Part shown: positions 1-64,000 of the stretch, in pieces | How the letters are laid out: each line of letters begins with the position of its first letter | Position numbering within the stretch: position 1 is the stretch's first letter | Notes under the pieces: model-generated | Database searches by the model: none | Told to the model about the DNA's origin: nothing | What the model saw: only the letters and a program-made list of their open reading frames with translations | Source of the DNA: Thermococcus piezophilus | GTDB lineage: Archaea > Methanobacteriota_B > Thermococci > Thermococcales > Thermococcaceae | Direction of reading: 5' to 3' | Length of the DNA stretch: 64,000 bases | NCBI RefSeq assembly: GCF_001647085.1 | Contig: NZ_CP015520.1 | Coordinates: 806,001-870,000 of the forward strand | Program-made: the position numbers and the translations under genes

Positions 1-238
1 GAGCGGCTTCATCGATAAGGAAATCGATAGGGAGTATGAGATTATCAAGGCCATAGAAAGCGTGGAGAGCAAGCTAGATGGACTCGACACGAAGCTCATG
101 CAGCTCGTCTTTGAGAAGGAGAACGAGCTGAACTGGGGTGAGGGCTTCTACATCCTCAACATAGCGAGAACGCTGAGCAACATCTCGGACAAGGCGAAAG
201 ATGCTGCGGAAAGGATAAGGCTCATGATGAACAAGTGA
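1..238 (+). CDS. TIGR00153/DUF47 family protein (PhoU-like), C-terminal part
   Basis: The gene enters from the left edge and only its last 78 codons are present (frame starting at base 2, stop TGA at 236-238). The fragment is strongly helical and charged. It ends in an ILNIARTLSNISDKAKDAAER segment like the last helices of DUF47/TIGR00153 proteins, PhoU-related partners usually found next to low-affinity phosphate (Pit) transporters. The likely role is control of phosphate uptake at the membrane. The N-terminus and its neighbour lie outside the window, so the family call rests on the C-terminal helices alone. Confidence 0.6.
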   Translation, partial: SGFIDKEIDREYEIIKAIESVESKLDGLDTKLMQLVFEKENELNWGEGFYILNIARTLSNISDKAKDAAERIRLMMNK

Positions 239-289
239 GCCCCTTTTTCTTATCCGCGGCTCAGAAACGAAAGTAGGAAATCGAGAGAA

Positions 290-517
290 TCAGATGGCTA
301 TCATCGTCGAGGTCATCTGTATCTCGGACATTTTCCTTATTTTCTCAGTGATGAACTGGTCCAGATCCTTGAGCGTGTCGGTCTCAACCTTGACCACGAG
401 GTCGTACTCGCCGTAGACGACGTATGCCTCCTTGACCTCGGGCATGGCGAGAAGCTTCTCCATAACTTCCCTTTCCTTTCCAGCGGCCGTAACCATCAAA
501 ATAAAAGCCGTCACCAT
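290..517 (-). CDS. Stand-alone Lrp/AsnC ligand-binding (RAM) domain protein
   Basis: A protein of about 75 residues that is only the effector-binding alpha/beta (RAM) domain of Lrp/AsnC regulators, with no helix-turn-helix. Visible features are an opening strand VTAFILMVTAAGKE, the YVVYGEYDLVVKVET strand-turn typical of the ligand-binding loop, and a final strand ending TSTMIAI. Such stand-alone RAM proteins assemble as the ring oligomers of full Lrp proteins and are thought to sense amino acids or modify Lrp assemblies. An ATG 12 nt further upstream is in frame, but GGTGG sits correctly before the ATG at 517, so that start is chosen. It is divergent from the kinase-like gene at 570. The target is unknown. 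Confidence 0.8.
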   Translation of the reverse strand: MVTAFILMVTAAGKEREVMEKLLAMPEVKEAYVVYGEYDLVVKVETDTLKDLDQFITEKIRKMSEIQMTSTMIAI

Positions 518-569
518 GTGAACCACCAAAAGTATTTTATCGGCGGAGTATTTAAGTTTATCGAGGCCT

Positions 570-1217
570 ATGTTCGACCACCTGATAAGTGAAGTCTGGT
601 TAAAGCGCTTTTACTCTTTCCTGAAAGGGCGTGGATACACCGAAATTCGCTCCTTTGCCAAGGGGACGACGAGCCTTATTTTCAGGGCCGGTTTAGGGGA
701 AAAAATCTTTATAGTTAAGCTCCAGCGTCCGGATTCGCCGAGGATGAACTTCAAGAGGGAGGCAGAAATCATCAAGATACTCGAGCCATACGAGGTAACG
801 CCCCGGCTTGTGGACTACGGAACCTTTGAGGGCCTCGAATATCTCATCCGCGAGTTCGCGAAGGGTGAGATAATCTTCTACGCCGACGTTGAAAAGCGCC
901 ATCTCTTCGAGATAGCCCATAAAACGGCCCTCCTTGATAGGCTCGGCATAGACCACGGGCAGATACAGGGCGGAAGGCACATAATAGTTGGGGAGCGCGT
1001 CTGGCTCATAGACTTCGAGAAGGCCGGCTTCAGGAAGCCCAAGAACCTCACCTCGGCGATGGCCATGCTGTTTCTGAGCGACAATTACATATCGAGAAGG
1101 ATAAGGGGGAAGTTTGGGATCGACGGGGTTTTTCTTGACGGGCTGAGGGAAGAATTGAGGAGATATAAGAAAACGGGCGAGCTTTCAGGCGTTTTTAGGC
1201 TTCTTTCCTGCCTTTAG
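570..1217 (+). CDS. Predicted archaeal Ser/Thr protein kinase (COG2112 type)
   Basis: A 215-residue protein that looks like a minimal RIO/Bud32-like kinase. The N-terminal lobe has an FAKGTTSLIFRAG glycine loop and an IVKLQRP lysine strand. The catalytic loop is reduced to DHGQIQGGRHIIV (about residues 128-140). IDFEKAG (about 149-155) replaces the DFG metal-binding motif. This combination is characteristic of COG2112, a family conserved in archaea whose substrates are unknown. The start lies just after a TTTAAG promoter-like box, so the transcript is probably leaderless. The 3' end overlaps the convergent membrane-protein gene by 33 nt. Confidence 0.75.
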   Translation: MFDHLISEVWLKRFYSFLKGRGYTEIRSFAKGTTSLIFRAGLGEKIFIVKLQRPDSPRMNFKREAEIIKILEPYEVTPRLVDYGTFEGLEYLIREFAKGEIIFYADVEKRHLFEIAHKTALLDRLGIDHGQIQGGRHIIVGERVWLIDFEKAGFRKPKNLTSAMAMLFLSDNYISRRIRGKFGIDGVFLDGLREELRRYKKTGELSGVFRLLSCL

Positions 1218-1511
1218 CCTGTCAATGTAAAGGGCTAATATCGGAACGAGAACCGCCATCGCTATGAGTCCCACTCTTGGGTCCCAGATGTAGTTGGAGA
1301 CGAGTATAACGACGACCGCTATGGCTATCATGAGGAAGAAATCCCTGTCGAAGAGCCTCGACTTCGCCAGTATATTCTGTTCTCTGGCTACGTAGGCCAG
1401 GTAGAGCGGTATCCCTATTGCAGCGAGGACCACTCCAAGATACGTCCTGAAGGCCAGTGATACGGCGAGTCCCGCTATGAGAATTATTCCAACGGCGTAC
1501 TCATCTTTCAT
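1185..1511 (-). CDS. Small four-helix membrane protein, unknown function
   Basis: A 108-residue protein with about four hydrophobic segments (about 7-25, 27-42, 57-75 and 79-95) and a lysine-rich tail, AGKKPKNA. Positive charges follow helix 4, which suggests a cytoplasmic C-terminus. I recognise no family. A GGTGGAAAC ribosome site precedes the ATG at 1511. Its 3' end overlaps the last 33 nt of the convergent kinase-like gene. The residues look like a real Thermococcales membrane protein rather than a shadow frame. Confidence 0.65.
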   Translation of the reverse strand: MKDEYAVGIILIAGLAVSLAFRTYLGVVLAAIGIPLYLAYVAREQNILAKSRLFDRDFFLMIAIAVVVILVSNYIWDPRVGLIAMAVLVPILALYIDRLKAGKKPKNA

Positions 1512-1579
1512 GTTTCCACCTGTCCACTGGGTTAGGCTTATATACTTTTAAGGCTCTCTACTAAATTGGTGATACCGTT

Positions 1580-3451
1580 ATGAGCAGCATCGAATGGAAC
1601 GAAAGGACCTTTTCTAGGTTTGCTTACCTGGGCGACCCCCAGATCAAGGGAGATAGGATCGCCTACGTTCTGACCAAGGCCAACATGAAGGACAACAGGT
1701 ACGAGAATACTGTGGTGGTTGAGGACATCGAAACTGGAACAAGGCGCTTCATCGAGAACGCTTCCATGCCTCGCTTTTCTCCGGATGGCAGGAAGCTCGC
1801 CTTCATGAGGCCCAACGGGGAGAAGAGGACTTCCGAGATATGGGTCGCCGACGTTGAAATGCTTAGCGCCAAGAAGGTTCTGGAGGCTAAAAACGTCCGC
1901 TTCATCCAGTGGAACGACGATTCCCGGCGTTTCCTTGTTGTAGGCTTCAAGCGCAGGGACGATGAGGACTTCATCTTCGAGGACGATGTCCCTGTGTGGT
2001 TCGACAACATGGGCTTCTTCGACGGTGAGACGACCACCTTTTGGATTCTCGACACCGAGAGCGAGGAGATACTCGAGGAGTTTGAGAAGCCGCGCTTCAG
2101 TTCGGGTATCTGGCACGGCAACGCCATAGTCGTTAACGTTCCTCACCGCGAGGAGGGCAAGCCCGCCTTCTTCAAGTTCACCGATATTTACCTCTGGCGC
2201 GATGGAGATGAGGAGAAACTCTTCGAGAAGGTTTCCTTCCAGGCGGTTGATTCCGACGGCAAAACCATCCTCCTTCGCGGCAAGCCCGAGAAGAAAAAGC
2301 TCAGCGAGCACGACTTACTCTACCTCTACGACAGCGAGCTGAAGGCTATAAATGAACACCTCGGCAAGAATACAGGCCAGGCTAGGCTTGACGATGGCAG
2401 AGTCTACTTCACCCTCTACGAGGCTGGTAGTATCAACCTCTACCTGTGGGATGGTGATGTTGAGCGGATAACCGTTGGCGAGCACTGGGTCATGGGCTTC
2501 GACGTCGACGGTGGAAAGGTTGCGATGCTCATCGAGACTGCAACGCGCTTGAGGGAGCTCTACCTCTACGACGGCGAACTTAAGCAGCTCACAGACTACA
2601 ACGGGCCGCTCTTTGAGAGGCTCAGGACCTTTGAGCCGAGGCACTTCAGGTTTAAGTCCCTCGACCTCGAGATAGACGGCTGGTACATCAGGCCAGAGCT
2701 GAATGAGGACGAGAAGGCCCCGGTCATAGTCTTCGTCCACGGCGGGCCGAAGGGAATGTACGGCCACTACTTCAAGTACGAGATGCAACTGATGGCGAGT
2801 AAGGGCTACTACATTGTCTTTGTCAATCCGAGGGGAAGTAATGGCTATGACGAGGACTTTGCGCTGCGCGTCCTTGAAAGGACTGGCTTAGAAGACTTTC
2901 AGGATATACTCAACGGGGTGAAGAAGTTCTTCGAGCTCGAGCCAACCGCTGACAGGGAGCGTGTTGGAATAACGGGCATCAGCTACGGCGGATTCATGAC
3001 CAACTGGGCGCTGACTCAGAGCGACCTCTTCAAGGCCGGGATAAGTGAGAACGGCATAAGCTACTGGCTGACGAGCTACGCCTTCTCCGATATAGGTCTC
3101 TGGTTCGACAAGGAGGTAATCGGGGACGACCCGCTGAACAACGAGAACTACAGAAAGCTCAGCCCGCTCTTCTACGTCGAGAACGTTAAGGCACCGATAC
3201 TGCTCATCCATTCGCTGGAGGACTACCGCTGTCCGCTCGACCAGAGCGTCATGTTCTACCACGCCCTCAAGGACCTCAGCAAGGAGGCTTACATAGCGAT
3301 ATTCAAGCGCGGTGCTCACGGCCACAGCATAAGGGGTTCTCCAAAGCACAGGGCCAAGCGCTACAAGCTCTTCGTGGAGTTCTTCGAGAGGAAGCTCAAG
3401 AAGTACGAGGAAGGTTTCGATGTGGAGAAGATTCTGAAGGGCTTAGAGTGA
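1580..3451 (+). CDS. S9-family serine peptidase (acylaminoacyl-peptidase / prolyl oligopeptidase type)
   Basis: A cytosolic 623-residue enzyme with an N-terminal beta-propeller (about 1-350, with WD/TolB-like strands such as MPRFSPDGRKLAFMR) and a C-terminal alpha/beta-hydrolase domain. The nucleophile elbow is GISYGGF with Ser at about 468. The acid is in HSLEDYRC (Asp about 548) and the base in RGAHGHS (His about 580). An oxyanion-hole HGGP lies at about 384. Length and motif spacing match the acylaminoacyl-peptidases of Pyrococcus and Aeropyrum, which remove N-acyl amino acids or cut short peptides admitted by the propeller. It is monocistronic, with GGTGATA before the ATG. Whether the substrate is acyl-peptides or general oligopeptides cannot be told from sequence. 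Confidence 0.92.
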   Translation: MSSIEWNERTFSRFAYLGDPQIKGDRIAYVLTKANMKDNRYENTVVVEDIETGTRRFIENASMPRFSPDGRKLAFMRPNGEKRTSEIWVADVEMLSAKKVLEAKNVRFIQWNDDSRRFLVVGFKRRDDEDFIFEDDVPVWFDNMGFFDGETTTFWILDTESEEILEEFEKPRFSSGIWHGNAIVVNVPHREEGKPAFFKFTDIYLWRDGDEEKLFEKVSFQAVDSDGKTILLRGKPEKKKLSEHDLLYLYDSELKAINEHLGKNTGQARLDDGRVYFTLYEAGSINLYLWDGDVERITVGEHWVMGFDVDGGKVAMLIETATRLRELYLYDGELKQLTDYNGPLFERLRTFEPRHFRFKSLDLEIDGWYIRPELNEDEKAPVIVFVHGGPKGMYGHYFKYEMQLMASKGYYIVFVNPRGSNGYDEDFALRVLERTGLEDFQDILNGVKKFFELEPTADRERVGITGISYGGFMTNWALTQSDLFKAGISENGISYWLTSYAFSDIGLWFDKEVIGDDPLNNENYRKLSPLFYVENVKAPILLIHSLEDYRCPLDQSVMFYHALKDLSKEAYIAIFKRGAHGHSIRGSPKHRAKRYKLFVEFFERKLKKYEEGFDVEKILKGLE

Positions 3452-3652
3452 AGTCTTGGTATTTTTATCTTTGTCTCATTGGTCCTGAATTCAACTCGGA
3501 ACTTATTGGCGTTCGGATTTTTTGAGAAGTCCCTTACATTTTATGTTCCTCTTTATCCATACCTGCCCATTTCTGTATTTCTTTGACACGAAACTGTTAA
3601 AAATTCACGCGTTGTAGTACATTGCTACGTTAAATAAACCGGAGGTCTGGGT

Positions 3653-6628
3653 ATGGCTGGAATTGAAAGTGAGAAGAGACTTTATTATCATGGTCTGAAG
3701 GAGCAAAAGAAGCTGGACGTCTCTCGACTTAAATACCTGTCGCTGTTGATTTCGATTATTGGCGTTGCGGTTCTTTTAGTGGCTGCTCAAACAGCCCAGG
3801 CACCGCTAATAAAGGTGAATGATGTCTACGGAAGCTACTTGATGAACTACGCCGTCGTGAGGATAAACGGAACCGTCGTCAGTGTTCCCTACGTCTCTGA
3901 TAGTGGGGGGAGAATATCCATAACGTTCACCGTAGATGATGGGACTGGGCAAATAGACGTCAGGGTTTATTCTCCTTTGGCGGAGGAGATGATAGCCAAA
4001 AACCTCGTGCCGTTCCCCGGGGACAACGTAACTGCTGAAGTTCAGCTCAGGGTAAGGGAGACCTACACCTACGCGATTCTCCAGTACCTTGACGGCCTGG
4101 AGTTCGTCTCGAAGGTTTACTCAGATAGTCCTGAAAAAGTCAGTTCCCTCACCCCGGAGATGGCCAATCTCTACGTCGCCGTCGAGGGAATCGTCACACA
4201 GGTTTCAAACGTCAGCTCTGGACTTCTGCTTACCGTTGATACTGGCGAGTCCGAGGTTGCAGTCCTCGTGCCGCGAGTTCTCCTTGTGGAGAACAACGTC
4301 ACACTCAAAACGGGTGACACCGTCTATGCTCCAGGAATCGTCTACCTCTACAAGGGTTCTTCTCCGGAAATAGTCGTAAGGGACATTGACAAGTTCCACA
4401 TTACGCCCATAGAGGAGGCTCCCGAGGTTCCGCTTGCTGAAGCGTCAAACTACATCGGAATGGTTCTCAGCGTTAAGGGTGAGCTTGCCGGAATCTCCTA
4501 TGAGAGCGGCAGATACGTTCTGACCCTCACGGATGGAACCAATTACTTCGATGCACTCCTTCCGAGGGATGTGTTGGCGAAGCTTGATCCGTTTGAGGTT
4601 GGCACTGAAAGCGTCGTTAAGGTTGCTGGAAGGATAGGGGATGATGGCAGGCTGGTCGGTGCCTACGTCGAGGTCATCGAGCCCAATGCTCCGAAAGTTA
4701 TCCCAATAGGGGCTCTGACTGAGGATATGAGGGGCCAGATAGTGATCGTCAGGGGTAACATCGAGGAGATAGCCACCATCGGCTCGAACCTCAATCTCTA
4801 CATAGACGATGGAACCGGAAAGCTGGTAGTCTTCATACCTTCAGCGAGCGTTGCCGAGTTTTCCAACATGACGAAGGACAACCTCCAGACCGGCCTTGGC
4901 GTTGAGGTTGCCGGCTACCTCGACCAGTACCGCAATGAGCTCGAAGTTGTTGTTTACACCGGAAACGGGGTACATGCCCTTGGAAGGCCTCTGGAGGAAT
5001 CGGAGATCGAACTCCCGCAGGTCACCGCGGATGAGCTGGACAGCTATGTTGGCTCTCTCGTAGACTTCACAGGCTCGCTCGAGGGCATCACCTACGAGAA
5101 CTACACCTACTACCTCAAGATTGATGGTGTAACTGTCTCAATTCCGAAAGAAGAACTCATGAACCTCAACCCGTTGGAGGTGGGAACAGGCAGTGAGGTT
5201 AAGGTCATGGGACTCGTTGTTAGCGCTACCGAGGTGAGGGGCAAGGACTTGACAATCGTGAAGCCAGTGGAGCCAACACCGATGTCTCCATCGGAGATAA
5301 CCCTTGAGATGAGAGGCCAGCTCGTGCTCGTGATCGGCAAGGTGACCGATGTCGCCAACCTCAGCGGCAACCTCAAGATAGTCGTCGGCGACTTGCCGGT
5401 CTTCGTGCCGCGCTCCACTGCGAACGAGCTTTCCTACGTCCCAGAGGTCGGCGACGTAGTTAAGGTCGGTGGCTACGTCGAGGAGTACAGAGGAGAGCCA
5501 GAGGTGGTTGTCTTCACTCCGAATGCCGTTGTGAAAGCCGAACTCGGCGGAGAGGCCCAGTTTGTCACGGTCTCGGACCTTAAGACTGCACAGGGGCTGG
5601 TCTGGCTCGTGGTGAAGTGGGACACTTTGGCCTACGAGAAGCCGAACTACATCATGAGCATCAGAGACGAAACCGGAAAGGCCTCCCTCGTGGTTAATAG
5701 AACATTACTTCCCAATCCTCTAGAGGCGGGAACAGGTAGTGAACTGAAGGTCACCGTTGATCCCACGACAATGGATATAACCACCCTAGAAGTCGTGAAG
5801 GCCGTTCCCGCGGAGCTTATTAGTACCGGTTCAGTGAGCCTGGGCCTCTCTGGAAAGACCGTTGCCGTCAACGGTACAGTAATATCGGTAGTCCAGCTCG
5901 GCACAGGCCTTAAGATGATGGTCGATGACGGAAGCGGAGAGGTGGCGGTGTTCATACCCTCTACTGCTGGAAGCGTCGAAGTTAGGAAGGGGAACAAAGT
6001 CATAATTGCGGGCTACGTTGAGGAGTACAACGGAGAGCCCGAGATAGTGGTATACACCGCCGATGCGATCCGCGTGGCTGAATCATCCCAAGGAGAAATT
6101 CAAACCGTTACCTTATCTGAGCTCGAGGGGGCCAGTGGCCTTGTCAACCTGACGGTCACGTGGGATGCCCTTGCCTACAAGGGGCCCGAGTACATCATGA
6201 ACGTCAGCGACGATACGGGAAGTGCCTCCATCCTTGTAAGCAAGGACCTCCTCCCCAACCCCTTTGATGCCGGAACTGGGAGCGTCCTTGAGCTTACCTA
6301 CGACACGGACAGCGGAATGGTGGTTTCACTCAAAGTTATCAGGGCAGAGCCTTCCCCCGAGGTTAAAACCGGAGACGTGAGCGCGGACATCATGGGCAGG
6401 ACGGTGATCGTCAGTGGAACTATCGTTGACCTCTATGAAGGAAGTACCTTCTTCAAGCTCACCATTGATGACGGTAGCGGCGAGCTCGTTATCTTCATAC
6501 CGAAGAGCGCCGCGGGCGATAAGACGTTCAGTAAGGACCAGGTTGTCAGGATAGCAGGCTACGTTACCGAGTACAAGGGTACTATAGAGGTCGTCCCCTA
6601 CATGAGGGACGCAATAATCGTCGAGTGA
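3653..6628 (+). CDS. Large membrane-anchored protein with tandem OB-fold domains
   Basis: A 991-residue protein with a short basic cytoplasmic head, one hydrophobic segment at about 28-47 (LSLLISIIGVAVLLVAAQ), and then a long extracellular region. That region consists of at least eight OB-fold (tRNA-anticodon/nucleic-acid-binding) repeats. Each contains a strand like VxGTIxxV, a DDGTGxLxVFIP loop and a GYVEEYxGEPEVVVYT strand. The repeats are recognisable but diverged, and linkers recur every 100-130 residues. It is the first gene of a tight three-gene operon with a TctA-like membrane protein (11 nt downstream) and a DUF457 protein that carries the same OB-type segment. OB repeats suggest binding of nucleic acid or another extended polymer at the cell surface. 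The ligand is inference. Confidence 0.75.
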   Translation: MAGIESEKRLYYHGLKEQKKLDVSRLKYLSLLISIIGVAVLLVAAQTAQAPLIKVNDVYGSYLMNYAVVRINGTVVSVPYVSDSGGRISITFTVDDGTGQIDVRVYSPLAEEMIAKNLVPFPGDNVTAEVQLRVRETYTYAILQYLDGLEFVSKVYSDSPEKVSSLTPEMANLYVAVEGIVTQVSNVSSGLLLTVDTGESEVAVLVPRVLLVENNVTLKTGDTVYAPGIVYLYKGSSPEIVVRDIDKFHITPIEEAPEVPLAEASNYIGMVLSVKGELAGISYESGRYVLTLTDGTNYFDALLPRDVLAKLDPFEVGTESVVKVAGRIGDDGRLVGAYVEVIEPNAPKVIPIGALTEDMRGQIVIVRGNIEEIATIGSNLNLYIDDGTGKLVVFIPSASVAEFSNMTKDNLQTGLGVEVAGYLDQYRNELEVVVYTGNGVHALGRPLEESEIELPQVTADELDSYVGSLVDFTGSLEGITYENYTYYLKIDGVTVSIPKEELMNLNPLEVGTGSEVKVMGLVVSATEVRGKDLTIVKPVEPTPMSPSEITLEMRGQLVLVIGKVTDVANLSGNLKIVVGDLPVFVPRSTANELSYVPEVGDVVKVGGYVEEYRGEPEVVVFTPNAVVKAELGGEAQFVTVSDLKTAQGLVWLVVKWDTLAYEKPNYIMSIRDETGKASLVVNRTLLPNPLEAGTGSELKVTVDPTTMDITTLEVVKAVPAELISTGSVSLGLSGKTVAVNGTVISVVQLGTGLKMMVDDGSGEVAVFIPSTAGSVEVRKGNKVIIAGYVEEYNGEPEIVVYTADAIRVAESSQGEIQTVTLSELEGASGLVNLTVTWDALAYKGPEYIMNVSDDTGSASILVSKDLLPNPFDAGTGSVLELTYDTDSGMVVSLKVIRAEPSPEVKTGDVSADIMGRTVIVSGTIVDLYEGSTFFKLTIDDGSGELVIFIPKSAAGDKTFSKDQVVRIAGYVTEYKGTIEVVPYMRDAIIVE

Positions 6629-6638
6629 GGTGATGACC

Positions 6639-7961
6639 ATGCTCCCCCTCTTGGATATTTTAATTTGGTCGCTGGCCGGAGTGCTCTTCGGCTCGCTTAT
6701 ATCATGGATTCCGGGATTCCATATCTTCAACATCATGGCCCTGCTCGTGGCAGTCTTCGGGGTCGGCGAGCTCATGCCAGTCCAGGCCTTTCCATTCTTT
6801 GCTATAGGGGCCATAGTAGCTTACGCCTACGTCAGTGCAATATCGAGCGTCTACTTCAGCGTTGCTGACGAAAGCGCCGTCTTTCTGCTCTTCCCCACGC
6901 AGAGGTACCTCCTCCTTGGCAGAGGACATGAGGCGGTACTGCTGTACCTCATCGGCGCGGTTGCTGGAACGCTTATACTGGTCATAGGCGCCCTCTTCAT
7001 CTTCCCGAAGGTACTTCCGCCGATATACCAGGCGACCAGTCCGTACATCACCTACTTCCTCACCGCCATAGTTCTTTTCATGTTCATGAGCGAGTGGCCC
7101 AAGGAAGGTGACAGGGGCAAGACGCCGTTCCAGAGGCTCTGGATGGCTTGGAGGCAGATACTGGGTGGATTACTCGTCTTCTTACTCTCTGGAATCCTTG
7201 GCTTCATCGTCATGAACACCAACCTCCTACCGACAACGAGCGCCTACACGAGGCTTACGCCCATGTTCATAGGCTTCTTTGGGATGTCTTGGGTGCTGCT
7301 GAACATACTCTCCAATCCACCCATGCTGGAACAGGTGCCGGACGATAGAATTGAGAGCAGTCCCTACAACATCGCTAAGGCCAGTTTTGGCGGTGCTCTT
7401 GGAGGAACAATAGCTGCCGTTTACCCGATAATCACTGGAGGTATGGGAGCGCTCATAGCGGGTCACATGACGAGCCAGCGCGGGGACGATGCCTTCATAA
7501 TCAGTCAAGGAGTTAACAGGGTCATCTACTACGTCGGGGCCTTTACACTGCTCTTCCTGCCCAACCTCAGGCTCACGAGGGGAGCGGCGGCATGGCTCGT
7601 TAGCTCGATATACACTCCGAAGAGCTACGCTGAATACTTGGCGGCCGTAGGCGTTATCCTCCTGAGCGCGGGAATAAGCTTCGTTTTCACCTACTACATC
7701 TCCAAGTTCCTTGCGAGGAGCTTCAACATCGTCCATATTAGGAAGCTCTCTTACTTCGTAGCAATAACGCTGGTTATCATCTCATACGTCCTCACCGGAC
7801 CGATGGGGATAGTGGTGCTCCTCGTCTCAACGGCAATAGGCATGATGGCGGCGGCCTTCAACACCAGAAGGAGTTACTGCCTCGGAGGCCTTATTCTTCC
7901 GGTGCTCATAAGTATGACGGGACACACGGGCGAAGTTATGCACCTGCTTGGTCTGGGGTGA
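6639..7961 (+). CDS. TctA-like multi-spanning membrane protein
   Basis: A polytopic protein of about 440 residues with around 11 hydrophobic segments. It opens with the TctA signature-like sequence GVLFGSLISWIPGFHIFN and carries two glycine-rich re-entrant-looking loops (GGALGGTIAAVYPIITGGMGA and the C-terminal GGLILPVLISM). It resembles the archaeal branch of the tripartite tricarboxylate transporter permease family (COG1784), but no TctB or TctC binding protein is nearby, so the transported substrate is unknown. Three in-frame starts exist (GTG 6630, ATG 6633, ATG 6639). GAGGTGAT precedes the last, which is chosen. Its stop is followed 6 nt later by the DUF457 gene, so the two are co-expressed. 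Confidence 0.8.
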   Translation: MLPLLDILIWSLAGVLFGSLISWIPGFHIFNIMALLVAVFGVGELMPVQAFPFFAIGAIVAYAYVSAISSVYFSVADESAVFLLFPTQRYLLLGRGHEAVLLYLIGAVAGTLILVIGALFIFPKVLPPIYQATSPYITYFLTAIVLFMFMSEWPKEGDRGKTPFQRLWMAWRQILGGLLVFLLSGILGFIVMNTNLLPTTSAYTRLTPMFIGFFGMSWVLLNILSNPPMLEQVPDDRIESSPYNIAKASFGGALGGTIAAVYPIITGGMGALIAGHMTSQRGDDAFIISQGVNRVIYYVGAFTLLFLPNLRLTRGAAAWLVSSIYTPKSYAEYLAAVGVILLSAGISFVFTYYISKFLARSFNIVHIRKLSYFVAITLVIISYVLTGPMGIVVLLVSTAIGMMAAAFNTRRSYCLGGLILPVLISMTGHTGEVMHLLGLG

Positions 7962-7967
7962 TGTAAA

Positions 7968-9365
7968 ATGAGGGGCTTCACTCACTACATATCCGGTCTG
8001 GCGGCGGCGACCTTCTTCCCTGCTCTGGTCGCGGACTTGCGGATGGGCATCCTCATTCCAGTCATAGCTGCAGCTGCGGCATATTTCCCCGACTTCGTCG
8101 ACTTTAAATTCGGCAAGTTCTTCAGCAGGAGGGACTACGAAATAGATCCGGCTCCATGGGACGACAAGAAGCACTACGCACCAAAACTCGTTAAGGTTGC
8201 TGAACTGAATGAGAAAAACCGCTACCAGTTCTTTGCAGTTCAGGGCAAGGTCAGCGAAATAGTCGAGAGGGGCGAGGATACGCTGGTCTTTAAGATGATT
8301 GATGAGAACGGAAACGTCAAAACAGTCGAGAAGCCATACAAGAGCATAATCTTCAAGCTTACAGATGAGACCGGCACCATAACGGTAGAGGCCTTCGGGG
8401 AAGACTACGATTTCTTTGAAGAGGAGTTCGGTGAGATAGCCTTTGGGAAGGAGATGCTGGTCTTTGGCTATGTCGACGTTGATGATGACGGAATAAAGCT
8501 TGTTGTCTCCGACGCTCCCCACCCACAGGGCATAGCCGAGACCATAGCCAAGGCCATAGAGGAAGCCTACGAGAAAGGTGAAACTATAGTCAAGATACAC
8601 AACATTCGCCTGCCCGGAGATGTCTACAGGCGGTTCTTCATACACCTCGACCCGCCGAAGAGGGAAGTCCGCGTTGAGATGGGCCCGATTGTAACTCCTG
8701 GCGGTGTTGCCATAGGCGGTGAAGTTCCAGATTATAGGCGCGTAGGGATAGCGAAGGTCAGTGTCCCCTTCATCAAGACATATCCCAAGCCTACCCGTGT
8801 TGATTCCTTCTCGGGCCCGGAGATAGCCTTCAGAAAGGCGGAGTTTAAGGGCAAGACCGTAGTCAAGGATCGCTTCCTGCCATGGCACCACGGCTTCAGC
8901 CACTCCCTCACGATGGGCATAATAATCGGTATCGTCGTCTTTGCCTTCTTCAAGCTCATCGGCTACGCCCACGCGACCGAGCTTGCCCTCGCGGCGATGA
9001 TAGGCCAGTGGCTCCACGTCTTCGAGGATCAGCTTGGCTTCATGGGCAGCAACCTGCTCCCGCCGATAACCAAGGACGTCATCCCTGGCTTCAAGCTCGG
9101 TGAGAGCGGAAGTGGTCTGACCAACTTTTCCACAGCCTGGCTCATGATAGCCTTCATGATATGGAACTTCAACCGCTTCACAGACCCGAGACCGATTCCA
9201 ATAGCCGACTGGAAGCTGCTGCTACTCTTAGCATGGCCATCGATAATAGGATTTGCCATAGCGATAGTCAAGAGCTTCAGGCTGAGGAAGGAGATATCCC
9301 AGCTAATGGACTACTACACCAACTTGGAGGCCTTCGAGGAGATGGAAGAGGTTGGGGGCATCTGA
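7968..9365 (+). CDS. DUF457/YdjM-type membrane metal-dependent hydrolase with an OB-like insert
   Basis: A 465-residue protein. Its N-terminus (MRGFTHYISGL, then AAYFPDFVD) and distant HHGFSHSL, WLHVFEDQ and GSGLTNF motifs are those of the DUF457/YdjM (LexA-regulated membrane hydrolase) family, whose His/Asp residues bind metal. Between the first and second metal motifs lies an insert of roughly 230 residues. It contains an OB-like segment (FKLTDETGTITVEAFGED) and a VKIHNIRLPGDVYRRF segment not usual for the short bacterial members. Several membrane helices follow. The OB-like insert echoes the OB repeats of the first gene of this operon, suggesting the three proteins act on one ligand at the membrane. 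The true reaction is unknown. Confidence 0.75.
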   Translation: MRGFTHYISGLAAATFFPALVADLRMGILIPVIAAAAAYFPDFVDFKFGKFFSRRDYEIDPAPWDDKKHYAPKLVKVAELNEKNRYQFFAVQGKVSEIVERGEDTLVFKMIDENGNVKTVEKPYKSIIFKLTDETGTITVEAFGEDYDFFEEEFGEIAFGKEMLVFGYVDVDDDGIKLVVSDAPHPQGIAETIAKAIEEAYEKGETIVKIHNIRLPGDVYRRFFIHLDPPKREVRVEMGPIVTPGGVAIGGEVPDYRRVGIAKVSVPFIKTYPKPTRVDSFSGPEIAFRKAEFKGKTVVKDRFLPWHHGFSHSLTMGIIIGIVVFAFFKLIGYAHATELALAAMIGQWLHVFEDQLGFMGSNLLPPITKDVIPGFKLGESGSGLTNFSTAWLMIAFMIWNFNRFTDPRPIPIADWKLLLLLAWPSIIGFAIAIVKSFRLRKEISQLMDYYTNLEAFEEMEEVGGI

Positions 9366-9370
9366 GATTT

Positions 9371-10219
9371 TTATCTTTTCTCTGGCTTCTTCGCCACTAC
9401 ACCGAGCGCTTCCTCGGCCCTTCTAACACCAACGAAGCCTGCCTTTCTTAGGCGCTCCATCACGCCCTTCTGGAGGTCTCTTCTCCGGTACTTCTTCCCA
9501 GGGTTCCCAACGTAGTGGAAAAGCCTCCCACCGGGCTTGAGAATTCTAAAGAGCTCCTCATAAAACTCTCCGCTGTAGAGATGGCCCGCCAGAGAAAAGC
9601 GCGGAGGGTCGTGGATTATCACATCGAAGCTCCCGTTGTTGAACCTCTTTACGACCTCGAAGGCATCCCCATGGATGATCTGAATCTTCCCGCCCTGGAA
9701 GAGCTCCCTGCTCCAGGGGTTTATTCTTGCCAGTTCTATGACGCCCTTATCCTTTTCTACAGTTATCACGTAAGCACCGCGCTTCGCGGCCTCTATCGCT
9801 GTGTATCCGAGCCCCATGCAGGTATCTAGAACAGTTTCACCCTCATTGGGTTTGACGGTATTCACTTTGTTGAGGGTGTCTTGGAGGGGGTTTACGTCCT
9901 TCGTCCGGTGCATCCTGATGCCGTTTATCTCTATCGTGGGCGGAACCGTTGGCACGAGCTTGTAGTAGTACTCTCCGGCTATTGCCGCCTTGTAAACGCC
10001 CCCGTTTTTGATGAAGTAAACGTTCCCCTCGTCCCTCGCGACCCTTTCGATTACGCTCCTCTCAACGCGCGTGCCGTCTGGAAATATGAACTCGTCTCCC
10101 TCAATGGTGATGAGCCATGAGCGCCCGGTTTTTCTCAAATCCAGGTTAAGCCTCGCTCCACCTCTAGCGAAGAGCAGCCTTCTCGCGTCTCCTGCGGTTA
10201 AGAAGTAGACTTCCTCCAT
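9371..10219 (-). CDS. Predicted archaeal class I SAM-dependent methyltransferase (COG2521)
   Basis: A 282-residue protein. An N-terminal beta-rich domain (about 1-90) is followed by a Rossmann methyltransferase fold: motif I VLDTCMGLGYTA (about 130-141), the acidic end of strand 2 in VITVEKD, and a motif IV-like IIHDPPRFSLAG (about 204-215). The IHDPPR motif suggests methylation of a nitrogen in a nucleic-acid base or another planar group. The family is conserved in archaea with no assigned substrate that I know of. It is convergent with the DUF457 gene (6 nt apart). Confidence 0.8.
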   Translation of the reverse strand: MEEVYFLTAGDARRLLFARGGARLNLDLRKTGRSWLITIEGDEFIFPDGTRVERSVIERVARDEGNVYFIKNGGVYKAAIAGEYYYKLVPTVPPTIEINGIRMHRTKDVNPLQDTLNKVNTVKPNEGETVLDTCMGLGYTAIEAAKRGAYVITVEKDKGVIELARINPWSRELFQGGKIQIIHGDAFEVVKRFNNGSFDVIIHDPPRFSLAGHLYSGEFYEELFRILKPGGRLFHYVGNPGKKYRRRDLQKGVMERLRKAGFVGVRRAEEALGVVAKKPEKR

Positions 10220-10264
10220 GGACTCACCGCGGACTGCTGAGAAAAAGAGGATAAAAAGATTCCG

Positions 10265-11200
10265 TCATCCGATAACCCTTTCAAAAAGGCGCTCGAAGTT
10301 CCTGAAAGTTATCGCTCTAACTTCTTTCGCGCTGAAGTTCTCGTTCAGCCTCTCTAGCAGCGCCGGAATCTTCGACTCGTCTTCAAAGCCCTCAACGCTC
10401 CTCCCGCTCCAGCCGGACATGTAATACACGAAGTCGAAGCCGAGCCCCACGTGCTTGTATCCCGCTAACTCGGCCATATACGCTATGTGACCAACGTACT
10501 TCTCCAGCGTTGGCTTTTCCTTGTCTACAAAGCTCGGAATGGCAACCGCCCCGATAACTCCATCCCGCTCTGCTATGGCCTTTATCTGCTCGTCCGTGAG
10601 GTTCCTCGGGTGATTGCATAGCGCTCTTGCATTGGAGTGCGAGGCCATAACAGGGAATGCGGTAACGTCTAGGGCGTCCCAGAAGCCGGCTTCGTTTATG
10701 TGGCTGAGATCTATGATGATTCCCAGTTCCTCAGCCTTTCCTACGACTTCAACGCCGAAGTTGGTCAGGCCACCGTTTGTCCTCTCGAAGACACCATCGC
10801 CTATGGCATTGCGAAGGCTCCATGTGAGCGTTAGCACCCTCAGGCCAAGGTGGTGGAAAACCTCCAGCAAATCCAGACTGTCCCCTATCGGCTCTCCTCC
10901 CTCAAGGCCCAACCAGAGGGCAACCCTTCCTTCCTCGATGGCCTTTCTCATATCTCTGACGCTTTTCACAAGCTCGAAGCGCTCGCTCTCCGCGACGTCT
11001 TTCTGAAGGGCGTTGAGAACCTCCAGCCCGTATCTTAGGGCCGAGCTTTTCCTGTCCGGTTTTGTCCAGATGGCCATCACTCGAGCGGCTACGCCCGGGG
11101 CAAAGAATTGGTTAAAACTTTCCTCAAGGACAAGAGTTTTTCCATTCTTCCTCTCGTCATAGACAAAAGCGGGCAGGTCTGAATGGGCATCAAATATCAT
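10265..11200 (-). CDS. Membrane dipeptidase family M19 (renal-dipeptidase-like)
   Basis: A 311-residue TIM-barrel metallohydrolase. The opening MIFDAHSDLPAFV supplies the first metal ligands (HxD), GLEGGEPIGDS the bridging Glu, IDLSHINE a His and MASHSNARALCNHPRNL another His plus substrate residues. KHVGLGFDFVYY provides the late Asp. These are the M19 zinc-dipeptidase motifs in the usual order and length. It should hydrolyse dipeptides, possibly including D-amino acid or dehydropeptides, in the cytoplasm since no signal peptide is present. It starts 9 nt from the end of the upstream helical-repeat gene, so the two probably share a transcript. Confidence 0.88.
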   Translation of the reverse strand: MIFDAHSDLPAFVYDERKNGKTLVLEESFNQFFAPGVAARVMAIWTKPDRKSSALRYGLEVLNALQKDVAESERFELVKSVRDMRKAIEEGRVALWLGLEGGEPIGDSLDLLEVFHHLGLRVLTLTWSLRNAIGDGVFERTNGGLTNFGVEVVGKAEELGIIIDLSHINEAGFWDALDVTAFPVMASHSNARALCNHPRNLTDEQIKAIAERDGVIGAVAIPSFVDKEKPTLEKYVGHIAYMAELAGYKHVGLGFDFVYYMSGWSGRSVEGFEDESKIPALLERLNENFSAKEVRAITFRNFERLFERVIG

Positions 11201-11209
11201 GTGGACCCC

Positions 11210-12289
11210 TCACTGGCTTTCTTGTATGGTCCCAATCTCGTTGAGTACCTCCTCCCTTATCTTTGGATCTGGGATGATTTCAATGACCTTTTTTACCTCT
11301 TCGAACTTTTTCCTTCTGACCAACTCAAGGGCTATCGCCTTTAGTGCCTCGCTTCTCTTGTGGATATTCTGGATTTCTTTTGCGAATTTCAGTGCCCTTC
11401 TCAGGTTTCCAAGCTCGATTAGGAGTCTCGCTATGTGCTGGACGTTGGCGTCGGTGAACCTTGGATTCTCACAGTGTTCAAAGGCCTTATCGATGATCTC
11501 GAGGTACTCAGGGTCGTTCACTCTCTTCAGCCAGAGGGCAACTTCGAGCTCTCCAATGAGCCTCATAACGCCACTGTACTTCTTTTCAAGAAAGGCTAAT
11601 GCGTAGTGGTTTCTTCCCTCAAGCAGGGCCGTCCTTATCTCAGGCAGTCCGACGTTGTAGACCGTTTTGGCGAGCTCTATCTTCTTCTCAACTATCGCTG
11701 CCTTTTGGCTGACATGGAGCTTCTCGAATATGTCAAACGCCATTCTGTAAAAGTCCAAAGCCTTGTTTGATGGCAGAGTGTCCCCGACCTTCTCAAGTAG
11801 CTCCCCAATCCTTATTATCCCATCGACTTTGTGTGTGTAGCCTATCTCGGCCCCGATTATCGTATCGAAGGCAACGTTGAACATTTCAAAGGCGTTGTCA
11901 GAGTAGCCAGCAAGGGCAAGACGGTAGGCAAGGATCGAGAGAACTATGCCCTTTTCTATGGGGCTTTTTATGCTATCTGTTTCGTCTATCGCCCGATTGA
12001 AGAAGTCCATCGCGTCCTCCTCGTAGTCTATCATCGCGAGTGAGGAGGCAATGATGGAGTAGGCAATGACCTTGTCGGAGGGATCTTTGAGCTTCTTGGC
12101 GATGTATATGGCGTCTTCTAAGATGCCAGGAATCCATTCGGCCGGATCGCCGTGTTGATAGATGGCAACCGCTATATCTGCGAGAGCCGTGACCCTCTCT
12201 ATTGGGTCAGCGAGCTCCTGGATCTTTCCCAGGGCCTCTTCGTAGTGGCCCCTTTCGACGAGTATGTTTATTTCCTCTAGCATGGTCAT
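11210..12289 (-). CDS. TPR/alpha-solenoid protein, unknown function
   Basis: A 359-residue protein composed almost entirely of helical hairpins of about 34-37 residues with TPR-like spacing. Examples are LVERGHYEEALGKIQEL, ALAGYSDNAFEMFNVAF and LIELGNLRRALKFAKEIQN. It is probably a cytoplasmic scaffold. The ATG at 12289 has no ribosome site, but a TTTATAAGG box lies about 25-30 nt upstream, so a leaderless start is plausible. An alternative ATG is at 12283. Divergent from the DUF531 gene and upstream of the M19 peptidase. No partner can be deduced. Confidence 0.7.
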   Translation of the reverse strand: MTMLEEINILVERGHYEEALGKIQELADPIERVTALADIAVAIYQHGDPAEWIPGILEDAIYIAKKLKDPSDKVIAYSIIASSLAMIDYEEDAMDFFNRAIDETDSIKSPIEKGIVLSILAYRLALAGYSDNAFEMFNVAFDTIIGAEIGYTHKVDGIIRIGELLEKVGDTLPSNKALDFYRMAFDIFEKLHVSQKAAIVEKKIELAKTVYNVGLPEIRTALLEGRNHYALAFLEKKYSGVMRLIGELEVALWLKRVNDPEYLEIIDKAFEHCENPRFTDANVQHIARLLIELGNLRRALKFAKEIQNIHKRSEALKAIALELVRRKKFEEVKKVIEIIPDPKIREEVLNEIGTIQESQ

Positions 12290-12352
12290 ACTAAATGTTT
12301 AGTCTGCTATAAATCCTTATAAACCTTTGTTGGGCACTTTTTCCGAGGAACC

Positions 12353-12904
12353 ATGCTGACGGTTGCGCTCTACAACACCTACGACCCAAGGAAGCTGCAC
12401 GAGGCCCACCTGAGAGCCATAGCCAGAGCCGGACCAACAGCTTATGCCTACGGCTTTCACCTGGCTCTGGTAGGATTCCCCTTCGAGGGCAGACCGGTTG
12501 ATGTTGCCGAGGAAATAGCCAGTCACACGACCATAGGCGAGGGAGGGAAGTATCTCCTCGAGCTTGCCCAGAGAAACCGCTTTCACCTCTTTGAGTTTCC
12601 GAAGAAGGGCTTTCCTCCTCAGTTCGGCACGCCGGTTGCGACCACTAGAAAGCCGAGCGAGGAGAAGGAGATAACCCCACTTGAGCTCTCAGAGAGGGCT
12701 TTGAAAGGCGAGAGTTTTCTGCTCCTGATAGGCCTTGGAAGGCATGGCCTTCCAAAGGAAATATTTAAGATGGCACGCTATCATATGGATATAACAGGGA
12801 AAAGGGTCAGCCTTGAAACATGCACCGCGATAGGTGCCATATCCGCGAGAATAAGCACTCTGATGGAGGCGCTGAGATGGATGAGTCGTGGAAAAAGGAC
12901 ATAG
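12353..12904 (+). CDS. DUF531 family protein (predicted SPOUT-like fold)
   Basis: A 183-residue protein matching the archaeal DUF531 family: MLTVALYNTYDPRKLHEAHLRA at the start, VGFPFEGRPVDVAEEIA in the middle, and the glycine-rich LLLIGLGRHGLPKEI plus SLETCTAIGAISARI towards the end. The last two resemble the knotted cofactor-binding loops of SPOUT RNA methyltransferases, so RNA methylation is a plausible but unproven activity. Its last 28 nt overlap the signal peptidase gene in another frame, suggesting translational coupling. Confidence 0.75.
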   Translation: MLTVALYNTYDPRKLHEAHLRAIARAGPTAYAYGFHLALVGFPFEGRPVDVAEEIASHTTIGEGGKYLLELAQRNRFHLFEFPKKGFPPQFGTPVATTRKPSEEKEITPLELSERALKGESFLLLIGLGRHGLPKEIFKMARYHMDITGKRVSLETCTAIGAISARISTLMEALRWMSRGKRT

Positions 12905-13353
12905 CATGGATCCTAATCGCGTTCATAGCAGTTTTTGCACTCCAATTCGGGCTTAAGATGGCCTTTCACACGGACTCGCCACTGGTCATAGTGGTGAGCG
13001 GCTCCATGGAACCCGTCTTTTACAGGGGGGATGTCGTCCTCCTGAAGGGGATAAGTGAGAACAACATTGATGAAGTTCACGTTGGCGACGTGATCGTCTA
13101 TAAGCGCCCCGGTTATGAATACCCGATAATTCACCGCGTCAGGGATATAAAGGAGGTAAGCCTTGGAGGGAAAACTGAGAAGTGTTTTGTCACATGGGGC
13201 GACAACAACTGGGCTCCCGACCCCGATTATCCAACGCCTTACGGGCCGGTCCCTTGCGTTCCAGCTTATGCCGTCGAGGACAAGGCCCTGCTGGTTTTCC
13301 CGAAGATAGGCCTCATCCCGCTCGAGATAAGGGAGCGCCTCGGTCTGGGATGA
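12877..13353 (+). CDS. Signal peptidase I (archaeal S26 type)
   Basis: A 158-residue membrane protease. One N-terminal transmembrane helix (about 8-28) is followed by the SGSMEPVFYRGDVV box containing the catalytic Ser, then VGDVIVYKRP, PIIHRV (His replacing the bacterial Lys, as in archaeal and ER enzymes) and a WGDNN box with an acidic residue. It cleaves signal peptides on the outer face of the membrane. A longer reading frame begins at 12820, but GAGGCGCTGAG precedes the ATG at 12877, giving a normal short cytoplasmic head. It overlaps DUF531 by 28 nt. Confidence 0.88.
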   Translation: MDESWKKDIAWILIAFIAVFALQFGLKMAFHTDSPLVIVVSGSMEPVFYRGDVVLLKGISENNIDEVHVGDVIVYKRPGYEYPIIHRVRDIKEVSLGGKTEKCFVTWGDNNWAPDPDYPTPYGPVPCVPAYAVEDKALLVFPKIGLIPLEIRERLGLG

Positions 13354-13407
13354 TGTGAGGGTAGGTGGCCGAGAGACCGATGAGGAGCTAATCGGCCCCT
13401 GACCATC

Positions 13408-13429
13408 AAACTTTGCTGGTGCAAAGTTT
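13408..13429 (+). repeat. Perfect 9-bp hairpin, member of a dispersed palindromic family
   Basis: AAACTTTGC and GCAAAGTTT flank a TGGT loop. The stretch 13415-13438 (GCTGGTGCAAAG followed by TTTCTATCTGCT) matches 15812-15835, just after tRNA-His, with three differences in 24 nt. A related hairpin follows tRNA-Gly. It lies between the convergent signal peptidase gene and the C/D sRNA, so termination is one possible role. Confidence 0.5.
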
Positions 13430-13435
13430 CTATCT

Positions 13436-13490
13436 GCTCAGTGGTGACCGCTTTCATCACCCGTCAGGAGGGCTTGGGCGTCATCATCGC
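13436..13490 (-). ncRNA. C/D-box guide sRNA
   Basis: Read on the minus strand, this interval has all four boxes in order: C box ATGATGA (13487-13481), a 13-nt guide, D' box CTGA (13467-13464), a 3-nt spacer, C' box GTGATGA (13460-13454), a 12-nt guide and D box CTGA (13441-13438). GC dinucleotides outside C and D can pair. Spacing and box quality are those of a Thermococcales 2'-O-methylation guide. By the N+5 rule the D' guide would address a target containing GAGGGCTTGGGCG and the D guide one containing TGGTGACCGCTT. I cannot place these in rRNA or tRNA from memory. Confidence 0.85.
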
Positions 13491-13532
13491 TGGGCTTAAA
13501 AACGCTCTTGATTTTTTAACCTTGGTGATAGC

Positions 13533-14282
13533 ATGAGGTTCATTCCGCTCATAGTTGCCCGACCCGAGGTTCAGATGGCGATAGACGAGGCAATAATGCG
13601 CGCTAGAATCGAGGGCAAGGTCCCCGACACGGTGAGGCTCTACGCTTTCAGTCCCAGCTCGGTAACTATAGGCCGCTTCCAGAGCGTTAGGCACGATGTT
13701 GACCTCGATGTTGCCGGGAAGCTCGGAATCCCTGTTGTAAGGCGCATAACCGGCGGCGGAAGCGTCTTCCACGACGAGTTCGGTGAGATAACCTATTCTG
13801 TGGTCGTCGGCGAGGACTACCATCCCGCCCTGAGGAACGTCGAGGAGAGCTATCGCTACCTGGCTGGTCCGCTCGTCGATGCTCTAAAGGAGCTTGGCCT
13901 TGACGCTGGCTTCTCCGGCCTGAACGACATCGTCGCCAACGGCAAGAAGATAAGCGGCTCTGCCCAGACGAGGAGAAAGGGGGTAATCCTCCAGCACGGC
14001 ACGTTCATGTACGCGACAAGAGTGGATGTACTCGCGAAGGTTCTGAGGATCTCGAAGGCGAAGCTTTCCGATAAAGGAGTTTCGAACATCTGGGAGAGGG
14101 TTACGATCCTGGAGCGCGAGGGAATAAAGCTGAACCGCTGGGAGACCTACGAGCTGCTGAAAGACAAGTTCTCTGCTGCGTTTGAGCTGGAAGAAGACCA
14201 GCTGACGGACTACGAGCTCGAGCTTGCAGAGAAACTGATAGAGGCTAGGTATGGAAACCCAGAGTGGAACGAGATGAGATAA
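13533..14282 (+). CDS. Lipoate-protein ligase A family protein (LplA catalytic domain)
   Basis: A 249-residue protein of the biotin/lipoate ligase fold. QMAIDEAIM begins the domain, RRITGGGSVFHDEFGEITYSVV (about 70-91) is the lipoyl-AMP binding loop, and LNDIVANGKKISGSAQTRRKGVILQHGTF (about 129-157) contains the conserved Lys of NGKKISG. It should activate lipoate or a related acyl group and transfer it to a lysine. Archaeal LplA is usually split, with a separate small LplB accessory. None is seen beside this gene, so the enzyme may need a partner elsewhere or act on octanoate. GGTGATAGC precedes the ATG. Confidence 0.82.
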   Translation: MRFIPLIVARPEVQMAIDEAIMRARIEGKVPDTVRLYAFSPSSVTIGRFQSVRHDVDLDVAGKLGIPVVRRITGGGSVFHDEFGEITYSVVVGEDYHPALRNVEESYRYLAGPLVDALKELGLDAGFSGLNDIVANGKKISGSAQTRRKGVILQHGTFMYATRVDVLAKVLRISKAKLSDKGVSNIWERVTILEREGIKLNRWETYELLKDKFSAAFELEEDQLTDYELELAEKLIEARYGNPEWNEMR

Positions 14283-14355
14283 TCAAAAAGTTAATAAGTT
14301 ATAAACCAGCTACAATCTAAATGAAGAATGAGGGTGGGGGTCGCCCGCCTGGAGA

Positions 14356-14936
14356 CTAGCCACCCGACTTAGCTTTTCCCCTTAGAATCTCTTTTTCGGT
14401 GATAAACTTGCTGGATACAATTTTATCTTTGATGCTTTCAAAGAGCTCTCTGTTTTTGTGCTGGTAATGGAGATATACGGTGTTGGCTACTGCGTCGGCA
14501 AGCTGGAGACCCGGTCGTATGACTGAATTCTCGGCAGTAACTTTGATTCCGTGACGAGCTACTCACGTGGATAACTCCTTTGAATAATGGCTCCTGTCGA
14601 TGATTGCCTCTGAGAACCCTAACCCTGAGATTACAGTGGAGTGCAGGACTTTGGCTGCTACCAGTTTGTTTCTCTTTGATCTGTCGAGCCATCTTTTCAG
14701 ATGTTCATCGTTTTTCGAGAGAACGGTGTATGCTATACTGAAATCAAGGTTGGCGAGCTTGGATGGAACCTTTTTCTTTTCCTCATATGAAAGTCTGCTA
14801 AATTCAATTCTTGGAGAAGCGACTTTATGATGAACGAAATCTCTTTTTCATTACATATCATTCCTGCGACTATGAAGTACCACTTATTGCTTTTCGTGCC
14901 TCCAAGGTCTCCACTCTCATCTATGAATAATTCCAT
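14356..14936 (-). pseudogene. Degraded DUF3800 family gene
   Basis: On the minus strand the gene begins MELFIDESGDLGGT, the hallmark of DUF3800, an RNase H-like family often carried on mobile elements. The first frame runs to about 14765, after which the homologous reading continues in another frame (SKLANLDFSIAYTVLSKN). An in-frame TGA interrupts it inside KELST-VARHG, and the late conserved block IRPGLQLADAVANTVYLH ends near 14356. At least one frameshift and one nonsense codon mean it is not functional. It lies between lplA-like and taw3 with no other mobile genes, so it is probably an old passenger. Confidence 0.75.
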
Positions 14937-14942
14937 GAAATT

Positions 14943-15569
14943 TCACCTGACTGAAATTCCATGCTTCTCGGCCATCTCGTAGAACAGCTCGTCTTTGCCA
15001 AGCTCTTTCCTCAGCTTTCTGAAGTTTTCCTCAAGGCGGGAGAGCCTTCTCTTCGAGCGCCTCAGCATCTCGTTGCCGATCTCGATGGCGAAGCGGATGT
15101 ATTCGTCGTCCACCAGGACCTTTCCATCCCTTCCAAGGGGGGCAGTAAGGTATTCGGTGGCGTTTATCTCAACGAGATAGCGTTTGGAGATGACCTTGAA
15201 GGTGGTGTACTTGAAGCCTGAAGCCAAGCCTAGCTCGTGGAGCTTCTTTGCCTTCTCAAGGTCTCCGGCAACGACGTGAAAGATAGGCGGCTGGCTCTTG
15301 AGGAAGATGATTCCCTCTTTGGCATTTTTCAGGGCTTCTTTCGCTTCTTCAAATTCTATGAGTCTATGAACCTTTATCAGCCATCTGGATAGGGGCTTTG
15401 CCCCCAGAGCCGGCTCCTCGATGATTCCAATCCTCCCCGAGCAGGAGGATGTGGTATAGATGCCCTTTATCGAGTTGATGAGAAGGAGGAGGTCTATTAT
15501 GTCTTCATCGACTTTGCCCCCATTTATAGCCGTGAAGAGGCTCGCGAGCGCTTCCCTCTTGGCTTTCAT
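14943..15569 (-). CDS. taw3: tRNA-Phe wybutosine-pathway N4-methyltransferase Taw3 (TYW3 family)
   Basis: A 208-residue protein matching the TYW3 family, which methylates N4 of the tricyclic base at position 37 of tRNA-Phe using SAM. Visible signatures are the start KREALASLFTAINGGKVDEDI, the SSCSGRI motif (about 40-46), RWLIKVHR, FLKSQPPIFHVVAGDLEKA and GLASGFKYTTFKVISKRYLVEI. The C-terminus is a basic helical tail. Full length for the archaeal family. The gene is 6 nt downstream of the dead DUF3800 start. Confidence 0.88.
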   Translation of the reverse strand: MKAKREALASLFTAINGGKVDEDIIDLLLLINSIKGIYTTSSCSGRIGIIEEPALGAKPLSRWLIKVHRLIEFEEAKEALKNAKEGIIFLKSQPPIFHVVAGDLEKAKKLHELGLASGFKYTTFKVISKRYLVEINATEYLTAPLGRDGKVLVDDEYIRFAIEIGNEMLRRSKRRLSRLEENFRKLRKELGKDELFYEMAEKHGISVR

Positions 15570-15710
15570 CTCGAAACCTCCCCGCGTGGTTTGACGGTTT
15601 CCAATCTCTCCTCTGAGTTTGGTTATTGGATGTAAAAGGTCTCAGCTCCCTCTTTCAGCCCGTTCTGACGAAAACTTTATAAAGCTAACTCAAAAGGTTT
15701 AGCTGGACAT

Positions 15711-15788
15711 GGCCGGGGTGGTGTAGCCTGGTCAGCACAGGGGACTGTGGATCCCCTAGCCCGGGTTCAAATCCCGGCCCCGGCCCCA
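15711..15788 (+). tRNA. tRNA-His (anticodon GTG), CCA encoded
   Basis: The 8-bp acceptor GGCCGGGG pairs with CCCCGGCC, including the extra G-1/C73 pair diagnostic of tRNA-His. The anticodon stem AGGGG/CCCCT encloses the loop CTGTGGA with anticodon GTG. The T arm is CCGGG-TTCAAAT-CCCGG, and CCA is at 15786-15788. A CTTTATAAA promoter lies about 37 nt upstream. No intron. Confidence 0.97.
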
Positions 15789-16081
15789 TAACAGCCCTTG
15801 CTTCCGCAAGCGCTGGCGGAAAGTTTCTAACTGCTTTTAAATGCTGACTCTTTGAGAGTGCACATATTTAGAGATTAAGTTTAGGATGGATTCTCTCTTA
15901 TGTTGGCATTCTCAAGGGGTCCTCAAAGGGCATCAAAAGAAAAGCAGACGCAAAAATCTGAAAGCTGTTTCTGAGAGAATCCTACTTAGAAAGACCGATT
16001 TAAAGTGTGCAATCTTAATGACCCTTGACCCGTATTCCCAATACACACGATATGATCATACATTCATAGACCCCTCAAAAT
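15789..16081. other. Intergenic stretch with a repeat-family element
   Basis: No convincing gene. A short frame at 15886-16089 has no ribosome site, no family features and an odd Arg/Lys/Ser-rich composition, so I do not call it. The first 50 nt contain the TTCCGC...GCGGAAAGTTT element related to those at 13408 and 61362, perhaps part of the tRNA-His terminator. Confidence 0.5.
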
Positions 16082-16513
16082 TCAGATAAGGCTTTCAATC
16101 AGCCTGTAATCGTCTTCCGGAATTTCCCTCATTGCCTTGCCCATCAAGTGGCCACTCCAGCGCTTTTTGTTCGTAATAAAGTTGAGCTTTGGAATGAGCG
16201 GCTTGAAGTCGAGCTCGCCGAGCTTTATCGGCTTGACCCTGACCCTCAGCGGATAGGTCTCGTTGAGGTGTGGTGGACTCTTGAATATCCTTGTTGAGTC
16301 AATGTAAGGCTCGCTAACGACCTCAAAGATGCCCACGATTTTCGGCTCTAAAATTTCTTTGTCCCTCCGCTCCTGCTTGACGTAAAAGACGAGCCTGTCG
16401 CCCGGTTTAACCTTGGCGATTGTATTCTTATGTCTCTTTGGCACACCCCAGACGTTCTTCTTTTTCACAACCTCCCAGTTGTCACGGTTTGTAATGCAAA
16501 GCCAGTACCTCAT
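16082..16513 (-). CDS. EVE-domain protein (PUA-like, putative modified-base binder)
   Basis: A 143-residue single-domain protein. [25 protein letters not shown] is the first strand and helix, [12 protein letters not shown] the central barrel, and [20 protein letters not shown] the closing segment of EVE domains. EVE domains belong to the PUASS fold and are thought to bind modified cytosine or adenine, often near restriction or defence genes. It lies about 270 nt downstream of the DUF1156 methylase/DUF499/helicase module on the same strand, which makes a role as reader of that module's modification, or of modified invader DNA, plausible. A second, broken copy of its C-terminal end lies at 47021-47161. 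Confidence 0.85.
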
Positions 16514-16785
16514 TTCAAACCACCGCTTTTACCCTTGTCTTTGATGTACATATTCTTTGCGGATCCCAACAACAAATTGTGTTAATATCAAAAGCCAGCG
16601 CAAGTGCTTGGCCAAAAAGAGTACCCCGTTCTCGAGGCGTGATACTCCCCGAAGCACTTCGGGGGAATATGTCAAGTAACTCGAATGTCTTAAAAATTCA
16701 AACGTTTTTATAAAATCGTTCGGGGAGTTGGGACAAGCTTCTCACCGCCCCCCATGAAACGGCAGTAAGAGGGGATAAAAAGAAA
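16514..16785. other. Intergenic region between EVE gene and defence operon
   Basis: No gene seen. A strong short hairpin CCCCGAAG-CA-CTTCGGGG lies at 16647-16664, between the 3' end of the defence operon (minus strand) and the EVE gene. Its position suits a processing or termination signal, but there is no clear T tract. Confidence 0.4.
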
Positions 16786-18180
16786 TTATTTTACGCTGAG
16801 GACTTTCCGCGTCTTGTCTTTGACGTAAACCTGCATCTTGTCCGTAACGTCAATTTCCTTCCCGTCTTCGAGAACCGCATACACCTTTCTGCTGGGACCA
16901 AAAGGCCTGAAAATCTTCAGTATGACAGGTTTTTTCTTTCCGAGGTTTGCGACGATATAAATCCAGTACTTATCCACGTTTTTGGAGTCAGTCGCGAATT
17001 TATACTCCGCGGGCGTGACCTCTGCAGTAAGCAGGAGTGGCTTGTGACCCTTGACCTCAATGTACTTCTCCCGTCCAGGCTCACTAACCTTAATGTCATA
17101 GTGCTCTCTCAACGAGACATCCTCGACTTTCCATCCTCCATTGGGACCATACTTTCTCTCCAGCCTCTTCCGCTCAAGCTCCATGACGATCTCCATAGCC
17201 TTCCGTTCGCTCTTCAGAATATCATCCAGGGGCACGAAATTTCTTTCAGTAATATGTTTGTACTCATCAGTTGGTGGTTCTACGTCCTTTTCTGAGAGCC
17301 CATAAATGTCGAGAATCCCTTCGGGAATGTACTTCAGTATGTTGAACCTCTCCTCGCTGATGCCCTCGATCCTCAATACTTCAGTTGTTTCAATTTTCGT
17401 GTTCCTGAAGAGGCGCCCCTTCTTCAGTTTATCCCTTGAGAACGCCATTTCATAATTTCTGTACTTTGTCCTCGGTCTGTAAAAATTGTCTCTCGCCAGT
17501 GTCCTGAGCTGGGAGGATACCAAATGCCCCTCCATCGTGGGTTCGGGCCGGCCAATAACAACGAACTCCTGCGAGAACACCTCAATAAGATGCTCCAACA
17601 GGTCAACGCCATAAAGAAACTCAAGCTTTCCACCATTCCTCCTTACGAGAACAGGATAACGATGGAACTCCCGGCCATCTTTCTCGTCAACTAACCTTAC
17701 AAAATAAAGGTATTCAACGCCATCCCTACCCTTAACACCAATCCACATTGGCCTCAGATTTGAGGGGCCTTCCTTAGTGACACCATGAAGAATTGGGGAA
17801 ATCTCCGGGATGTTCCTCTTCCCAAGGACTTCAGTGAGATAAGCCCCCAGCACTTCGGAGATCACGTCACTGTCAAAGTCTCTCGGAGTGAGTATGTGTT
17901 CAAGCTCCTCCTGAACCTGCTTTGTTGTGTCGGAGGGAACCATTTTTTCAATGTTCTGTCGAAGACTCTTTAGGGTGTGTATTATGGCCCCCGCGTAGCC
18001 TGTCAGTTCCCTCTTTATTGACGCAAATACAAGGTCGTACTCGGAAGGTTGCTCTCCCTTGGCACCTCCTTCGGCTCCTCCCTCCTTCCACAGTGCTTCA
18101 AAATCCCCAGAGAACATTTGTTTTCCGAAAACAGGTTTGCCAAGGCGCGGGCCACTTCCAATGGCTTCAGTTATGTTCAT
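16786..18180 (-). CDS. C-terminal part of SNF2 helicase with DUF3883-like end (frame-separated)
   Basis: A 464-codon reading frame that continues the helicase gene at 18177-19790. Codons before its first ATG read LYVLENLYQKI, the expected continuation of the helicase after RETTAYTLFLAAET, so its own ATG is probably not a natural start. The last 90 residues resemble DUF3883, a nuclease-like or DNA-end-binding domain found at the end of DISARM DrmD-type helicases: KYIEVKGHKPLLLTAEVTPAEY, then YWIYIVANLGKKKPVILKI. Together the two halves give a protein of about 1,000 residues, the usual size for DrmD. Translation as a separate polypeptide cannot be excluded. Confidence 0.7.
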   Translation of the reverse strand: MNITEAIGSGPRLGKPVFGKQMFSGDFEALWKEGGAEGGAKGEQPSEYDLVFASIKRELTGYAGAIIHTLKSLRQNIEKMVPSDTTKQVQEELEHILTPRDFDSDVISEVLGAYLTEVLGKRNIPEISPILHGVTKEGPSNLRPMWIGVKGRDGVEYLYFVRLVDEKDGREFHRYPVLVRRNGGKLEFLYGVDLLEHLIEVFSQEFVVIGRPEPTMEGHLVSSQLRTLARDNFYRPRTKYRNYEMAFSRDKLKKGRLFRNTKIETTEVLRIEGISEERFNILKYIPEGILDIYGLSEKDVEPPTDEYKHITERNFVPLDDILKSERKAMEIVMELERKRLERKYGPNGGWKVEDVSLREHYDIKVSEPGREKYIEVKGHKPLLLTAEVTPAEYKFATDSKNVDKYWIYIVANLGKKKPVILKIFRPFGPSRKVYAVLEDGKEIDVTDKMQVYVKDKTRKVLSVK

Positions 18181-19790
18181 AATCTTCTGGTAAAGGTTCT
18201 CCAGAACGTACAGGCAGTCTCAGCGGCCAGAAACAGGGTGTAAGCGGTCGTCTCTCTCGGCTGGCTGAGCCTCCATATTCTTCCAACCCTCTGCTCAAGC
18301 TTTATCGGGCTCCAGGGAGCCTCGTAATTTATGATAACGCTGGCAATCTGAAGGTTCAAACCCTCGGAGGCAACATCCGTGGATATCAAAAGCTTCCCAT
18401 ATTTCTCAAACCGGGATATCTGTTCCTCCACTTCCCCGCTTGACATTCCTCCATAAAGGAGGGAAATCTCATGGCTCTCCAGCTTAACCCCATACTCGTC
18501 GGCCAGAATCTTGGGAAGCTTCCGCTTTATGTAATTTAATGTGTCCTTGAACTCCGTGAAGATTATCACCTTCTCCCCTTGCTTGATGTGATACGTGGCA
18601 ATCTCCGCCACCATTTGAAGCTTGCTGTCCTGGTCTTTGATTTGCCCTGCCAGCTCAAGAAGTCCCCTGAAAGACTCCACCTGTTTCCTGTCGAGCAGGG
18701 GGGAGTATTCCTCGATTATTTTTTCAACGGCATCGTCAAGCTCGTTGAAGTCTTCCAGCTCAATCTCATCATAACCAAGGCCAAAGAGACTTTTAATGTA
18801 CTTGTCCACCCTTTCCGCCTTTCCACGCTCATTGGAATTCGCACTTTCGGCGATTTTGCTGATTGTCCTCACCGCAGCCTCGTAACTCGATGATGCCCTC
18901 TTGCGCACAAGGACAGCTAGCAGGGCCTCGGGAGAGTTCTTTCCGGCATTCTTTATCATTTCAAAAAGCACTTTATCGAGCTCATTGAAAAAAGCCCTCT
19001 CCGCATCGCTTATCTCAACGACAACTGCCCCAAAATAACACTTCTTGAAGACCTCTCTGCCCTCAAGCTCATTAACGACCTTTTTGGTTCTCCTCATAAC
19101 GAGCGTGTCCCGAGTTCTTTTGTAAAAACTTGGCTTGTCGAGTTTTTGATACTGGTCGGTAAGAGTTGGGTCAAGGAGGGCAATCCTTGCGAGATAATCC
19201 TTGGGGTCGCCCCTGTGAGGCGTCGCGGAGAGGAATATTAGATTGAGATCCCGTCCACCCTTCCCAACAAGCTTTCTGAGGAATTCATACCTCTGGGTGC
19301 CAAGGGTAACGTTGTGGACCTCATCAACGATTATCAGATCCCACTTAACACCGAGAAACCTCTCGCGATGGGGAGATCTCTTTGCGAGGTCAATTGAGAC
19401 GACCGTGTATCCATACGTGTTTCTCAGCTTGCCCTCAACCTCACGACCGTTCTCGATTACGGTTGGAAGACCCCCAACCCTTCTTATCTCCTGCTTCCAC
19501 TGCTCCCGGAGAATCTTGGGAACGAGGACAAGGATTCTCTCGGCCTCGCCCCTCAGCTGAAGGTAACGGGCAATGGCCAGCGCCTGCACCGTTTTCCCAA
19601 GCCCAATCTCATCAGCGATAAGTATCCTCACCGGTCGGGAAATCATTGCATGATAAAGGGGCTGGAACTGGTGCTTAAAAGGGGTTATCCCCCTCCTTCC
19701 AGGAGCGGTTAGGGCGGTGTAAAACAGTGCAGGACTGTGGAGGAGAACGTCTCTCAGGATGGCCTCCCTGATGTCTTCACTCAAACCCAT
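18177..19790 (-). CDS. SNF2-family helicase, N-terminal part (DrmD-like)
   Basis: A superfamily 2 Swi2/Snf2 ATPase. Motif I is DEIGLGKTVQALAIARYLQ (about 59-77), motif II IIVDEVHNV (about 154-162), motif III LSATPHRGDP, motif V ISTDVASEGLNLQ and motif VI EQRVGRIWRLSQPRETTAY. The frame then ends in an unrelated AETACTFWRTFTRRL tail. Adding one C to the CC at 18213-18214 restores AETALYVLENLYQKI and joins the downstream 464-codon frame. In DISARM-like systems this type of helicase translocates on invader DNA. The gene overlaps the 178-codon gene by 10 nt, so it belongs to the operon. Frameshift or sequencing error is discussed in the findings. Confidence 0.85.
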   Translation of the reverse strand: MGLSEDIREAILRDVLLHSPALFYTALTAPGRRGITPFKHQFQPLYHAMISRPVRILIADEIGLGKTVQALAIARYLQLRGEAERILVLVPKILREQWKQEIRRVGGLPTVIENGREVEGKLRNTYGYTVVSIDLAKRSPHRERFLGVKWDLIIVDEVHNVTLGTQRYEFLRKLVGKGGRDLNLIFLSATPHRGDPKDYLARIALLDPTLTDQYQKLDKPSFYKRTRDTLVMRRTKKVVNELEGREVFKKCYFGAVVVEISDAERAFFNELDKVLFEMIKNAGKNSPEALLAVLVRKRASSSYEAAVRTISKIAESANSNERGKAERVDKYIKSLFGLGYDEIELEDFNELDDAVEKIIEEYSPLLDRKQVESFRGLLELAGQIKDQDSKLQMVAEIATYHIKQGEKVIIFTEFKDTLNYIKRKLPKILADEYGVKLESHEISLLYGGMSSGEVEEQISRFEKYGKLLISTDVASEGLNLQIASVIINYEAPWSPIKLEQRVGRIWRLSQPRETTAYTLFLAAETACTFWRTFTRRL

Positions 19791-20311
19791 TCCACCTCCA
19801 GGAAGCGTCTTGCAAGATAATCAAGCTTCCTCCGGTTCTTATACTTCCAGTAAGTGTTTTTGAATTTTGAAGCCCAGAATCGAAGCTGTATCGGCTCCAT
19901 CGAGAGAACGTAATCCTCAAGCTGGCCCCACTCTGCCGGTGTCTTAAGAACTGCCATAACGACACCATAGACCATCAGGCGGAGGTAGGCATAATCGTCA
20001 TTGGCCCTCAGGATTATCCTCCTGCTTCCGCTGTACTCAAGCCTTTCTCTCCTTGACGGGGGAAGGTTCAGCCACTTCAGGAGACTCTCGTTCGCTTCGA
20101 CCTTAAACCCCAACTTCCTGGCAAAATTGAGAAATTCGGGGAGGTACACCCTCGCCCTCGCTTCGACCTTTCCCGGGACTTTTTTCTGCTCCCCTGTACC
20201 CATGACGTTAAAGACCGGCATAAACTCGGCAAGCTTCTGATCCCGCGTTACGGGGAGGAAGGCCTTCCTAATGTACCTGAGGCTCACTTGATACTCGACG
20301 CTGCCCTCCAT
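19781..20311 (-). CDS. Small accessory protein of the DUF499/DUF1156 defence operon
   Basis: About 176 residues, with no family I can name with certainty. It is basic, with beta-rich N-terminal sequence (EYQVSLRYIRKAFLPVT) and a C-terminal helical KFKNTYWKYKNRRKLDYLARRF segment that could bind nucleic acid. The upstream gene ends in TAATG, so its stop overlaps this ATG, and GGAGGA lies 6 nt before it. The helicase start overlaps its 3' end. Related methylase/DUF499 islands carry a small DUF3780-type protein in this slot. I could not confirm that match. Translational coupling makes a structural role in the complex likely. Confidence 0.7.
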   Translation of the reverse strand: MEGSVEYQVSLRYIRKAFLPVTRDQKLAEFMPVFNVMGTGEQKKVPGKVEARARVYLPEFLNFARKLGFKVEANESLLKWLNLPPSRRERLEYSGSRRIILRANDDYAYLRLMVYGVVMAVLKTPAEWGQLEDYVLSMEPIQLRFWASKFKNTYWKYKNRRKLDYLARRFLEVEWV

Positions 20312-23300
20312 TAGCATTCCTCCTTCCTGAGCCTGAACCGAACCTTTCCGTTGAGGGGCCTGAGCTTCTCAAAGAGAAGGTCATCAATCACCACTTCCTT
20401 CGAGAGAGTGAGGTTTACGTCAAGATCGGCCCTGTCTTCAAGGAGTTCTTCCATCTCCCTCACAAGATATGCCAGCACCTCCCTCTTCACGCCCTCAAAT
20501 CGGCTCTCCCACAAGGGGCTGTCAATCCTCAGGCTCCCGCTTACAATGCCATTGATATTCTCAGGGATAAGGTCGAGGGTCTCAACGTCCTCAATGTTGA
20601 GGATTGAAGTCAGGAACATACCCTTGTGCTCCTCTTTAAGGGTATCAGTTTCAACGATTTCCCTGCCCAGGTCAGGGATTAAAATTACGTCCCTGTAACG
20701 CGTTCTCTTGGGGCTCCGTCCTTCAATCGTTGCGGTTGTCTTCGTCTCTGGCATGATTATGGTCCATGTAACCTCCACTGGCTTTCCATCTTCAAGCTTA
20801 ACCTCGTAAGAGTCGAGCTCTCCATGGTTCACCGAGAGCTCCACCATGAAGGAGTCTCTTCCAAGCGGTGTGACCGTTACCTTCAGCTCAACAGGTTTCC
20901 CTGGCTTCTCCTTCACCTGGGGCATTTCGATTTCAATCTCGAACTCGCCCTCCGTTATTGGGGTTTCTTCACGCATCTCAACAATGTGGCCCCAGAGAAC
21001 CAGGTCAATGTAGTCTTCCTTCACCCTGCACTCCTCTTCTCCAGTCACAAGGCTCCTCAGGGGAATTCCAACCTCCGATGATGGTGAATAGACCTCGTAC
21101 CACGTCTTCACCCTGTAATTCCCGTCCTCCTTGGGCACGATTAAATCCTTCTCCTTCTTCAGCAGACCGCAGACCTGTCTGTGCAAAGCCTCTTCCCTCG
21201 GCAGGATTAGGTCCCTTGGCTTAACGGCACTGGGCGGGTTACCCTCCTCCTCGGAGCTTGGAACCTCTTTGTAAACTTTCTTGAAGAACACTTCTCCATC
21301 GCGCTCAAGGCCAATCTTTAAGTCGAGAACGGCGTTCTTTATGGCCTCGCTGATGTGCTTATCCTCAATCATCGGCAGGCGCGTGTTCATCCTTATTACG
21401 GCGATGAGCTCCGAGATCCTGTACCCCTCGGGCCTCAGGATTTCCACACCGATGTCCCTAAGAGTCTTCACGAGCCAGTCAAAGTCAAACTCATCCACAA
21501 TTTTGCCCTCGCTTAGCAGGGTAGAGTAAACGTTCTCAACGACCGACTTTGAGCTGGCCGAGGCATTGATAATGCGAACCTCGTCGTCCTTCGGGTAAGC
21601 CACCTGTCTAAAAGAGTTCACGATCTGCGTCTCAAGGTCTTCGAGGGCCTTAACCCTAATGTCCTTCACCATGTTCATCTGAATCCTGACGACTTCCTCA
21701 CCGAACCTGCCGTATCTAACCTCAATGTCCCTGATCACTTCATCGCACGCCATTATCCTCGCCGTCGTCTCAAGCAGGTGCTTGAAACTTCCTTCGACCG
21801 GATAACAGACAATGACCGTGTTCCTGTAAGTCCTCGTGCCGGTTCCATAAGCATAAATCAGCTTCCTCAAAGTTCTCTCATCAACGTCCTCCCTCACAAG
21901 CACCTGAAGCTTGTAATCCGGCGTGTCATGGAACTCCTGGGGATCCTTAGCCACGATAATGTACCGCTCCCTAAAGAACGTCACATGATCCTCAATCTTC
22001 ACCCCCCGTCCCCTCGTTGAGGTGAGGCTCTTCCTCTCCTTAACCATCTTGTTCACGTACTTGACGAGCTCGTTCCACACCTCGCCGGGCCTCATTTCGA
22101 GAAGTTCCTTGGCCTTGCTGTCCACCATCTGGGCCACGTTGGCCACGCGCCAGAACCAGAGAACTTTGTCCTTCTTGTTGAGATACACAAAGCGGACGCT
22201 CGCCGTTATCTCCTCAACGGCATCTCTAATATCCGTTGGGAGCCACCCGTTGGCGTCAAACTCATTCGGTTCGTAAATGCCCCTCGCGATTGATTCAGCG
22301 GTTGGGAAACCCGGCAGGGGAACGGGCGAGTCAAAGGGATACGTCTTCAGGAAGACGTACTTGAGAATTATCTCCGCAAGCCCCGGCTTGGTGAAGTCCC
22401 TGAACTTGTCCCCCTCAATGTCGGTATCAACGATGGTGGCGTAATCCATAAAGGTCTCGCTCTTGCCAAAGAGCATACCCCTCAGCTTCTCGTGTTTGAG
22501 GTCAATGTGGTGGGGCATTATCATCGATGGGGCAAAGCCCGTCTCGTCGTATTTCCGAACCAGCTCCCTCACAACAATCCTCGTAATCCTGAGCATGTCC
22601 CTCGTTCTCTGCAGTCCGGTCCTCTCGATTATCGTCCTCAAAACCTCAACGTACTCCGGGTGGAACGGGTAAGTCCTGCGGAGCTCGTCCTCAAGGTTGT
22701 GAGCATGGCCGAAGACGTCGGTGTTGCCCAGCTCAGAGCGCATCCTGGTCAGTGTCTTGACCCTCTCCCCGTCGTCAATCCCTTTGAAAATCCTCTTCTT
22801 GAGGACTTCAACGAGCTCGTTGCCCGCTCCGGAAGTCCTCAGCGGGGAGTAAAGCTCGGAACCGCCGACCCTGCTGACGGCGCCCCAGATGGCCATGACA
22901 ACCTCCCTGTTGTACTCCTTCTCGACCTCAAACATGCCCTCCTTCTTTTCCATCGGGAGCGTCATGACCATCGCGCTTCCAGAGCCGAGCAGGGCCGTGG
23001 AAAGCCTGTCAAAGAAGTTGTCCACGTTTTTGGCATACCGCCGGTCGTCCTTACTGCCAGAGTTGTAAAGGTTGTCAAAGTAATCCACGATCTCATCAAC
23101 GAGGAGGATTACCCTCTCTCCCCTGAAGAGCTCCCTCAGAGTGTCAATTTCAGGCACAGTGGCGTTCTCGTCGTCCCTCTCGACGATGTAGTACCTTCCG
23201 AGGGCGTGGGCTATGTAACCCCAGACCGTCCTCACCCTGTAAGGACCGACCTCAAGGGGCTTGCTCGGCTGGCCGAGCCTGCCCTTGCCGTAAACCGGGA

Positions 23301-23697
23301 TGATCTTAACACCGCCAAGGGCCTTTATCCTCTCCGCCAGGCTTTTGATTTTTTCCCTTTTCTCCGGGTCATGGCCGGCAAGAACCTCGGGATCGAGCAT
23401 CGCATCGGGATTCCTGAACGCATGGTAAAGGGTGAGGAGGGTGTGCGTCTTACCACCGCCGAAAAGGGAGTAAATGAGGAAGATATTGTGTCTTTCTCCG
23501 CCTTCAAGGGTCTCGACGAGCCTGCCGATGATTTCGAGCATCGAGTCTGTGAAGTAAGTCCTCCTGAAGAACTCCCTCGAGTCGGTGTATATCTCGGGAG
23601 CGTTGCCGCTCACGACGTCTCCGAGCTCCGGTGCGACCTGCTTGTCGAGGGCTTCGTCCATAACATCGTCCCAGACATCAAAGGAACCGAGCCTCAC
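20311..23697 (-). CDS. DUF499 family AAA+ ATPase (defence-associated)
   Basis: A 1,128-residue ATPase. Walker A is SLFGGGKTHTLL (about 78-89) and Walker B RVILLVDEIVDYFDN (about 194-208), followed by a long region with the DUF499 pattern, including YPFHPEYVEVLRTIIERTGLQRTRDMLRI. The C-terminal third has beta-sandwich-like segments (VELKVTVTPLGRDSFMVELSV). DUF499 ATPases occur with DNA methylases in prokaryotic defence islands and are related to the BrxC/PglY ATPases of BREX. The GTG start overlaps the stop of the methylase gene by 4 nt, so the two are co-translated. No PglZ-type phosphatase is present, so this is not BREX. Confidence 0.9.
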   Translation of the reverse strand: MRLGSFDVWDDVMDEALDKQVAPELGDVVSGNAPEIYTDSREFFRRTYFTDSMLEIIGRLVETLEGGERHNIFLIYSLFGGGKTHTLLTLYHAFRNPDAMLDPEVLAGHDPEKREKIKSLAERIKALGGVKIIPVYGKGRLGQPSKPLEVGPYRVRTVWGYIAHALGRYYIVERDDENATVPEIDTLRELFRGERVILLVDEIVDYFDNLYNSGSKDDRRYAKNVDNFFDRLSTALLGSGSAMVMTLPMEKKEGMFEVEKEYNREVVMAIWGAVSRVGGSELYSPLRTSGAGNELVEVLKKRIFKGIDDGERVKTLTRMRSELGNTDVFGHAHNLEDELRRTYPFHPEYVEVLRTIIERTGLQRTRDMLRITRIVVRELVRKYDETGFAPSMIMPHHIDLKHEKLRGMLFGKSETFMDYATIVDTDIEGDKFRDFTKPGLAEIILKYVFLKTYPFDSPVPLPGFPTAESIARGIYEPNEFDANGWLPTDIRDAVEEITASVRFVYLNKKDKVLWFWRVANVAQMVDSKAKELLEMRPGEVWNELVKYVNKMVKERKSLTSTRGRGVKIEDHVTFFRERYIIVAKDPQEFHDTPDYKLQVLVREDVDERTLRKLIYAYGTGTRTYRNTVIVCYPVEGSFKHLLETTARIMACDEVIRDIEVRYGRFGEEVVRIQMNMVKDIRVKALEDLETQIVNSFRQVAYPKDDEVRIINASASSKSVVENVYSTLLSEGKIVDEFDFDWLVKTLRDIGVEILRPEGYRISELIAVIRMNTRLPMIEDKHISEAIKNAVLDLKIGLERDGEVFFKKVYKEVPSSEEEGNPPSAVKPRDLILPREEALHRQVCGLLKKEKDLIVPKEDGNYRVKTWYEVYSPSSEVGIPLRSLVTGEEECRVKEDYIDLVLWGHIVEMREETPITEGEFEIEIEMPQVKEKPGKPVELKVTVTPLGRDSFMVELSVNHGELDSYEVKLEDGKPVEVTWTIIMPETKTTATIEGRSPKRTRYRDVILIPDLGREIVETDTLKEEHKGMFLTSILNIEDVETLDLIPENINGIVSGSLRIDSPLWESRFEGVKREVLAYLVREMEELLEDRADLDVNLTLSKEVVIDDLLFEKLRPLNGKVRFRLRKEEC

Positions 23698-26600
23698 AGT
23701 CCCTCACCCCTAACGTATCTGACGAGCCTCCTCATGAGGAGAACCTCAAAGTGGCCGTCCTTTTCGAGTTCCTTCTCAATAGCGCGCTCATCGGCCCTTA
23801 TCTTCCCTCCAAGCGGGGCCAGCAACTGGCCGTAAACGGCGGTGTAATACTCGCTCACGAGCCTTGCAATCGTGAGGGCCTCCTCAACTTCAGCGCTCCA
23901 CTTCCTCCTGAGCCTTTCGATGACCTCTTCAAGGCGGGATTTTCCAAGTAAAGTGTAATACTCAAGGAGCTGGAGAACATCAACCGCGTTCCTCGGCTCC
24001 GGGTCGAGGGGATTGAGACCCTTCCCGTAAAGGAACTTCTGGAGCTCCCTGGCATCGAGGGCCTTTTTACCGAGAAGGTCTGGCGTGTAAAGGGTGAACT
24101 CCTTCTTCCTTTCCATCGCTTTGAGAACACCTGCCTTTACCAGACTGCCTGGCTCGGTCAGGGTCGCTAGGTTGAGGAGTATTATGTCGTTCGGCTTCAG
24201 CGTCCCGTTCCCGAAGAGCACCTTGTAGGCAGTGTAGAAGAGGGCCTCGCCAGAAGTTACCGCCTTTCCTTCCTCCACCTCTGCTATGGCCTCGATGATG
24301 CCCTTTATCGTTGCCCTGTAAACCTCTTCGAGGACTTCCTTCGTGGAGAGGCTACCCTTTGGGGAGAGCACCTCACCGTAGCCAGTAACTTCCTCAAGCA
24401 CAGAAGCCATAACCGCATAGAGCAGGTCGAGGCTCCTGTAGCCATGCCTAATAAACTCCCTAGCGGATTTCCTCGCCTTCTCCTCCAGCTTCTCTCTAAG
24501 TGCAGAGATCTGGACGGGCCTTCTATCTCCAGCGGGCTTCCTCCAGACTGCAACGATTGAGGTGTCGAGGCTCATTTTTCCGCGGGACACGATGCTCTGA
24601 GAGGACTCCGTGTTTAGGGGAATCGCCCTCGTTATCTGGAGCTTGGCCCTCCTCCAGCCTGCCTCGATGAGGTTCGCCCAGCTCTCCGGGTCGGTGTGGG
24701 CGTAGTAAGTCACGATTATTCCATCGTCCTTTAGGTGTTCGCGCATGGCAACGAAGGCCTGGGCAAAGAGGTTCTCGAAGTGCTGTTGGGCTTCATTATA
24801 TGGGTTATCCCTGTCATAGAATCTCCCGGCTTTTTCCGAGACCTCCTTCTTCGCAAACTCTTGCCACTGGGTCTTTACCTCGACCCACTTTGGCCCAATC
24901 TTCTTGAAGAAGGCATTTCTGTGGAACCTTGGAACAAGTTTTCTCCCGTCGGAGTCGCTTAAGGCCCTTTTCAGCCAGACGTAGTAGAAGTCGGAAAGCT
25001 CTGTGTAGGGGACGTCATCAGCGTAGGGCGGGTCGGTAACGATGACGTCGAACTTTTCAGGCAGGTTCAAAGAGGTGGCATCAGCCTGAAGGACCCTCAC
25101 GGTGTTTGACCGCTCTTTGGTGAGCGTTTTTTGGTTTGAGGGAGCAAGGGCGGAGGTGAGGTATTCAAGAGCTTTGGGCAGGGTATGTTCAATTCCCCGC
25201 CTCCAAGAACCAGTACCACTCATATATGCATAAGGTGACACGTCTCCCCAATTCCACATCATAGCAATTCCACGCATCGAAATCGTATGTGCTACTTGAG
25301 CAGGAAGCTGCCCACCGTAGTTCCACACTGTGCATAAAGTATTATAATCCACATATCTTACTAAAGCAATCGCCAGATAGGTGACAACAGCCTCAGCATA
25401 CTCGAAGGCCTTCTCTTTTTCCCAGCCTTCAGCTAACTTCTCTTTCTCAACCCTCTTTCCGACCTCTCTTATCAGCTTAACCAGCTTGACGAGGGTGAGG
25501 AGCTGGCGGGGGTTGAATAGCTTGTACCATTTGTTCATACCATAATTTAGGGGAAGGAAATGCCCACCACCACCCATATTGCCATATGGTGGCAACTCCT
25601 CACTTGGAACATCAGCATCCCCTTCCTCAATCAGCTCCTTAACCTTCTCCTTAGCCCTCTCAAGCTTTAAATTATCCTCATCGCTGCACGGCTCGAAAAC
25701 AAGCTCTTTATCAACCTTAACCTTAACAAGCAACCTCTGCCTTGCAAAGCGCTCGTCGCCCTCGTGGTATCTCCTTAAAGCGAACTTCACGTAGAACTCG
25801 TTGTTGCCCCTGACCCTCTCGGTGTAGTGCCTGCCCCCTTCATCGGCGTACTTTATGATGTTGCCGCACGCCAGACAGGTGAGCTGGCTCTTCCTTGCCT
25901 CGATGTTGGCCCTCGGAACCCTGAAGATGACCCTCCTCTCATCAATCCTGAAGTCCCTCTCCTTCAGCTTCCCCTCCTTCACCGCCTTCTCCACCTTCCT
26001 CACGTAAGCCTCGCCCTCGAAGGTTATCTCTCCACTCTTTGTATCAACGCTCGCCTTTGAAACATCCCCAAAGACCTCGTTGAGGTCAATCACCCTTATC
26101 CTCACTTCATCGCCGTCCCGCTCTGGCACCATGTAGGCCAATCTCTTGTACCCCTTGTTATCCTTTACGCGGGCAAGCCAGTAGTTCCCGATGGCCGGAG
26201 TCCACCTCCCGCAGTGGGGGCATTTCACCTCCCAAGTTCCGATGTAAACGGCAACGTCCTCATCGTAAAGCTCCCTGATTTCTGGATCGCTCTTGAGCTG
26301 CTCGGTAATCCAGTTGCCCCAGCGCTCGACGTCTTTAACAAGAACCTTCCCAAACTTCTTTGGGTAATCGAGAACTGCCTTGAGGAAGACGTAAGTGGTT
26401 GGGAGAAGCTCCACAGCGGTAACGTCAAGCCCGAGACGGAGGCCTTCGAGCGGTATTGAGCCAAAACCAGCGAAGGGGTCGAGGAGCTTTTTGCCCCTAA
26501 AGTAGCGCTCCCACTCTACCGGAACCTTCGGATTGGAGCGGTGCGGGGTGTTTTCGTTCAGGCCGATGAGCGTTTTGAACCTTTCGGGGTCGATGTTCTC

Positions 26601-26768
26601 AGGAAGAAGCGCTCCGGCGATAACTGCCCTCGCCCCGATGAGGGGCTTTCTCGTCCAGTAAAATACCATCTCCCAGTACGGCGGCCTTGCAGGGCCCTTC
26701 TCTTTGGCACTTTTCTTATTGATCTCCCAGATTGGAAACTCCGGGCTCTCGATAAATCTTCTCTCCAT
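23694..26768 (-). CDS. DUF1156 DNA methyltransferase (defence-module methylase)
   Basis: About 1,024 residues. The N-terminal DUF1156 region has NKKSAKEKGPARPPYWEMVFYWTRKPLIGARAV, then SAM-binding LLDPFAGFGSIPLEGLRLG, two zinc-type knuckles (CPHCG and CLACG) and the catalytic VTDPPYADDVPYTELSDFYYVWLKR motif. DPPY indicates amino methylation of adenine N6 or cytosine N4. The size and added domains resemble the large methylases of phage-resistance systems that mark host DNA. A longer frame starts at 26831, but that ATG lies in the IS-end sequence at 26829. The ATG at 26768 has GGGTGTG before it and a TTTATTAT box upstream. It is the first gene of the operon. Confidence 0.9.
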   Translation of the reverse strand: MERRFIESPEFPIWEINKKSAKEKGPARPPYWEMVFYWTRKPLIGARAVIAGALLPENIDPERFKTLIGLNENTPHRSNPKVPVEWERYFRGKKLLDPFAGFGSIPLEGLRLGLDVTAVELLPTTYVFLKAVLDYPKKFGKVLVKDVERWGNWITEQLKSDPEIRELYDEDVAVYIGTWEVKCPHCGRWTPAIGNYWLARVKDNKGYKRLAYMVPERDGDEVRIRVIDLNEVFGDVSKASVDTKSGEITFEGEAYVRKVEKAVKEGKLKERDFRIDERRVIFRVPRANIEARKSQLTCLACGNIIKYADEGGRHYTERVRGNNEFYVKFALRRYHEGDERFARQRLLVKVKVDKELVFEPCSDEDNLKLERAKEKVKELIEEGDADVPSEELPPYGNMGGGGHFLPLNYGMNKWYKLFNPRQLLTLVKLVKLIREVGKRVEKEKLAEGWEKEKAFEYAEAVVTYLAIALVRYVDYNTLCTVWNYGGQLPAQVAHTISMRGIAMMWNWGDVSPYAYMSGTGSWRRGIEHTLPKALEYLTSALAPSNQKTLTKERSNTVRVLQADATSLNLPEKFDVIVTDPPYADDVPYTELSDFYYVWLKRALSDSDGRKLVPRFHRNAFFKKIGPKWVEVKTQWQEFAKKEVSEKAGRFYDRDNPYNEAQQHFENLFAQAFVAMREHLKDDGIIVTYYAHTDPESWANLIEAGWRRAKLQITRAIPLNTESSQSIVSRGKMSLDTSIVAVWRKPAGDRRPVQISALREKLEEKARKSAREFIRHGYRSLDLLYAVMASVLEEVTGYGEVLSPKGSLSTKEVLEEVYRATIKGIIEAIAEVEEGKAVTSGEALFYTAYKVLFGNGTLKPNDIILLNLATLTEPGSLVKAGVLKAMERKKEFTLYTPDLLGKKALDARELQKFLYGKGLNPLDPEPRNAVDVLQLLEYYTLLGKSRLEEVIERLRRKWSAEVEEALTIARLVSEYYTAVYGQLLAPLGGKIRADERAIEKELEKDGHFEVLLMRRLVRYVRGEGL

Positions 26769-26828
26769 GTTATTCACACCCGGGTAATTTAATACGGCCC
26801 ATAATAAATACCTTTTGATTGCAGGCGA

Positions 26829-26945
26829 CATACTGTCAGGATAACTGTGGAATCACCTCCTGAAACCATTCAGCCACATCATCAGGCGAACAACCAAACC
26901 GGGAATGAACCCTAACAAAATTATGCCAGAAGGCAAGGCTAATTT
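26829..26945 (-). mobile_element. Right-end remnant of an IS element (transposase C-terminus)
   Basis: The minus strand encodes the last 30 or so residues of a transposase, WHNFVRVHSRFGCSPDDVAEW then FQEVIPQLS, followed by the terminal sequence TTATCCTGACAGTAT (read outward; 26829-26843 on the plus strand). The same protein end and terminal sequence occur at 47202, and the matching start at 38946. Only the 3' end of the element survives. It abuts the promoter of the DUF1156 methylase operon on one side and phoU on the other. Confidence 0.8.
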
Positions 26946-26974
26946 CCTTAACCCCTCTCTGAAAAGTTAAAAAT

Positions 26975-27565
26975 TCACCACCTCTTTCCTTCCCTAATGT
27001 AAACAACCCTTGCACCAATCTCATTTGCATGGTCGCATATCCTCTCAAGGTGACGCATTATAAGGGCATCAACGGCTTTCTTGGGATTGTCCCGAAGGGC
27101 CATCAGGGAGTCAAGGTAATACCTGTCAATCTGCCTATCTATCTCAATGAGCCTTCCCACTAGTGTTTCGTCTAGCTCGCTGAACGCTTCAACCGAAATC
27201 TTCACAGCCTCCTCTGTTAAAGGAAACGCCTCAAGGGATATCTCTACAGGTGCCATAACTATCTTTACCGTCCTCTCAATCTCCATCGCATAGCGTGATA
27301 TTCTGTAGAGATCGTATGAAACGTCTATGGCACTCTGAATATAGCGCAAGTCTCCTGCCACGGGCGAGTATCGGATAAGGAGCTCGGTCACAAGATCAAG
27401 TATCCCCAGCCGGAGTATGTGCAGCTTGCTCGCTATCTCCCCAGTTGAGTTGAACTCCCCCTCAAGGCTCTTCCTCGCGGACCCCAGTGCTTCAAGCGAA
27501 CCATCGGCCATCTCACCAATCATCTTCTTCATCTGCTCAATTCCAATATCAAGAAGCTTTCTCAT
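26975..27565 (-). CDS. phoU: PhoU-domain phosphate uptake regulator
   Basis: A protein of about 196 residues formed of two three-helix PhoU repeats. Acidic metal-binding signatures are visible in each half: LRYIQSAIDVSYDLYRISRYAMEIERT (about 90-116) and ALIMRHLERICDHANEIGARVVYI. PhoU binds the Pst transporter and damps its activity when phosphate is plentiful. It is the last gene of pstSCAB-phoU, 9-12 nt after pstB. Two adjacent ATGs exist. The second has the better spacing from GAGGGGGTG. Confidence 0.92.
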   Translation of the reverse strand: MRKLLDIGIEQMKKMIGEMADGSLEALGSARKSLEGEFNSTGEIASKLHILRLGILDLVTELLIRYSPVAGDLRYIQSAIDVSYDLYRISRYAMEIERTVKIVMAPVEISLEAFPLTEEAVKISVEAFSELDETLVGRLIEIDRQIDRYYLDSLMALRDNPKKAVDALIMRHLERICDHANEIGARVVYIREGKRW

Positions 27566-27577
27566 CATTACACCCCC

Positions 27578-28342
27578 TCAGCCAAAAGCTCCGGTTACAT
27601 ATTTCTCGGTCAGCTCATGCTCCGGATTCTCAAAAACCTTCCTCGTGGGGCCAACCTCCACAATCTCCCCAAGGTAAAGAAAGGCCACGTAATCGCTTAC
27701 ACGCGCAGCCTGAGCCGGCGAATGGGTCACCAGAACTATCGTGTATTCCCCTTTCAGCTCAAAGAGCAGTTCTTCAATTTTTTGAACACCGACAGGATCT
27801 ATGTTTGCCGTGGGCTCGTCCATGAGAAGTATCTTGGGCCTCATGGCAAGGGCCCTTGCTATTACAAGCCTCTGCCTCTGTCCTCCTGAAATCCCTCCCG
27901 GATAATCCTTTAACCTATCTTTAACCTCGTCCCAGAGGGCGGCTTTTTTTAGGGCCCATTCAACCCTCTCCTTCAGCTCGTCCTTCGAGGAGACGAGCTT
28001 GTTGAGCTTAACCCCACTGGCCACGTTCTCGAAGATCGTGAGGTGGGGAAAGGGATTTGGATACTGAAAAACCATCCCTATCTCTTTTCTCAGCTCTACG
28101 GGATCGGTTTCCGGGGAATAAACTTCTTTTCCAAGAATCTTAACGCTCCCTTCAACCCTTGCATTGGGATTTAACTCAATAAGTCTGTTGAACGTTCTTA
28201 ACAGCGTGCTCTTTCCGCATCCGCTCGGCCCCATTAGGGCAAACACCACCTTGGGCGGTATCTTAAGGTTTATTCCCTTTATCACGTGGTTGTTACCATA
28301 ATGGACGTGAAGATTTCTGGTCTCGATTGCAACATCCCTCAC
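27578..28342 (-). CDS. pstB: Phosphate ABC transporter ATP-binding protein PstB
   Basis: A 254-residue ABC ATPase: Walker [10 protein letters not shown] (about 37-45), Q loop [10 protein letters not shown], signature [16 protein letters not shown], Walker [14 protein letters not shown], and the switch His in VTHSPAQA. The PNPFPH sequence and the RTFNRLIEL region after Walker A are specific to PstB. It powers phosphate import through PstA and PstC. The start overlaps the pstA stop by 4 nt. Confidence 0.97.
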
Positions 28343-29169
28343 AGTCTCACCTCCTTAATGCTTAACCTTACGGGGATGAAAATCATGAGGAATATTAGCA
28401 GAAGAATGAGCGAAGCTCCCCAAGCCATCGCATGATCCTGTGGACTTGGACTCTGGATGAGCTGGTAGATAAGGGGAGAAATAGCCCCCACTGGCTGGGA
28501 GACCGAGGAGGGATAGCTTTCATAAAGCCCACCTATCGTGAACAATAACGGAGCAGTCTCACCTGCGATTCTCGCTATTGAGATGAGAACTCCCGTTAGG
28601 ATACCTTTTTTCGCCATCGGAACGAGAACCCGAAAGCACACACTAAACCTCGTCAATCCGATGGAGTACGCCGCTTCCTTGTAGGTGAACGGGATTTCCC
28701 TTAAAGCCTCGGCTGTGTAGACGGCTATATAGGGCGCCATTACAATTACCAGTGCCATTGCACCGGCTATGGCGGAGTAGTGTCCCATGGGAACCACGAG
28801 GATCTGCATCACGAAGACACCGATGAGTATTGTTGGAAACTCCATCATCGTCTGAAGGAGGGTCTTGGTCCACTGTCCTATTTTGCTCTCGGGATATTCG
28901 CTGATAAATATCCCCACGAGGAATGCAAGAGGAATACCGATTATGCTGGACAGTGCCACGAGCAGAAGAGTACCCGCTATTGCAGGTCCGATTCCCCCTT
29001 CAGACCTCGTCTCAATCAGGAATTTCACACCCCGCTCCATCAGGACGGAGGAGCCTTTTATAAAAACAGTGAAAATGATGTGAAAGAGCGGAAACACCAT
29101 GAGGAACGTGAGCAATCCGATGAGGAGTATGAATGCTCTATCCTTCGTTTTTCTGCTAAATCCTAACAT
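28339..29169 (-). CDS. pstA: Phosphate ABC transporter permease PstA
   Basis: A 276-residue protein with six transmembrane segments and the EAA loop [22 protein letters not shown] (about 153-174) that contacts PstB. The C-terminal [12 protein letters not shown] motif is PstA-specific. It forms the membrane channel with PstC. It overlaps pstC by 14 nt and pstB by 4 nt. Confidence 0.95.
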
Positions 29170-30076
29170 TTTTCTCCCACCTCTTCAGACTCCTCTTACC
29201 GAGCATGTCGACAACTATACCGATGATGAAGAGGGCCAGACCAGCTGCAAAGAGAACGGAGGTCATATACCTGTAGATGAAAGCATTGCCGAATTGATTG
29301 GCTACGAGGGACGAGATGGTATATCCGGGAGCGAAGAGCTTCGGGGAGAGATTGAAAGTGTTCCCTATCACCAGACTGACCGCGACCGTTTCGCCTATGG
29401 CCCTGCCGAAAGCAAGGATAAGACCCGAGATTATGGCGGGCTTTATGTATCCCACGAGGATCTTCGTTGCCTCATATCTCGTCGCTCCAAGGCTGTATAC
29501 GGCTTCCCTGTAGGTGAAGGGTATCATGGAGTAGGCCTCACGTATTATCGAGGTGGCAAATGGGGTTACCATGATTCCAAGCAGCACTCCGGCCGAAAGG
29601 TAACTGTAACCTCCCACGGGAGGATATGAGAAGAGCGGGATGAACGAAAAATGCTCATACAGAGGTTCCATAATCCAGTTCCTGAGAAATGGAACGAGGA
29701 AGAAAGCTCCCCATATTCCATAGATTATTGTCGGTAGACCGGCCATTATATCGGATAGTATTATCAAAACGCTCTTGAGCTTTCTGGGGACGTAGTCAAC
29801 GACAAATATCGAGTATGCAAGTGCCAAAGGGAACGCTATTAAAATCGCTATTAATGAGGTGTAAACACTTCCCCATATTGCCGCGGCTATGCCGTAAACC
29901 TCTTTCGAGGGTTCCTCCGCGGCTTTCCAGATGTTTCTTAAATATAAATCCACACCGTATCTCTCCAGCGCGGGGATGGAATTCACGAAGTACACGAAAA
30001 CCATTCCGAAGAAGAGCAAAAAGATGAAAGCCACGACGGGATAAGTTATGAGCTTGAAGGTGTCGACCCTTCCCAT
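29156..30076 (-). CDS. pstC: Phosphate ABC transporter permease PstC
   Basis: A 306-residue permease with six transmembrane helices. The EAA loop is REAYSMIPFTYREAVYSLGATRYE (about 184-207) and the PstC-type GRAIGETVAVSLVIGN follows. It pairs with PstA in the inner channel of the Pst transporter. It is 32 nt after pstS, with a GGTGAGATGAC ribosome site before the ATG. Confidence 0.95.
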   Translation of the reverse strand: MGRVDTFKLITYPVVAFIFLLFFGMVFVYFVNSIPALERYGVDLYLRNIWKAAEEPSKEVYGIAAAIWGSVYTSLIAILIAFPLALAYSIFVVDYVPRKLKSVLIILSDIMAGLPTIIYGIWGAFFLVPFLRNWIMEPLYEHFSFIPLFSYPPVGGYSYLSAGVLLGIMVTPFATSIIREAYSMIPFTYREAVYSLGATRYEATKILVGYIKPAIISGLILAFGRAIGETVAVSLVIGNTFNLSPKLFAPGYTISSLVANQFGNAFIYRYMTSVLFAAGLALFIIGIVVDMLGKRSLKRWEKNVRI

Positions 30077-30108
30077 GTCATCTCACCACCATTTAAAAGA
30101 AAAAAAGT

Positions 30109-31239
30109 TCAGCCTTCCTGTATCATCTCAACGGCCTTGAGACCGATCTCGGCAACTTCTTTTGGTAGCCCAACGTAACCCGGGGCCAGATTTTCGGGTT
30201 TCTGTCCCTCCGTTAGAACCCATCTCAGGAAGTCTTTTATTGCCTTAGCCTTCTCAGGACTGTAGTGCTTGCCGTCTTTGTTCTGCCAGACGAGAAGATG
30301 TGTAAAGGCCACTATCGGGTATGAATTCTCACCTGGAGCATTGAGCAACTGTTTCAAGTTCTCCTTGTATCCCTCAGTTGGCTCCGGGATGTATGTCTTA
30401 ACGGCAGCAACGGCAGCCCTTATGGTTTCGGAAGTTGGCTTCACAAACTTTCCAGCGCTGTTTTTGAGGGCAACAACGTGGAGGTTCTGTTCTATGGCGA
30501 AGGAAAGCTCGGTGTAGGCTATGCTGTACTTTGTGCCCTTCAATGCCTGGACAACGCCAGGATTACCCTTTGCACCGATGCCCCTCCCCATCTTATCCAC
30601 AGGCCAGTCAACAAGCTTTCCAGCCCCGACCTTTTCCGCAAACTCCTTACTCACAAGGGTTAGGTATGTTGTGAATATGGCTGTCGTTCCGCTTGAGTCA
30701 CTTCTGTGGATAACCGTAATCTTCTCGTGGGGCAAGTTAACGTTGGGGTTGAGCTTCTTTATCGCCTCATCGTCCCAGTACTCAATCTCACCCATGAATA
30801 TCTTGGCGAGGGTATCCCCGTCAAGCTTTAGCTCCTCAACACCGGGAACGTTGAAGACCACAACAACTGCACCAACAATCTCCGGAAACTGGAAGGGCTG
30901 ATCACCGGTTTCAAGGAACATCTTCCACGTTGACTCTTTAACCGGTGGATCCGTTCTGCCTATATCAGTCAGGCCCTTCAGGAAGGCCTCCTGTCCGTGA
31001 CCGCTCCCACCACCCTCGTATTCAATTTTGACATCTGGATGAAGTTGCATATATGTCTCAATCCACTTCTGAACCTGATACTGTGGAAAAGTCGCTCCGG
31101 TTGTTCTGATGGTTATCACGGTTTCAGCTGGAGTGGAGGTGCTTTTACCCACACCTGTTTCACTTTTCCCAACGCATCCGCTAACAACAACCAGAAACAG
31201 CAGCAGGGTTGCAGCCAAAATGTTGGTTCTACGCTTCAC
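30109..31239 (-). CDS. pstS: Phosphate-binding lipoprotein PstS
   Basis: A 376-residue extracellular phosphate-binding protein. The signal peptide ends in a lipobox (VVSGCVGK, Cys about 21), followed by a threonine-rich linker. Phosphate-contacting motifs are TGATFPQ (near 48), GSGHGQEAFLKG, and VIHRSDSSGTTAIFTTYL with the SGTT loop. The start is GTG at 31239 with GGTGA upstream. It is the first gene of pstSCAB-phoU, downstream of a palindrome spanning the TATA box, suggesting phosphate-controlled transcription. Confidence 0.95.
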   Translation of the reverse strand: MKRRTNILAATLLLFLVVVSGCVGKSETGVGKSTSTPAETVITIRTTGATFPQYQVQKWIETYMQLHPDVKIEYEGGGSGHGQEAFLKGLTDIGRTDPPVKESTWKMFLETGDQPFQFPEIVGAVVVVFNVPGVEELKLDGDTLAKIFMGEIEYWDDEAIKKLNPNVNLPHEKITVIHRSDSSGTTAIFTTYLTLVSKEFAEKVGAGKLVDWPVDKMGRGIGAKGNPGVVQALKGTKYSIAYTELSFAIEQNLHVVALKNSAGKFVKPTSETIRAAVAAVKTYIPEPTEGYKENLKQLLNAPGENSYPIVAFTHLLVWQNKDGKHYSPEKAKAIKDFLRWVLTEGQKPENLAPGYVGLPKEVAEIGLKAVEMIQEG

Positions 31240-31260
31240 AGGGGGTCACCGGTGTATCAT

Positions 31261-31287
31261 GGCAATGCCAAATATATAAACATTGCC
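31261..31287 (-). promoter_or_regulatory. pst operon promoter with palindrome around the TATA box
   Basis: GGCAATG at 31261-31267 and CATTGCC at 31281-31287 form a perfect 7-bp inverted repeat with a 13-bp centre. Read on the minus strand, the centre is TTTATATATTTGG, the TATA box of pstS, 22 nt upstream of its GTG. A dimeric repressor bound here would block TBP. The more distal TATATGTATATACTATATATA run at about 31300-31330 adds a second AT-rich element. Confidence 0.55.
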
Positions 31288-31723
31288 GAAATAGAATATG
31301 GATATATGTATATACTATATATAACTATATATAATTGTTGTAGGCTAATGGTTGAGCTGGCTGTAATCATATCCAGCATGGTTGATGTGTCCAATCCAGT
31401 GGTCTGTCGTGGTCAATCTGGAACGTATCTTGATCATGCCCCGATCCGAAGGGAGTAATTTTGAGAAAGTTCCTTTTCTCCTTGAACACCGTAAAACACC
31501 AATGCATAAGGAGGTAAAAATCCGAGGTCAAGTTTTTGCGCCTTTAGTTTCTTGTTTATTAACTTTGCTATTTATCAAATTTTTTGGGGTTTCACCGTTA
31601 ACTTTTTAAACCCAAAGGGTCGAGCGACCATTGAGGAAGAGCCCTAAGGGAAAGGACACCTAAGAGGAGGCTGTGGAATACCTTTTAAACCCTCCCTTCT
31701 ATCTCCTTTTTTGGTGCTGAAAA
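31288..31723. other. Long AT-rich intergenic region between pstS and tgtA
   Basis: About 436 nt with no supported gene. A short frame at 31382-31609 lacks family features, and its hydrophobic tail reflects T-rich DNA. A CTTTTAAACCC box at about 31680 is the likely TATA element for the TGT gene. The region may contain an untranslated leader or a small RNA, but I find no defined structure. Confidence 0.4.
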
Positions 31724-33456
31724 ATGTTCAGATTTGAGATAAAGGAGAGGGATGCCGCTGGCAGAATTGGAAAGCTTGAGGTCAGTGGAAAGAAAATTGA
31801 AACTCCAGCCATAATGCCCGTCGTCAATCCAAAGCAACTCATAGTAACCCCAAAAGAACTGAAGGAGATGGGATTCAACATAATAATCACAAACTCATAC
31901 ATCATTTACAGGGATAAAGAATTGAGGCAAAAAGCTCTTGAAATGGGAATTCACAGGCTTCTGGACTATGATGGAATAATCGAGGTCGATTCTGGATCCT
32001 TCCAGCTCATACGCTATGGGGGGATTGAAATCACAAACAGGGAAATCATTGAGTTCCAGCATAAAATCGGCGTGGATATTGGAACTTTTCTTGACATCCC
32101 ACGGTTCCGGACGCTCCAAGGGAAAAAGCTGAAGAAGACTTAAGGATAACCCTCGAGCGCGCGAAAGAGGCCGAGGAGATAAAGGAGATAGCGATGAATG
32201 CAACGGTTCAAGGTTCAACATATCTCGACTTAAGGACTTATGCTGCCAAAAAGCTCAGCGAAATGGAATTTGAGATTCACCCAATCGGGGCTGTTGTTCC
32301 TTTGATGGAGTCTTACCGTTACAGGGAATTGGTTGACGTTGTCATTGCCTCAAAGCTCGGCTTAAGACCTGACAGGCCCGTCCATCTCTTCGGTGCAGGT
32401 CATCCGATGATATTTGCTTTGGCCGTTGCCATGGGAATTGACCTGTTTGATTCGGCAAGCTACGCCCTATATGCAAAAGATGACCGCTACCTGACCCCAG
32501 AAGGGACTAAGCATTTGAGTGAGCTCGAATACTTCCCGTGCTCATGCCCCGTCTGTTCCCGTTACACTCCCCGGGAGCTTAAAGAAATGCCAAAGGAGGA
32601 AAGAGCCAAGCTGCTTGCATTTCACAATCTCTGGGTGATTGGAGAAGAGTTAAACAGGGTAAAGCAAGCAATAAAGGAAGGGGAACTCTGGAGATTAGTT
32701 GATGAGTGCTCAAGGTCTCATCCAAAGCTTTTCTCTGCATACAAGGGGCTGCTCGAATACAGAGATTACCTTGAAGAAAATGAGCCGATAACAAAACGTT
32801 CGGCTTTCTTTAAGGTGAGCGAAGAAATAATGGGAACACCTACGGTTTGGAGAGCCAAGCAGAGGGCTGAGAGGGTTAGGCAGAAGTTCCCCGAAATCAT
32901 AAGCCATCCACTCTTTGGTGAAATTCCAAAGTATTTGAGTTTAAGCTATCCCTTTGCCCAGAGTGAGGGAGAAGAGGACTTCACAATTGAGAAGCCAAAG
33001 AAAAACCGGGCAAGGCTCTACGTTCAGGCCGTGGCAGAATACCAATTTGGCGAAGGAGCTGGTGAAGCTTTCAAAGACGCTTTCGTCGAGCTGTCAAGGA
33101 AGACGGGGATGCCAAGACAGATTAAAGCCAAAGGCAAGCATCTGGCAACATTCAGGGCCGAGGACGGACTGCTAACGCTTGGAATTGAGGGGGCGAAGCG
33201 GCTTCATCGGATTCTGCCGTATCCCCGTATTAGGGTGGTTGTCAGTGAAGAGGCAGAGCCTTTCGCGAGGAAAGGAAAGACTGTCTTTGCAAAGTTTGTG
33301 ATTGATGCTGACGAGGATATAAGGCCCTATGACGAGGTTCTGATTGTCAGTAAAAACGATGAGCTTTTGGCCACGGGACAGACTCTTCTCAACGGAAAAG
33401 AACTTAAGATATTCCAGCAGGGGTTGGCTGTGAAGGTGAGGAGAGGGGTTGAATAG
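31724..33456 (+). pseudogene. tgtA: Archaeosine tRNA-guanine transglycosylase, split by one frameshift
   Basis: Two frames form one gene: 31724-32143 and a second to 33456. The N part has the TGT start RFEIKERDAAGRIGKLEVSG and VDSGSFQLIRYG with the base-contacting residues. The second has HLFGAGHPMIFALAVAMGIDLFDSASYALYA, the zinc ligands CSCPVC, and a C-terminal PUA domain (RIRVVVSEEAEPFARKGKTVFAKFV). ArcTGT exchanges guanine-15 of the tRNA D loop for preQ0. Adding one C to CCC at 32098-32100 changes IPRFRTLQG into IPTVPDAPREKAEEDLRITLERAKEAEEIKEI and fuses the halves into a full-length enzyme. All motifs are intact, so sequencing error is more likely than gene loss. Confidence 0.9.
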
Positions 33457-33481
33457 ATTATTTCCGCGTTTTTGGACTTCT

Positions 33482-34978
33482 TTATACCCGGATACTATCT
33501 TTCTCCACGTGCTTCACGATCACCGGCCGGGTTTTGTCCATGTGCATCTTGATAACTTCCTTGTACTCCTTCAGCCGATCCATCTTCACCATGTACCTCC
33601 CCGGATCATTCCCAGTGAGCACCTTTAGAGCCGTCCTCTGCTCCTCCAGTATCTCCTTCAGTGCCGATGGATCTGAAAGGAGCTTTGAGGTAGCTTCATG
33701 AATCTTGTCCGCCAGATCCCTCTCCGCAATTATCGTGTTCATCAAGGATTCCCCTGCAATGGTTCCATCCACGTGCGCTTTTGCCAAGCGCTCGGTGTCT
33801 TCGTAAATGTCCCCTGCGTACCTCTCTATCAGTTCCCTGTGCTGCTCGGGCACCTCCGATAGTAGAACCGGGCGTATCCCTTCCTTGACCCAGACGCTGA
33901 ATATGTGCTCTGCCGCCAGCTTTTTCGCCAGTGCCATGTTCCTTATCTTTTTCACGTGCTCCACTGGCACCCCTCCCAGGTTCCTGTACACTTCGTGGTC
34001 TATCGCGTTCAGCGCTTCCTCGAAGTACTTGACCGTCGCCAGCCTCGGCGCAAGTATCTTCACCTTTTCTTCCGGCATCCCTGCCTTTCTCAGTTCCTCC
34101 TCGACGGCCTTTTTCGTTTCGGGGAATTTTGGTTTCTCCGGTTCTATCTTCTCTTTCTCCTGTGCTGGCGGCACTGAAAGCGGTTCTTTTAGTATCTTCT
34201 TTGGAACGACCTCTTCAACGATTTTTAGGAACTCGACGAGCTCGGGTATCTTGTATATGTCCTCTGGCGACTTGAATACGGGCTCGAACTGTTTCTTTCC
34301 AAACTCGTCGAAATACGGTACCTTCATCTCCGCTATTTTTTCGGCTGCCGCAATTGCCTTGTCAACGGCTTCTTCCATCTTCTCCTTTGCCTTCAGCGTC
34401 AAGAGGTCGTAGTGTGCCCGCACGAACTCCCTTGCAAACCTCTTGCGGAGCTCCGGATTCCTCTTCAATTCATCGAAGCTGATCAGTATCCCGCCAATGT
34501 GATGTGATTTCAATTTGTACATAGCCTCTTCCCTGTGCTGTGCAAACACGACTTTTTCGACGAAGTTCTCCAGCACTTTTACATTGTTCTCTGCAAGGCC
34601 AACGCTGTCGAGGTATTTTGGTCCCGACAGTGCAGGGATATGCGTCAGCAACTGGAGGAATATGTTCCATCTCATCGCGTCTCGAAGGTCCCTCGCCATT
34701 ATAGGCTTATCTTTGAGATCTTCCCGTTCAACCCCGTATTTTATACGGTGTGTGTGTGTGTTAGCGGTGGCTCTGTGTATTCTGATTCCATCATTCTCTG
34801 GATCTTTCAGCCGATTTAAGAGGTGTTCCTTGTATATCTTTTCTTCTTCAAGCGTGGCAGTCTCCGGAATATCCTCAAAGAGGTGGTAGTCTTTCTCTAT
34901 TATCTCTTTCCTGAACATCCCCTTCTTTACCACCATACGCCGCCTTCCCAAATTTTCTATCGAGTAAAGCCTCACCAT
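33482..34978 (-). CDS. Unrecognised 498-residue protein, last gene of a three-gene cluster
   Basis: I do not recognise this protein. It is hydrophilic and mostly helical, with long Lys/Glu stretches, a HRATANTHTHRIKYGVERED segment near residue 75, and a proline/lysine-rich linker (about 265-290) separating two helical halves. It has no signal peptide or membrane segment and no obvious catalytic motif. An in-frame start lies upstream at 34999, but GAGGGGG sits 5 nt before the ATG at 34978. It is followed at once by the archaeosine TGT gene on the other strand. With the next two genes it looks like one transferred unit, possibly plasmid- or virus-derived. That is inference from novelty and context only. 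Confidence 0.6.
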   Translation of the reverse strand: MVRLYSIENLGRRRMVVKKGMFRKEIIEKDYHLFEDIPETATLEEEKIYKEHLLNRLKDPENDGIRIHRATANTHTHRIKYGVEREDLKDKPIMARDLRDAMRWNIFLQLLTHIPALSGPKYLDSVGLAENNVKVLENFVEKVVFAQHREEAMYKLKSHHIGGILISFDELKRNPELRKRFAREFVRAHYDLLTLKAKEKMEEAVDKAIAAAEKIAEMKVPYFDEFGKKQFEPVFKSPEDIYKIPELVEFLKIVEEVVPKKILKEPLSVPPAQEKEKIEPEKPKFPETKKAVEEELRKAGMPEEKVKILAPRLATVKYFEEALNAIDHEVYRNLGGVPVEHVKKIRNMALAKKLAAEHIFSVWVKEGIRPVLLSEVPEQHRELIERYAGDIYEDTERLAKAHVDGTIAGESLMNTIIAERDLADKIHEATSKLLSDPSALKEILEEQRTALKVLTGNDPGRYMVKMDRLKEYKEVIKMHMDKTRPVIVKHVEKDSIRV

Positions 34979-34991
34979 GCGTTCCCCCTCA

Positions 34992-35543
34992 TTAACCACT
35001 GCTTGATGGTTTTATATTAAGTACGTGGTCTCCGAGTATGGACCTCTCGGGAGAAATTTCTGCCGCTGTGGGTAGCTCCGCGGGTAAGCGCACCTCCAGG
35101 GTTGGCCATACTTCAGAGGATACGGCGGCAACGCTCATCGCCGACAGGCTTCCTGCCACGGCGCCCACCGCGCTGCATCCCAACTGCTTCCAGCCCGTTT
35201 TTGTTAGGTACTGCTTCTTGATTTTCTGCAGCTCGTTAATTATATTACCCTTGGGGCGATTCTCAAAATCTTCTACATTTGACAATATTCTCTTATACTG
35301 CCTTAGTTCGCCTTCTAGTTGTGTTTTTACCGCACCGTCACTATTTTTGGGGGCTTCGAGCTCCTTTTCTATTTTATTACATATCTCCTCGAGCGCTTTG
35401 CGGGCAGATTCTATTTCTTCTTGAAAATTTATAAGCTTTTTTGCAAGCTCCTTAATGCCCTTCTCACCCTCCTCCATAATCTCACCGACACTCTCGTTTA
35501 GAATATTCTTTACTGATTTAAGAGCTTCATTCTTTTTAGACAT
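34992..35543 (-). CDS. Coiled-coil protein with one hydrophobic segment, unknown
   Basis: A 183-residue protein. Residues 1-110 form a continuous amphipathic coiled coil rich in Glu, Lys and Leu (KELAKKLINFQEEIESARKALEEI). A small-residue hydrophobic stretch follows (about 122-145, GCSAVGAVAGSLSAMSVAAVSS), then a short polar tail. It looks like a membrane-inserting or envelope-associated coiled-coil protein. It directly abuts its upstream neighbour (stop and start adjacent) and runs into the gene downstream. No family recognised. Confidence 0.55.
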   Translation of the reverse strand: MSKKNEALKSVKNILNESVGEIMEEGEKGIKELAKKLINFQEEIESARKALEEICNKIEKELEAPKNSDGAVKTQLEGELRQYKRILSNVEDFENRPKGNIINELQKIKKQYLTKTGWKQLGCSAVGAVAGSLSAMSVAAVSSEVWPTLEVRLPAELPTAAEISPERSILGDHVLNIKPSSSG

Positions 35544-36113
35544 CTACATCTCTATGAGTAGCTCCAGCTCATCTTCTGAGATATCTAGATTTAGAATATC
35601 TCCAACTGTTACGTCCCCCTTCGCCTTGGCGATGGCTTCCAGCGCTTTCTCCAGATTTTCGTAGTCCAACTTGTGGATGTACGGCAGTTTGTACAGCTCA
35701 TACCCGCTCTTTATTGCAAGCCGCCTACCAAACAGCCGTCCACCTGCTGTGGCGATTGTTCCTGTGCCCGCGAACTGTAGTGCTTCGAGGAATCGGCTCT
35801 CAGTTTCATACCCTCTACTTACTTCTGCACTATACAATCTCGGCGTGAGGAATGCTGCGACGGTACATCCAATGCCATTTGATATCCAGCCCACAATGCT
35901 TAGCGGCCCAACGGTCATTGTCTCGCATATTCCTGATGTAACTGTGCACGCAGTTGCGTATGCTGCAGTCGTTCCCGGGGAGCTGAGACGGTCTGCCAGT
36001 AGTTTAGCCCTCGCTTCCTGCCCTGCTCTGACCACGAGATCCCACGTATAGGTTAAGTATGTAGTCGCTGTATCTCTGGGATGCAAGGTTATTTTTTGCG
36101 ATTTTCTTGACAT
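35544..36113 (-). CDS. Unrecognised protein with small-residue hydrophobic centre
   Basis: About 189 residues from an ATG at 36113. The centre (about 46-85) is rich in Ala, Thr, Gly and Cys, with hydrophobic stretches that could be a membrane hairpin. The C-terminus is acidic and helical (DILNLDISEDELELLIEM). An overlapping frame from 36279 to 36004 encodes a well-composed 91-residue sequence (SYKSEDVKKIAKNNLASQRYSDYILNLY) on the same strand. Either that is a separate small gene, or the two were one protein joined near 36050 by a frameshift. The start is therefore uncertain. Confidence 0.45.
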   Translation of the reverse strand: MSRKSQKITLHPRDTATTYLTYTWDLVVRAGQEARAKLLADRLSSPGTTAAYATACTVTSGICETMTVGPLSIVGWISNGIGCTVAAFLTPRLYSAEVSRGYETESRFLEALQFAGTGTIATAGGRLFGRRLAIKSGYELYKLPYIHKLDYENLEKALEAIAKAKGDVTVGDILNLDISEDELELLIEM

Positions 36114-36162
36114 CTTCGCTCTTGTAGCTGTTTGCATTCTCCACCCACACCACCGGGTCGGG

Positions 36163-36221
36163 GCCGTTCTGGTTACCCGCTACTTTTGGGGCACGTAATT
36201 GTAGCGAGTAACCAGAACGGC
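36163..36221. repeat. Long imperfect hairpin (21-bp arms)
   Basis: Arms at 36163-36183 (beginning GCCGTTCTGGTTAC) and 36201-36221 (its reverse complement) match at 20 of 21 positions. The mismatch would be a G-U pair in RNA, and the loop is 17 nt. It lies at the 5' side of the three-gene unknown cluster, about 85 nt from the cas1 start, and inside the 91-residue alternative frame. Such a stem is unusual within coding DNA and could be an element end, an RNA structure or a recombination site. Confidence 0.7.
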
Positions 36222-36291
36222 TAAGTACTACCCAAGGAGTTGTGACTTTTGAAAAAGCCTTTTCCAATTTTAACGGCAACGTTAGTTATAA

Positions 36292-37349
<1,058 letters not shown>

Positions 37350-37511
37350 TGCATTGGGAAACATGGAGAATTTCTGCATTTTGAGTTAGCTGTGCGCTTC
37401 CGGTTAAATCTGTAACATAGTTCTCGACATCCCATCCAAGGCAGCATGTAACAGAATGGCATATGATCGGAAAGGAAATTCTTGAGACCCTGAAGGTGAG
37501 GGGGTGGAATC

Positions 37512-38200
37512 TTGCTGGTTGTCTTTCCGGTAGGCTTTGATGAGAAGTTCATAATTCGAGCCCTAATAAGGAAACGGGAAGAGATAGATGGACTTAAAAA
37601 TGGGGACAAGCTGGTGGCAATTTTACCCGAGGGTTATAAAAAAGAGCCAAGGACAATCAACGCACTGAATGCCATAGAGAGCATAGTCATTCCAATAGTG
37701 GGGGCAGAAAATATAGTTCGATTAGAGGTTCCCCTTAAAGATGAAGAAATTGTGCTGACGATAAAAAGAGAGATCGAAAGGAATTTAACACGGGATAGGG
37801 TCATCCTTGCGGTTCTATCGGGGGGATGAGACCCCTTATCGTGAGTACAATGCTGGCCCTTCTAAGCTTAGATGAGACCAGGATCATAGTTGAGAGTGAC
37901 TTTGAAAATCTCTCCGGCCATATCTCCCTCGAACTCACCCCATTCCTCGCTCCCAAGAGCAGGAGATGTATGTTAATCTTGAAGGGTCTTTGTGAGGGAA
38001 AAAGTGTCAGGGCCATAGCAGAAGAGCTTGGCGTTTCACCGGCAACGATAAGCAACGAGCTGAAGAAAATGAGTGGCTATTATCTTGTTCGTCCTGATGC
38101 CTCGGAAGGAAAAATCCCACGATATTCCGTAACTGGAGCCGGTAGGATTTACCTTATGCTGATGGAGTCGCAGAAGTTAAATTCAACAACTGGGACCTAA
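37512..38200 (+). pseudogene. csa3: CRISPR-associated transcription factor Csa3 (CARF-HTH), one frameshift
   Basis: The N-terminal CARF domain (37512-37829: LLVVFPVGFDEKFIIRALIRKR, then AVLSGG) is followed in another frame by MRPLIVSTMLALLSLDE and a winged helix-turn-helix (CEGKSVRAIAEELGVSPATISNELKKM) ending at 38200. LSGGMRPL is the conserved CARF junction of Csa3, so one G is missing from the run at 37820-37825. The two parts make a normal-sized protein of about 230 residues. Csa3 regulates adaptation genes and responds to cyclic oligoadenylate. TTG at 37512 is the likely start, preceded by GGGGGTGG. Confidence 0.85.
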
Positions 38201-38229
38201 ATAATGGTTGAGGGACGCCGGAGAGAGGG

Positions 38230-38487
38230 TTAGATAATATCATCAATCGGATTCTTCTCTACCCCAAGGCTTTCCCTTTTTGGCTTTGAGCGGAGCTTGT
38301 AGATGATCACAGAGTCTTCGTCTTCATCAATTAGATCGAGCAGACCGGCTTTTATGCGCTCGAACTCGGCTAAGGTAGTTTCTCCCTCAAAAACGCTGTT
38401 TTGAACCCAATGCAAATACTGACGAAGGAACTTTTTAACCTTATTAACCCTCGAAACATTAACATCATAAACAATGACCACATACAT
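38230..38487 (-). CDS. cas2: CRISPR adaptation protein Cas2
   Basis: An 85-residue ferredoxin-fold protein opening with MYVVIVYDVNVSRVNKVKKFLRQYLHWVQNSVFEGE, the Cas2 signature including the early Asp and the VQNSVFEG strand. It bridges two Cas1 dimers in the integrase complex. It is convergent with csa3 (30 nt apart) and intact, unlike cas1. The segment upstream of it (38488-38945) is a candidate leader. Confidence 0.93.
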   Translation of the reverse strand: MYVVIVYDVNVSRVNKVKKFLRQYLHWVQNSVFEGETTLAEFERIKAGLLDLIDEDEDSVIIYKLRSKPKRESLGVEKNPIDDII

Positions 38488-38945
38488 GGCTCATCACAGT
38501 GAGTTTGACCATAATTCCATTTAATCTTTTTGGAGATTTTTCGATCCTCGCTGACGTTCTAGTTCTTGAAATTTTGGGGTTCTAATCTGGTTTGATTTTA
38601 AAATGGAGGCTTGAGAACGTGTTGGAAGGTTTTAGTAATTGTTTGTTATTAAATTACTTTAAGTTATAATTTTTGTTAGAATTGTAACGTTTTGAATGTA
38701 CATAGTTGGAATTAAGGATTCTGGGGGCTTTTTTGGTATTCCTTCCTCGTGGAAATTTGACCGTTTTAAAATTAAAAGTTAGGGAAGTTGGATTTTTGGA
38801 ATTAAAGGGTTTTTGAAATGTTGGAAGTCTTTTGGATATTATTGTGCAGTGAAGAATTGGATTCAGTGGTGAGGTTTATTTGCCAAGGGAAATCATGAAA
38901 CTTTCTAAATAGGGGGCTTGCTTGGGCTTTGCTATTAACCCTTCG
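38488..38945 (+). other. Candidate CRISPR leader left without its array
   Basis: About 460 nt with no reading frames and strong strand bias: the plus strand is rich in T and G and poor in C, unlike neighbouring coding DNA. It directly follows the adaptation genes, where a leader would sit. It stops abruptly at the terminal sequence of an IS element (TACTGTCAGGATAA, from 38946). No CRISPR repeat survives in the window at this point. Leader identity is inferred from position and composition. Confidence 0.45.
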
Positions 38946-39605
38946 ATACTGTCAGGATAAGCGGTGGGGCATTAGGTTTAAGTTTCTGGTAGTACTTCAA
39001 GAAAAGGGAGAGAAATGAGAACCGAAACATCCATATACTTGGTGGTTTCGGCCTTAAAACCCTTCCGCCGGAACAAAATTCCAGCAGAAAAGAAAATCAG
39101 GGCAGTAGAATTATACCTGCGAGGCCTCAGCTATCGCCAAGTTGCCAGGAATACTTAAAATCAGCCACACAACGGCTTGGCGGTCCAAAAATTGTTGAAA
39201 GGTTTACCGGCCAAAACTCCTCGCGGTAAGGAAGCAGAGGAAATTCATCGCGGTGGATGAGACTGTAATAAGAATCAATGGGGAGAAGAGGGCTGCGATT
39301 GATGTCGAAAGTAAGGCTTGAAGTCTGGATCACTGTAGTCAAACTGGTGGGTTGCCTGGGATTTCATTCTGGTTGTTTTAAAATCCCTGCGAGCAGGTTT
39401 TTTATGGTTGATAAAACGCTAATACAAGCCTGCCGTTAAGTCCTTGGGGCTGGTTCTGTTCACGTAATTAAGCTTGAGAACTGTGTTGAGCGCTGGTTCA
39501 GGACTGTTAAAGCTAGAAGTTTCTGGAATAATTTCAGGAGTAAGGATTGGAGGTTTGTTTTTCCCTTTGCCTTCTGGTATAATTTTGTTAGGGTTCACTC
39601 TCGAT
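38946..39605 (+). mobile_element. Decayed IS element with DDE transposase, interrupted at its 3' end
   Basis: The left terminus TACTGTCAGGATAA is followed by a transposase start at 39015 (ETSIYLVVSALKPFRRNKIPAEKKIRAVELYLRGLSYRQVAR), then, across several frameshifts and stops, ILKISHTTAWR, RKQRKFIAVDETVIRINGEKR (first catalytic Asp), NCVERWFRTVKAR with the late Glu, and FPFAFWYNFVRVHSR. The element matches IS6-like DDE transposases of Pyrococcus and Thermococcus in layout. Its last 30 nt are the first repeat of a CRISPR-like array, and its true 3' end now lies inverted at 47202-47298. Non-functional. Confidence 0.85.
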
Positions 39606-39660
39606 GAACATCACGAATGGTATAAGCCACAAAGGACCTATTGGTATAATTTTGTTAGGG
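39576..39660 (+). CRISPR. CRISPR-like repeat-spacer unit in the transposase gene, left half
   Basis: A 30-nt transposase sequence (39576-39605, beginning GGTATAATTTTGTTAGGG) is followed by a 37-nt unrelated sequence S1 (39606-39642, beginning GAACATCACG and ending ACCTATT). The first 18 nt of the same repeat come next (39643-39660). The second repeat is cut at GGG and joined to the body of lrgA. Repeat and insert lengths equal those of the partner array at 47269-47417. Confidence 0.8.
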
Positions 39661-40005
39661 CTGGCAATCATCCTCGGCTTTTTCCTTATCGGCGAGTGGC
39701 TGGGCGAGTGGCTAAACCTCTCGATTCCAGGAAGCGTCGTGGGAATGGTCCTCCTGATCCTAGCGCTTTTGAGCGGTCTGGTAAAGATTGAATGGGTCGA
39801 GAGAGAAGCCGAGTTCCTCGTGAGGAACATGAGCATCCTCTTCATCCCTCCAGGAGTTGGTGTAGTAACCTACCTTAGCCTAATAAAGAGCCAGGCGGTC
39901 CCGATATTTGCCGCCCTGATCCTCAGCTTCCTCGTTACACTGGTGGCAACGGCAAAGGTCGTCGAGTTGGTTAGAGAGAAAAACGGCAGAGGGGAGAGCA
40001 AATGA
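39604..40005 (+). CDS. lrgA: LrgA/CidA family membrane protein with a replaced 5' end
   Basis: From codon LAIILGFFLIGEWLGEWLNL (39661 on) this is a clear LrgA/CidA holin-like protein with four membrane helices and the SIPGSVVGMVLL signature. The 19 residues before it (starting MNITNGISHKGPIG) are encoded by the S1 insert and partial repeat of the CRISPR-like array, an accident of the inversion. The native start, ATGTACCGGGGG (MYRG), lies on the minus strand at 47426. The gene therefore lacks its own promoter and ribosome site and may be silent. Native body 39661-40005, overlapping lrgB by 4 nt. Confidence 0.85.
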   Translation: MNITNGISHKGPIGIILLGLAIILGFFLIGEWLGEWLNLSIPGSVVGMVLLILALLSGLVKIEWVEREAEFLVRNMSILFIPPGVGVVTYLSLIKSQAVPIFAALILSFLVTLVATAKVVELVREKNGRGESK

Positions 40006-40675
40006 ACCCCTTCGGGATAACGCTCACGCTAATAGTCTTTTACGCGTTCTCAGAGCTCTACAGGAAGAAAAAGGCCTTTTACCTCAACCCCGTGCTCCTC
40101 TCGATAATCACCATAGTGGTTCTGCTCAGGGAACTGGGCGTGACGTACGAGTACTACATGGACAGCGCGAGGATCCTCAGCTTCCTCTTGGGGCCGGCGG
40201 TGGTAAGCCTCGCGGTTCCAGTCTACAAGGGGAGGGAAACTATAAGGGTCTACGCCAAGGAAATCTGCCTCGGGATAATCTTCGGCGGAACGACAGCCAT
40301 TTTAACTGCTTTCTACATCGCCAAGCTTCTCGGGGCCCCCGAGAACATCCTCCTTAGCATAGCGCCGAAGAGCGTGACGACGGCGATAGCCATTGGCATC
40401 AGCGAGAAGATAGGCGGAGTCCCAGCTCTGACGGCAGTACTCGTCATCCTAACTGGAATACTGGGCAACGCCGTTGGGATGGAACTGCTGAACCTGGCCG
40501 GGATAAAGAACAGAATCGCAAAGGGTCTGCCATGGGAGTCACGTCTCACGGACTCGGAACGGCCCGGATAATCCTGGACGACGAGCTGAGCGGAGCGGTG
40601 AGCGGTTTAGCCATGGCCCTAAACGGAATCTTCACGTCACTCGTGCTTCCCTATCTCGTCGAACTTCTCAAGTAG
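40002..40675 (+). pseudogene. lrgB: LrgB family membrane protein, one frameshift near its end
   Basis: The first 176 codons give a polytopic LrgB protein (LLGPAVVSLAVPVYK and LLSIAPKSVTTAIAIGISEKIGGVPALTAVLVILTGILGN). After IAKGLP the frame breaks. Adding one C to CC at 40530-40531 restores MGVTSHGLGTARIILDDELSGAVSGLAMALNGIF and a stop at 40675, the complete LrgB C-terminus. LrgA and LrgB together influence membrane permeability and are proposed to export small metabolites. It overlaps the convergent Tfx gene by 39 nt once corrected. Confidence 0.85.
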
Positions 40676-41080
40676 GCACTCGCTTATCCTGAGCCTGTCC
40701 TTGGCGTCGAGGAAGAGCGTGAAGTCACGCTTGGCAATCCTGTCTGCGATTGGGGCATGCTCGACGAGGAAGGCTATGACCTCGGCCGTGCTGTACGGAA
40801 CCTTAATTTGAAGCTCGTCCGCCTTCTTGAAGAGCTTATCAGGGACCGCGAATATGTCCTCACCCTTTCTAACCTCAACACTTATCTTGGAGTTTATCTG
40901 CTCCCAGATGAGGATGGTGTTTCTGGCCTTCTCGATCTTCTCAATGGCCCTCCTCTCGAGTATGCTTATGTTGGCCCTGCTCGTACCCAAAAGCTCGGCT
41001 ATCTCGCTCTGCTTAAGCCCTCTCGCACGCAGACGGAGGATTTTAATCTGCTGCTCTGTGAGGAAGTTTTTCCCTGCCAT
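40637..41080 (-). CDS. Tfx family DNA-binding transcriptional regulator
   Basis: About 147 residues. The N-terminal helix-turn-helix (FLTEQQIKILRLRARGLKQSEIAELLGTSRANISILERRAIEKIEKARNT) matches the Tfx family. A C-terminal domain has the VPDKLFKKADELQIKVPYSTAEVIAFL motif. In Methanothermobacter, Tfx controls the molybdenum formylmethanofuran dehydrogenase operon. Thermococcales homologues are orphan regulators. Starts exist at GTG 41089 and ATG 41080. AGGTG at 7-nt spacing favours the ATG. Confidence 0.85.
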   Translation of the reverse strand: MAGKNFLTEQQIKILRLRARGLKQSEIAELLGTSRANISILERRAIEKIEKARNTILIWEQINSKISVEVRKGEDIFAVPDKLFKKADELQIKVPYSTAEVIAFLVEHAPIADRIAKRDFTLFLDAKDRLRISECLLEKFDEIGKHE

Positions 41081-41212
41081 TTTAAACACCTAAGTTTAAC
41101 AGGTATCAAAAGGTTAAAACTTTTTCCCCCACTAAACTTTCCTGTGGAGAAAAGGCCCATTAGAACCCTTCCTCGTGGAGAAGGCGATGACGTCAAGTTC
41201 ATTGAATTCTGG

Positions 41213-41290
41213 TGGTCCCGCGGCCCGGATTTGAACCGGGGACCTGCGGATCTACAGTCCGCCGCCGCTCCCAGGCTAGGCTACCGCGGG
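41213..41290 (-). tRNA. tRNA-Tyr (anticodon GTA), CCA encoded
   Basis: On the minus strand the acceptor CCCGCGG pairs with CCGCGGG, discriminator A and CCA at 41213-41215. The anticodon loop is CTGTAGA with anticodon GTA. The T arm contains GGTTCAAATCC. A TTTATAAACC promoter is at about 41325, upstream in the tRNA's direction. No intron. The 7-bp inverted repeat CCCGTTC/GAACGGG at 41298-41317 lies between promoter and tRNA. Confidence 0.96.
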
Positions 41291-41360
41291 ACCTGTGCCC
41301 GTTCCATAGTGAACGGGGTAGGTTTATAAATTTTTCTCCCGAGTTAGCCACGGTGAGAGC

Positions 41361-41942
41361 ATGAAGCTTTACGAACCCATTACCCTCGCCATGCCACTCG
41401 CGAAGTGGATCGGGGACTTCATAAGGGAGAACGGCCGTCTGCCGAGCGGCGAAGAGGTTAGAGAGGCAATGAAGGAGTTCGGCCTTGAGGAGAGCTGTTT
41501 AGACAGGGGGCTTGCCGTTTACAGGAGCCGCTTTTTAATTGCGCTGGTCTTCGCGAGGAACGAGAACCTCATCATTGACGTAATCTCCTCCAGCGGAGAG
41601 CTGAGCGACGCCCTCGAGGTCATAGCATACCACGACAAGAAGATAGAGGCCTTCGTGGTGGAGATACTGCCGACTAACGACCTCGAATACGAGGGCAACA
41701 TCGGCATCGAGCCCATAATCCTAGATGAGAAAAGCCTAGAGCCCGAAAGCAGCCCTGTGCTGGGCCACTTCGAGGAGGACAACGGGGGAATGTTTCTCGT
41801 CATCGACGGAGAAACCTACGAGCGCTGGAGGGAGGGAGAAGACGTTACCACCTGCCCAATCTGCGGTGGGGAGCTGGCCTGGAGGGGTGAGAAGGCATAC
41901 TGCTTGGACTGCGGTTATGGAGTTAAGGTGGTGAGGAAATGA
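41361..41942 (+). CDS. Conserved archaeal protein with C-terminal zinc ribbon, unknown function
   Basis: A 193-residue protein. The N-terminal half is helical (KWIGDFIRENGRLPSGEEVREAMKEFGL). The middle is an alpha/beta domain with strands FLIALVFARN, LIIDVISS and AFVVEILP. The C-terminus is a CPICGGELAWRGEKAYCLDCGYG zinc ribbon (about 164-186). It may bind nucleic acid or protein through the ribbon. It overlaps the next gene by 4 nt (ATGA), so the two are translated together, which hints at a shared function with the class II aldolase. No name assigned. Confidence 0.7.
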   Translation: MKLYEPITLAMPLAKWIGDFIRENGRLPSGEEVREAMKEFGLEESCLDRGLAVYRSRFLIALVFARNENLIIDVISSSGELSDALEVIAYHDKKIEAFVVEILPTNDLEYEGNIGIEPIILDEKSLEPESSPVLGHFEEDNGGMFLVIDGETYERWREGEDVTTCPICGGELAWRGEKAYCLDCGYGVKVVRK

Positions 41943-42499
41943 GCCGCGCTGTTAAGTCCCAGCTTGTCCAATACTCCCGCCTCGCCCACGAGAGGGGCCT
42001 AACGGCCGCTTTTGGAGGTAATTTAAGCATAAGACAGGGAAATCTGATCTTTATCAAGGCCACAGGGGCCGTCATGGACGACATGACTAAGGAGCAGGTG
42101 GCGGTAATCGACATGAACGGAAAACAGCTGTCAGCTATTAGGCCCTCCTCCGAGTACAGGCTCCACCTGGCGATTTACCGCGATAGACCGGACGTCAAGG
42201 CTATAGCCCACCTCCACCCACCGTATTCAATAATTGCAGCGACCATGCTCGAGATGGAACTCCCGATAATAACTCCAGAGGCGGAGCTGTACCTAAGAAG
42301 GATACCGATTGTACCCTTTAGGCCCGCCGGAACGAAGGAGCTGGCAGAGGCTGTCGCAGGGGTTATATGTCAGTCAGACGCCGTCCTGATGGAAAAGCAT
42401 GGCATCGTCACCGTCGGGAAGAGCCTGAGGGAAGCATTCTACAAGGCCGAACTGGTTGAGGAGAGCGCAAAGCTATGGTACTTGAGCAGAAAAGTATAA
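41939..42499 (+). CDS. fucA: Class II aldolase (L-fuculose-phosphate aldolase type)
   Basis: A 186-residue class II aldolase/adducin fold. FGGNLSIRQGNLIFIKATGAVMDDM is the phosphate-binding start. ILHLHPP-like AHLHPPYS (about 82-89) carries two zinc His residues, and MEKHGIVTVGKS the third. TPEAELYLRRIPIVPF contains the expected catalytic acid. In archaea such enzymes split fuculose-1-phosphate or provide dihydroxyacetone phosphate and lactaldehyde in deoxyhexose or cofactor-side pathways (the Methanocaldococcus homologue makes lactaldehyde for F420). The substrate here is unproven. Confidence 0.85.
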   Translation: MSRAVKSQLVQYSRLAHERGLTAAFGGNLSIRQGNLIFIKATGAVMDDMTKEQVAVIDMNGKQLSAIRPSSEYRLHLAIYRDRPDVKAIAHLHPPYSIIAATMLEMELPIITPEAELYLRRIPIVPFRPAGTKELAEAVAGVICQSDAVLMEKHGIVTVGKSLREAFYKAELVEESAKLWYLSRKV

Positions 42500-42549
42500 G
42501 CAACACGAATCATCAAAACGCAGGAAATGAGCGGGAAAAGTAAAAGCGC

Positions 42550-42801
42550 TCACTTAACCTGCTCAAGAGCTCCGAGGACCTCCCAGATTATGGTCCTCGT
42601 GTGCATAGGCATGTTCGGGTCCTCGCTAATCTCCTCAAGGATGGCTATCGCGTCGGCGGCTCTGACGGCCGGCTCCTTGCTCTCGTCGAGGAGAACCTCT
42701 ATAGCCTGCTCGGCGGCTCTCCTAATGTTCCTCGGAACGACAGTGTCCTGGACGACTTGCTCCTTGAGAACCTGCACAATCTGGTGAATCAGCTCGCTCA
42801 T
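42550..42801 (-). CDS. UPF0147 family protein
   Basis: An 83-residue all-helical protein matching UPF0147 throughout ([28 protein letters not shown], then [21 protein letters not shown]). The family is conserved across euryarchaea, small, soluble and without known function. GGGGTGAT precedes the ATG. It is convergent with fucA. Confidence 0.9.
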
Positions 42802-42908
42802 TCTATCACCCCCTTTTCTAAAGAATTGTTACTAAAATCTCCTCGGGTTATCTTAAGCTTTCCTAACTAAAAAACTTTTCGGTTAACGTCGAAACTAAAG
42901 AAGGAAAA

Positions 42909-43436
42909 TCAGTACTCGATCCCTTTCCTCGCCAGGATGCCCCTCTGGTAGGGGTGCTTTATCTCCCTCATCTCGGTGACGTAGTCAGCTAACTCGAAGA
43001 GCTCCTTTGGGCAGTAGCGGCCGGTGATGACGAGCTCGGTGTGGGGTGCTTTGCTCTTGATGAGCTCCCTGACTTCCTCGACGTCGAGCATGCCGAAGCC
43101 CAAGGCGACGCAGAGCTCGTCGAGGATTACCAGACCCCACTCGCCGCTTGAGACCACCTCTTTAGCGCGCTCTAATGCCCTTTTGGCGGCCTCTATGTCG
43201 TCGGGCTCGGGTTTGCCGTGGACGAACTTCGGTAACCCAAAGGACTCTATGACCGCGCCGCATTCCGCTATCTTCTTCTGCTCTCCGTAAACGTTCCCGG
43301 CCTTCATGAACTGGAGGATTATCACCTTCCCGCCGGAGCCGAGCATTCTCACCGCGAGGCCAAAGGCTGCTGTGGTTTTTCCCTTCCCGTTGCCCGTGTA
43401 GATGTGAACTAAGCCGAGCTTGTCTTTCCAGGGCAT
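42909..43436 (-). CDS. cobO: Cob(I)yrinic acid a,c-diamide adenosyltransferase (CobO/BtuR family)
   Basis: A 175-residue P-loop protein with YTGNGKGKTTAAFGLAVRMLG (P-loop about 13-33), VIILQFMKAG, the GLVILDELCVALGFGM Walker B region and ELVITGRYCPKEL. This is the CobA/CobO/BtuR type, which transfers adenosyl from ATP to the corrin cobalt to make coenzyme B12. Length is normal for the family. The gene stands alone between UPF0147 and a methylase on the other strand. It marks the end of core genes before the restriction locus. Confidence 0.9.
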   Translation of the reverse strand: MPWKDKLGLVHIYTGNGKGKTTAAFGLAVRMLGSGGKVIILQFMKAGNVYGEQKKIAECGAVIESFGLPKFVHGKPEPDDIEAAKRALERAKEVVSSGEWGLVILDELCVALGFGMLDVEEVRELIKSKAPHTELVITGRYCPKELFELADYVTEMREIKHPYQRGILARKGIEY

Positions 43437-43534
43437 GTGGATTCACCTGGGTGGATATAATCGCCAAGGGTTTTTAGGAGTTTGGATGAAAGTTATAAGA
43501 AACTTAAGCAAACTAAAGCAATGGAGGAACAAAT

Positions 43535-44491
43535 ATGAGAGAAGTTCCGTTTGAGGAATATCTGGAATTCATAAAAAAGTACGATCACGTCATTATAGGG
43601 AATCAAAGAATAGAGATTGGAAAACCTATCCCAATCAAAACATTTCAGCCTCAGAACTTCAAGCTTGAAACAACGACCGTATGGAGCTTTCCAGAGCGGG
43701 GGAAATGGGCAACTCATCATGCAAATGCAAAATACAGGGGAAATTGGGCGCCCCAGGTTCCGCGAAACCTGATACTGCAATATACAAAGCCGGGAGATCT
43801 TGTACTAGATGCATTTCTCGGAAGTGGAACAACTTTGATAGAGTGCAAACTACTAGGAAGACACGGGATCGGGGTTGACATAAATTATGAGGCTCTAATG
43901 GTTGCATGGGATAGGTTAAATTTCGAATATGATCCCAGAATAGAAAACCAGTCTACGTTAAGTTCGTACCTTGGCATAAGAGAAGAGATAGAGTGGGTTA
44001 AACCTAAGATACGACTCTACCAGGGAGACGCGAGGAATCTAGACAAAATCGAAGACGAGAGCATAGATCTAATAGCAACTCATCCCCCTTACGCTAACAT
44101 CATTGGGTATACAAAAAAAGCAAAGTCCCCTGTGAAGGGGGATCTGTCCAATGTAAGATCCATAGATGAATTCGTTTCAGAAATAAAGAAGGTTGCCGAG
44201 GAATTTTATAGGGTTCTAAAACCGGGAAAATATGTAGCAATCTTGATTGGAGATACCAGACGGCACAGGCATTATGTTCCAATAGCATTTAGAGTCATGA
44301 AGGTGTTTTTGGAAGCTGGATTTATATTAAAGGAGGACATTATCAAGGTTCAGCATCATATGAGGGGTACAGAACCCTGGAAAACAAAGAAGAGAGACTT
44401 CTATCTGATTGCACATGAACATCTGTTCGTATTCAGAAAATTGGGAGAAGGGGAGAAAATCGAGAAATTCCGAGAAAGTAGAGTGGTTTAA
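43535..44491 (+). CDS. Type II DNA methyltransferase (amino-methylating, PPY type)
   Basis: A 318-residue methylase. The SAM-binding DAFLGSGTTLIECKLLGRHGIGVDIN (about 92-117) precedes the catalytic LIATHPPYANIIGY (about 180-193) in some order of motifs, and a second SAM-fold strand YVAILIGDTRRHRHYVP follows. THPPY in place of DPPY still fits N4-cytosine or N6-adenine transfer. The DNA is clearly more AT-rich than the flanking core genes, a sign of transfer. It converges with a 208-residue unknown gene, overlapping by 4 nt, and is near a Dam-type methylase. The set resembles a two-methylase restriction system. Confidence 0.85.
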   Translation: MREVPFEEYLEFIKKYDHVIIGNQRIEIGKPIPIKTFQPQNFKLETTTVWSFPERGKWATHHANAKYRGNWAPQVPRNLILQYTKPGDLVLDAFLGSGTTLIECKLLGRHGIGVDINYEALMVAWDRLNFEYDPRIENQSTLSSYLGIREEIEWVKPKIRLYQGDARNLDKIEDESIDLIATHPPYANIIGYTKKAKSPVKGDLSNVRSIDEFVSEIKKVAEEFYRVLKPGKYVAILIGDTRRHRHYVPIAFRVMKVFLEAGFILKEDIIKVQHHMRGTEPWKTKKRDFYLIAHEHLFVFRKLGEGEKIEKFRESRVV

Positions 44492-45114
44492 CTCCTCCAA
44501 AGCTCAAAAAGGGAAATACCATATTTCTTCGGCGCTGGCCTATTTCGAACGGCAGTCGTTATTATTTTGTCTATATCACCGTATTCGCTCTGTGCGATCC
44601 ATCGTATGAACCGCATAAGAAACTCTCGGGGAGGATCAAGTTTGCTCTCTTTGCATCCCCTGCTACCATAATTCCAATCCTGCTCGGCCATTAGTAATGA
44701 GCCATAGAAAACAGTTACATCAGGGGGATCGAGTTCCATTGAGAAATTTATACCCCGAACGTCGTCTAGAACCTCATTTATGTCATCTCCATGATTAATC
44801 CGTTCAAATGCCAAAAACACAGCCCTCGCATGCTTTTCATCACTTATCCGCTTAAGATACAAGTCAAAGAACAACCGAACATGTGTTGGGGCAAATTCTT
44901 TTCTTCCCTCAGGTTGGAGAACGACTTTAAAATCTCCCGGACATATCTTGTCTGTTCTGACAATGTAGACCTTGGTTCCGTTGGAGCCAGAATATAACAG
45001 GGCCCTTCCTCCTTCTTTGATAACTCTACGGGTCTTTTTAGTCTCCTTTATTTCTGCAGGTCTTAGCTTTTGAACTATCTCAAAAACATCATCCACTTTC
45101 ACGAACTTCACCAA
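44488..45114 (-). CDS. Unknown 208-residue protein, candidate restriction endonuclease
   Basis: It lies between two DNA methylases and is AT-rich like both. I recognise no family. Possible nuclease-like pieces are EGGRALLYSGSNGTKVYIVRTD, FKVVLQPEGRKEF and SMELDPPDVTVFYGSLLMAEQDWNY, where spaced acidic residues and an E-x-K-like pair could form an active site. That is a guess from position. The C-terminal YGDIDKIITTAVRNRPAPKKYG is basic and may contact DNA. It is 24 nt downstream of dam and probably co-transcribed with it. Confidence 0.5.
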   Translation of the reverse strand: MVKFVKVDDVFEIVQKLRPAEIKETKKTRRVIKEGGRALLYSGSNGTKVYIVRTDKICPGDFKVVLQPEGRKEFAPTHVRLFFDLYLKRISDEKHARAVFLAFERINHGDDINEVLDDVRGINFSMELDPPDVTVFYGSLLMAEQDWNYGSRGCKESKLDPPREFLMRFIRWIAQSEYGDIDKIITTAVRNRPAPKKYGISLFELWRS

Positions 45115-45138
45115 ATATCAAAAAGAAGGCAGGACTTT

Positions 45139-46089
45139 TTAAATAGATCGCTCTGCAACGGTTAAATACTCAATAAGCGACTTAGAAGTCATCAAAGCCT
45201 TCGATTTATCGCTGTTGACAAGGAGCTTTGCTCTTTCCCGGCCCAATTGTAATTCCGTAGGAACATTCGTAACGAGCATCTCAGGGACTTCACCCCTGCG
45301 ATCGGCTTTTGAGTTTATTGGCCTCTTTGCGTAGATCTTGGATATTCTAAATCCCTCTATCCCCTCATACAGCTCACGAATTGGCTTTACATAGGAGTTG
45401 CTTAGGATAAAGTAAACCCCTTTCTCATGGAGTTCAAGGCAGACGTCTCTGAGGCGCTCCTGGTCTTCTTTGCTGAAATCTTCCTTTGAATAGCTGGTAA
45501 AACTGGCAGTTTCTGAAACAGGGTGATAGGGGGGATCAAAATAAACCAGGTCTCCAGGCTTGGCAACTCTCAAGATATAGGTGAAGTCTTCGTTGTAAAT
45601 ATCGAGCTTTTTCAAAACTTCACTAGCCTTTCTGAGTCGCTCTTCGTCTACTATCTTAGGGTTTTTGTATCTACCAAACGGAACATTGAACTCGCCTTTC
45701 CTATTCTCGCGGTATAAGCCATTGAAGGCAGTTTTATTTAAGTACAAAAGCAGGCTCGCGAGTCTAATATTTGGAATTTCAAATCCGTTTCTAACTATCT
45801 CATTGAACTCCGCACGAGCCTTGTAGAAGTACTCCTTCTCATTTTTGTGCCTCTTTGCATCTTCAATTAGTTCGTCAACGTGATCTCTAACAACGACATA
45901 GAAGTTTATGAGTTTGGGATTTATGTCGTTTATAGTCCCCCTTTTGGGCTCCATCCAGAAAGTAACCGCACCGCCGCCAAAAAATGGCTCATGGAACGTT
46001 CTATTTCTAAAGTCCTTTGGCATTAACGCAACGATTTCATGGAGTATCTGCCTCTTCCCACCGGCCCACTTAAGGATAGGTTCTGCCAT
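45139..46089 (-). CDS. dam: Dam-family DNA adenine methyltransferase
   Basis: A 316-residue D12-class adenine-N6 methylase. The N-terminal ILKWAGGKRQIL (about 5-16) is the SAM motif, FHEPFFGGGAVTFWM the second, and VYFDPPYHPVSETASFTSY (about 191-209) the catalytic DPPY. The central domain has LYLNKTAFNGLYRENRKGEFNVPFGRYK, characteristic of Dam/DpnM enzymes that methylate GATC. Target GATC is suggested by family, not shown. An AGGAGGATG ribosome site precedes the ATG. Two copies of the GTGCAACATAA repeat lie 60-100 nt upstream, likely operators of the neighbouring regulator. Confidence 0.9.
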   Translation of the reverse strand: MAEPILKWAGGKRQILHEIVALMPKDFRNRTFHEPFFGGGAVTFWMEPKRGTINDINPKLINFYVVVRDHVDELIEDAKRHKNEKEYFYKARAEFNEIVRNGFEIPNIRLASLLLYLNKTAFNGLYRENRKGEFNVPFGRYKNPKIVDEERLRKASEVLKKLDIYNEDFTYILRVAKPGDLVYFDPPYHPVSETASFTSYSKEDFSKEDQERLRDVCLELHEKGVYFILSNSYVKPIRELYEGIEGFRISKIYAKRPINSKADRRGEVPEMLVTNVPTELQLGRERAKLLVNSDKSKALMTSKSLIEYLTVAERSI

Positions 46090-46150
46090 CGATTACATCC
46101 TCCTAGCCATTATTTAGGTCACGCCCTAATAAGGCATTCGATAAAATTAC

Positions 46151-46186
46151 GTGCAACATAAATATAAAACTTTTGGTGCAACATAA
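46151..46186 (-). promoter_or_regulatory. Direct-repeat operator candidates upstream of dam
   Basis: GTGCAACATAA occurs at 46151-46161 and 46176-46186, 25 nt apart, in the promoter region of dam (minus strand TTATGTTGCAC). A third exact copy is at 46658-46668, just upstream of the small DNA-binding-protein gene. All three are in the same orientation and none is in coding DNA, as expected for sites of a shared regulator. Confidence 0.55.
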
Positions 46187-46189
46187 TGT

Positions 46190-46639
46190 TCATGATTTAT
46201 ACTCGAGACCCAACCTCTTTCTAATATAGTTAGATATGTCCAATCCCTCCTCCTGTGCCTGCTTAGAAATCGTCTCATACTCTTCCCCAGTAACGCGGAT
46301 TGACAACCACTTATTCCGCTTGTTTCTGGCAGCTACCGTTCTAGCTTCAATTTCCCATATTTCTTTGAGGGCCCTAGCTTTTTTCTTAAGCAGTTTGGTG
46401 CCATTTAACCCTGAAAATTCCCTAGCAAGAATTTTCTTGAAATCAGAAACTACTTGAGGATCTCCTCCAGAATATTTAGCAAACTCATTCACGGCCAGTT
46501 CAACGGCAGTAGTCTCATTTGGGACATTTTTAGATTTCAGGATCACCTCAAAGGCCCTAGTTCCAGCAACGGGAATTTTTAGCTTACGGGTAGCCGGGGT
46601 CTTTAACGCTATGAGTTGTTTTATGATCTTTTCGAACAT
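46190..46639 (-). CDS. Small putative DNA-binding regulator of the restriction locus
   Basis: About 149 residues. The C-terminal 45 residues (KRNKWLSIRVTGEEYETISKQAQEEGLDISNYIRKRLGLEYKS) look like a ribbon-helix-helix/MobC-type DNA-binding module: a short strand, then two helices with a conserved-looking G-x-x-I-S-N-Y-I-R turn. The N-terminal part is basic and helical. A longer frame starts at 46666, but GGTGG precedes the ATG at 46639. A GTGCAACATAA copy lies 19-29 nt upstream and two more precede dam. It is therefore a candidate autoregulated control protein. Family assignment is tentative. Confidence 0.6.
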   Translation of the reverse strand: MFEKIIKQLIALKTPATRKLKIPVAGTRAFEVILKSKNVPNETTAVELAVNEFAKYSGGDPQVVSDFKKILAREFSGLNGTKLLKKKARALKEIWEIEARTVAARNKRNKWLSIRVTGEEYETISKQAQEEGLDISNYIRKRLGLEYKS

Positions 46640-46657
46640 GAGTTCCACCAATATAAC

Positions 46658-46668
46658 GTGCAACATAA
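46658..46668 (-). promoter_or_regulatory. Third copy of the GTGCAACATAA operator candidate
   Basis: Exact copy of the 11-mer found twice upstream of dam, here 19 nt before the start of the small regulator gene. Position overlaps the expected transcription start, fitting autorepression. Confidence 0.5.
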
Positions 46669-46727
46669 AGAGAATTTAAAGGTTAACCCGCTGAAAAATT
46701 TAAGGATATGGGATTTATAGGGGATAT

Positions 46728-47010
46728 TCCTGCCAGAGACTGTAGAGAGGATATTAAAAACCGGGGACATTGCCAAAATCACCGTTCTAGAAAAGGACGA
46801 TAACGAGATTAAGAGACTTGAAGTGGAAATTGTCGATAAGAGCAAAAAATAAAACGGACGTTCGAAGTTCCAAGCGAGTTTCAAGTTAATAACACAACAA
46901 TCAAACTGGAAAAAGGCAACCGGCGCGGTAAGTATAAGGAATTTGACTTTAGAATAAAACTTAAGCCTCCCAATTCCAAAGAGTTTACGCCAACTCATGC
47001 CCATTTACCC
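46728..47010 (+). pseudogene. Fragment of an unidentified gene
   Basis: On the plus strand LPETVERILKTGDIAKITVLEKDD then EIKRLEVEIVDKSKK reads as normal protein, then a shift of frame gives KRTFEVPSEFQVNNTTIKLEKG and KYKEFDFRIKLKPPNSKEFTPTHAHL. Composition is right for protein, but no start is present and the two parts are in different frames. The family is not recognised. It runs directly into the EVE fragment, so this is debris of two genes side by side. Confidence 0.5.
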
Positions 47011-47020
47011 CTAAATCAAA

Positions 47021-47161
47021 CTCGGCGAGCTCAACTTTAAACCATTGACTCCAAAGCTCAACTTTATTACGAACAAAAAACGCTGGAGCGGGCATTTAAT
47101 GGGCAAGGCTATGCGAGAGATCCTGGAGGAGGACTATAGGCTGATTGAAAACCTGTTTTGA
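47021..47161 (+). pseudogene. C-terminal fragment of an EVE-domain gene
   Basis: The last 46 codons ([20 protein letters not shown], then [26 protein letters not shown], stop) are nearly identical to the C-terminus of the intact EVE gene at 16082. Only a few substitutions separate them (for example EIPEDD versus EILEED). There is no N-terminal half or start. It is the remnant of a second EVE gene that sat near the restriction locus. Confidence 0.88.
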
Positions 47162-47201
47162 CTTTGTGGTGGATTTATAAACTTTTCTCCCTATTGAAAC
47201 A

Positions 47202-47298
47202 TACTGTCAGGATAACTGTGGATTCACCTCATGAAGCCATTCAGTTACATCACCAGGCGGAGAATCAAATCGAGAATGAACCCTAACAAAATTATACC
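47202..47298 (-). mobile_element. IS element right end, inverted away from its left part
   Basis: The minus strand reads YNFVRVHSRFDSPPGDV then TEWLHEVNPQLS, stop, then TTATCCTGACAGTATG, the IS terminus. It is the same protein end as at 26829. Its upstream sequence is not the rest of the transposase but the CRISPR-like array, whose first repeat (47269-47298) doubles as native transposase coding sequence. The left part of the same IS lies on the plus strand at 38946-39605. Confidence 0.85.
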
Positions 47299-47417
47299 TC
47301 TTCCACTTCAAGAAGTTCACAATTGACCTCACCGTATCGAGAGTGAACCCTAACAAAATTATACCAATAGGTCCTTTGTGGCTTATACCATTCGTGATGT
47401 TCATCGAGAGTGAACCC
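47269..47417 (-). CRISPR. CRISPR-like array in the transposase gene, right half
   Basis: On the minus strand, from 47417 down: a partial 15-nt repeat (47403-47417), insert S1 of 37 nt (47366-47402), full repeat of 30 nt (47336-47365), insert S2 of 37 nt (47299-47335) and a full repeat of 30 nt (47269-47298) that runs into native transposase sequence. Repeats begin GGTATAATTTTGTTAGGG and differ from each other at one base (CACTCTC versus CATTCTC). S1 is identical to the insert at 39606-39642. S2 begins ACGGTGAGGTCAATTG. Neither insert matches the transposase. Confidence 0.82.
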
Positions 47418-47426
47418 CCGGTACAT
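47418..47426 (-). other. Orphan native start of lrgA
   Basis: Minus strand ATGTACCGG, preceded by GAGGGG and a TTTATA box, gives MYR. Followed by the GGG shared at the break and the CTGGCAATC now at 39661, it restores MYRGLAIILGFF, the normal LrgA N-terminus. The lrgA promoter therefore stayed at 47.4 kb when the rest of the gene was inverted to 39.7 kb. Confidence 0.8.
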
Positions 47427-47508
47427 ATTCCCCTCTGTGGTGTTGAAGTATAAAAAGCCTCCCGAAATGCCAATAAGGCTGGTCACCCTAATTTCGTTGG
47501 GTGATAAG

Positions 47509-48940
47509 ATGCTGCTCAGAAACTACCGCTTCTCCCCGCGCTACGGCCTCGAATAGGGCAGTGGCGGGGTATTCGGCCTTGGGTGCCACAACGGCGTTCT
47601 CCACTTCACCCTCGCATTTGAAGCCGAGGCCCACTTCATTGGGGATGGTGAGGAGAAAACCTACGACTTCACGCTGGTCGGCGATGGGTCAACCTCCGGT
47701 GGGGACACCTACAACGCGGTAACTGCCGTCGATGAGTACATCTACTTCGGCGGCTGGGTTCACGCGCCCGCGGTCTATAAAAACCGGACGATAAGCTTCG
47801 TCAACAAGTACTCCCACGTGCACGCCTACGACACAGAAAACGACACTGTGAGGCTTCTCTGGAAGGAGTCAATCCACCACGAGACCGACTGGACGGATGA
47901 GGTTAGCGATATAATCTACGATCCATACGGCGACAGACTCCTGCTGGCCAGGGAGGACGGCCACGCAAACCTTGGCGTTTACACCCTCGACAGGAGAACC
48001 GGCAAAGCTGAGGCCCTGATGCACGAACCGGCCCTGAAGGGAACCCTCGTGCACGACAGCATATTCGTTGGAGTCGGCAACAACTTCGTGGGTGGGATAA
48101 GGGAGTCCAGAGCGCTTGATTTGATAACCGGGAAGTGGGAGACCTTTGAACCCGGGAAAAGCGTCAACGGGGGACCGTACATAAGGCCAGAGCTGGGAGC
48201 AATGGCAAGCTCTTATAACCGTGCTTTTGCATTTGTCCGCGGCGGACTCTTCGTTGGAAACCCTTTCATGGGCGAGGATTTCACCTTCTTCAGGCTGTTC
48301 GATTTCTACACGTTCTACGCACCCTTCAGGGTGAACGTGGTAAACGTCGGGGGAGGTATTCTCACGGCATTCAACGCGCACCATAACGCGGTATACATGT
48401 CCGGAAACGAGGAGGTGGCAGTGAACGCAAGGATAACCAACACGATAGTTGCCCCAGCGTTCTGGTGTACATCGCGCCGCCGGTGGTCAAGATAGTTGGC
48501 GCCTTCGGGGCGAGGATAACGAGCATAGAGAAGGCCGAGGGGAAGATTCTCCTGGTGATGAACAGCGCACCCAACACAAGTGAAACTGAGGCGACGCCCT
48601 TCGATACGGGGCGTTAGGGACATCGTTCTCCTCGATGAGAAAATCCTCCAAGAAAGACCTCCAGCTGTAAGCTTTTCCCTGCCCCTGTCACTCCCGAGCA
48701 TGGCCAGAAACTTTGGGGCGGGGACGTTCGGATGAATTCCACTCGACGGCTACCGCGAGCTGAGGGCTGTGTTCTACCTGAGTTCTGACAACAGGGTCAC
48801 CGTTTACGAGTACGACCTCTTGCTTCCTCCCACTAAGGCTCAGGCCGAGACCTTTGAGCTGAAGTGAGGGAAGAACGTCCTGGATCTAAGTTACTTCAGC
48901 GGAATCGCTTCGTTCGAACTCGAAAAGGAAGATCTGAAAT
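47509..48940 (+). pseudogene. Degraded DUF2139 family gene
   Basis: The gene starts LLRNYRFSPRYGLE with GGGTGAT before it, then hits TAG, but continues in frame as GSGGVFGLGCHNGVLHF and VDEYIYFGGWVHAPAVYKN, matching DUF2139, a beta-propeller-like archaeal family. Frameshifts follow at about 48455 and 48605, with further stops (FG-IPLDGY near 48735 and ELK-GKNVL near 48867) before the final stop at 48940. Multiple nonsense codons, not only single-base deletions, show real decay. It was divergently transcribed from lrgA. Confidence 0.8.
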
Positions 48941-48981
48941 GAAAAGTCAGAATAGATCTTCGCTGATTCCTTTTTATTTCC

Positions 48982-49281
48982 TCAGGACTCCGCCTTGCCG
49001 AGGAGGTTGTTCCAGCTGTGACTGGACTTGATGAGATCCGCAACTGTTAAGTGCTCCTCACCGGTAACCTCGGGCTCAAGCTCCTTCAGCTTTCCGATGA
49101 GCTCCTCCCGGCTCAGCTTTTCCTCATCAAACACCACGTAGCCGTTCCGGGCGAAGCCGTTGATGAAGGCCCGCCATATTCTTGTATCCGTCAGGAGTTC
49201 GTACTGCTTTGCTCTGGCTTCCTCGGGGGTTATCCTTCCGAACCTGAAGTCGAGTTTTGTGAGGGTTTTCTCGGGGTTCAT
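48982..49281 (-). CDS. Small conserved protein next to the tetraether-synthase-like gene
   Basis: A 99-residue acidic protein without cysteines or membrane segments (KLDFRFGRITPEEARAKQYELLTDTRIWRAFINGFARNGYVVFDEEKLSREEL). No family recognised. The ATG at 49281 is chosen because GAGGTGGTG precedes it. It begins 11 nt after the stop of the radical SAM gene on the same strand, so the two are co-expressed and it may be a partner of that enzyme. Confidence 0.65.
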   Translation of the reverse strand: MNPEKTLTKLDFRFGRITPEEARAKQYELLTDTRIWRAFINGFARNGYVVFDEEKLSREELIGKLKELEPEVTGEEHLTVADLIKSSHSWNNLLGKAES

Positions 49282-49291
49282 TGCCACCACC

Positions 49292-51067
49292 TCAGGCCTT
49301 CGTATTTATCGTTCCGAAGTAGTCCTCTATGTCGATGTAGGTCTTTTTGTAGAGCTCGCTGTTCTTCATCTTCTCGACGAACTCTTTTGTCCTTACGTAC
49401 TTGTCCTTCTTGTAGTCCCAGTCTGGGTGCAGCTTCTTCCACTCCTCCCAGGTGTAGCTGAACTGGGCCTGGACCTTGTCTCTGTAGAGCTCTGGAATCA
49501 CGTTGAAGGCACAGAACGGCACTATTCTTCCGTCGGGCAGGGCGTAGTGGATGACGCAGCGCTCAACCCTCTCGACGTCGTAGTTGTACTCGTCCATGAA
49601 GTGCATCATTCCGAGGAAGAGCGCGTTGATGTGGAACTTTCCAAGGGCCTCGTAGTTTCCGTGCATGAAGGCGTTCTTGATGAGGCCGAGGACGTCGAGG
49701 TCTTTGGGAGCGTACTTTTCGTCGTAGAAGCTCTTGAACTTGAGGAATATCTCGGCTCCGAGCTTGAGCTTCTGGAGCCTGCCGAGTTGCTTCCACTTCT
49801 CTATTTCCTCAGCCCTGCTCTCAAGGTACTCGACGAAGCCCTCAACATCAAGGAAGCGCGAGATCGGAACGACGCGCTTCTTTTCCCTGTCGAGGAAGAC
49901 GTAGGTGGCAGCACCGCAGCAGTAATGGCTGGTCATGTAGTAGCGAGAGCCGGTGAAGGCCTCGAAAAAGCGCGCTATGTGGCCGGCTATCGGTATTGGG
50001 TACCAGTCATCCATCGCTATTGCCCCGCCGGTCTGCTCCTCTATGCGCTTTATTGCTCCTGGGATTGTTATCCTGAACCTCTGGCGCTCCTTCTTTGGAA
50101 CCCTGCCGACGAGAGAAATCGGCTGGAAGTTCACACCTCTAACGATGTCGAGGTGGTTAAGGCCAAAGTTGATTATCGCACCGAGCTCGTGGTCGTTGAC
50201 GTTCCTTATGGTGGTTGGAACGAGCACTATTCCGGGACCGCCTGCCTTCCTTACGTTCTCGAAGATGAGCGGAATCTCCCAATGGTTCTTCCAGTTGGTC
50301 TGGGGCGTCATTCCATCGTAGCTCAGATAGAGGGTGTTCACCCCTGCCTCCCTAATCTTCGTGACCAGCTCTGGCTCGAAGGCGAGCTTGATTCCATCCG
50401 TGTTTAGCTGGACGTGGTCGTAGCCCTCTTCCTTCGCTATCTTGATGATTTCTATGAGGTCTTCTCTAATTGTTGGCTCTCCACCCGTGAGCTGAACGGC
50501 GTTGGCTCCAACTGGGTACTCCTTCTTAGCGTTGCGAAGCATCATGCGAATCTGCTCAAGCGTCGGCTCGTAGATGGGCTGGCCTTCCTTGGCGTAGAAG
50601 AAGCAGTACCAGCAGCTCAGGTTGCAGCGGTTGGTGAGAACGATGTTGAGCAGGTTGGTGTGAGAGCGGTGTCTGGCACACAATCCACAGTCGAAGGGGC
50701 AGTTGACGCCTGAGTTCTCGACGTTGAAACTGAGGAGCCTCCAGTCATACTTCCATTTCTGGAAGCGGTAGTACTGCTCAACGCTCTCATAATAAACATC
50801 GGTGATCATGCCTTCGGGACAGCGCTTGGTTATCCAAACCTTTCCATCCTTCTCCCAGATGAGTGCGGGAACGACTCTCCTCGTCTCGGGACACAGGGAA
50901 TACGTCTTATGTGGCAGCGGGTCGCCGTAATTCCTGCTGGCGGCCTTTATCATCTCCTCAAACTCTTCCTCCGTGAGCTCGGGAAACTCAATGATGTCCC
51001 GTACTCTGCGGGTGAGCTGCTCGAACTCCTTTTCCCCGCTGGGTACTTCGCCAACACTCTCTGCCAT
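49292..51067 (-). CDS. tes: Radical SAM enzyme of the tetraether synthase (Tes) family
   Basis: About 590 residues. An N-terminal cysteine-rich part (CPETRR, CPEG and NCPFDCGLCARH) precedes the radical SAM cluster motif VLTNRCNLSCWYCFF (CxxxCxxC) and LTGGEPTIREDL. A C-terminal region with HYCCGAATYVF and VPFCAFN offers further cluster ligands. The order matches Tes/MJ0619-type proteins, which join the phytanyl tails of two archaeal lipids to make tetraether membrane lipids. Thermococcales make such lipids, so the role fits, but paralogues exist and the exact member is not certain. GGAGAGGTGA precedes the ATG at 51067. An upstream ATG at 51109 is less likely. Confidence 0.8.
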   Translation of the reverse strand: MAESVGEVPSGEKEFEQLTRRVRDIIEFPELTEEEFEEMIKAASRNYGDPLPHKTYSLCPETRRVVPALIWEKDGKVWITKRCPEGMITDVYYESVEQYYRFQKWKYDWRLLSFNVENSGVNCPFDCGLCARHRSHTNLLNIVLTNRCNLSCWYCFFYAKEGQPIYEPTLEQIRMMLRNAKKEYPVGANAVQLTGGEPTIREDLIEIIKIAKEEGYDHVQLNTDGIKLAFEPELVTKIREAGVNTLYLSYDGMTPQTNWKNHWEIPLIFENVRKAGGPGIVLVPTTIRNVNDHELGAIINFGLNHLDIVRGVNFQPISLVGRVPKKERQRFRITIPGAIKRIEEQTGGAIAMDDWYPIPIAGHIARFFEAFTGSRYYMTSHYCCGAATYVFLDREKKRVVPISRFLDVEGFVEYLESRAEEIEKWKQLGRLQKLKLGAEIFLKFKSFYDEKYAPKDLDVLGLIKNAFMHGNYEALGKFHINALFLGMMHFMDEYNYDVERVERCVIHYALPDGRIVPFCAFNVIPELYRDKVQAQFSYTWEEWKKLHPDWDYKKDKYVRTKEFVEKMKNSELYKKTYIDIEDYFGTINTKA

Positions 51068-51283
51068 AGGGGTCACCTCTCCCATCTTTGCCTTTAGTCG
51101 AGTCTTCAATCACTGAGTATAAAAACTTTTGCGTAAATATGCAGATTTGCTTTCATAGGTGGGATGGGGGTGGGTTCATCTGGCTTACCTGGTGAAGTTT
51201 TGAGCATCCCACTGGGTAGGGGCTAAAGTCTTGGCGGGAAGAAACGGTTAAAAGTTCCGGGTCAAACTTAAGGCGGTGGTAGA

Positions 51284-51643
51284 ATGCCAGCGAGAGAGAT
51301 GAGGATGGAGATGTTCTTCCGGGCGCTCCTCAGGAGGGACTTCAGCAAGGCCAAGACCCATCTCGAAAAGCTCCAGAAGATGGTCGGGAGCGACGAGTGG
51401 GGGCGCGGCTACGGCAAGGCGATAACTGGATTCATGAGCGCCATAAAGGACAACGACCCCGATGCGTTGATAGTCCAGCTTATAAAGGAGCATGACAGGG
51501 AGAAGGCCGAGAAGCTGCTGAAGCACTTCGGGGGAATTCTCGAGCACGACTTCCGCGACGAGTACGAGAGGGGCTACTACACAGCCTGGATCGAGTTCCT
51601 CAAGGCTTACCTCTCTCAGAAGGCACTGACGCAGAAGCTCTGA
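51284..51643 (+). CDS. Small helical conserved protein, unknown
   Basis: A 119-residue all-helical protein (MEMFFRALLRRDFSKAKTHLEKLQKM, then WGRGYGKAITGFMSAIKDNDPDALI and YERGYYTAWIEFLKAYL). The repeated RGYxxA-x-x-G/E pattern suggests two helical hairpins. Found ahead of uracil-DNA glycosylase with a 9-nt gap, so the two are co-transcribed and a repair-related role is possible. No family assigned. Confidence 0.65.
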   Translation: MPAREMRMEMFFRALLRRDFSKAKTHLEKLQKMVGSDEWGRGYGKAITGFMSAIKDNDPDALIVQLIKEHDREKAEKLLKHFGGILEHDFRDEYERGYYTAWIEFLKAYLSQKALTQKL

Positions 51644-51652
51644 GGTGTTCTC

Positions 51653-52240
51653 ATGGGGAAAGAAGAGCTCATGAAAAAGCTAGCGGAGAAAATTAGAAGC
51701 TGCCGAAAGTGTCCCCTCGGCGAGCTCAGGACGAACACAGTTCCAGGTGCTGGGAGCTACGAGGCCAAGGTGATGTTCGTCGGGGAAGCTCCGGGCTACT
51801 GGGAGGACCAGAAAGGGCTTCCTTTCGTTGGGAGGGCAGGAAAGGTTCTTGACGAGCTTTTGGCGGAGATTGGCCTTAAACGAGAGGACGTCTATATCAC
51901 CAACATAATCAAATGCCGTCCTCCAGACAATAGAGACCCAACGGAGGATGAAATCAAGGCTTGTTCGCCGTATCTTGACAGGCAGATAGACATCATAAAG
52001 CCAAAGGTCATCGTTCCACTTGGGAGACACTCGATGCGTTACATACTCGAGAAGTTCGGCTTCGATACTGAGCCGATAAGCAAGATACACGGAAAAACCT
52101 TCGAAGCGCACACACTTTTCGGGAAGATTGTCATAATGCCGATGTACCACCCTGCCGTCGCCCTTTACCGTCCAACTTTGAGGGAGGAGCTCATGAAGGA
52201 CTTTCATAAGTTGAAAACGCTGATTGGAGAATCTTTGTGA
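51653..52240 (+). CDS. Type-4 (Fe-S) uracil-DNA glycosylase
   Basis: A 195-residue UDGa. The four cluster Cys are in SCRKCPLG, NIIKCRPP and IKACSPYL. The water-activating motif GEAPGYWED (about 43-51), the GLPFVGRAG loop, and the late MYHPAVALY His motif (about 164-172) define family 4. It removes uracil, produced by cytosine deamination at high temperature, from DNA. Start at GGTGTTCTC-ATG. Confidence 0.93.
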   Translation: MGKEELMKKLAEKIRSCRKCPLGELRTNTVPGAGSYEAKVMFVGEAPGYWEDQKGLPFVGRAGKVLDELLAEIGLKREDVYITNIIKCRPPDNRDPTEDEIKACSPYLDRQIDIIKPKVIVPLGRHSMRYILEKFGFDTEPISKIHGKTFEAHTLFGKIVIMPMYHPAVALYRPTLREELMKDFHKLKTLIGESL

Positions 52241-52549
52241 AAATTTCTTCACTCATCACTTACTCTTCTGAGTGATTTTCTCTCTTTCAGCATTTTTAAG
52301 GTTTAATTGCGCTTTTCTGAAGCTTTTTCTGGGAAAGGTTTTTATGATATTAGTAGACATTAATGTACTTGAAAGTCCCAATTAATGCAGAGATCCGTGA
52401 AATTCACCTCGAATGCAGTAACTGAGTCTTTAATGGGTGGAAGCGTTCCCAAAAATTTTTCGAGAATACGACAGTATGACAAAGGATATACAGAAAGCTT
52501 TATATTTGCCTCGTATTCCTTTGCATGAAACACTTCAGGAGGTGAAAAT
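52241..52549. other. Intergenic region and promoter of the antiporter gene
   Basis: No gene seen in 309 nt. A weak hairpin (ATCACT/AGTGAT around 52255-52276 followed by TTTTCTCTCTTTC) may end the uracil-DNA glycosylase transcript. A GCTTTATATTTGCC TATA box at about 52498 and AGGAGGTG at 52536-52543 belong to the next gene. Confidence 0.45.
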
Positions 52550-54208
52550 GTGTCGGACTTCGGTGTGTTGGCGCTACTGCCCCCATTGGTTGCCATTATT
52601 TTAGCTATCTGGACAAAGAGGGTCATCCTGGCGCTGTTAGCGGGCGTCTGGATTGGTGGAGTGATGGTCGCCGGCGGCAATCCAGTGGTCGGAACCACCC
52701 AGACGCTGGAGTGGATTGTTAGTAGCGTTACAAGCGACTGGAACGCCAGGATACTCATATTTGACTTCCTGATCGGCGCGGGTGTCGGACTTATCTACAA
52801 GTCCGGCGCAGTCCACGCGCTGGCGGCTTCCCTGGCAAGGAGGGTCAAAAGCAGCAGGGAAGCCTCAGTCCTCGGATGGATCCTTGGTGTACTGGTGTTC
52901 TTCGATGACTACACCAACACCATAGTCGTCGGAAACACCATGAGGCCCATAACTGACAGGATGAGGATTTCCAGGGAGATGCTCGCTTACATAGACGACT
53001 CTACCGCGGCACCGGTAGCTGGACTGGCACTCGTCTCAACTTGGATAGGATACGAGCTGCTCATGATAGGAAAGGGATTCGACAGCGCCAACATCGTCTA
53101 CGGAACCTACGACGCTTGGCTCTCAAGTGTTCCCTATAGGTTCTATTCGATACTGGCAATACTACTCGTTTTCATCGTTGCATATACCCACAGGCACTAC
53201 GGCCCCATGCTGAAGGCTGAATACCGCGCCAGGACCAAGGGCAAAGTCCTCCGCGACGGTGCGAAGCCGCTCATGACGACCGAGGTTGACTTGGGAATGC
53301 CCAAGGAGGGCGGAAACCTCTGGGACTTTGTGATTCCCATACTCGTCCTTGTTGGAGTCTCGATGCTGGCACTCTGGTACACCGGGGCGGCCAACCTGGA
53401 AGCCTACAGTCAGGATCTCGGCTGGTGGACCGATCTGGAGAACCCGTTCGGTGTCAACTTCCTCAACTACAGCTTCATCGAGTCCTTCCGTGAGGCCGAC
53501 GCTGCAACAGCACTCCTCTGGGGCTCCTTCGCCATGGTCGTCGTTGCCAGCATAATGCTTCTTGGCAGGAGGAAGATGACCGTTGAGGAGTGGGAAGACA
53601 CCGTTATAAAGGGAATGAAGCAGATGCTCTTCGCCAACACCATCCTTGTCCTTGCATGGAGCCTTGGAACCGCCGCTGAAAGCGTTGGAACCGGTGACTA
53701 CGTCATCAGTCTTGCGACCAGCTCTGGAACAAACCTCGGACCATGGATGCCGCTGATAATGTTCCTCTCTGCGATGTTCGTTGCGTTTACCACGGGAACT
53801 AGCTGGGGAACTTTTGCTATAATGGTTCCGCTTGGAGTCCAGCTCAGCTTGGCTTTTACCAAAGGTCAAGTTAATGAGATAGTCTTCGCCACCATCGGAG
53901 CCACGTTTACCGGAAGCATCTTCGGCGACCACTGCTCACCCATCAGTGATACCACCATCATGAGCTCCATGTTCAGTGGTTCTGACCACATAGACCACGT
54001 CACAACCCAAATACCCTATGCCTTCACGGTTGCGACAATTGGCAGCGTGCTGTACCTCCTGTTCGCCCTGGGAGTCACGAGCTGGGTGATACTCCTGCCG
54101 CTGGGTATAGCTCTCCTCGTCGGTGCGTGGTACGTCCTCAGCGAGTGGTACGGCAAGAAGTACGGCATACCGCACGGTAAGGTGCCCATCTACGTGGCTG
54201 AAGAGTGA
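52550..54208 (+). CDS. NhaC-family Na+/H+ antiporter-type transporter
   Basis: A 552-residue polytopic protein with about 12 membrane segments. LLPPLVAIILAIWTKRVILALLAGVWIG at the start, VFFDDYTNTIVVGNTMRPITD (about 120-140), TGTSWGTFAIMVPLG and GSIFGDHCSPISDTTIMSSMFSGSDHIDHV are signature sequences of the NhaC/ArcD-like Na+/H+ antiporter superfamily. It may exchange Na+ for H+ or transport an organic acid. The start is GTG with AGGAGGTG before it. An ATG two bases upstream is in another frame. Confidence 0.85.
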   Translation: MSDFGVLALLPPLVAIILAIWTKRVILALLAGVWIGGVMVAGGNPVVGTTQTLEWIVSSVTSDWNARILIFDFLIGAGVGLIYKSGAVHALAASLARRVKSSREASVLGWILGVLVFFDDYTNTIVVGNTMRPITDRMRISREMLAYIDDSTAAPVAGLALVSTWIGYELLMIGKGFDSANIVYGTYDAWLSSVPYRFYSILAILLVFIVAYTHRHYGPMLKAEYRARTKGKVLRDGAKPLMTTEVDLGMPKEGGNLWDFVIPILVLVGVSMLALWYTGAANLEAYSQDLGWWTDLENPFGVNFLNYSFIESFREADAATALLWGSFAMVVVASIMLLGRRKMTVEEWEDTVIKGMKQMLFANTILVLAWSLGTAAESVGTGDYVISLATSSGTNLGPWMPLIMFLSAMFVAFTTGTSWGTFAIMVPLGVQLSLAFTKGQVNEIVFATIGATFTGSIFGDHCSPISDTTIMSSMFSGSDHIDHVTTQIPYAFTVATIGSVLYLLFALGVTSWVILLPLGIALLVGAWYVLSEWYGKKYGIPHGKVPIYVAEE

Positions 54209-54282
54209 TTTCCTCTTTTTCCGTACCTTTCCTTCACCAATTTTAAAAACATGAGAGAGCACTCTTCTTAGAGGTGATGGTG

Positions 54283-55185
54283 ATGCTGATTAGAGCTTTC
54301 GTTCCCGCCCACATCACAGCCTTTTTCGTCCCGCGCTTTCACGATGATCCGCTTAAAGCAGGCTCGCTGGGGGCCGGTGTGAACCTCTCCAATGGCACGA
54401 ACGTCTTTCTCAGTGTTGAAACCGGAACGCTGGAGAGGCACATTCACGTGGCCTTCAACGGCGAGCCTGTGAAGAAGGACGAGGCCGTGATAAGCCACTC
54501 CGTCGCTGAAGAGCTCGTTCCAATGGATTTCACAGGTAGGGTTGAGATATGGCAGTACTTCGACTTTCCCAACGGCTACGGCTTTGGCAACAGTGCCGGT
54601 GGAGCCCTGGGGACGGCTCTTGCCCTATCATACCGCTTTGGGGGAACCTACCTAAGGGCCGCCCAAATCGCTCACAAACACGAGGTTCTCAACAAAGGTG
54701 GCCTCGGTGACATTGTGGGACAGCTCGCCGGGGGTATAGAGATCAGAGTAAAGGCCGGCGGCCCGGGAATCGGTGTGGTGGACAATCTGTTCTTCGAGGA
54801 CTGCAGGGTGCTCGTTGTTCCCCTTGGAAGACTCTCGACAAAGGAAGTGCTCGACGGCGACGTAATTAGGGCCATAGAGGTCGAAGGCTCAAAAGCCTTG
54901 GAAAGACTCCTCGCCGATCCGAGACCGGAACGCATGATGGTTCTCGCTAGGGAGTTCGCCGAAAGAACCGGCCTCCTGAGCGGGGAACTCCTCGAGCTGG
55001 CGAAGCAGATAGATAATGTTCTATCCAGCCCAAGCTCAATGATAATGCTCGGCAAAGGTCTCTTCGCCCTTGTGAGGCCGAAGGAAATTGAAATAGTCAG
55101 GGAAGTTGTCACCGACCTTGAGGTTCCCTTTGACATCGTGGAGGTCTTCAGGGGAAGGCCAGAAGTTGGGCGGTGGGTGGGGTAG
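54283..55185 (+). CDS. Pantoate kinase (GHMP family)
   Basis: About 300 residues. It opens [36 protein letters not shown], and the ATP loop is [22 protein letters not shown] (about 95-116). [27 protein letters not shown] follows. This is the archaeal pantoate kinase that, with phosphopantothenate synthetase, replaces the bacterial panC/panK steps of coenzyme A synthesis. Alternative starts lie at 54274 and 54277. GAGGTGAT favours the ATG at 54283. Confidence 0.9.
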
Positions 55186-55225
55186 ACTTTTATCTTCTTC
55201 AGCCCTATTCCCCTCGGTGGTGAGT

Positions 55226-56917
55226 ATGGCAGACATGAAATACAGGGAACTTTCTGACCTTTACCGCAGGCTCGAGAATACCACACTCAAGACGCTGAAG
55301 ACCAAGTTTGTGGCCGATTTCCTGAAGAGGGTTCTTGATGAGGAGCTCCTTGAGATAGTCCCATACCTTATCCTCGGTAAGGTCTTTCCGGATTGGGACG
55401 AGCGGGAACTTGGTGTCGGTGAGAAGCTTCTCATAAAGGCCGTTTCTAAGGCTACTGGCATCCCGGAGAAGGAAATAGAAAACTCCATCAAAGACACGGG
55501 TGATCTGGGCGAGAGCGTGGCTCTGGCATTGAAGAAAAAGAGGCAGAAGAGCTTCTTCTCCCAGCCGCTCACTATAAAGCGCGTCTACAAGACCTTTGTC
55601 AAGATATCCGAGGCGAGTGGCGAAGGGAGCCAGGACAGGAAGCTAAAATACCTCGCCAACCTCTTCATGGACGCCGAGGCTGAGGAAGGAAAATATCTGG
55701 CCAGAACTGTCCTTGGAACAATGAGGACCGGTGTCGCCGAGGGAATTCTGAGGGATGCGATAGCCGAGGCCTTCAAGGTCAAGGCGGAGTTAGTTGAGCG
55801 CGCCTACATGCTCACTAGCGACTTCGGCTACGTGGCGAAGGTATCCAAGCTTGAGGGCAACGAGGGTCTTTCAAAGGTTCAGATCCAGATAGGTAAGCCG
55901 ATAAGGCCGATGCTGGCCCAGCTGGCGGCAAACGTCAAAGAGGCCTTAATCGAGATGGGCGGTGAAGCGGCGTTTGAGATAAAGTACGATGGGGCGCGAG
56001 TTCAGATCCACAAGGACGGCGATACGGTTGTAGTCTACTCCCGCAGGCTGGAGAACGTCACACGTTCAATCCCAGAGATGGTTGAGGCGATAAAGTCCCA
56101 TATAAAGGCGGAAAAGGCGATAGTCGAGGGCGAACTGGTGGCGGTCGGGGACGGCGGCCGTCCAAGGCCCTTCCAGTACGTGCTCAGGCGCTTCAGGAGG
56201 AAGTACAACATAGAGGAGATGATAGAGAAAATCCCTCTGGAGCTGAATCTCTTTGACGCCCTATACGTTGACGGGGAAGGGCTTATAGACGTTCAATTCC
56301 GGGAGAGGAGAGCCAGGCTCGAGGAAATTGTCGAGGAAAGTGGGAAGGTTAAGCTCGCCCAGCAGCTCGTCACGAAGAACCCGGAGGATGCGGAGGAGTT
56401 TTACAAGCGAGCCCTTGAGCTCGGTCACGAGGGGCTCATGGCGAAGCGCTTGGATTCCGTCTACGAGCCTGGAAACAGGGGCAAGAAGTGGCTCAAGATA
56501 AAGCCGACGATGGAGAACTTAGACCTCGTCATCGTAGGTGCGGAGTGGGGTGAGGGAAGGCGCGCCCATGTACTTGGCTCGTTCCTAGTTGCCGCCTATG
56601 ACCCAGAGCAGGGCCGCTTTGTTCCCGTTGGAAAGGTGGGTAGCGGCTTCACGGATGAGGATCTGGTCGAGTTCACCAAGATGCTCAAACCCCTCATAGT
56701 CAAGGAGGAGGGCAAATACGTCGAGATAGAGCCCAAGGTGGTCGTTGAGGTAACTTACCAGGAGATACAGAAGAGCCCGAAGTATGAGAGCGGCTTCGCT
56801 TTGCGCTTCCCGCGCTACTTGGCCCTGAGGGAAGACAAGGGTCCAGAAGAGGCCGATACTCTGGAGCGCATCGCCCAGCTCTACGAGTTCCAGGAGAGGT
56901 TCAGGGCAAAGAGGTGA
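55226..56917 (+). CDS. lig: ATP-dependent DNA ligase (archaeal LigA/Lig1 type)
   Basis: About 564 residues. The N-terminal DNA-binding domain ([30 protein letters not shown]) leads to the adenylation motif [16 protein letters not shown], with the catalytic Lys in [32 protein letters not shown] and KWLKIKP (motifs III, IV and V) follow, then the OB domain. It seals nicks in replication and repair. The longer frame from 55106 is not used, since GGTGGTGAGT precedes the ATG at 55226. It starts 40 nt after pantoate kinase. Confidence 0.95.
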
Positions 56918-57605
56918 GCTCCTCTTTCTCTTCTTCCTCTGGGATCAGCCCTGTGGCAAGCTTGGCCGCTTTCTCCACCATCGCCGCAGTGACGAGCATG
57001 AATGCCGTAGATATGGCTGCTAAAGAGGTAACAACCTCAACAGGCAGGCCCTCGATTGCCGCCAGTGGGGGCAAATCGTAAACTGCATGTGCAGCCATGG
57101 AGAACGCCAGCCCGCGGAACCTTTTCCATCTTCTTCCACTCAGGAGAAAACCGGCCGATACTACAGCCCAAACGGTGTGGAGTCCGACGAGAACCACTCT
57201 AACGCCGGCTAAGTATAGACTCTCCCCGAGAGATATTATCCCCATGGTGTAAGCCAATCCCTCTATTAAGCCAAGGAAGAAACCGGTTCCTGCTACCAGT
57301 TTCCACTTTTCCCATTTTTGGGCATCCCTGAAGAAGGCTAGGGGAAGAAGCTTAACACTCTCCTCGACGAGACCAGCGGCTGCCGCCAAAGCCAGCCCAC
57401 TTCCGAGAAGGAGAACCGGAAGCTCAAGAATGGAGGCAAGAATCAACGCTAAGAGTCCCATCCCAAATGCCCTGCCAAGCCATCTCACTTCTGGGAAGCG
57501 CCTCCAGGTTCTAAGCGTGCACTTTACGCCGAGGAGAACGCTTAAACCGCCAACCACCACTACAACCCCGAAGTAGTACTCGATGACCCTTTCGACCACT
57601 GGCAT
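56901..57605 (-). CDS. PrsW-family intramembrane metalloprotease-like protein
   Basis: A 234-residue protein with seven or eight membrane helices. [12 protein letters not shown] (EExxK motif), [28 protein letters not shown] (His) and [10 protein letters not shown] (HxxxD) are the PrsW/Rce1-like motifs that bind zinc in the membrane. Its terminal EEEEKEEL tail is cytoplasmic. It may cleave a membrane-bound substrate such as an anti-factor. No substrate is nearby. The 3' end overlaps the ligase gene by 17 nt. Confidence 0.78.
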
Positions 57606-57747
57606 GATATAGTTTCTCCTTTATCGCTTATTAACCTGATTTCCTCCCCGCCCTGAAGGACAAGGCTTGATAGAATAGCCAAGCTTTTTAAGGTTTGTGT
57701 ATATCTAATGCTGAATTCATGCCACGATTGACATGGGGGTGTTTAAA

Positions 57748-58305
57748 ATGAAGGACGAGCTCATCGAGCTGATATTCCAGGAGGAGGCAATAATCTTCGG
57801 ACACTTCGTTCTTACCTCCGGCAAAGAGAGCGACTACTACATAAACGTCAAGAAGCTCATAACGAACCCGAAGGCTCTGAAGCTCATCGCGCGGTTGATG
57901 AAGTCCAGGGTGGAAGAGATGGGCATGGGGTTCGATAGAATAGCTGGTCCAGAGCTTGGAGCGGTTCCCATCGCAACGGCCCTGGCCCTTGAGACCGACA
58001 AGCCTCTCATCATCGTCAGAAAGAAAAAGAAGGAGCACGGCACGGGGAAGCAGATCGAGGGTGAGATTAATCCTGGAGATAGAATCCTCCTCGTTGAAGA
58101 CGTCACGACGACCGGCGGGAGTGTCCTGAGGGCCGCGGAGATACTTGAAAAGCAGGGTGCGGAAGTTGTTGTGATAAGCGTTGTAGTAGACAGGGAGGAG
58201 GGAGCTAAGGAAAAGATAGAAGAGAAGTATGCCTTCCTCCCACTCGTCTCTGTATCAGAGCTTTTTGCCCGCAGGGGCCTTGTCCGTATAGAGAAGCGGG
58301 AGTAG
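57748..58305 (+). CDS. pyrE: Orotate phosphoribosyltransferase
   Basis: A 185-residue PRTase. [29 protein letters not shown] provides the orotate side. [37 protein letters not shown] is the flexible Lys-rich loop. [21 protein letters not shown] is the PRPP-binding motif (about 113-133). It makes orotidine-5'-phosphate in pyrimidine synthesis. GGGGGTG precedes the ATG at 57748 rather than the upstream in-frame start at 57733. Confidence 0.93.
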
Positions 58306-59091
58306 GCCCTCGTGCAGCTTGTGGGGGAGCTTCTCCTTTTTTTTCTTTTCTCCGAATATCCATCTTTCCAGGATGTCCCCGCTTCGGTTATGGCTTTGGA
58401 TGCCTTTGAGTGAGGTGCGTACTCAACTACGGGCCTCCCCTTGTTGGTGGCTTCGGGGACATTGTGGTCGTAGGGTACTATCCCAATGACGGGCATCTCG
58501 ATGCTGTACTCGAGGAAGTCTACTATATCGTCGATATTTGGTGAGGATTCCCTGACCTTGTTGAGTATGGCCCCGACCTTTAGACCGTAGCCCTCTCCAA
58601 GGGCCTTTAGTTTCACTACCTCGCTCTCTATCATCCCGTGGATAAAGTGGATCGGACAGCGCTCTATCTCAACTATGATGAGCTGGTACTGAGTTAGTCT
58701 GAAGGTCGAGATTGTGTCGAACGGTATTCCAACGGGCGAATCTATTACCGTGACTTGATATCTCGTCTGTATTTCCCTCACGATGTCTCTCAGCCTTCTC
58801 TGGTATATGTCTAGGATGTCGTAGAGCTTTGAGCTCCTTGGAAGAACGTCCACATGTGTTTTAACGTCTGGGTATACTGCATCGAGAACTCTCATTTCGG
58901 GGGTTTTTATCGGGGTGTGGGGATTTGTAGATCGGGTTGTCTATGCCGAAGTGGAACGCAAGTTTTGGGAGATATGGGTCGCCGTCTATGACGAGTGTTT
59001 TGTAGTTCTTCTTGGCGAGGTAAGTGCTTAGATCTGCGGTCATGGTGGTTTTTCCAGCCCTACCCCTTCCTGTGATAACTACGGATACCAT
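58255..59091 (-). pseudogene. ParA/MinD-like P-loop ATPase, broken by two indels
   Basis: A single gene in three frames. The first (59091-58861) has the P loop VITGRGRAGKTTMTADLSTYLA and LVIDGDPYLPKL. The second has MRVLDAVYPDVKTHVDVLPRSSKLYDIL, VTVIDSPVGIPFD and VGIVPYDHNVPEATNKGRPVVEYAP. The third ends GDILERWIFGEKKKKEKLPHK. An extra A in the A run at 58924-58926 and a missing G in the run at 58377-58380 account for both breaks. The Walker A is unusual (RGRAGKTT instead of KGGVGKTT). MinD-like proteins position other proteins on membranes or DNA. The corrected gene overlaps pyrE by 51 nt. GGAGGATTATCC precedes the ATG. Confidence 0.75.
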
Positions 59092-59150
59092 TGGATAATC
59101 CTCCTGTTTTTTAAATTATAAATTATTAATAAATGATTGGAAGAAAAGCC

Positions 59151-59366
59151 TCAGATGTAGTCCTCAAGCGTTTTTGCCCTGACCATTATTGAGGCCTTTT
59201 CTCGGCCGTAGAATATCTCTACAAGCCCGTCAGATTCGAGTTGTTTTATTGTTTTAAGAACCGTGGGCATTGGGGTCTCAAGTTCCTCGCTCAGGTTCTG
59301 GAGGGCCACAGCCCTCCTTTTGGTGGCGAGGATTTTATAAACCACATCCTTATGCCTGCCGAACAT
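59151..59366 (-). CDS. Small winged-helix transcriptional regulator
   Basis: A protein of about 71 residues that is just a winged helix-turn-helix: FGRHKDVVYKILATKRRAVALQNLSEELETPMPTVLKTIKQLESDGLVEIFYGREKASIMVRAKTL. LSEELETPMPTVLKTIKQL is the helix-turn-helix and GLVEIFYGREKA the wing. The ATG at 59366 is used because GGTG is 7 nt upstream (a GTG start at 59375 is possible). Located upstream of the MinD-like gene on the same strand, so it may regulate it. Target unknown. Confidence 0.75.
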   Translation of the reverse strand: MFGRHKDVVYKILATKRRAVALQNLSEELETPMPTVLKTIKQLESDGLVEIFYGREKASIMVRAKTLEDYI

Positions 59367-59473
59367 CAACGGCACCGTTATTTATTACTCGCTCATCCTA
59401 AATAAACCTTCCGAAGGGGGTTTTGACGTTCATTCAAGGTTAGGTTTATAAAGCCTCCCCGAAATGGGCAATT

Positions 59474-60727
59474 ATGCAGGGACTTGTTGAGAGGATGGAC
59501 TGGAAAGGACTCGGCATCGTTAAGCTCGGGAATAGGGAAATCCACGTCCCGTTCACTGCCCCGGGGGATGTGGTTGAGATCAAGCGGTGGCGGAGAAAAA
59601 AGCGGACGCTTATAGCTACCAAGTATGAGATTGTTGAACATTCCGAAATCCGAAGGAAGCCCGTCTGTCCTTATTTTGGAACCTGCGGGGGGTGCCTTCT
59701 CCAGCATCTGCCCTATGATGAGCAAGTCAAGTTTAAATCTGACAGGCTTTCCGAAATTCTTGGGATGGAAGTTGAGGTTATACCATCTTCCGAGATATAT
59801 GGCCATCGAAACCGCATTGATGTTGTCATTTCGACAAGAGGGATAGGCTTCAGGAGGCGCGGCACCTGGTGGAACGTGGTGAACATCGAGGGGTGTCCCG
59901 TCTTTGGAGATGCCAGCAGAAGGGTCCTCAGCTCACTCAGGGAGTTCATAGAGGACCATAAACTGAGCCTCTACGAGATAGGCAAGAACAAGGGCTTCTT
60001 GCGCTACATCGTCATCCGTGAGGGTAAATTTACGGGCGAGCTAATGGTGAACCTCGTAACTGGCCAGGGGAGCCTTTCCGAGGATTTCCCGGCCTACTTT
60101 GACTACGCCGATTCCATCTACTGGAGTGTAAACAGAACGCCGAGCGATGTTTCCTATGGGGTGGTGGAGAGATTCTGGAAGAACGAGTTCATACGCGAGA
60201 GGCTCGACGATGTCGTTTACCTCATCCATCCCAACAGCTTCTTCCAGACGAACAGCTACCAGGCGGTTAATCTTGTGAAAGAAGTCGAAAAGGCCGTTGA
60301 AGGTGAGAGCGTTCTCGACCTTTACTCTGGTGTTGGGACGTTCGGTGTTTACCTTGCAAAGAGAGACTTTAAAGTGGAGGGCATTGAAATAAACCCCTTC
60401 GCTGTGGAAATGGCGAACCGCAATACCAAACTGAACAATGTTGATGCTATCTTCAGGGTTGGTGAAGACAAGGACGTCGAGGACTTGGCAAACTACGACA
60501 CAGTAATACTTGATCCTCCAAGGGCAGGTTTACATCCAAAGCTGATTAGGAAAATCTTAAAGGATGAACCGCAAACCATCGTTTACGTATCCTGCAATCC
60601 GGGGACTCTCAAGCTGAACTTGGATAAATTACTCTCGAAGTACTCCATAGATAGTGCTGTTGGCTTGGATATGTTTCCCCATACACCCCACGTAGAAGTG
60701 GTTGTCAAACTTAAATTCAAGGTTTAA
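59474..60727 (+). CDS. RNA (uracil-5)-methyltransferase, TrmA/RlmD family, Fe-S type
   Basis: A 417-residue enzyme. A TRAM domain (about 1-55) is followed by CPYFGTCGGCLLQHLPYD, giving three cluster Cys, with a fourth in EGCPVF. The C-terminal SAM domain shows LDLYSGVGTFGVYLAKRDF, ILDPPRAGLHPK and VYVSCNPGTL with the catalytic Cys. Thermococcales have two such enzymes, one acting on tRNA U54 and one on 23S rRNA. Which one this is cannot be told from sequence alone. No ribosome site is visible; a TTTATAAAG box lies 20-30 nt upstream, so it is probably leaderless. Confidence 0.88.
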   Translation: MQGLVERMDWKGLGIVKLGNREIHVPFTAPGDVVEIKRWRRKKRTLIATKYEIVEHSEIRRKPVCPYFGTCGGCLLQHLPYDEQVKFKSDRLSEILGMEVEVIPSSEIYGHRNRIDVVISTRGIGFRRRGTWWNVVNIEGCPVFGDASRRVLSSLREFIEDHKLSLYEIGKNKGFLRYIVIREGKFTGELMVNLVTGQGSLSEDFPAYFDYADSIYWSVNRTPSDVSYGVVERFWKNEFIRERLDDVVYLIHPNSFFQTNSYQAVNLVKEVEKAVEGESVLDLYSGVGTFGVYLAKRDFKVEGIEINPFAVEMANRNTKLNNVDAIFRVGEDKDVEDLANYDTVILDPPRAGLHPKLIRKILKDEPQTIVYVSCNPGTLKLNLDKLLSKYSIDSAVGLDMFPHTPHVEVVVKLKFKV

Positions 60728-60796
60728 CTTTAGAACCAGTAAGTTCAAAAACTTAATATACTTGGTCTGCATAACGTTGGGTAGGGGTGATTAAAA

Positions 60797-61222
60797 ATGC
60801 TCGATGAAAGGGACAAGATTATAATCGACATGCTCACCAGAGATGCCCGCACTCCGTTCACGGAGATAGCGAAGGTATTGGGCATCAGCGAGACGGCCGT
60901 CAGGAAAAGGGTCAAGGCTCTCGAGGAGGCTGGGGTTATACGGCAGTACACCATCATGGTTGATCCGTCAAAGCTCGGTTACAACCTCGTCAGCCTTACT
61001 GGGGTTGATACACTCCCTGAGAAGATATTCGAGGTCGCGAACAAGCTCAAGGAGTTCGAGTTCGTGAGGAACGTCTATCTCACGAGCGGTGACCACATGA
61101 TAATGGCCGAAATCTGGGCCAAGGACGGAGAGGACCTTTCAGACATAATCTCCAACAAGATAGGTAAACTTGACGGCGTCACCAAGGTTTGTCCGGCCAT
61201 AATCCTCGAGAAGCTCAAGTGA
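60797..61222 (+). CDS. Lrp/AsnC family transcriptional regulator
   Basis: A 141-residue full-length Lrp. The helix-turn-helix is [28 protein letters not shown] (about 22-49), and a RAM effector domain runs from [12 protein letters not shown] to [12 protein letters not shown]. The [14 protein letters not shown] turn is where the amino-acid effector binds. GGGGTGA precedes the ATG, with an ACTTAATATACTT TATA box. It likely controls amino-acid metabolism genes and itself. Confidence 0.92.
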
Positions 61223-61361
61223 GGCCGAGGTTTTGCCTCTCCAAACTCTTTTATGCTCTGCGCTGGATTAGTTAGGCTTTTGATGTTTCATAGAGTCCGG
61301 AGAGGAATGTCCACGCTGATAACCGCAACTTTAAAACTGTCCAAAACATTCCGCCAGCGCT

Positions 61362-61386
61362 CAAACTTTTGCCCGGCAAAAGTTTG
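61362..61386 (-). repeat. Palindrome after tRNA-Gly, member of the dispersed family
   Basis: CAAACTTTTGCC (61362-61373) and GGCAAAAGTTTG (61375-61386) form a near-perfect 12-bp inverted repeat 3 nt beyond the CCA of tRNA-Gly. The minus strand continues AGCGCTGGCGGAA, shared exactly with the region after tRNA-His (about 15809-15821). A tRNA 3'-processing or termination role is possible. Confidence 0.55.
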
Positions 61387-61389
61387 GGG

Positions 61390-61467
61390 TGGTGCGGTGG
61401 CCGGGATTTGAACCCGGGTCACCGGCTTGGGAGGCCGGTGTCCTAGACCAGGCTAGACTACCACCGC
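61390..61467 (-). tRNA. tRNA-Gly (anticodon CCC), CCA encoded
   Basis: Minus strand: acceptor GCGGTGG/CCACCGC, discriminator A and CCA (61390-61392). Anticodon stem CCGGC/GCCGG, loop CTCCCAA, giving CCC. T arm CCGGG-TTCAAAT-CCCGG. An AGCTTTTAAGCC promoter lies about 30 nt upstream. No intron. Confidence 0.95.
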
Positions 61468-61507
61468 GCGTTTAATACTAAGCCACTCTGGGCTTAAAAG
61501 CTTTACT

Positions 61508-62113
61508 TTATCCTTCCGCCTTTCTGGCAACTATCAGCCGAACTATACCTTTGTAGTAGCTCTCCTCGCACTCCACCTCAAAATATCCCCTGACCAGGTG
61601 GTGGGTCTCCCTCAGCGTATTGTCCTCTATGAGCCAGCCAAGAACGAGGTCTAGAGGTTTTAAAAACAGCCAGTTTAAGAGCTCACACTCGCTCTTCGTG
61701 TGTTCCAGGAATATTGCCCTGCCGCCGGGCTTTAAGACTCGGTAAATCTCTTTCATAGCCTTCTCTGGATTCGGCACAGTACAGAAGACAAAGGATGAAA
61801 TCACGGTATCGAAACTTTCACTTGGAAACTCCAGTTTTTCAGCGTCCATAATATAAAATCGGGCGTTCAGACCGAGTTCTCTGGCCTTCTTCTCTGCTAT
61901 CTTGACCATCTCAGGCACAGCATCGACTGCATGGAGCTTGACGTTGGGATTGTAATAGGGAAGGGTCTTGCCAACACCGACGCCTATCTCAAGAGTTCTT
62001 CCCTTAACAAAGCTTATAGCCTTCTGTCTCAGCGGGCAGAAGAATCTGTCCAGTGGTTTTTCTAGGATGTTGTAGCGCTCCCCAAGCCTCGCGTACTTCT
62101 CCCGGAAGCCCAT
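61508..62113 (-). CDS. Class I SAM-dependent methyltransferase (UbiE/PmtA-like)
   Basis: A 201-residue protein with a standard methyltransferase fold. Motif I is TLEIGVGVGKTLPYYNP (about 35-51), acidic strand 2 LHAVDAVPEMV, FYIMDAEKLEFPSESFDTVISSFVFCTVPNPEKAMKEIYRVLKPGGRAIFLEHTKS follows as motifs II and III. The long last helices (LNWLFLKPLDLVLGWLIED) are hydrophobic, suggesting a lipid or quinone substrate. It stands alone on this strand. Confidence 0.8.
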   Translation of the reverse strand: MGFREKYARLGERYNILEKPLDRFFCPLRQKAISFVKGRTLEIGVGVGKTLPYYNPNVKLHAVDAVPEMVKIAEKKARELGLNARFYIMDAEKLEFPSESFDTVISSFVFCTVPNPEKAMKEIYRVLKPGGRAIFLEHTKSECELLNWLFLKPLDLVLGWLIEDNTLRETHHLVRGYFEVECEESYYKGIVRLIVARKAEG

Positions 62114-62212
62114 GATCTCGAATTTTAATCAGTGGTTAAAACTCTTGCTGGATAGAAACGGGGAGTCGGCAGACTTTTAAGGCCGGACCCTAAAGCTCCT
62201 CCGGTGATGCTC

Positions 62213-62842
62213 ATGCCGTACCTGATAATCGAGCACCTGGAGGAGCTGAGGGAGTGGGTTCTCCTCGAGTACCGGCACGCGAGCGAGTGGTGGGGGGAGA
62301 GACTGATATTCACCAACGTGGAGCCGCACGAAAGGGAAGAGCTGGCGAAGCTCGGCGGGGTTATACCGCAGAGTGTCACAGAGTTTCCCTTCGACAGGTC
62401 GAAGCTCATAATCCTAGACCCCTTCGCAGAGGAGGAGCTTAGGCCCGAAGATATAAGTGAGGACAGCATAATAGTCGTCGGCGGAATCCTCGGCGACTTC
62501 GAGTTCACCGGGAAGACCAAGAAGTTCATAACCGAGAAGATCGAGGGGGCAAGGGCCAGGCACATCGGGAGCGTTCAGTTCTCCATAGACGGCTCGGCTA
62601 TCGTTGCGAAGCTGATTGCAGAGGGTAAACGCTTGGAGGGGATAGAACACGAGGAGAACCCAACGATAAAGCTCGACGAATTCAGCGAGATAACTCTCCA
62701 CTACGCGGTTCCGAAGCTGGACGGAAAGCTCCTCCTAACGCCCGGGCTGATAGAACTCCAGAAGATGGAGCTGGGCTACACTGAAGACGAGATAATCGAC
62801 GAGGAGCTTGAGGCGTTCGTTGAGGGGAAGGGAGAGCTCTAA
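62213..62842 (+). CDS. DUF431/SFM1-like SPOUT methyltransferase
   Basis: About 209 residues: PYLIIEHLEELREWVLLEYRHASEWWG opens the protein, and KLIILDPFAEEELRPED, SIIVVGGILGDFEFTGKT and IEGARARHIGSVQFSIDGSAIVAKLI form the knotted SAM-binding half. ITLHYAVPKLDGKLLLTPGL closes it. It matches archaeal DUF431 proteins related to yeast Sfm1, which methylates an arginine of ribosomal protein uS3. The archaeal substrate is not known to me. The GGTGATGCTC-ATG spacing supports 62213 over two upstream in-frame starts. Confidence 0.82.
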   Translation: MPYLIIEHLEELREWVLLEYRHASEWWGERLIFTNVEPHEREELAKLGGVIPQSVTEFPFDRSKLIILDPFAEEELRPEDISEDSIIVVGGILGDFEFTGKTKKFITEKIEGARARHIGSVQFSIDGSAIVAKLIAEGKRLEGIEHEENPTIKLDEFSEITLHYAVPKLDGKLLLTPGLIELQKMELGYTEDEIIDEELEAFVEGKGEL

Positions 62843-63054
62843 ACCGGATCCCTCCCCAACCCATTTCTGCGTTGCAGAATCTCTTGATGGATTCCGGGAA
62901 CAGGTACTGTATTACACTTCTGACCATTAGCCACCATACGACATACATTGGCTGTTTTAATCCTATAAACTCTAGTGTACTAAACAAAATCCCAAAACGT
63001 AAAACTTATAAGGCTCGGTACGTTGTTACTAATGCCCTCTATGGGGGTGTTAAT
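62843..63054. other. Intergenic region with promoter of small secreted gene
   Basis: No gene seen. A CTTATAAGGC TATA box at about 63004 and GGGGGTG at 63043-63049 precede the next start. Confidence 0.5.
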
Positions 63055-63401
63055 ATGAAACGTGGGATATTACTCGGAGTTCTCCTGGTTGGAGGACTGC
63101 TTGTAAGCCTCGTTCAACCCAAAGCTGCTGGACCCCCTGGGACCACAACAGCGATGTCAGGCAATGGAGTCAAGATGAGTGGGTCTGGGCCGGAATTCAT
63201 GGGCAAGTTCTCGTGTGCGATGGAAAGTTCCAGAGAATCCTCACAGACACAGTCTACGGAACAGCTACAGCAAAAGGAATGAAAGAGTGGTATGGGGGAA
63301 TTGTAAGAAGACCAGATATCTCGTATGCATACGTTAGGTACGTGAGATACAATGGAGACAGTGGTACAGCATTTGCAGATATACCCAACTACTTTGGATG
63401 A
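63055..63401 (+). pseudogene. Small secreted protein, probable single-base frameshift
   Basis: The first frame gives a signal peptide (KRGILLGVLLVGGLLVSLVQPKAAG) and a Gly/Ser/Met-rich start but then a low-quality tail ending at 63282. A second frame, shifted as by one missing base, reads VLVCDGKFQRILTDTVYGTATAKGMKEWYGGIVRRPDISYAYVRYVRYNGDSGTAFADI and stops at 63401. It looks like the real C-terminus of the same protein. The joined product is about 115 residues, exported, with no family I recognise. It is 33 nt upstream of another exported protein, suggesting a two-gene cassette. Confidence 0.55.
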
Positions 63402-63434
63402 ATAATTAATCATGTAATAACAGGAGGCAAGAAT

Positions 63435-64000
63435 ATGAAAAAATCCCTTGCGTTTTTTATTGTTTTTCTTATAGCCTCAACGGCATTTCTCCTACCGTTA
63501 CAGGCATCGACTGTCCCATACTGGTTCAAAGAAGGAACCTACATTAAATACGCAATGAAAATGCCCTACAATCCCGAGAAAAACGAGGTAAACATCTTCA
63601 TGATCTGGCCAAGACTCCTTCCGAAGGACGCTTACAACAGGATTAAAGAGGTCTATGAAGGGGATGCTGGCCTCTTCAAAATTGACAACCGTAGCATAAT
63701 ATCGCTCTTCGTTACAGGAGATTCGCACTTGACTTTTGAGATTTTTAATGTCACTAATGAGACCGCTCTCGTGAGGGTTACTCTGGAAATGAACAACGTG
63801 AGCGTGAGACCGGGAGTAACCCTTCCCCGCTTGGTCTTATCAAAAGTTCTCCACCTAAACCTGAGCAACATGATGTACTACGAAGAAGACGGCACTCCAA
63901 TCGGACCACCCATGTTCTTCATAAACCCCACCCACCCGCCGAAAAAGGGGGATTATCTTCTCACTCCAGCTTTTCTGAAGAAATACGGCCTTAGGGGGAA
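63435..64000 (+). CDS. Exported protein, unknown function, 3' end beyond window
   Basis: At least 188 residues are present. A clear signal peptide (KKSLAFFIVFLIASTAFLLPLQAS) is followed by beta-strand-rich sequence: VPYWFKEGTYIKYAMKMPYNPEKNEVNIFMIW, then LTFEIFNVTNETALVRVTLEMNNVSVRPGVTLPR. It resembles the extracellular domain of archaeal membrane proteins found beside ABC transporters, but the rest lies outside. GGAGGCAAGAAT precedes the ATG. Co-transcribed with the small secreted gene. Confidence 0.65.
   Translation, partial: MKKSLAFFIVFLIASTAFLLPLQASTVPYWFKEGTYIKYAMKMPYNPEKNEVNIFMIWPRLLPKDAYNRIKEVYEGDAGLFKIDNRSIISLFVTGDSHLTFEIFNVTNETALVRVTLEMNNVSVRPGVTLPRLVLSKVLHLNLSNMMYYEEDGTPIGPPMFFINPTHPPKKGDYLLTPAFLKKYGLRG

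Follow-up and report, generated by a model that had tools for sequence, protein, structure and literature searches.

Probable off-target spacer integration in an IS6-family element and in cas1 beside an array-less CRISPR leader of Thermococcus piezophilus

How CRISPR repeats and arrays first come into being is an open question. A locus of Thermococcus piezophilus bears on it. The window, a stretch of 64,000 nt of its genome, contains an IS6-family element (the family name was assigned from an intact copy) in which 30 nt of the element's own sequence recur around 37-nt inserts. Do these repeats and inserts form a CRISPR-like array, and what process put them there? The initial annotation had proposed that Cas1-Cas2 integrated DNA repeatedly at a site that is not CRISPR.

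The left part of the element, up to and including the first repeat, occupies 38946–39605 on the plus strand and aligns continuously to the IS copies of relatives; the right part, which includes repeat R3, aligns to IS copies at 47201–47298 on the minus strand. At the left site, the 30-nt target duplication R1 (39576–39605, plus) is followed by the insert S1 (39606–39642, plus), which is flanked on both sides here as well: the following repeat begins behind it and runs for 18 nt (39643–39660, plus), a piece absent from the initial annotation, before the sequence passes into cidA at GGG. At the right site, on the minus strand, lie R3 (47269–47298), which carries the base usual in the IS copies of relatives (CATTC), the insert S2 (47299–47335), R2 (47336–47365), which is identical to R1, a second and identical copy of S1 (47366–47402), and the last 15 nt of a repeat (47403–47417), which join the cidA 5′ end. 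R3 differs from R1 and R2 by one base. The order R-S2-R-S1, with direct repeats, unique spacers and a regular period, is directly visible at 47269–47417. The coordinates and identities that the initial annotation gave for R1, R2, R3, S1 and S2 are all correct to the base.

The same annotation took the left and right sites as two, but they are the halves of one array, R-S1-R-S2-R, which an inversion has split. The second breakpoint of this inversion is in cidA, a gene that is uninverted in a relative (G040). An inverted-repeat comparison delimited the 70 nt duplicated by the inversion at 39591–39660 (plus) and 47348–47417 (minus), with a GGG microhomology at the junction; the second copy of S1 was made by this event. 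The native part of cidA after the breakpoint (LrgA family, PF03788) is found at 39658–40005 on the plus strand, and its native 5′ end, ATGTACCGGGGG, at 47415–47426 on the minus strand; in G040 this end is contiguous with the sequence that begins at 39658 of the window. The present cidA ORF starts at 39604, inside S1. S1 as native cidA 5′ sequence was ruled out, as the gene of G040 begins with ATGTACCGGGGGCTGGCAATC.

The initial annotation had also considered the inserts foreign to the transposase, and this held: about 25 IS copies in relatives are uninterrupted at the S1/S2 position, and no native counterpart of S1, S2 or the third insert described below was found in the IS copies or cas1 genes of relatives. 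The two integrations in the IS have identical 30-nt boundaries at one target. R3 keeps the usual IS base, whereas R1 and R2 have the derived base in common. The simplest order is therefore that S1 came after S2 and entered on the left, which places the newer spacer on the leader side.

A third event, absent from the initial annotation, interrupts cas1 (36304–37349, plus), which was delimited by PF01867 matches on both of its pieces, by reading frames and by 29 uninterrupted relatives. Here the 37-nt insert S3 (36455–36491, plus) lies between two exact 28-nt copies of its target (36427–36454 and 36492–36519, both plus), the same geometry as that of S1 and S2. Duplication and insert, together 65 nt, break the frame, and without them cas1 encodes 326 aa; the gene is intact and uninterrupted in 29 of the 29 relatives examined. 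Sequence search found S3 as a single copy in this genome and in none of 93 relatives.

The region from cas1 to the element is a cas1-csa3-cas2-leader module. Beyond cas1 lie csa3, a regulator gene (37512–38200, plus; PF22662 and HTH matches, PADLOC, relatives), cas2 (38230–38487, minus; PF09827, TIGR01573) and a truncated CRISPR leader (38488–38945, plus), so that cas1, csa3, cas2 and the leader are directly beside the IS, and cas1 and cas2 are both encoded in the genome. The leader has about 80% identity to those of three relatives (G086, G087 and G089), which continue into CRISPR arrays; here the array is gone. The leader is cut about 65–70 bp short of the expected leader-repeat junction, and its remainder and the array are replaced by the IS6 element, a truncation that the initial annotation had not noted. 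No complete leader stands directly before the first new repeat, since the truncated one ends at 38945, 631 bp from R1. A second, stop-free cas1 is present elsewhere in the genome.

The dimensions of the three events, with inserts of 37, 37 and 37 nt and target duplications of 30, 30 and 28 nt, were compared with the genuine arrays of the genome, which have repeats of 29 or 30 nt, spacers mostly of 37–38 nt and periods mostly of 66–67. The earlier remark that 30 and 37 nt are CRISPR-like lengths is thus borne out in the host itself. The genuine repeats, GTTGCAATAAGACTCTAGGAGAATTGAAA(G/C/A) and GTTTCAGTAGGACAGAATTGTGTGGAAAC, are unrelated to the new ones, which are IS6 and cas1 sequence. At the junction (marked by a bar), four leaders read CCT|G, the cas1 target CCT|G on the bottom strand and the IS target TCT|G, a short motif to which we give moderate weight; the longer target junctions are TTCT|GGTATAAT for the IS and GGGCCT|GGGAAG for cas1. 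A stem-loop in the targets was also considered as a recruiting feature but found no support: folding of the cas1 target is not better than that of shuffled sequences (z −0.7), and the IS target does not fold.

All three events fall inside about 3.2 kb. A scan of 864–884 kb (45% of the genome, sampled as stretches), from which a 19-nt tandem repeat and the genuine arrays were set aside, recovered only these three as strong direct repeats at such spacing, and chance is therefore not their explanation. The remaining matches were one of 16 nt within a gene and one weak match of 21/26. The 16-nt repeat (period 67, genome position 1847875) was dropped as a possible fourth event, being at the end of apparently native coding sequence.

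For S1 and S2, the initial annotation had suggested an origin as spacers. The length of the inserts fits the host. The genomes of 94 members of the family, together with plasmids, phages and viral contigs, gave no protospacer match for S1–S3, nor did a search of S1 in genome contigs. Likewise, 16 of the 20 genuine spacers of the genome are without a protospacer. An origin in foreign DNA is unproven, as no protospacer was found. Weak matches of 20–21 nt to S2 in many genomes were treated as chance, the rest of S2 not being covered.

Taken together, the cas1 event, the host-like lengths, the empty sites in relatives, the leader-like junctions and the leader-side addition favour the integration proposed initially, and we consider it very probable that the three spacer-sized inserts are products of off-target spacer integration by Cas1-Cas2. 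Against it stand the cas1 duplication of 28 nt instead of 30, the shortness of the junction motif and the lack of protospacers for S1–S3. Comparison with relatives shows that, at the cas1-csa3-cas2 module, the IS6 element took the place of the array and of the end of the leader. Cas1-Cas2, supplied by this locus or by the second cas1, would then have joined fragments of about 37 bp to places in the chromosome that look like a leader-repeat junction (YCT|G). The anatomy suggests that a target of 28–30 bp was nicked at both ends, as in normal adaptation, and duplicated by gap filling. The IS target would have been used twice, for S2 and then for S1 on the leader side, which would give R-S1-R-S2-R, and the cas1 target once, with the loss of its frame; later, the inversion with breakpoints in the new array and in cidA split the array and duplicated the 70 nt.

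Breakage and repair did act in this region, as the inversion, its 70-nt duplicated breakpoint and the GGG microhomology indicate, and repair independent of Cas1, by filling of staggered overhangs of about 30 nt with capture of about 37 nt of filler or by template switching, is the alternative that survives best. It does not explain, however, why the 37-nt inserts and the 28–30-nt duplications should match one another and the CRISPR dimensions of the host. Nor would one target be expected to be hit twice within identical 30-nt boundaries, and we regard this alternative as improbable. An assembly or sequencing artefact is less credible still: the frameshift of csa3 at a G run could be a sequencing error, but the genome is a single contig, 99% complete, and three unique 37-nt sequences without another genomic source are hard to make by misassembly. 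Least likely of all is a transposition product, whether rearranged sequence of the IS or small mobile inserts that make long target duplications, since, although two of the three inserts are within an IS, they differ in sequence, have no common ends and are absent from other IS copies and the rest of the genome, and the third is in cas1.

For off-target integration by Cas1-Cas2, a further reading can be offered more tentatively, as a possibility somewhat short of even: that the loss of the array and leader end to the IS led the surviving leader and Cas1-Cas2 to redirect integration to junction look-alikes within a few kb, founding a polarised array in the replacing IS and inactivating cas1. 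If true, the locus would preserve, in nature, the origin of a new repeat as well as a self-limitation of the adaptation machinery, possibly released by the loss of Csa3.

Nivala, Shipman and Church reportedly described off-target spacer integration and 'neo-CRISPR' genesis in 2018 (Nat Microbiol 3:310), and are said to have proposed natural cases in Yersinia pestis and Sulfolobus islandicus. To our knowledge, natural examples of off-array integration are few. The present events resemble that non-canonical integration in their spacer-sized inserts, repeat-length duplications outside arrays and junction-like sites. They differ in that a single target, within the IS now standing in place of the original array, took up two inserts with leader-side polarity, and that another insert broke cas1; the insertion in cas1 and the polarised array of two spacers look new. 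The genuine arrays of the genome share with the new repeats their repeat and spacer lengths, period, CCT|G junction and leader-side addition, whereas the new repeats are unrelated in sequence, have no adjoining leader and hold only one or two spacers. Since its repeats are unrelated to those of the host and no leader adjoins it, the IS-borne array is, from its sequence, probably not a working immune array. The repeated use of one new target with leader-side polarity, beside an array-less leader, suggests that a site hit by stray integration can serve as a repeat again, and the cas1 insertion shows the cost, as even a gene of adaptation can be broken in this way. As both target sequences are known, the locus is directly testable.

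Inactivation of CRISPR-Cas by IS insertion is known (PMC10359306); as there, an IS disables the CRISPR locus, here at leader and array, but cas1 itself is broken by a spacer-like insert and not by an IS. In Sulfolobus islandicus, Csa3a restrains Cas1 in vitro (PMC9456107), and csa3 also adjoins cas1 here. The present csa3, a single ORF in relatives, is split into two frames at a G run near 37822–37830, which may be a sequencing error. By analogy with that in vitro work in another species, loss of Csa3, which the frameshift read in the sequence would imply, could release non-specific integration.

The initial annotation described, in an IS transposase gene, direct repeats of 30 nt of the gene's own sequence (R1, 39576–39605; R2, 47336–47365; R3, 47269–47298), separated by two 37-nt inserts, S1 (39606–39642 and again 47366–47402) and S2 (47299–47335), and all of these coordinates and identities proved exact. 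The boundaries of R2-S2-R3 are unambiguous, with a repeat of 30 nt and an insert of 37 nt. S1 is repeat-flanked on both sides at the first site too, where another 18 nt of the repeat (39643–39660) come after it. About 25 copies of the IS in other Thermococcaceae genomes are empty sites, running uninterrupted through the repeat into the next transposase codons, and searches of this genome and of 93 relatives gave no further occurrence of S1 or S2. The inserts do not belong to the transposase, as had been proposed, and were not seen as native sequence in intact copies; S1 and S2 are insertions between target duplications.

The two sites had been regarded as separate, but they are parts of one array cut by an inversion. 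In the relative G040 (94–95% identical), the sequences corresponding to 39658–43483 and 47415–59557 are contiguous, joined in the LrgA-family gene cidA at ATGTACCGGGGGCTGGCAATC, which indicates that the segment of ~7.8 kb between them was inverted. One breakpoint lies near cidA codon 4 and the other in the array, and GGG is common to both junctions. The sites also share a perfect inverted duplicate of 70 nt (39591–39660 and 47348–47417), composed of half of the repeat, S1 and half of the repeat; its length is that of one repeat-spacer unit (67 nt) plus GGG, as expected had the cuts at the two ends fallen at identical positions of R1 and R2. When the inserts are removed, the joined IS halves give a ~730-nt alignment to a relative's IS copy that codes for a 233-aa IS6-family transposase, which together with the inversion gives the original order IS(left)-R1-S1-R2-S2-R3-IS(right). 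The post-inversion cidA ORF (39604–40005) opens with an ATG overlapping the start of S1, and its first ~18 residues (MNITNGISHKGPIGIILLG), coded by S1 and repeat sequence, replace the native MYRG.

At a variable site in the repeat, the usual form CATTC is retained in R3, while R1 and R2 present CACTC. By parsimony, the simplest order of events would be the insertion of S2, a single change in the left repeat, and then the insertion of S1 at that repeat; S1 would thus have been added on one side, like an addition at a leader.

Scanning the whole window for direct repeats without mismatch revealed one further pair, of 28 nt and period 65 (36427–36454 and 36492–36519), which encloses a 37-nt insert, S3, and breaks the frame of cas1 (PF01867). 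With the 65 additional nt removed, the gene encodes a complete 326-aa Cas1, and it is uninterrupted at this position in all 29 relatives examined. A second cas1, without stops, is located at genome positions 1386283–1387101.

The sizes of the inserts and duplications fit those of the genuine CRISPR arrays of this genome. Three of these have a 29-nt repeat followed by a 30th base that varies little or not at all within each array, and their modal spacer is 37 nt when the repeat is taken as 30 nt; in one, the repeat is 29 nt long and most spacers measure 37–38 nt. Periods are mostly 66–67, and the GC content of the inserts (0.41, 0.43 and 0.49) is near the average of genuine spacers (0.44). A repeat scan of 864–884 kb of the genome (45%), which set aside the genuine arrays and a single tandem repeat of 19 nt, found no other strong pair at such spacing, the remaining matches being one of 16 nt within a gene and a weak one of 21/26. 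With sites uniform over this sample, the chance that the sole other site falls within ~3.2 kb of the first is ~0.7%. One genuine array (genome 1383298–1384693) has a 61-nt "spacer" made of a near-copy of the adjacent spacer, part of the repeat, and an 18-nt stretch that exactly matches a spacer in another array (genome 147.8–149.0 kb).

The surroundings would explain the location of the inserts. The window carries an adaptation module with cas1, csa3, cas2 and a leader, and the interrupted cas1 belongs to the same module as this leader. In G086, G087 and G089, in which the region after cas2 is ~80% identical, the leader enters a CRISPR repeat via ...CTTTTATAATTCAA...CCCT|GTTYCAATAAGACT. In the window, the leader is truncated at 38945, ~65–70 bp before the expected junction, the IS terminal repeat ATACTGTCAGGATAA starts at 38946, and the array is absent. 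The IS directly replaces the leader end and the array, so the element that received S2 and S1 is the one that replaced the array, and the polarity of its inserts matches that of the lost array.

The targets also resemble the leader junctions, since the four genuine leaders all end in CCT|G, the cas1 target reads GGGCCT|GGGAAG on the bottom strand, and the IS target reads CTTCT|GGTATAA, with its leader-like side on the side of S1 addition. YCTG, in either orientation, occurs at ~1.6% of window positions; agreement at both sites by chance is unlikely, although the motif consists of few bases and the comparison was post hoc.

Taken together, these features suggest that Cas1-Cas2 catalysed the insertions of S1–S3, that the junction motif may have guided integration, and that nearness to the truncated leader may also have mattered. 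A loss of Csa3 restraint is a possible but weak contributor. The genome has a single match to Csa3 (37512–38200), which lies in two frames, split at a run of G; the split could be a real frameshift or a sequencing error; in relatives, csa3 is a single ORF, mostly of 225–270 aa, and many have no detectable Csa3. Csa3a of S. islandicus has been shown in vitro to suppress integration by Cas1 at non-specific sites (PMC9456107). We do not claim the new repeats as a functional CRISPR array, because they are unrelated to the host repeats and have no adjoining leader.

No protospacers for the inserts were found in 94 genomes, plasmids, phages and viral contigs. In the same genomes, 16 of 20 genuine spacers had no match, and none of 28 matched plasmids; the missing protospacer therefore carries little weight either way. 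Natural off-target cases were reportedly proposed by Nivala et al. in 2018 for Yersinia pestis and Sulfolobus islandicus. A literature search, covering few subscription papers, found neither a spacer within cas1 nor a polarised array of two spacers within an IS described. Experimental off-target integration outside arrays is known from work cited in PMC9456107 and PMC13034035.

Elsewhere in the window, a defence-island-like operon (16786–26831) encodes a helicase, an AAA+ ATPase and a large methyltransferase, with genes matching HmaA/HmaC/HmaB-type models, among others; more methyltransferases are encoded at 43535–44491 and 45139–46089. An apparent tRNA-guanine transglycosylase gene (archaeosine synthesis; 31724–33456) is in two ORFs, split around 32143–32194. 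For lrgB, the named loci that come closest belong to Thermococcus sp., and the host is probably a Thermococcus. An inverted repeat of 81% links 47015–47165 with 16078–16228: just beyond the IS on its right side lies a second copy of a fragment from the 3′ part of the gene at 16082–16513. The same IS6 family has also left a 3′ remnant (26828–26936) between the phoU-like and large methyltransferase genes.
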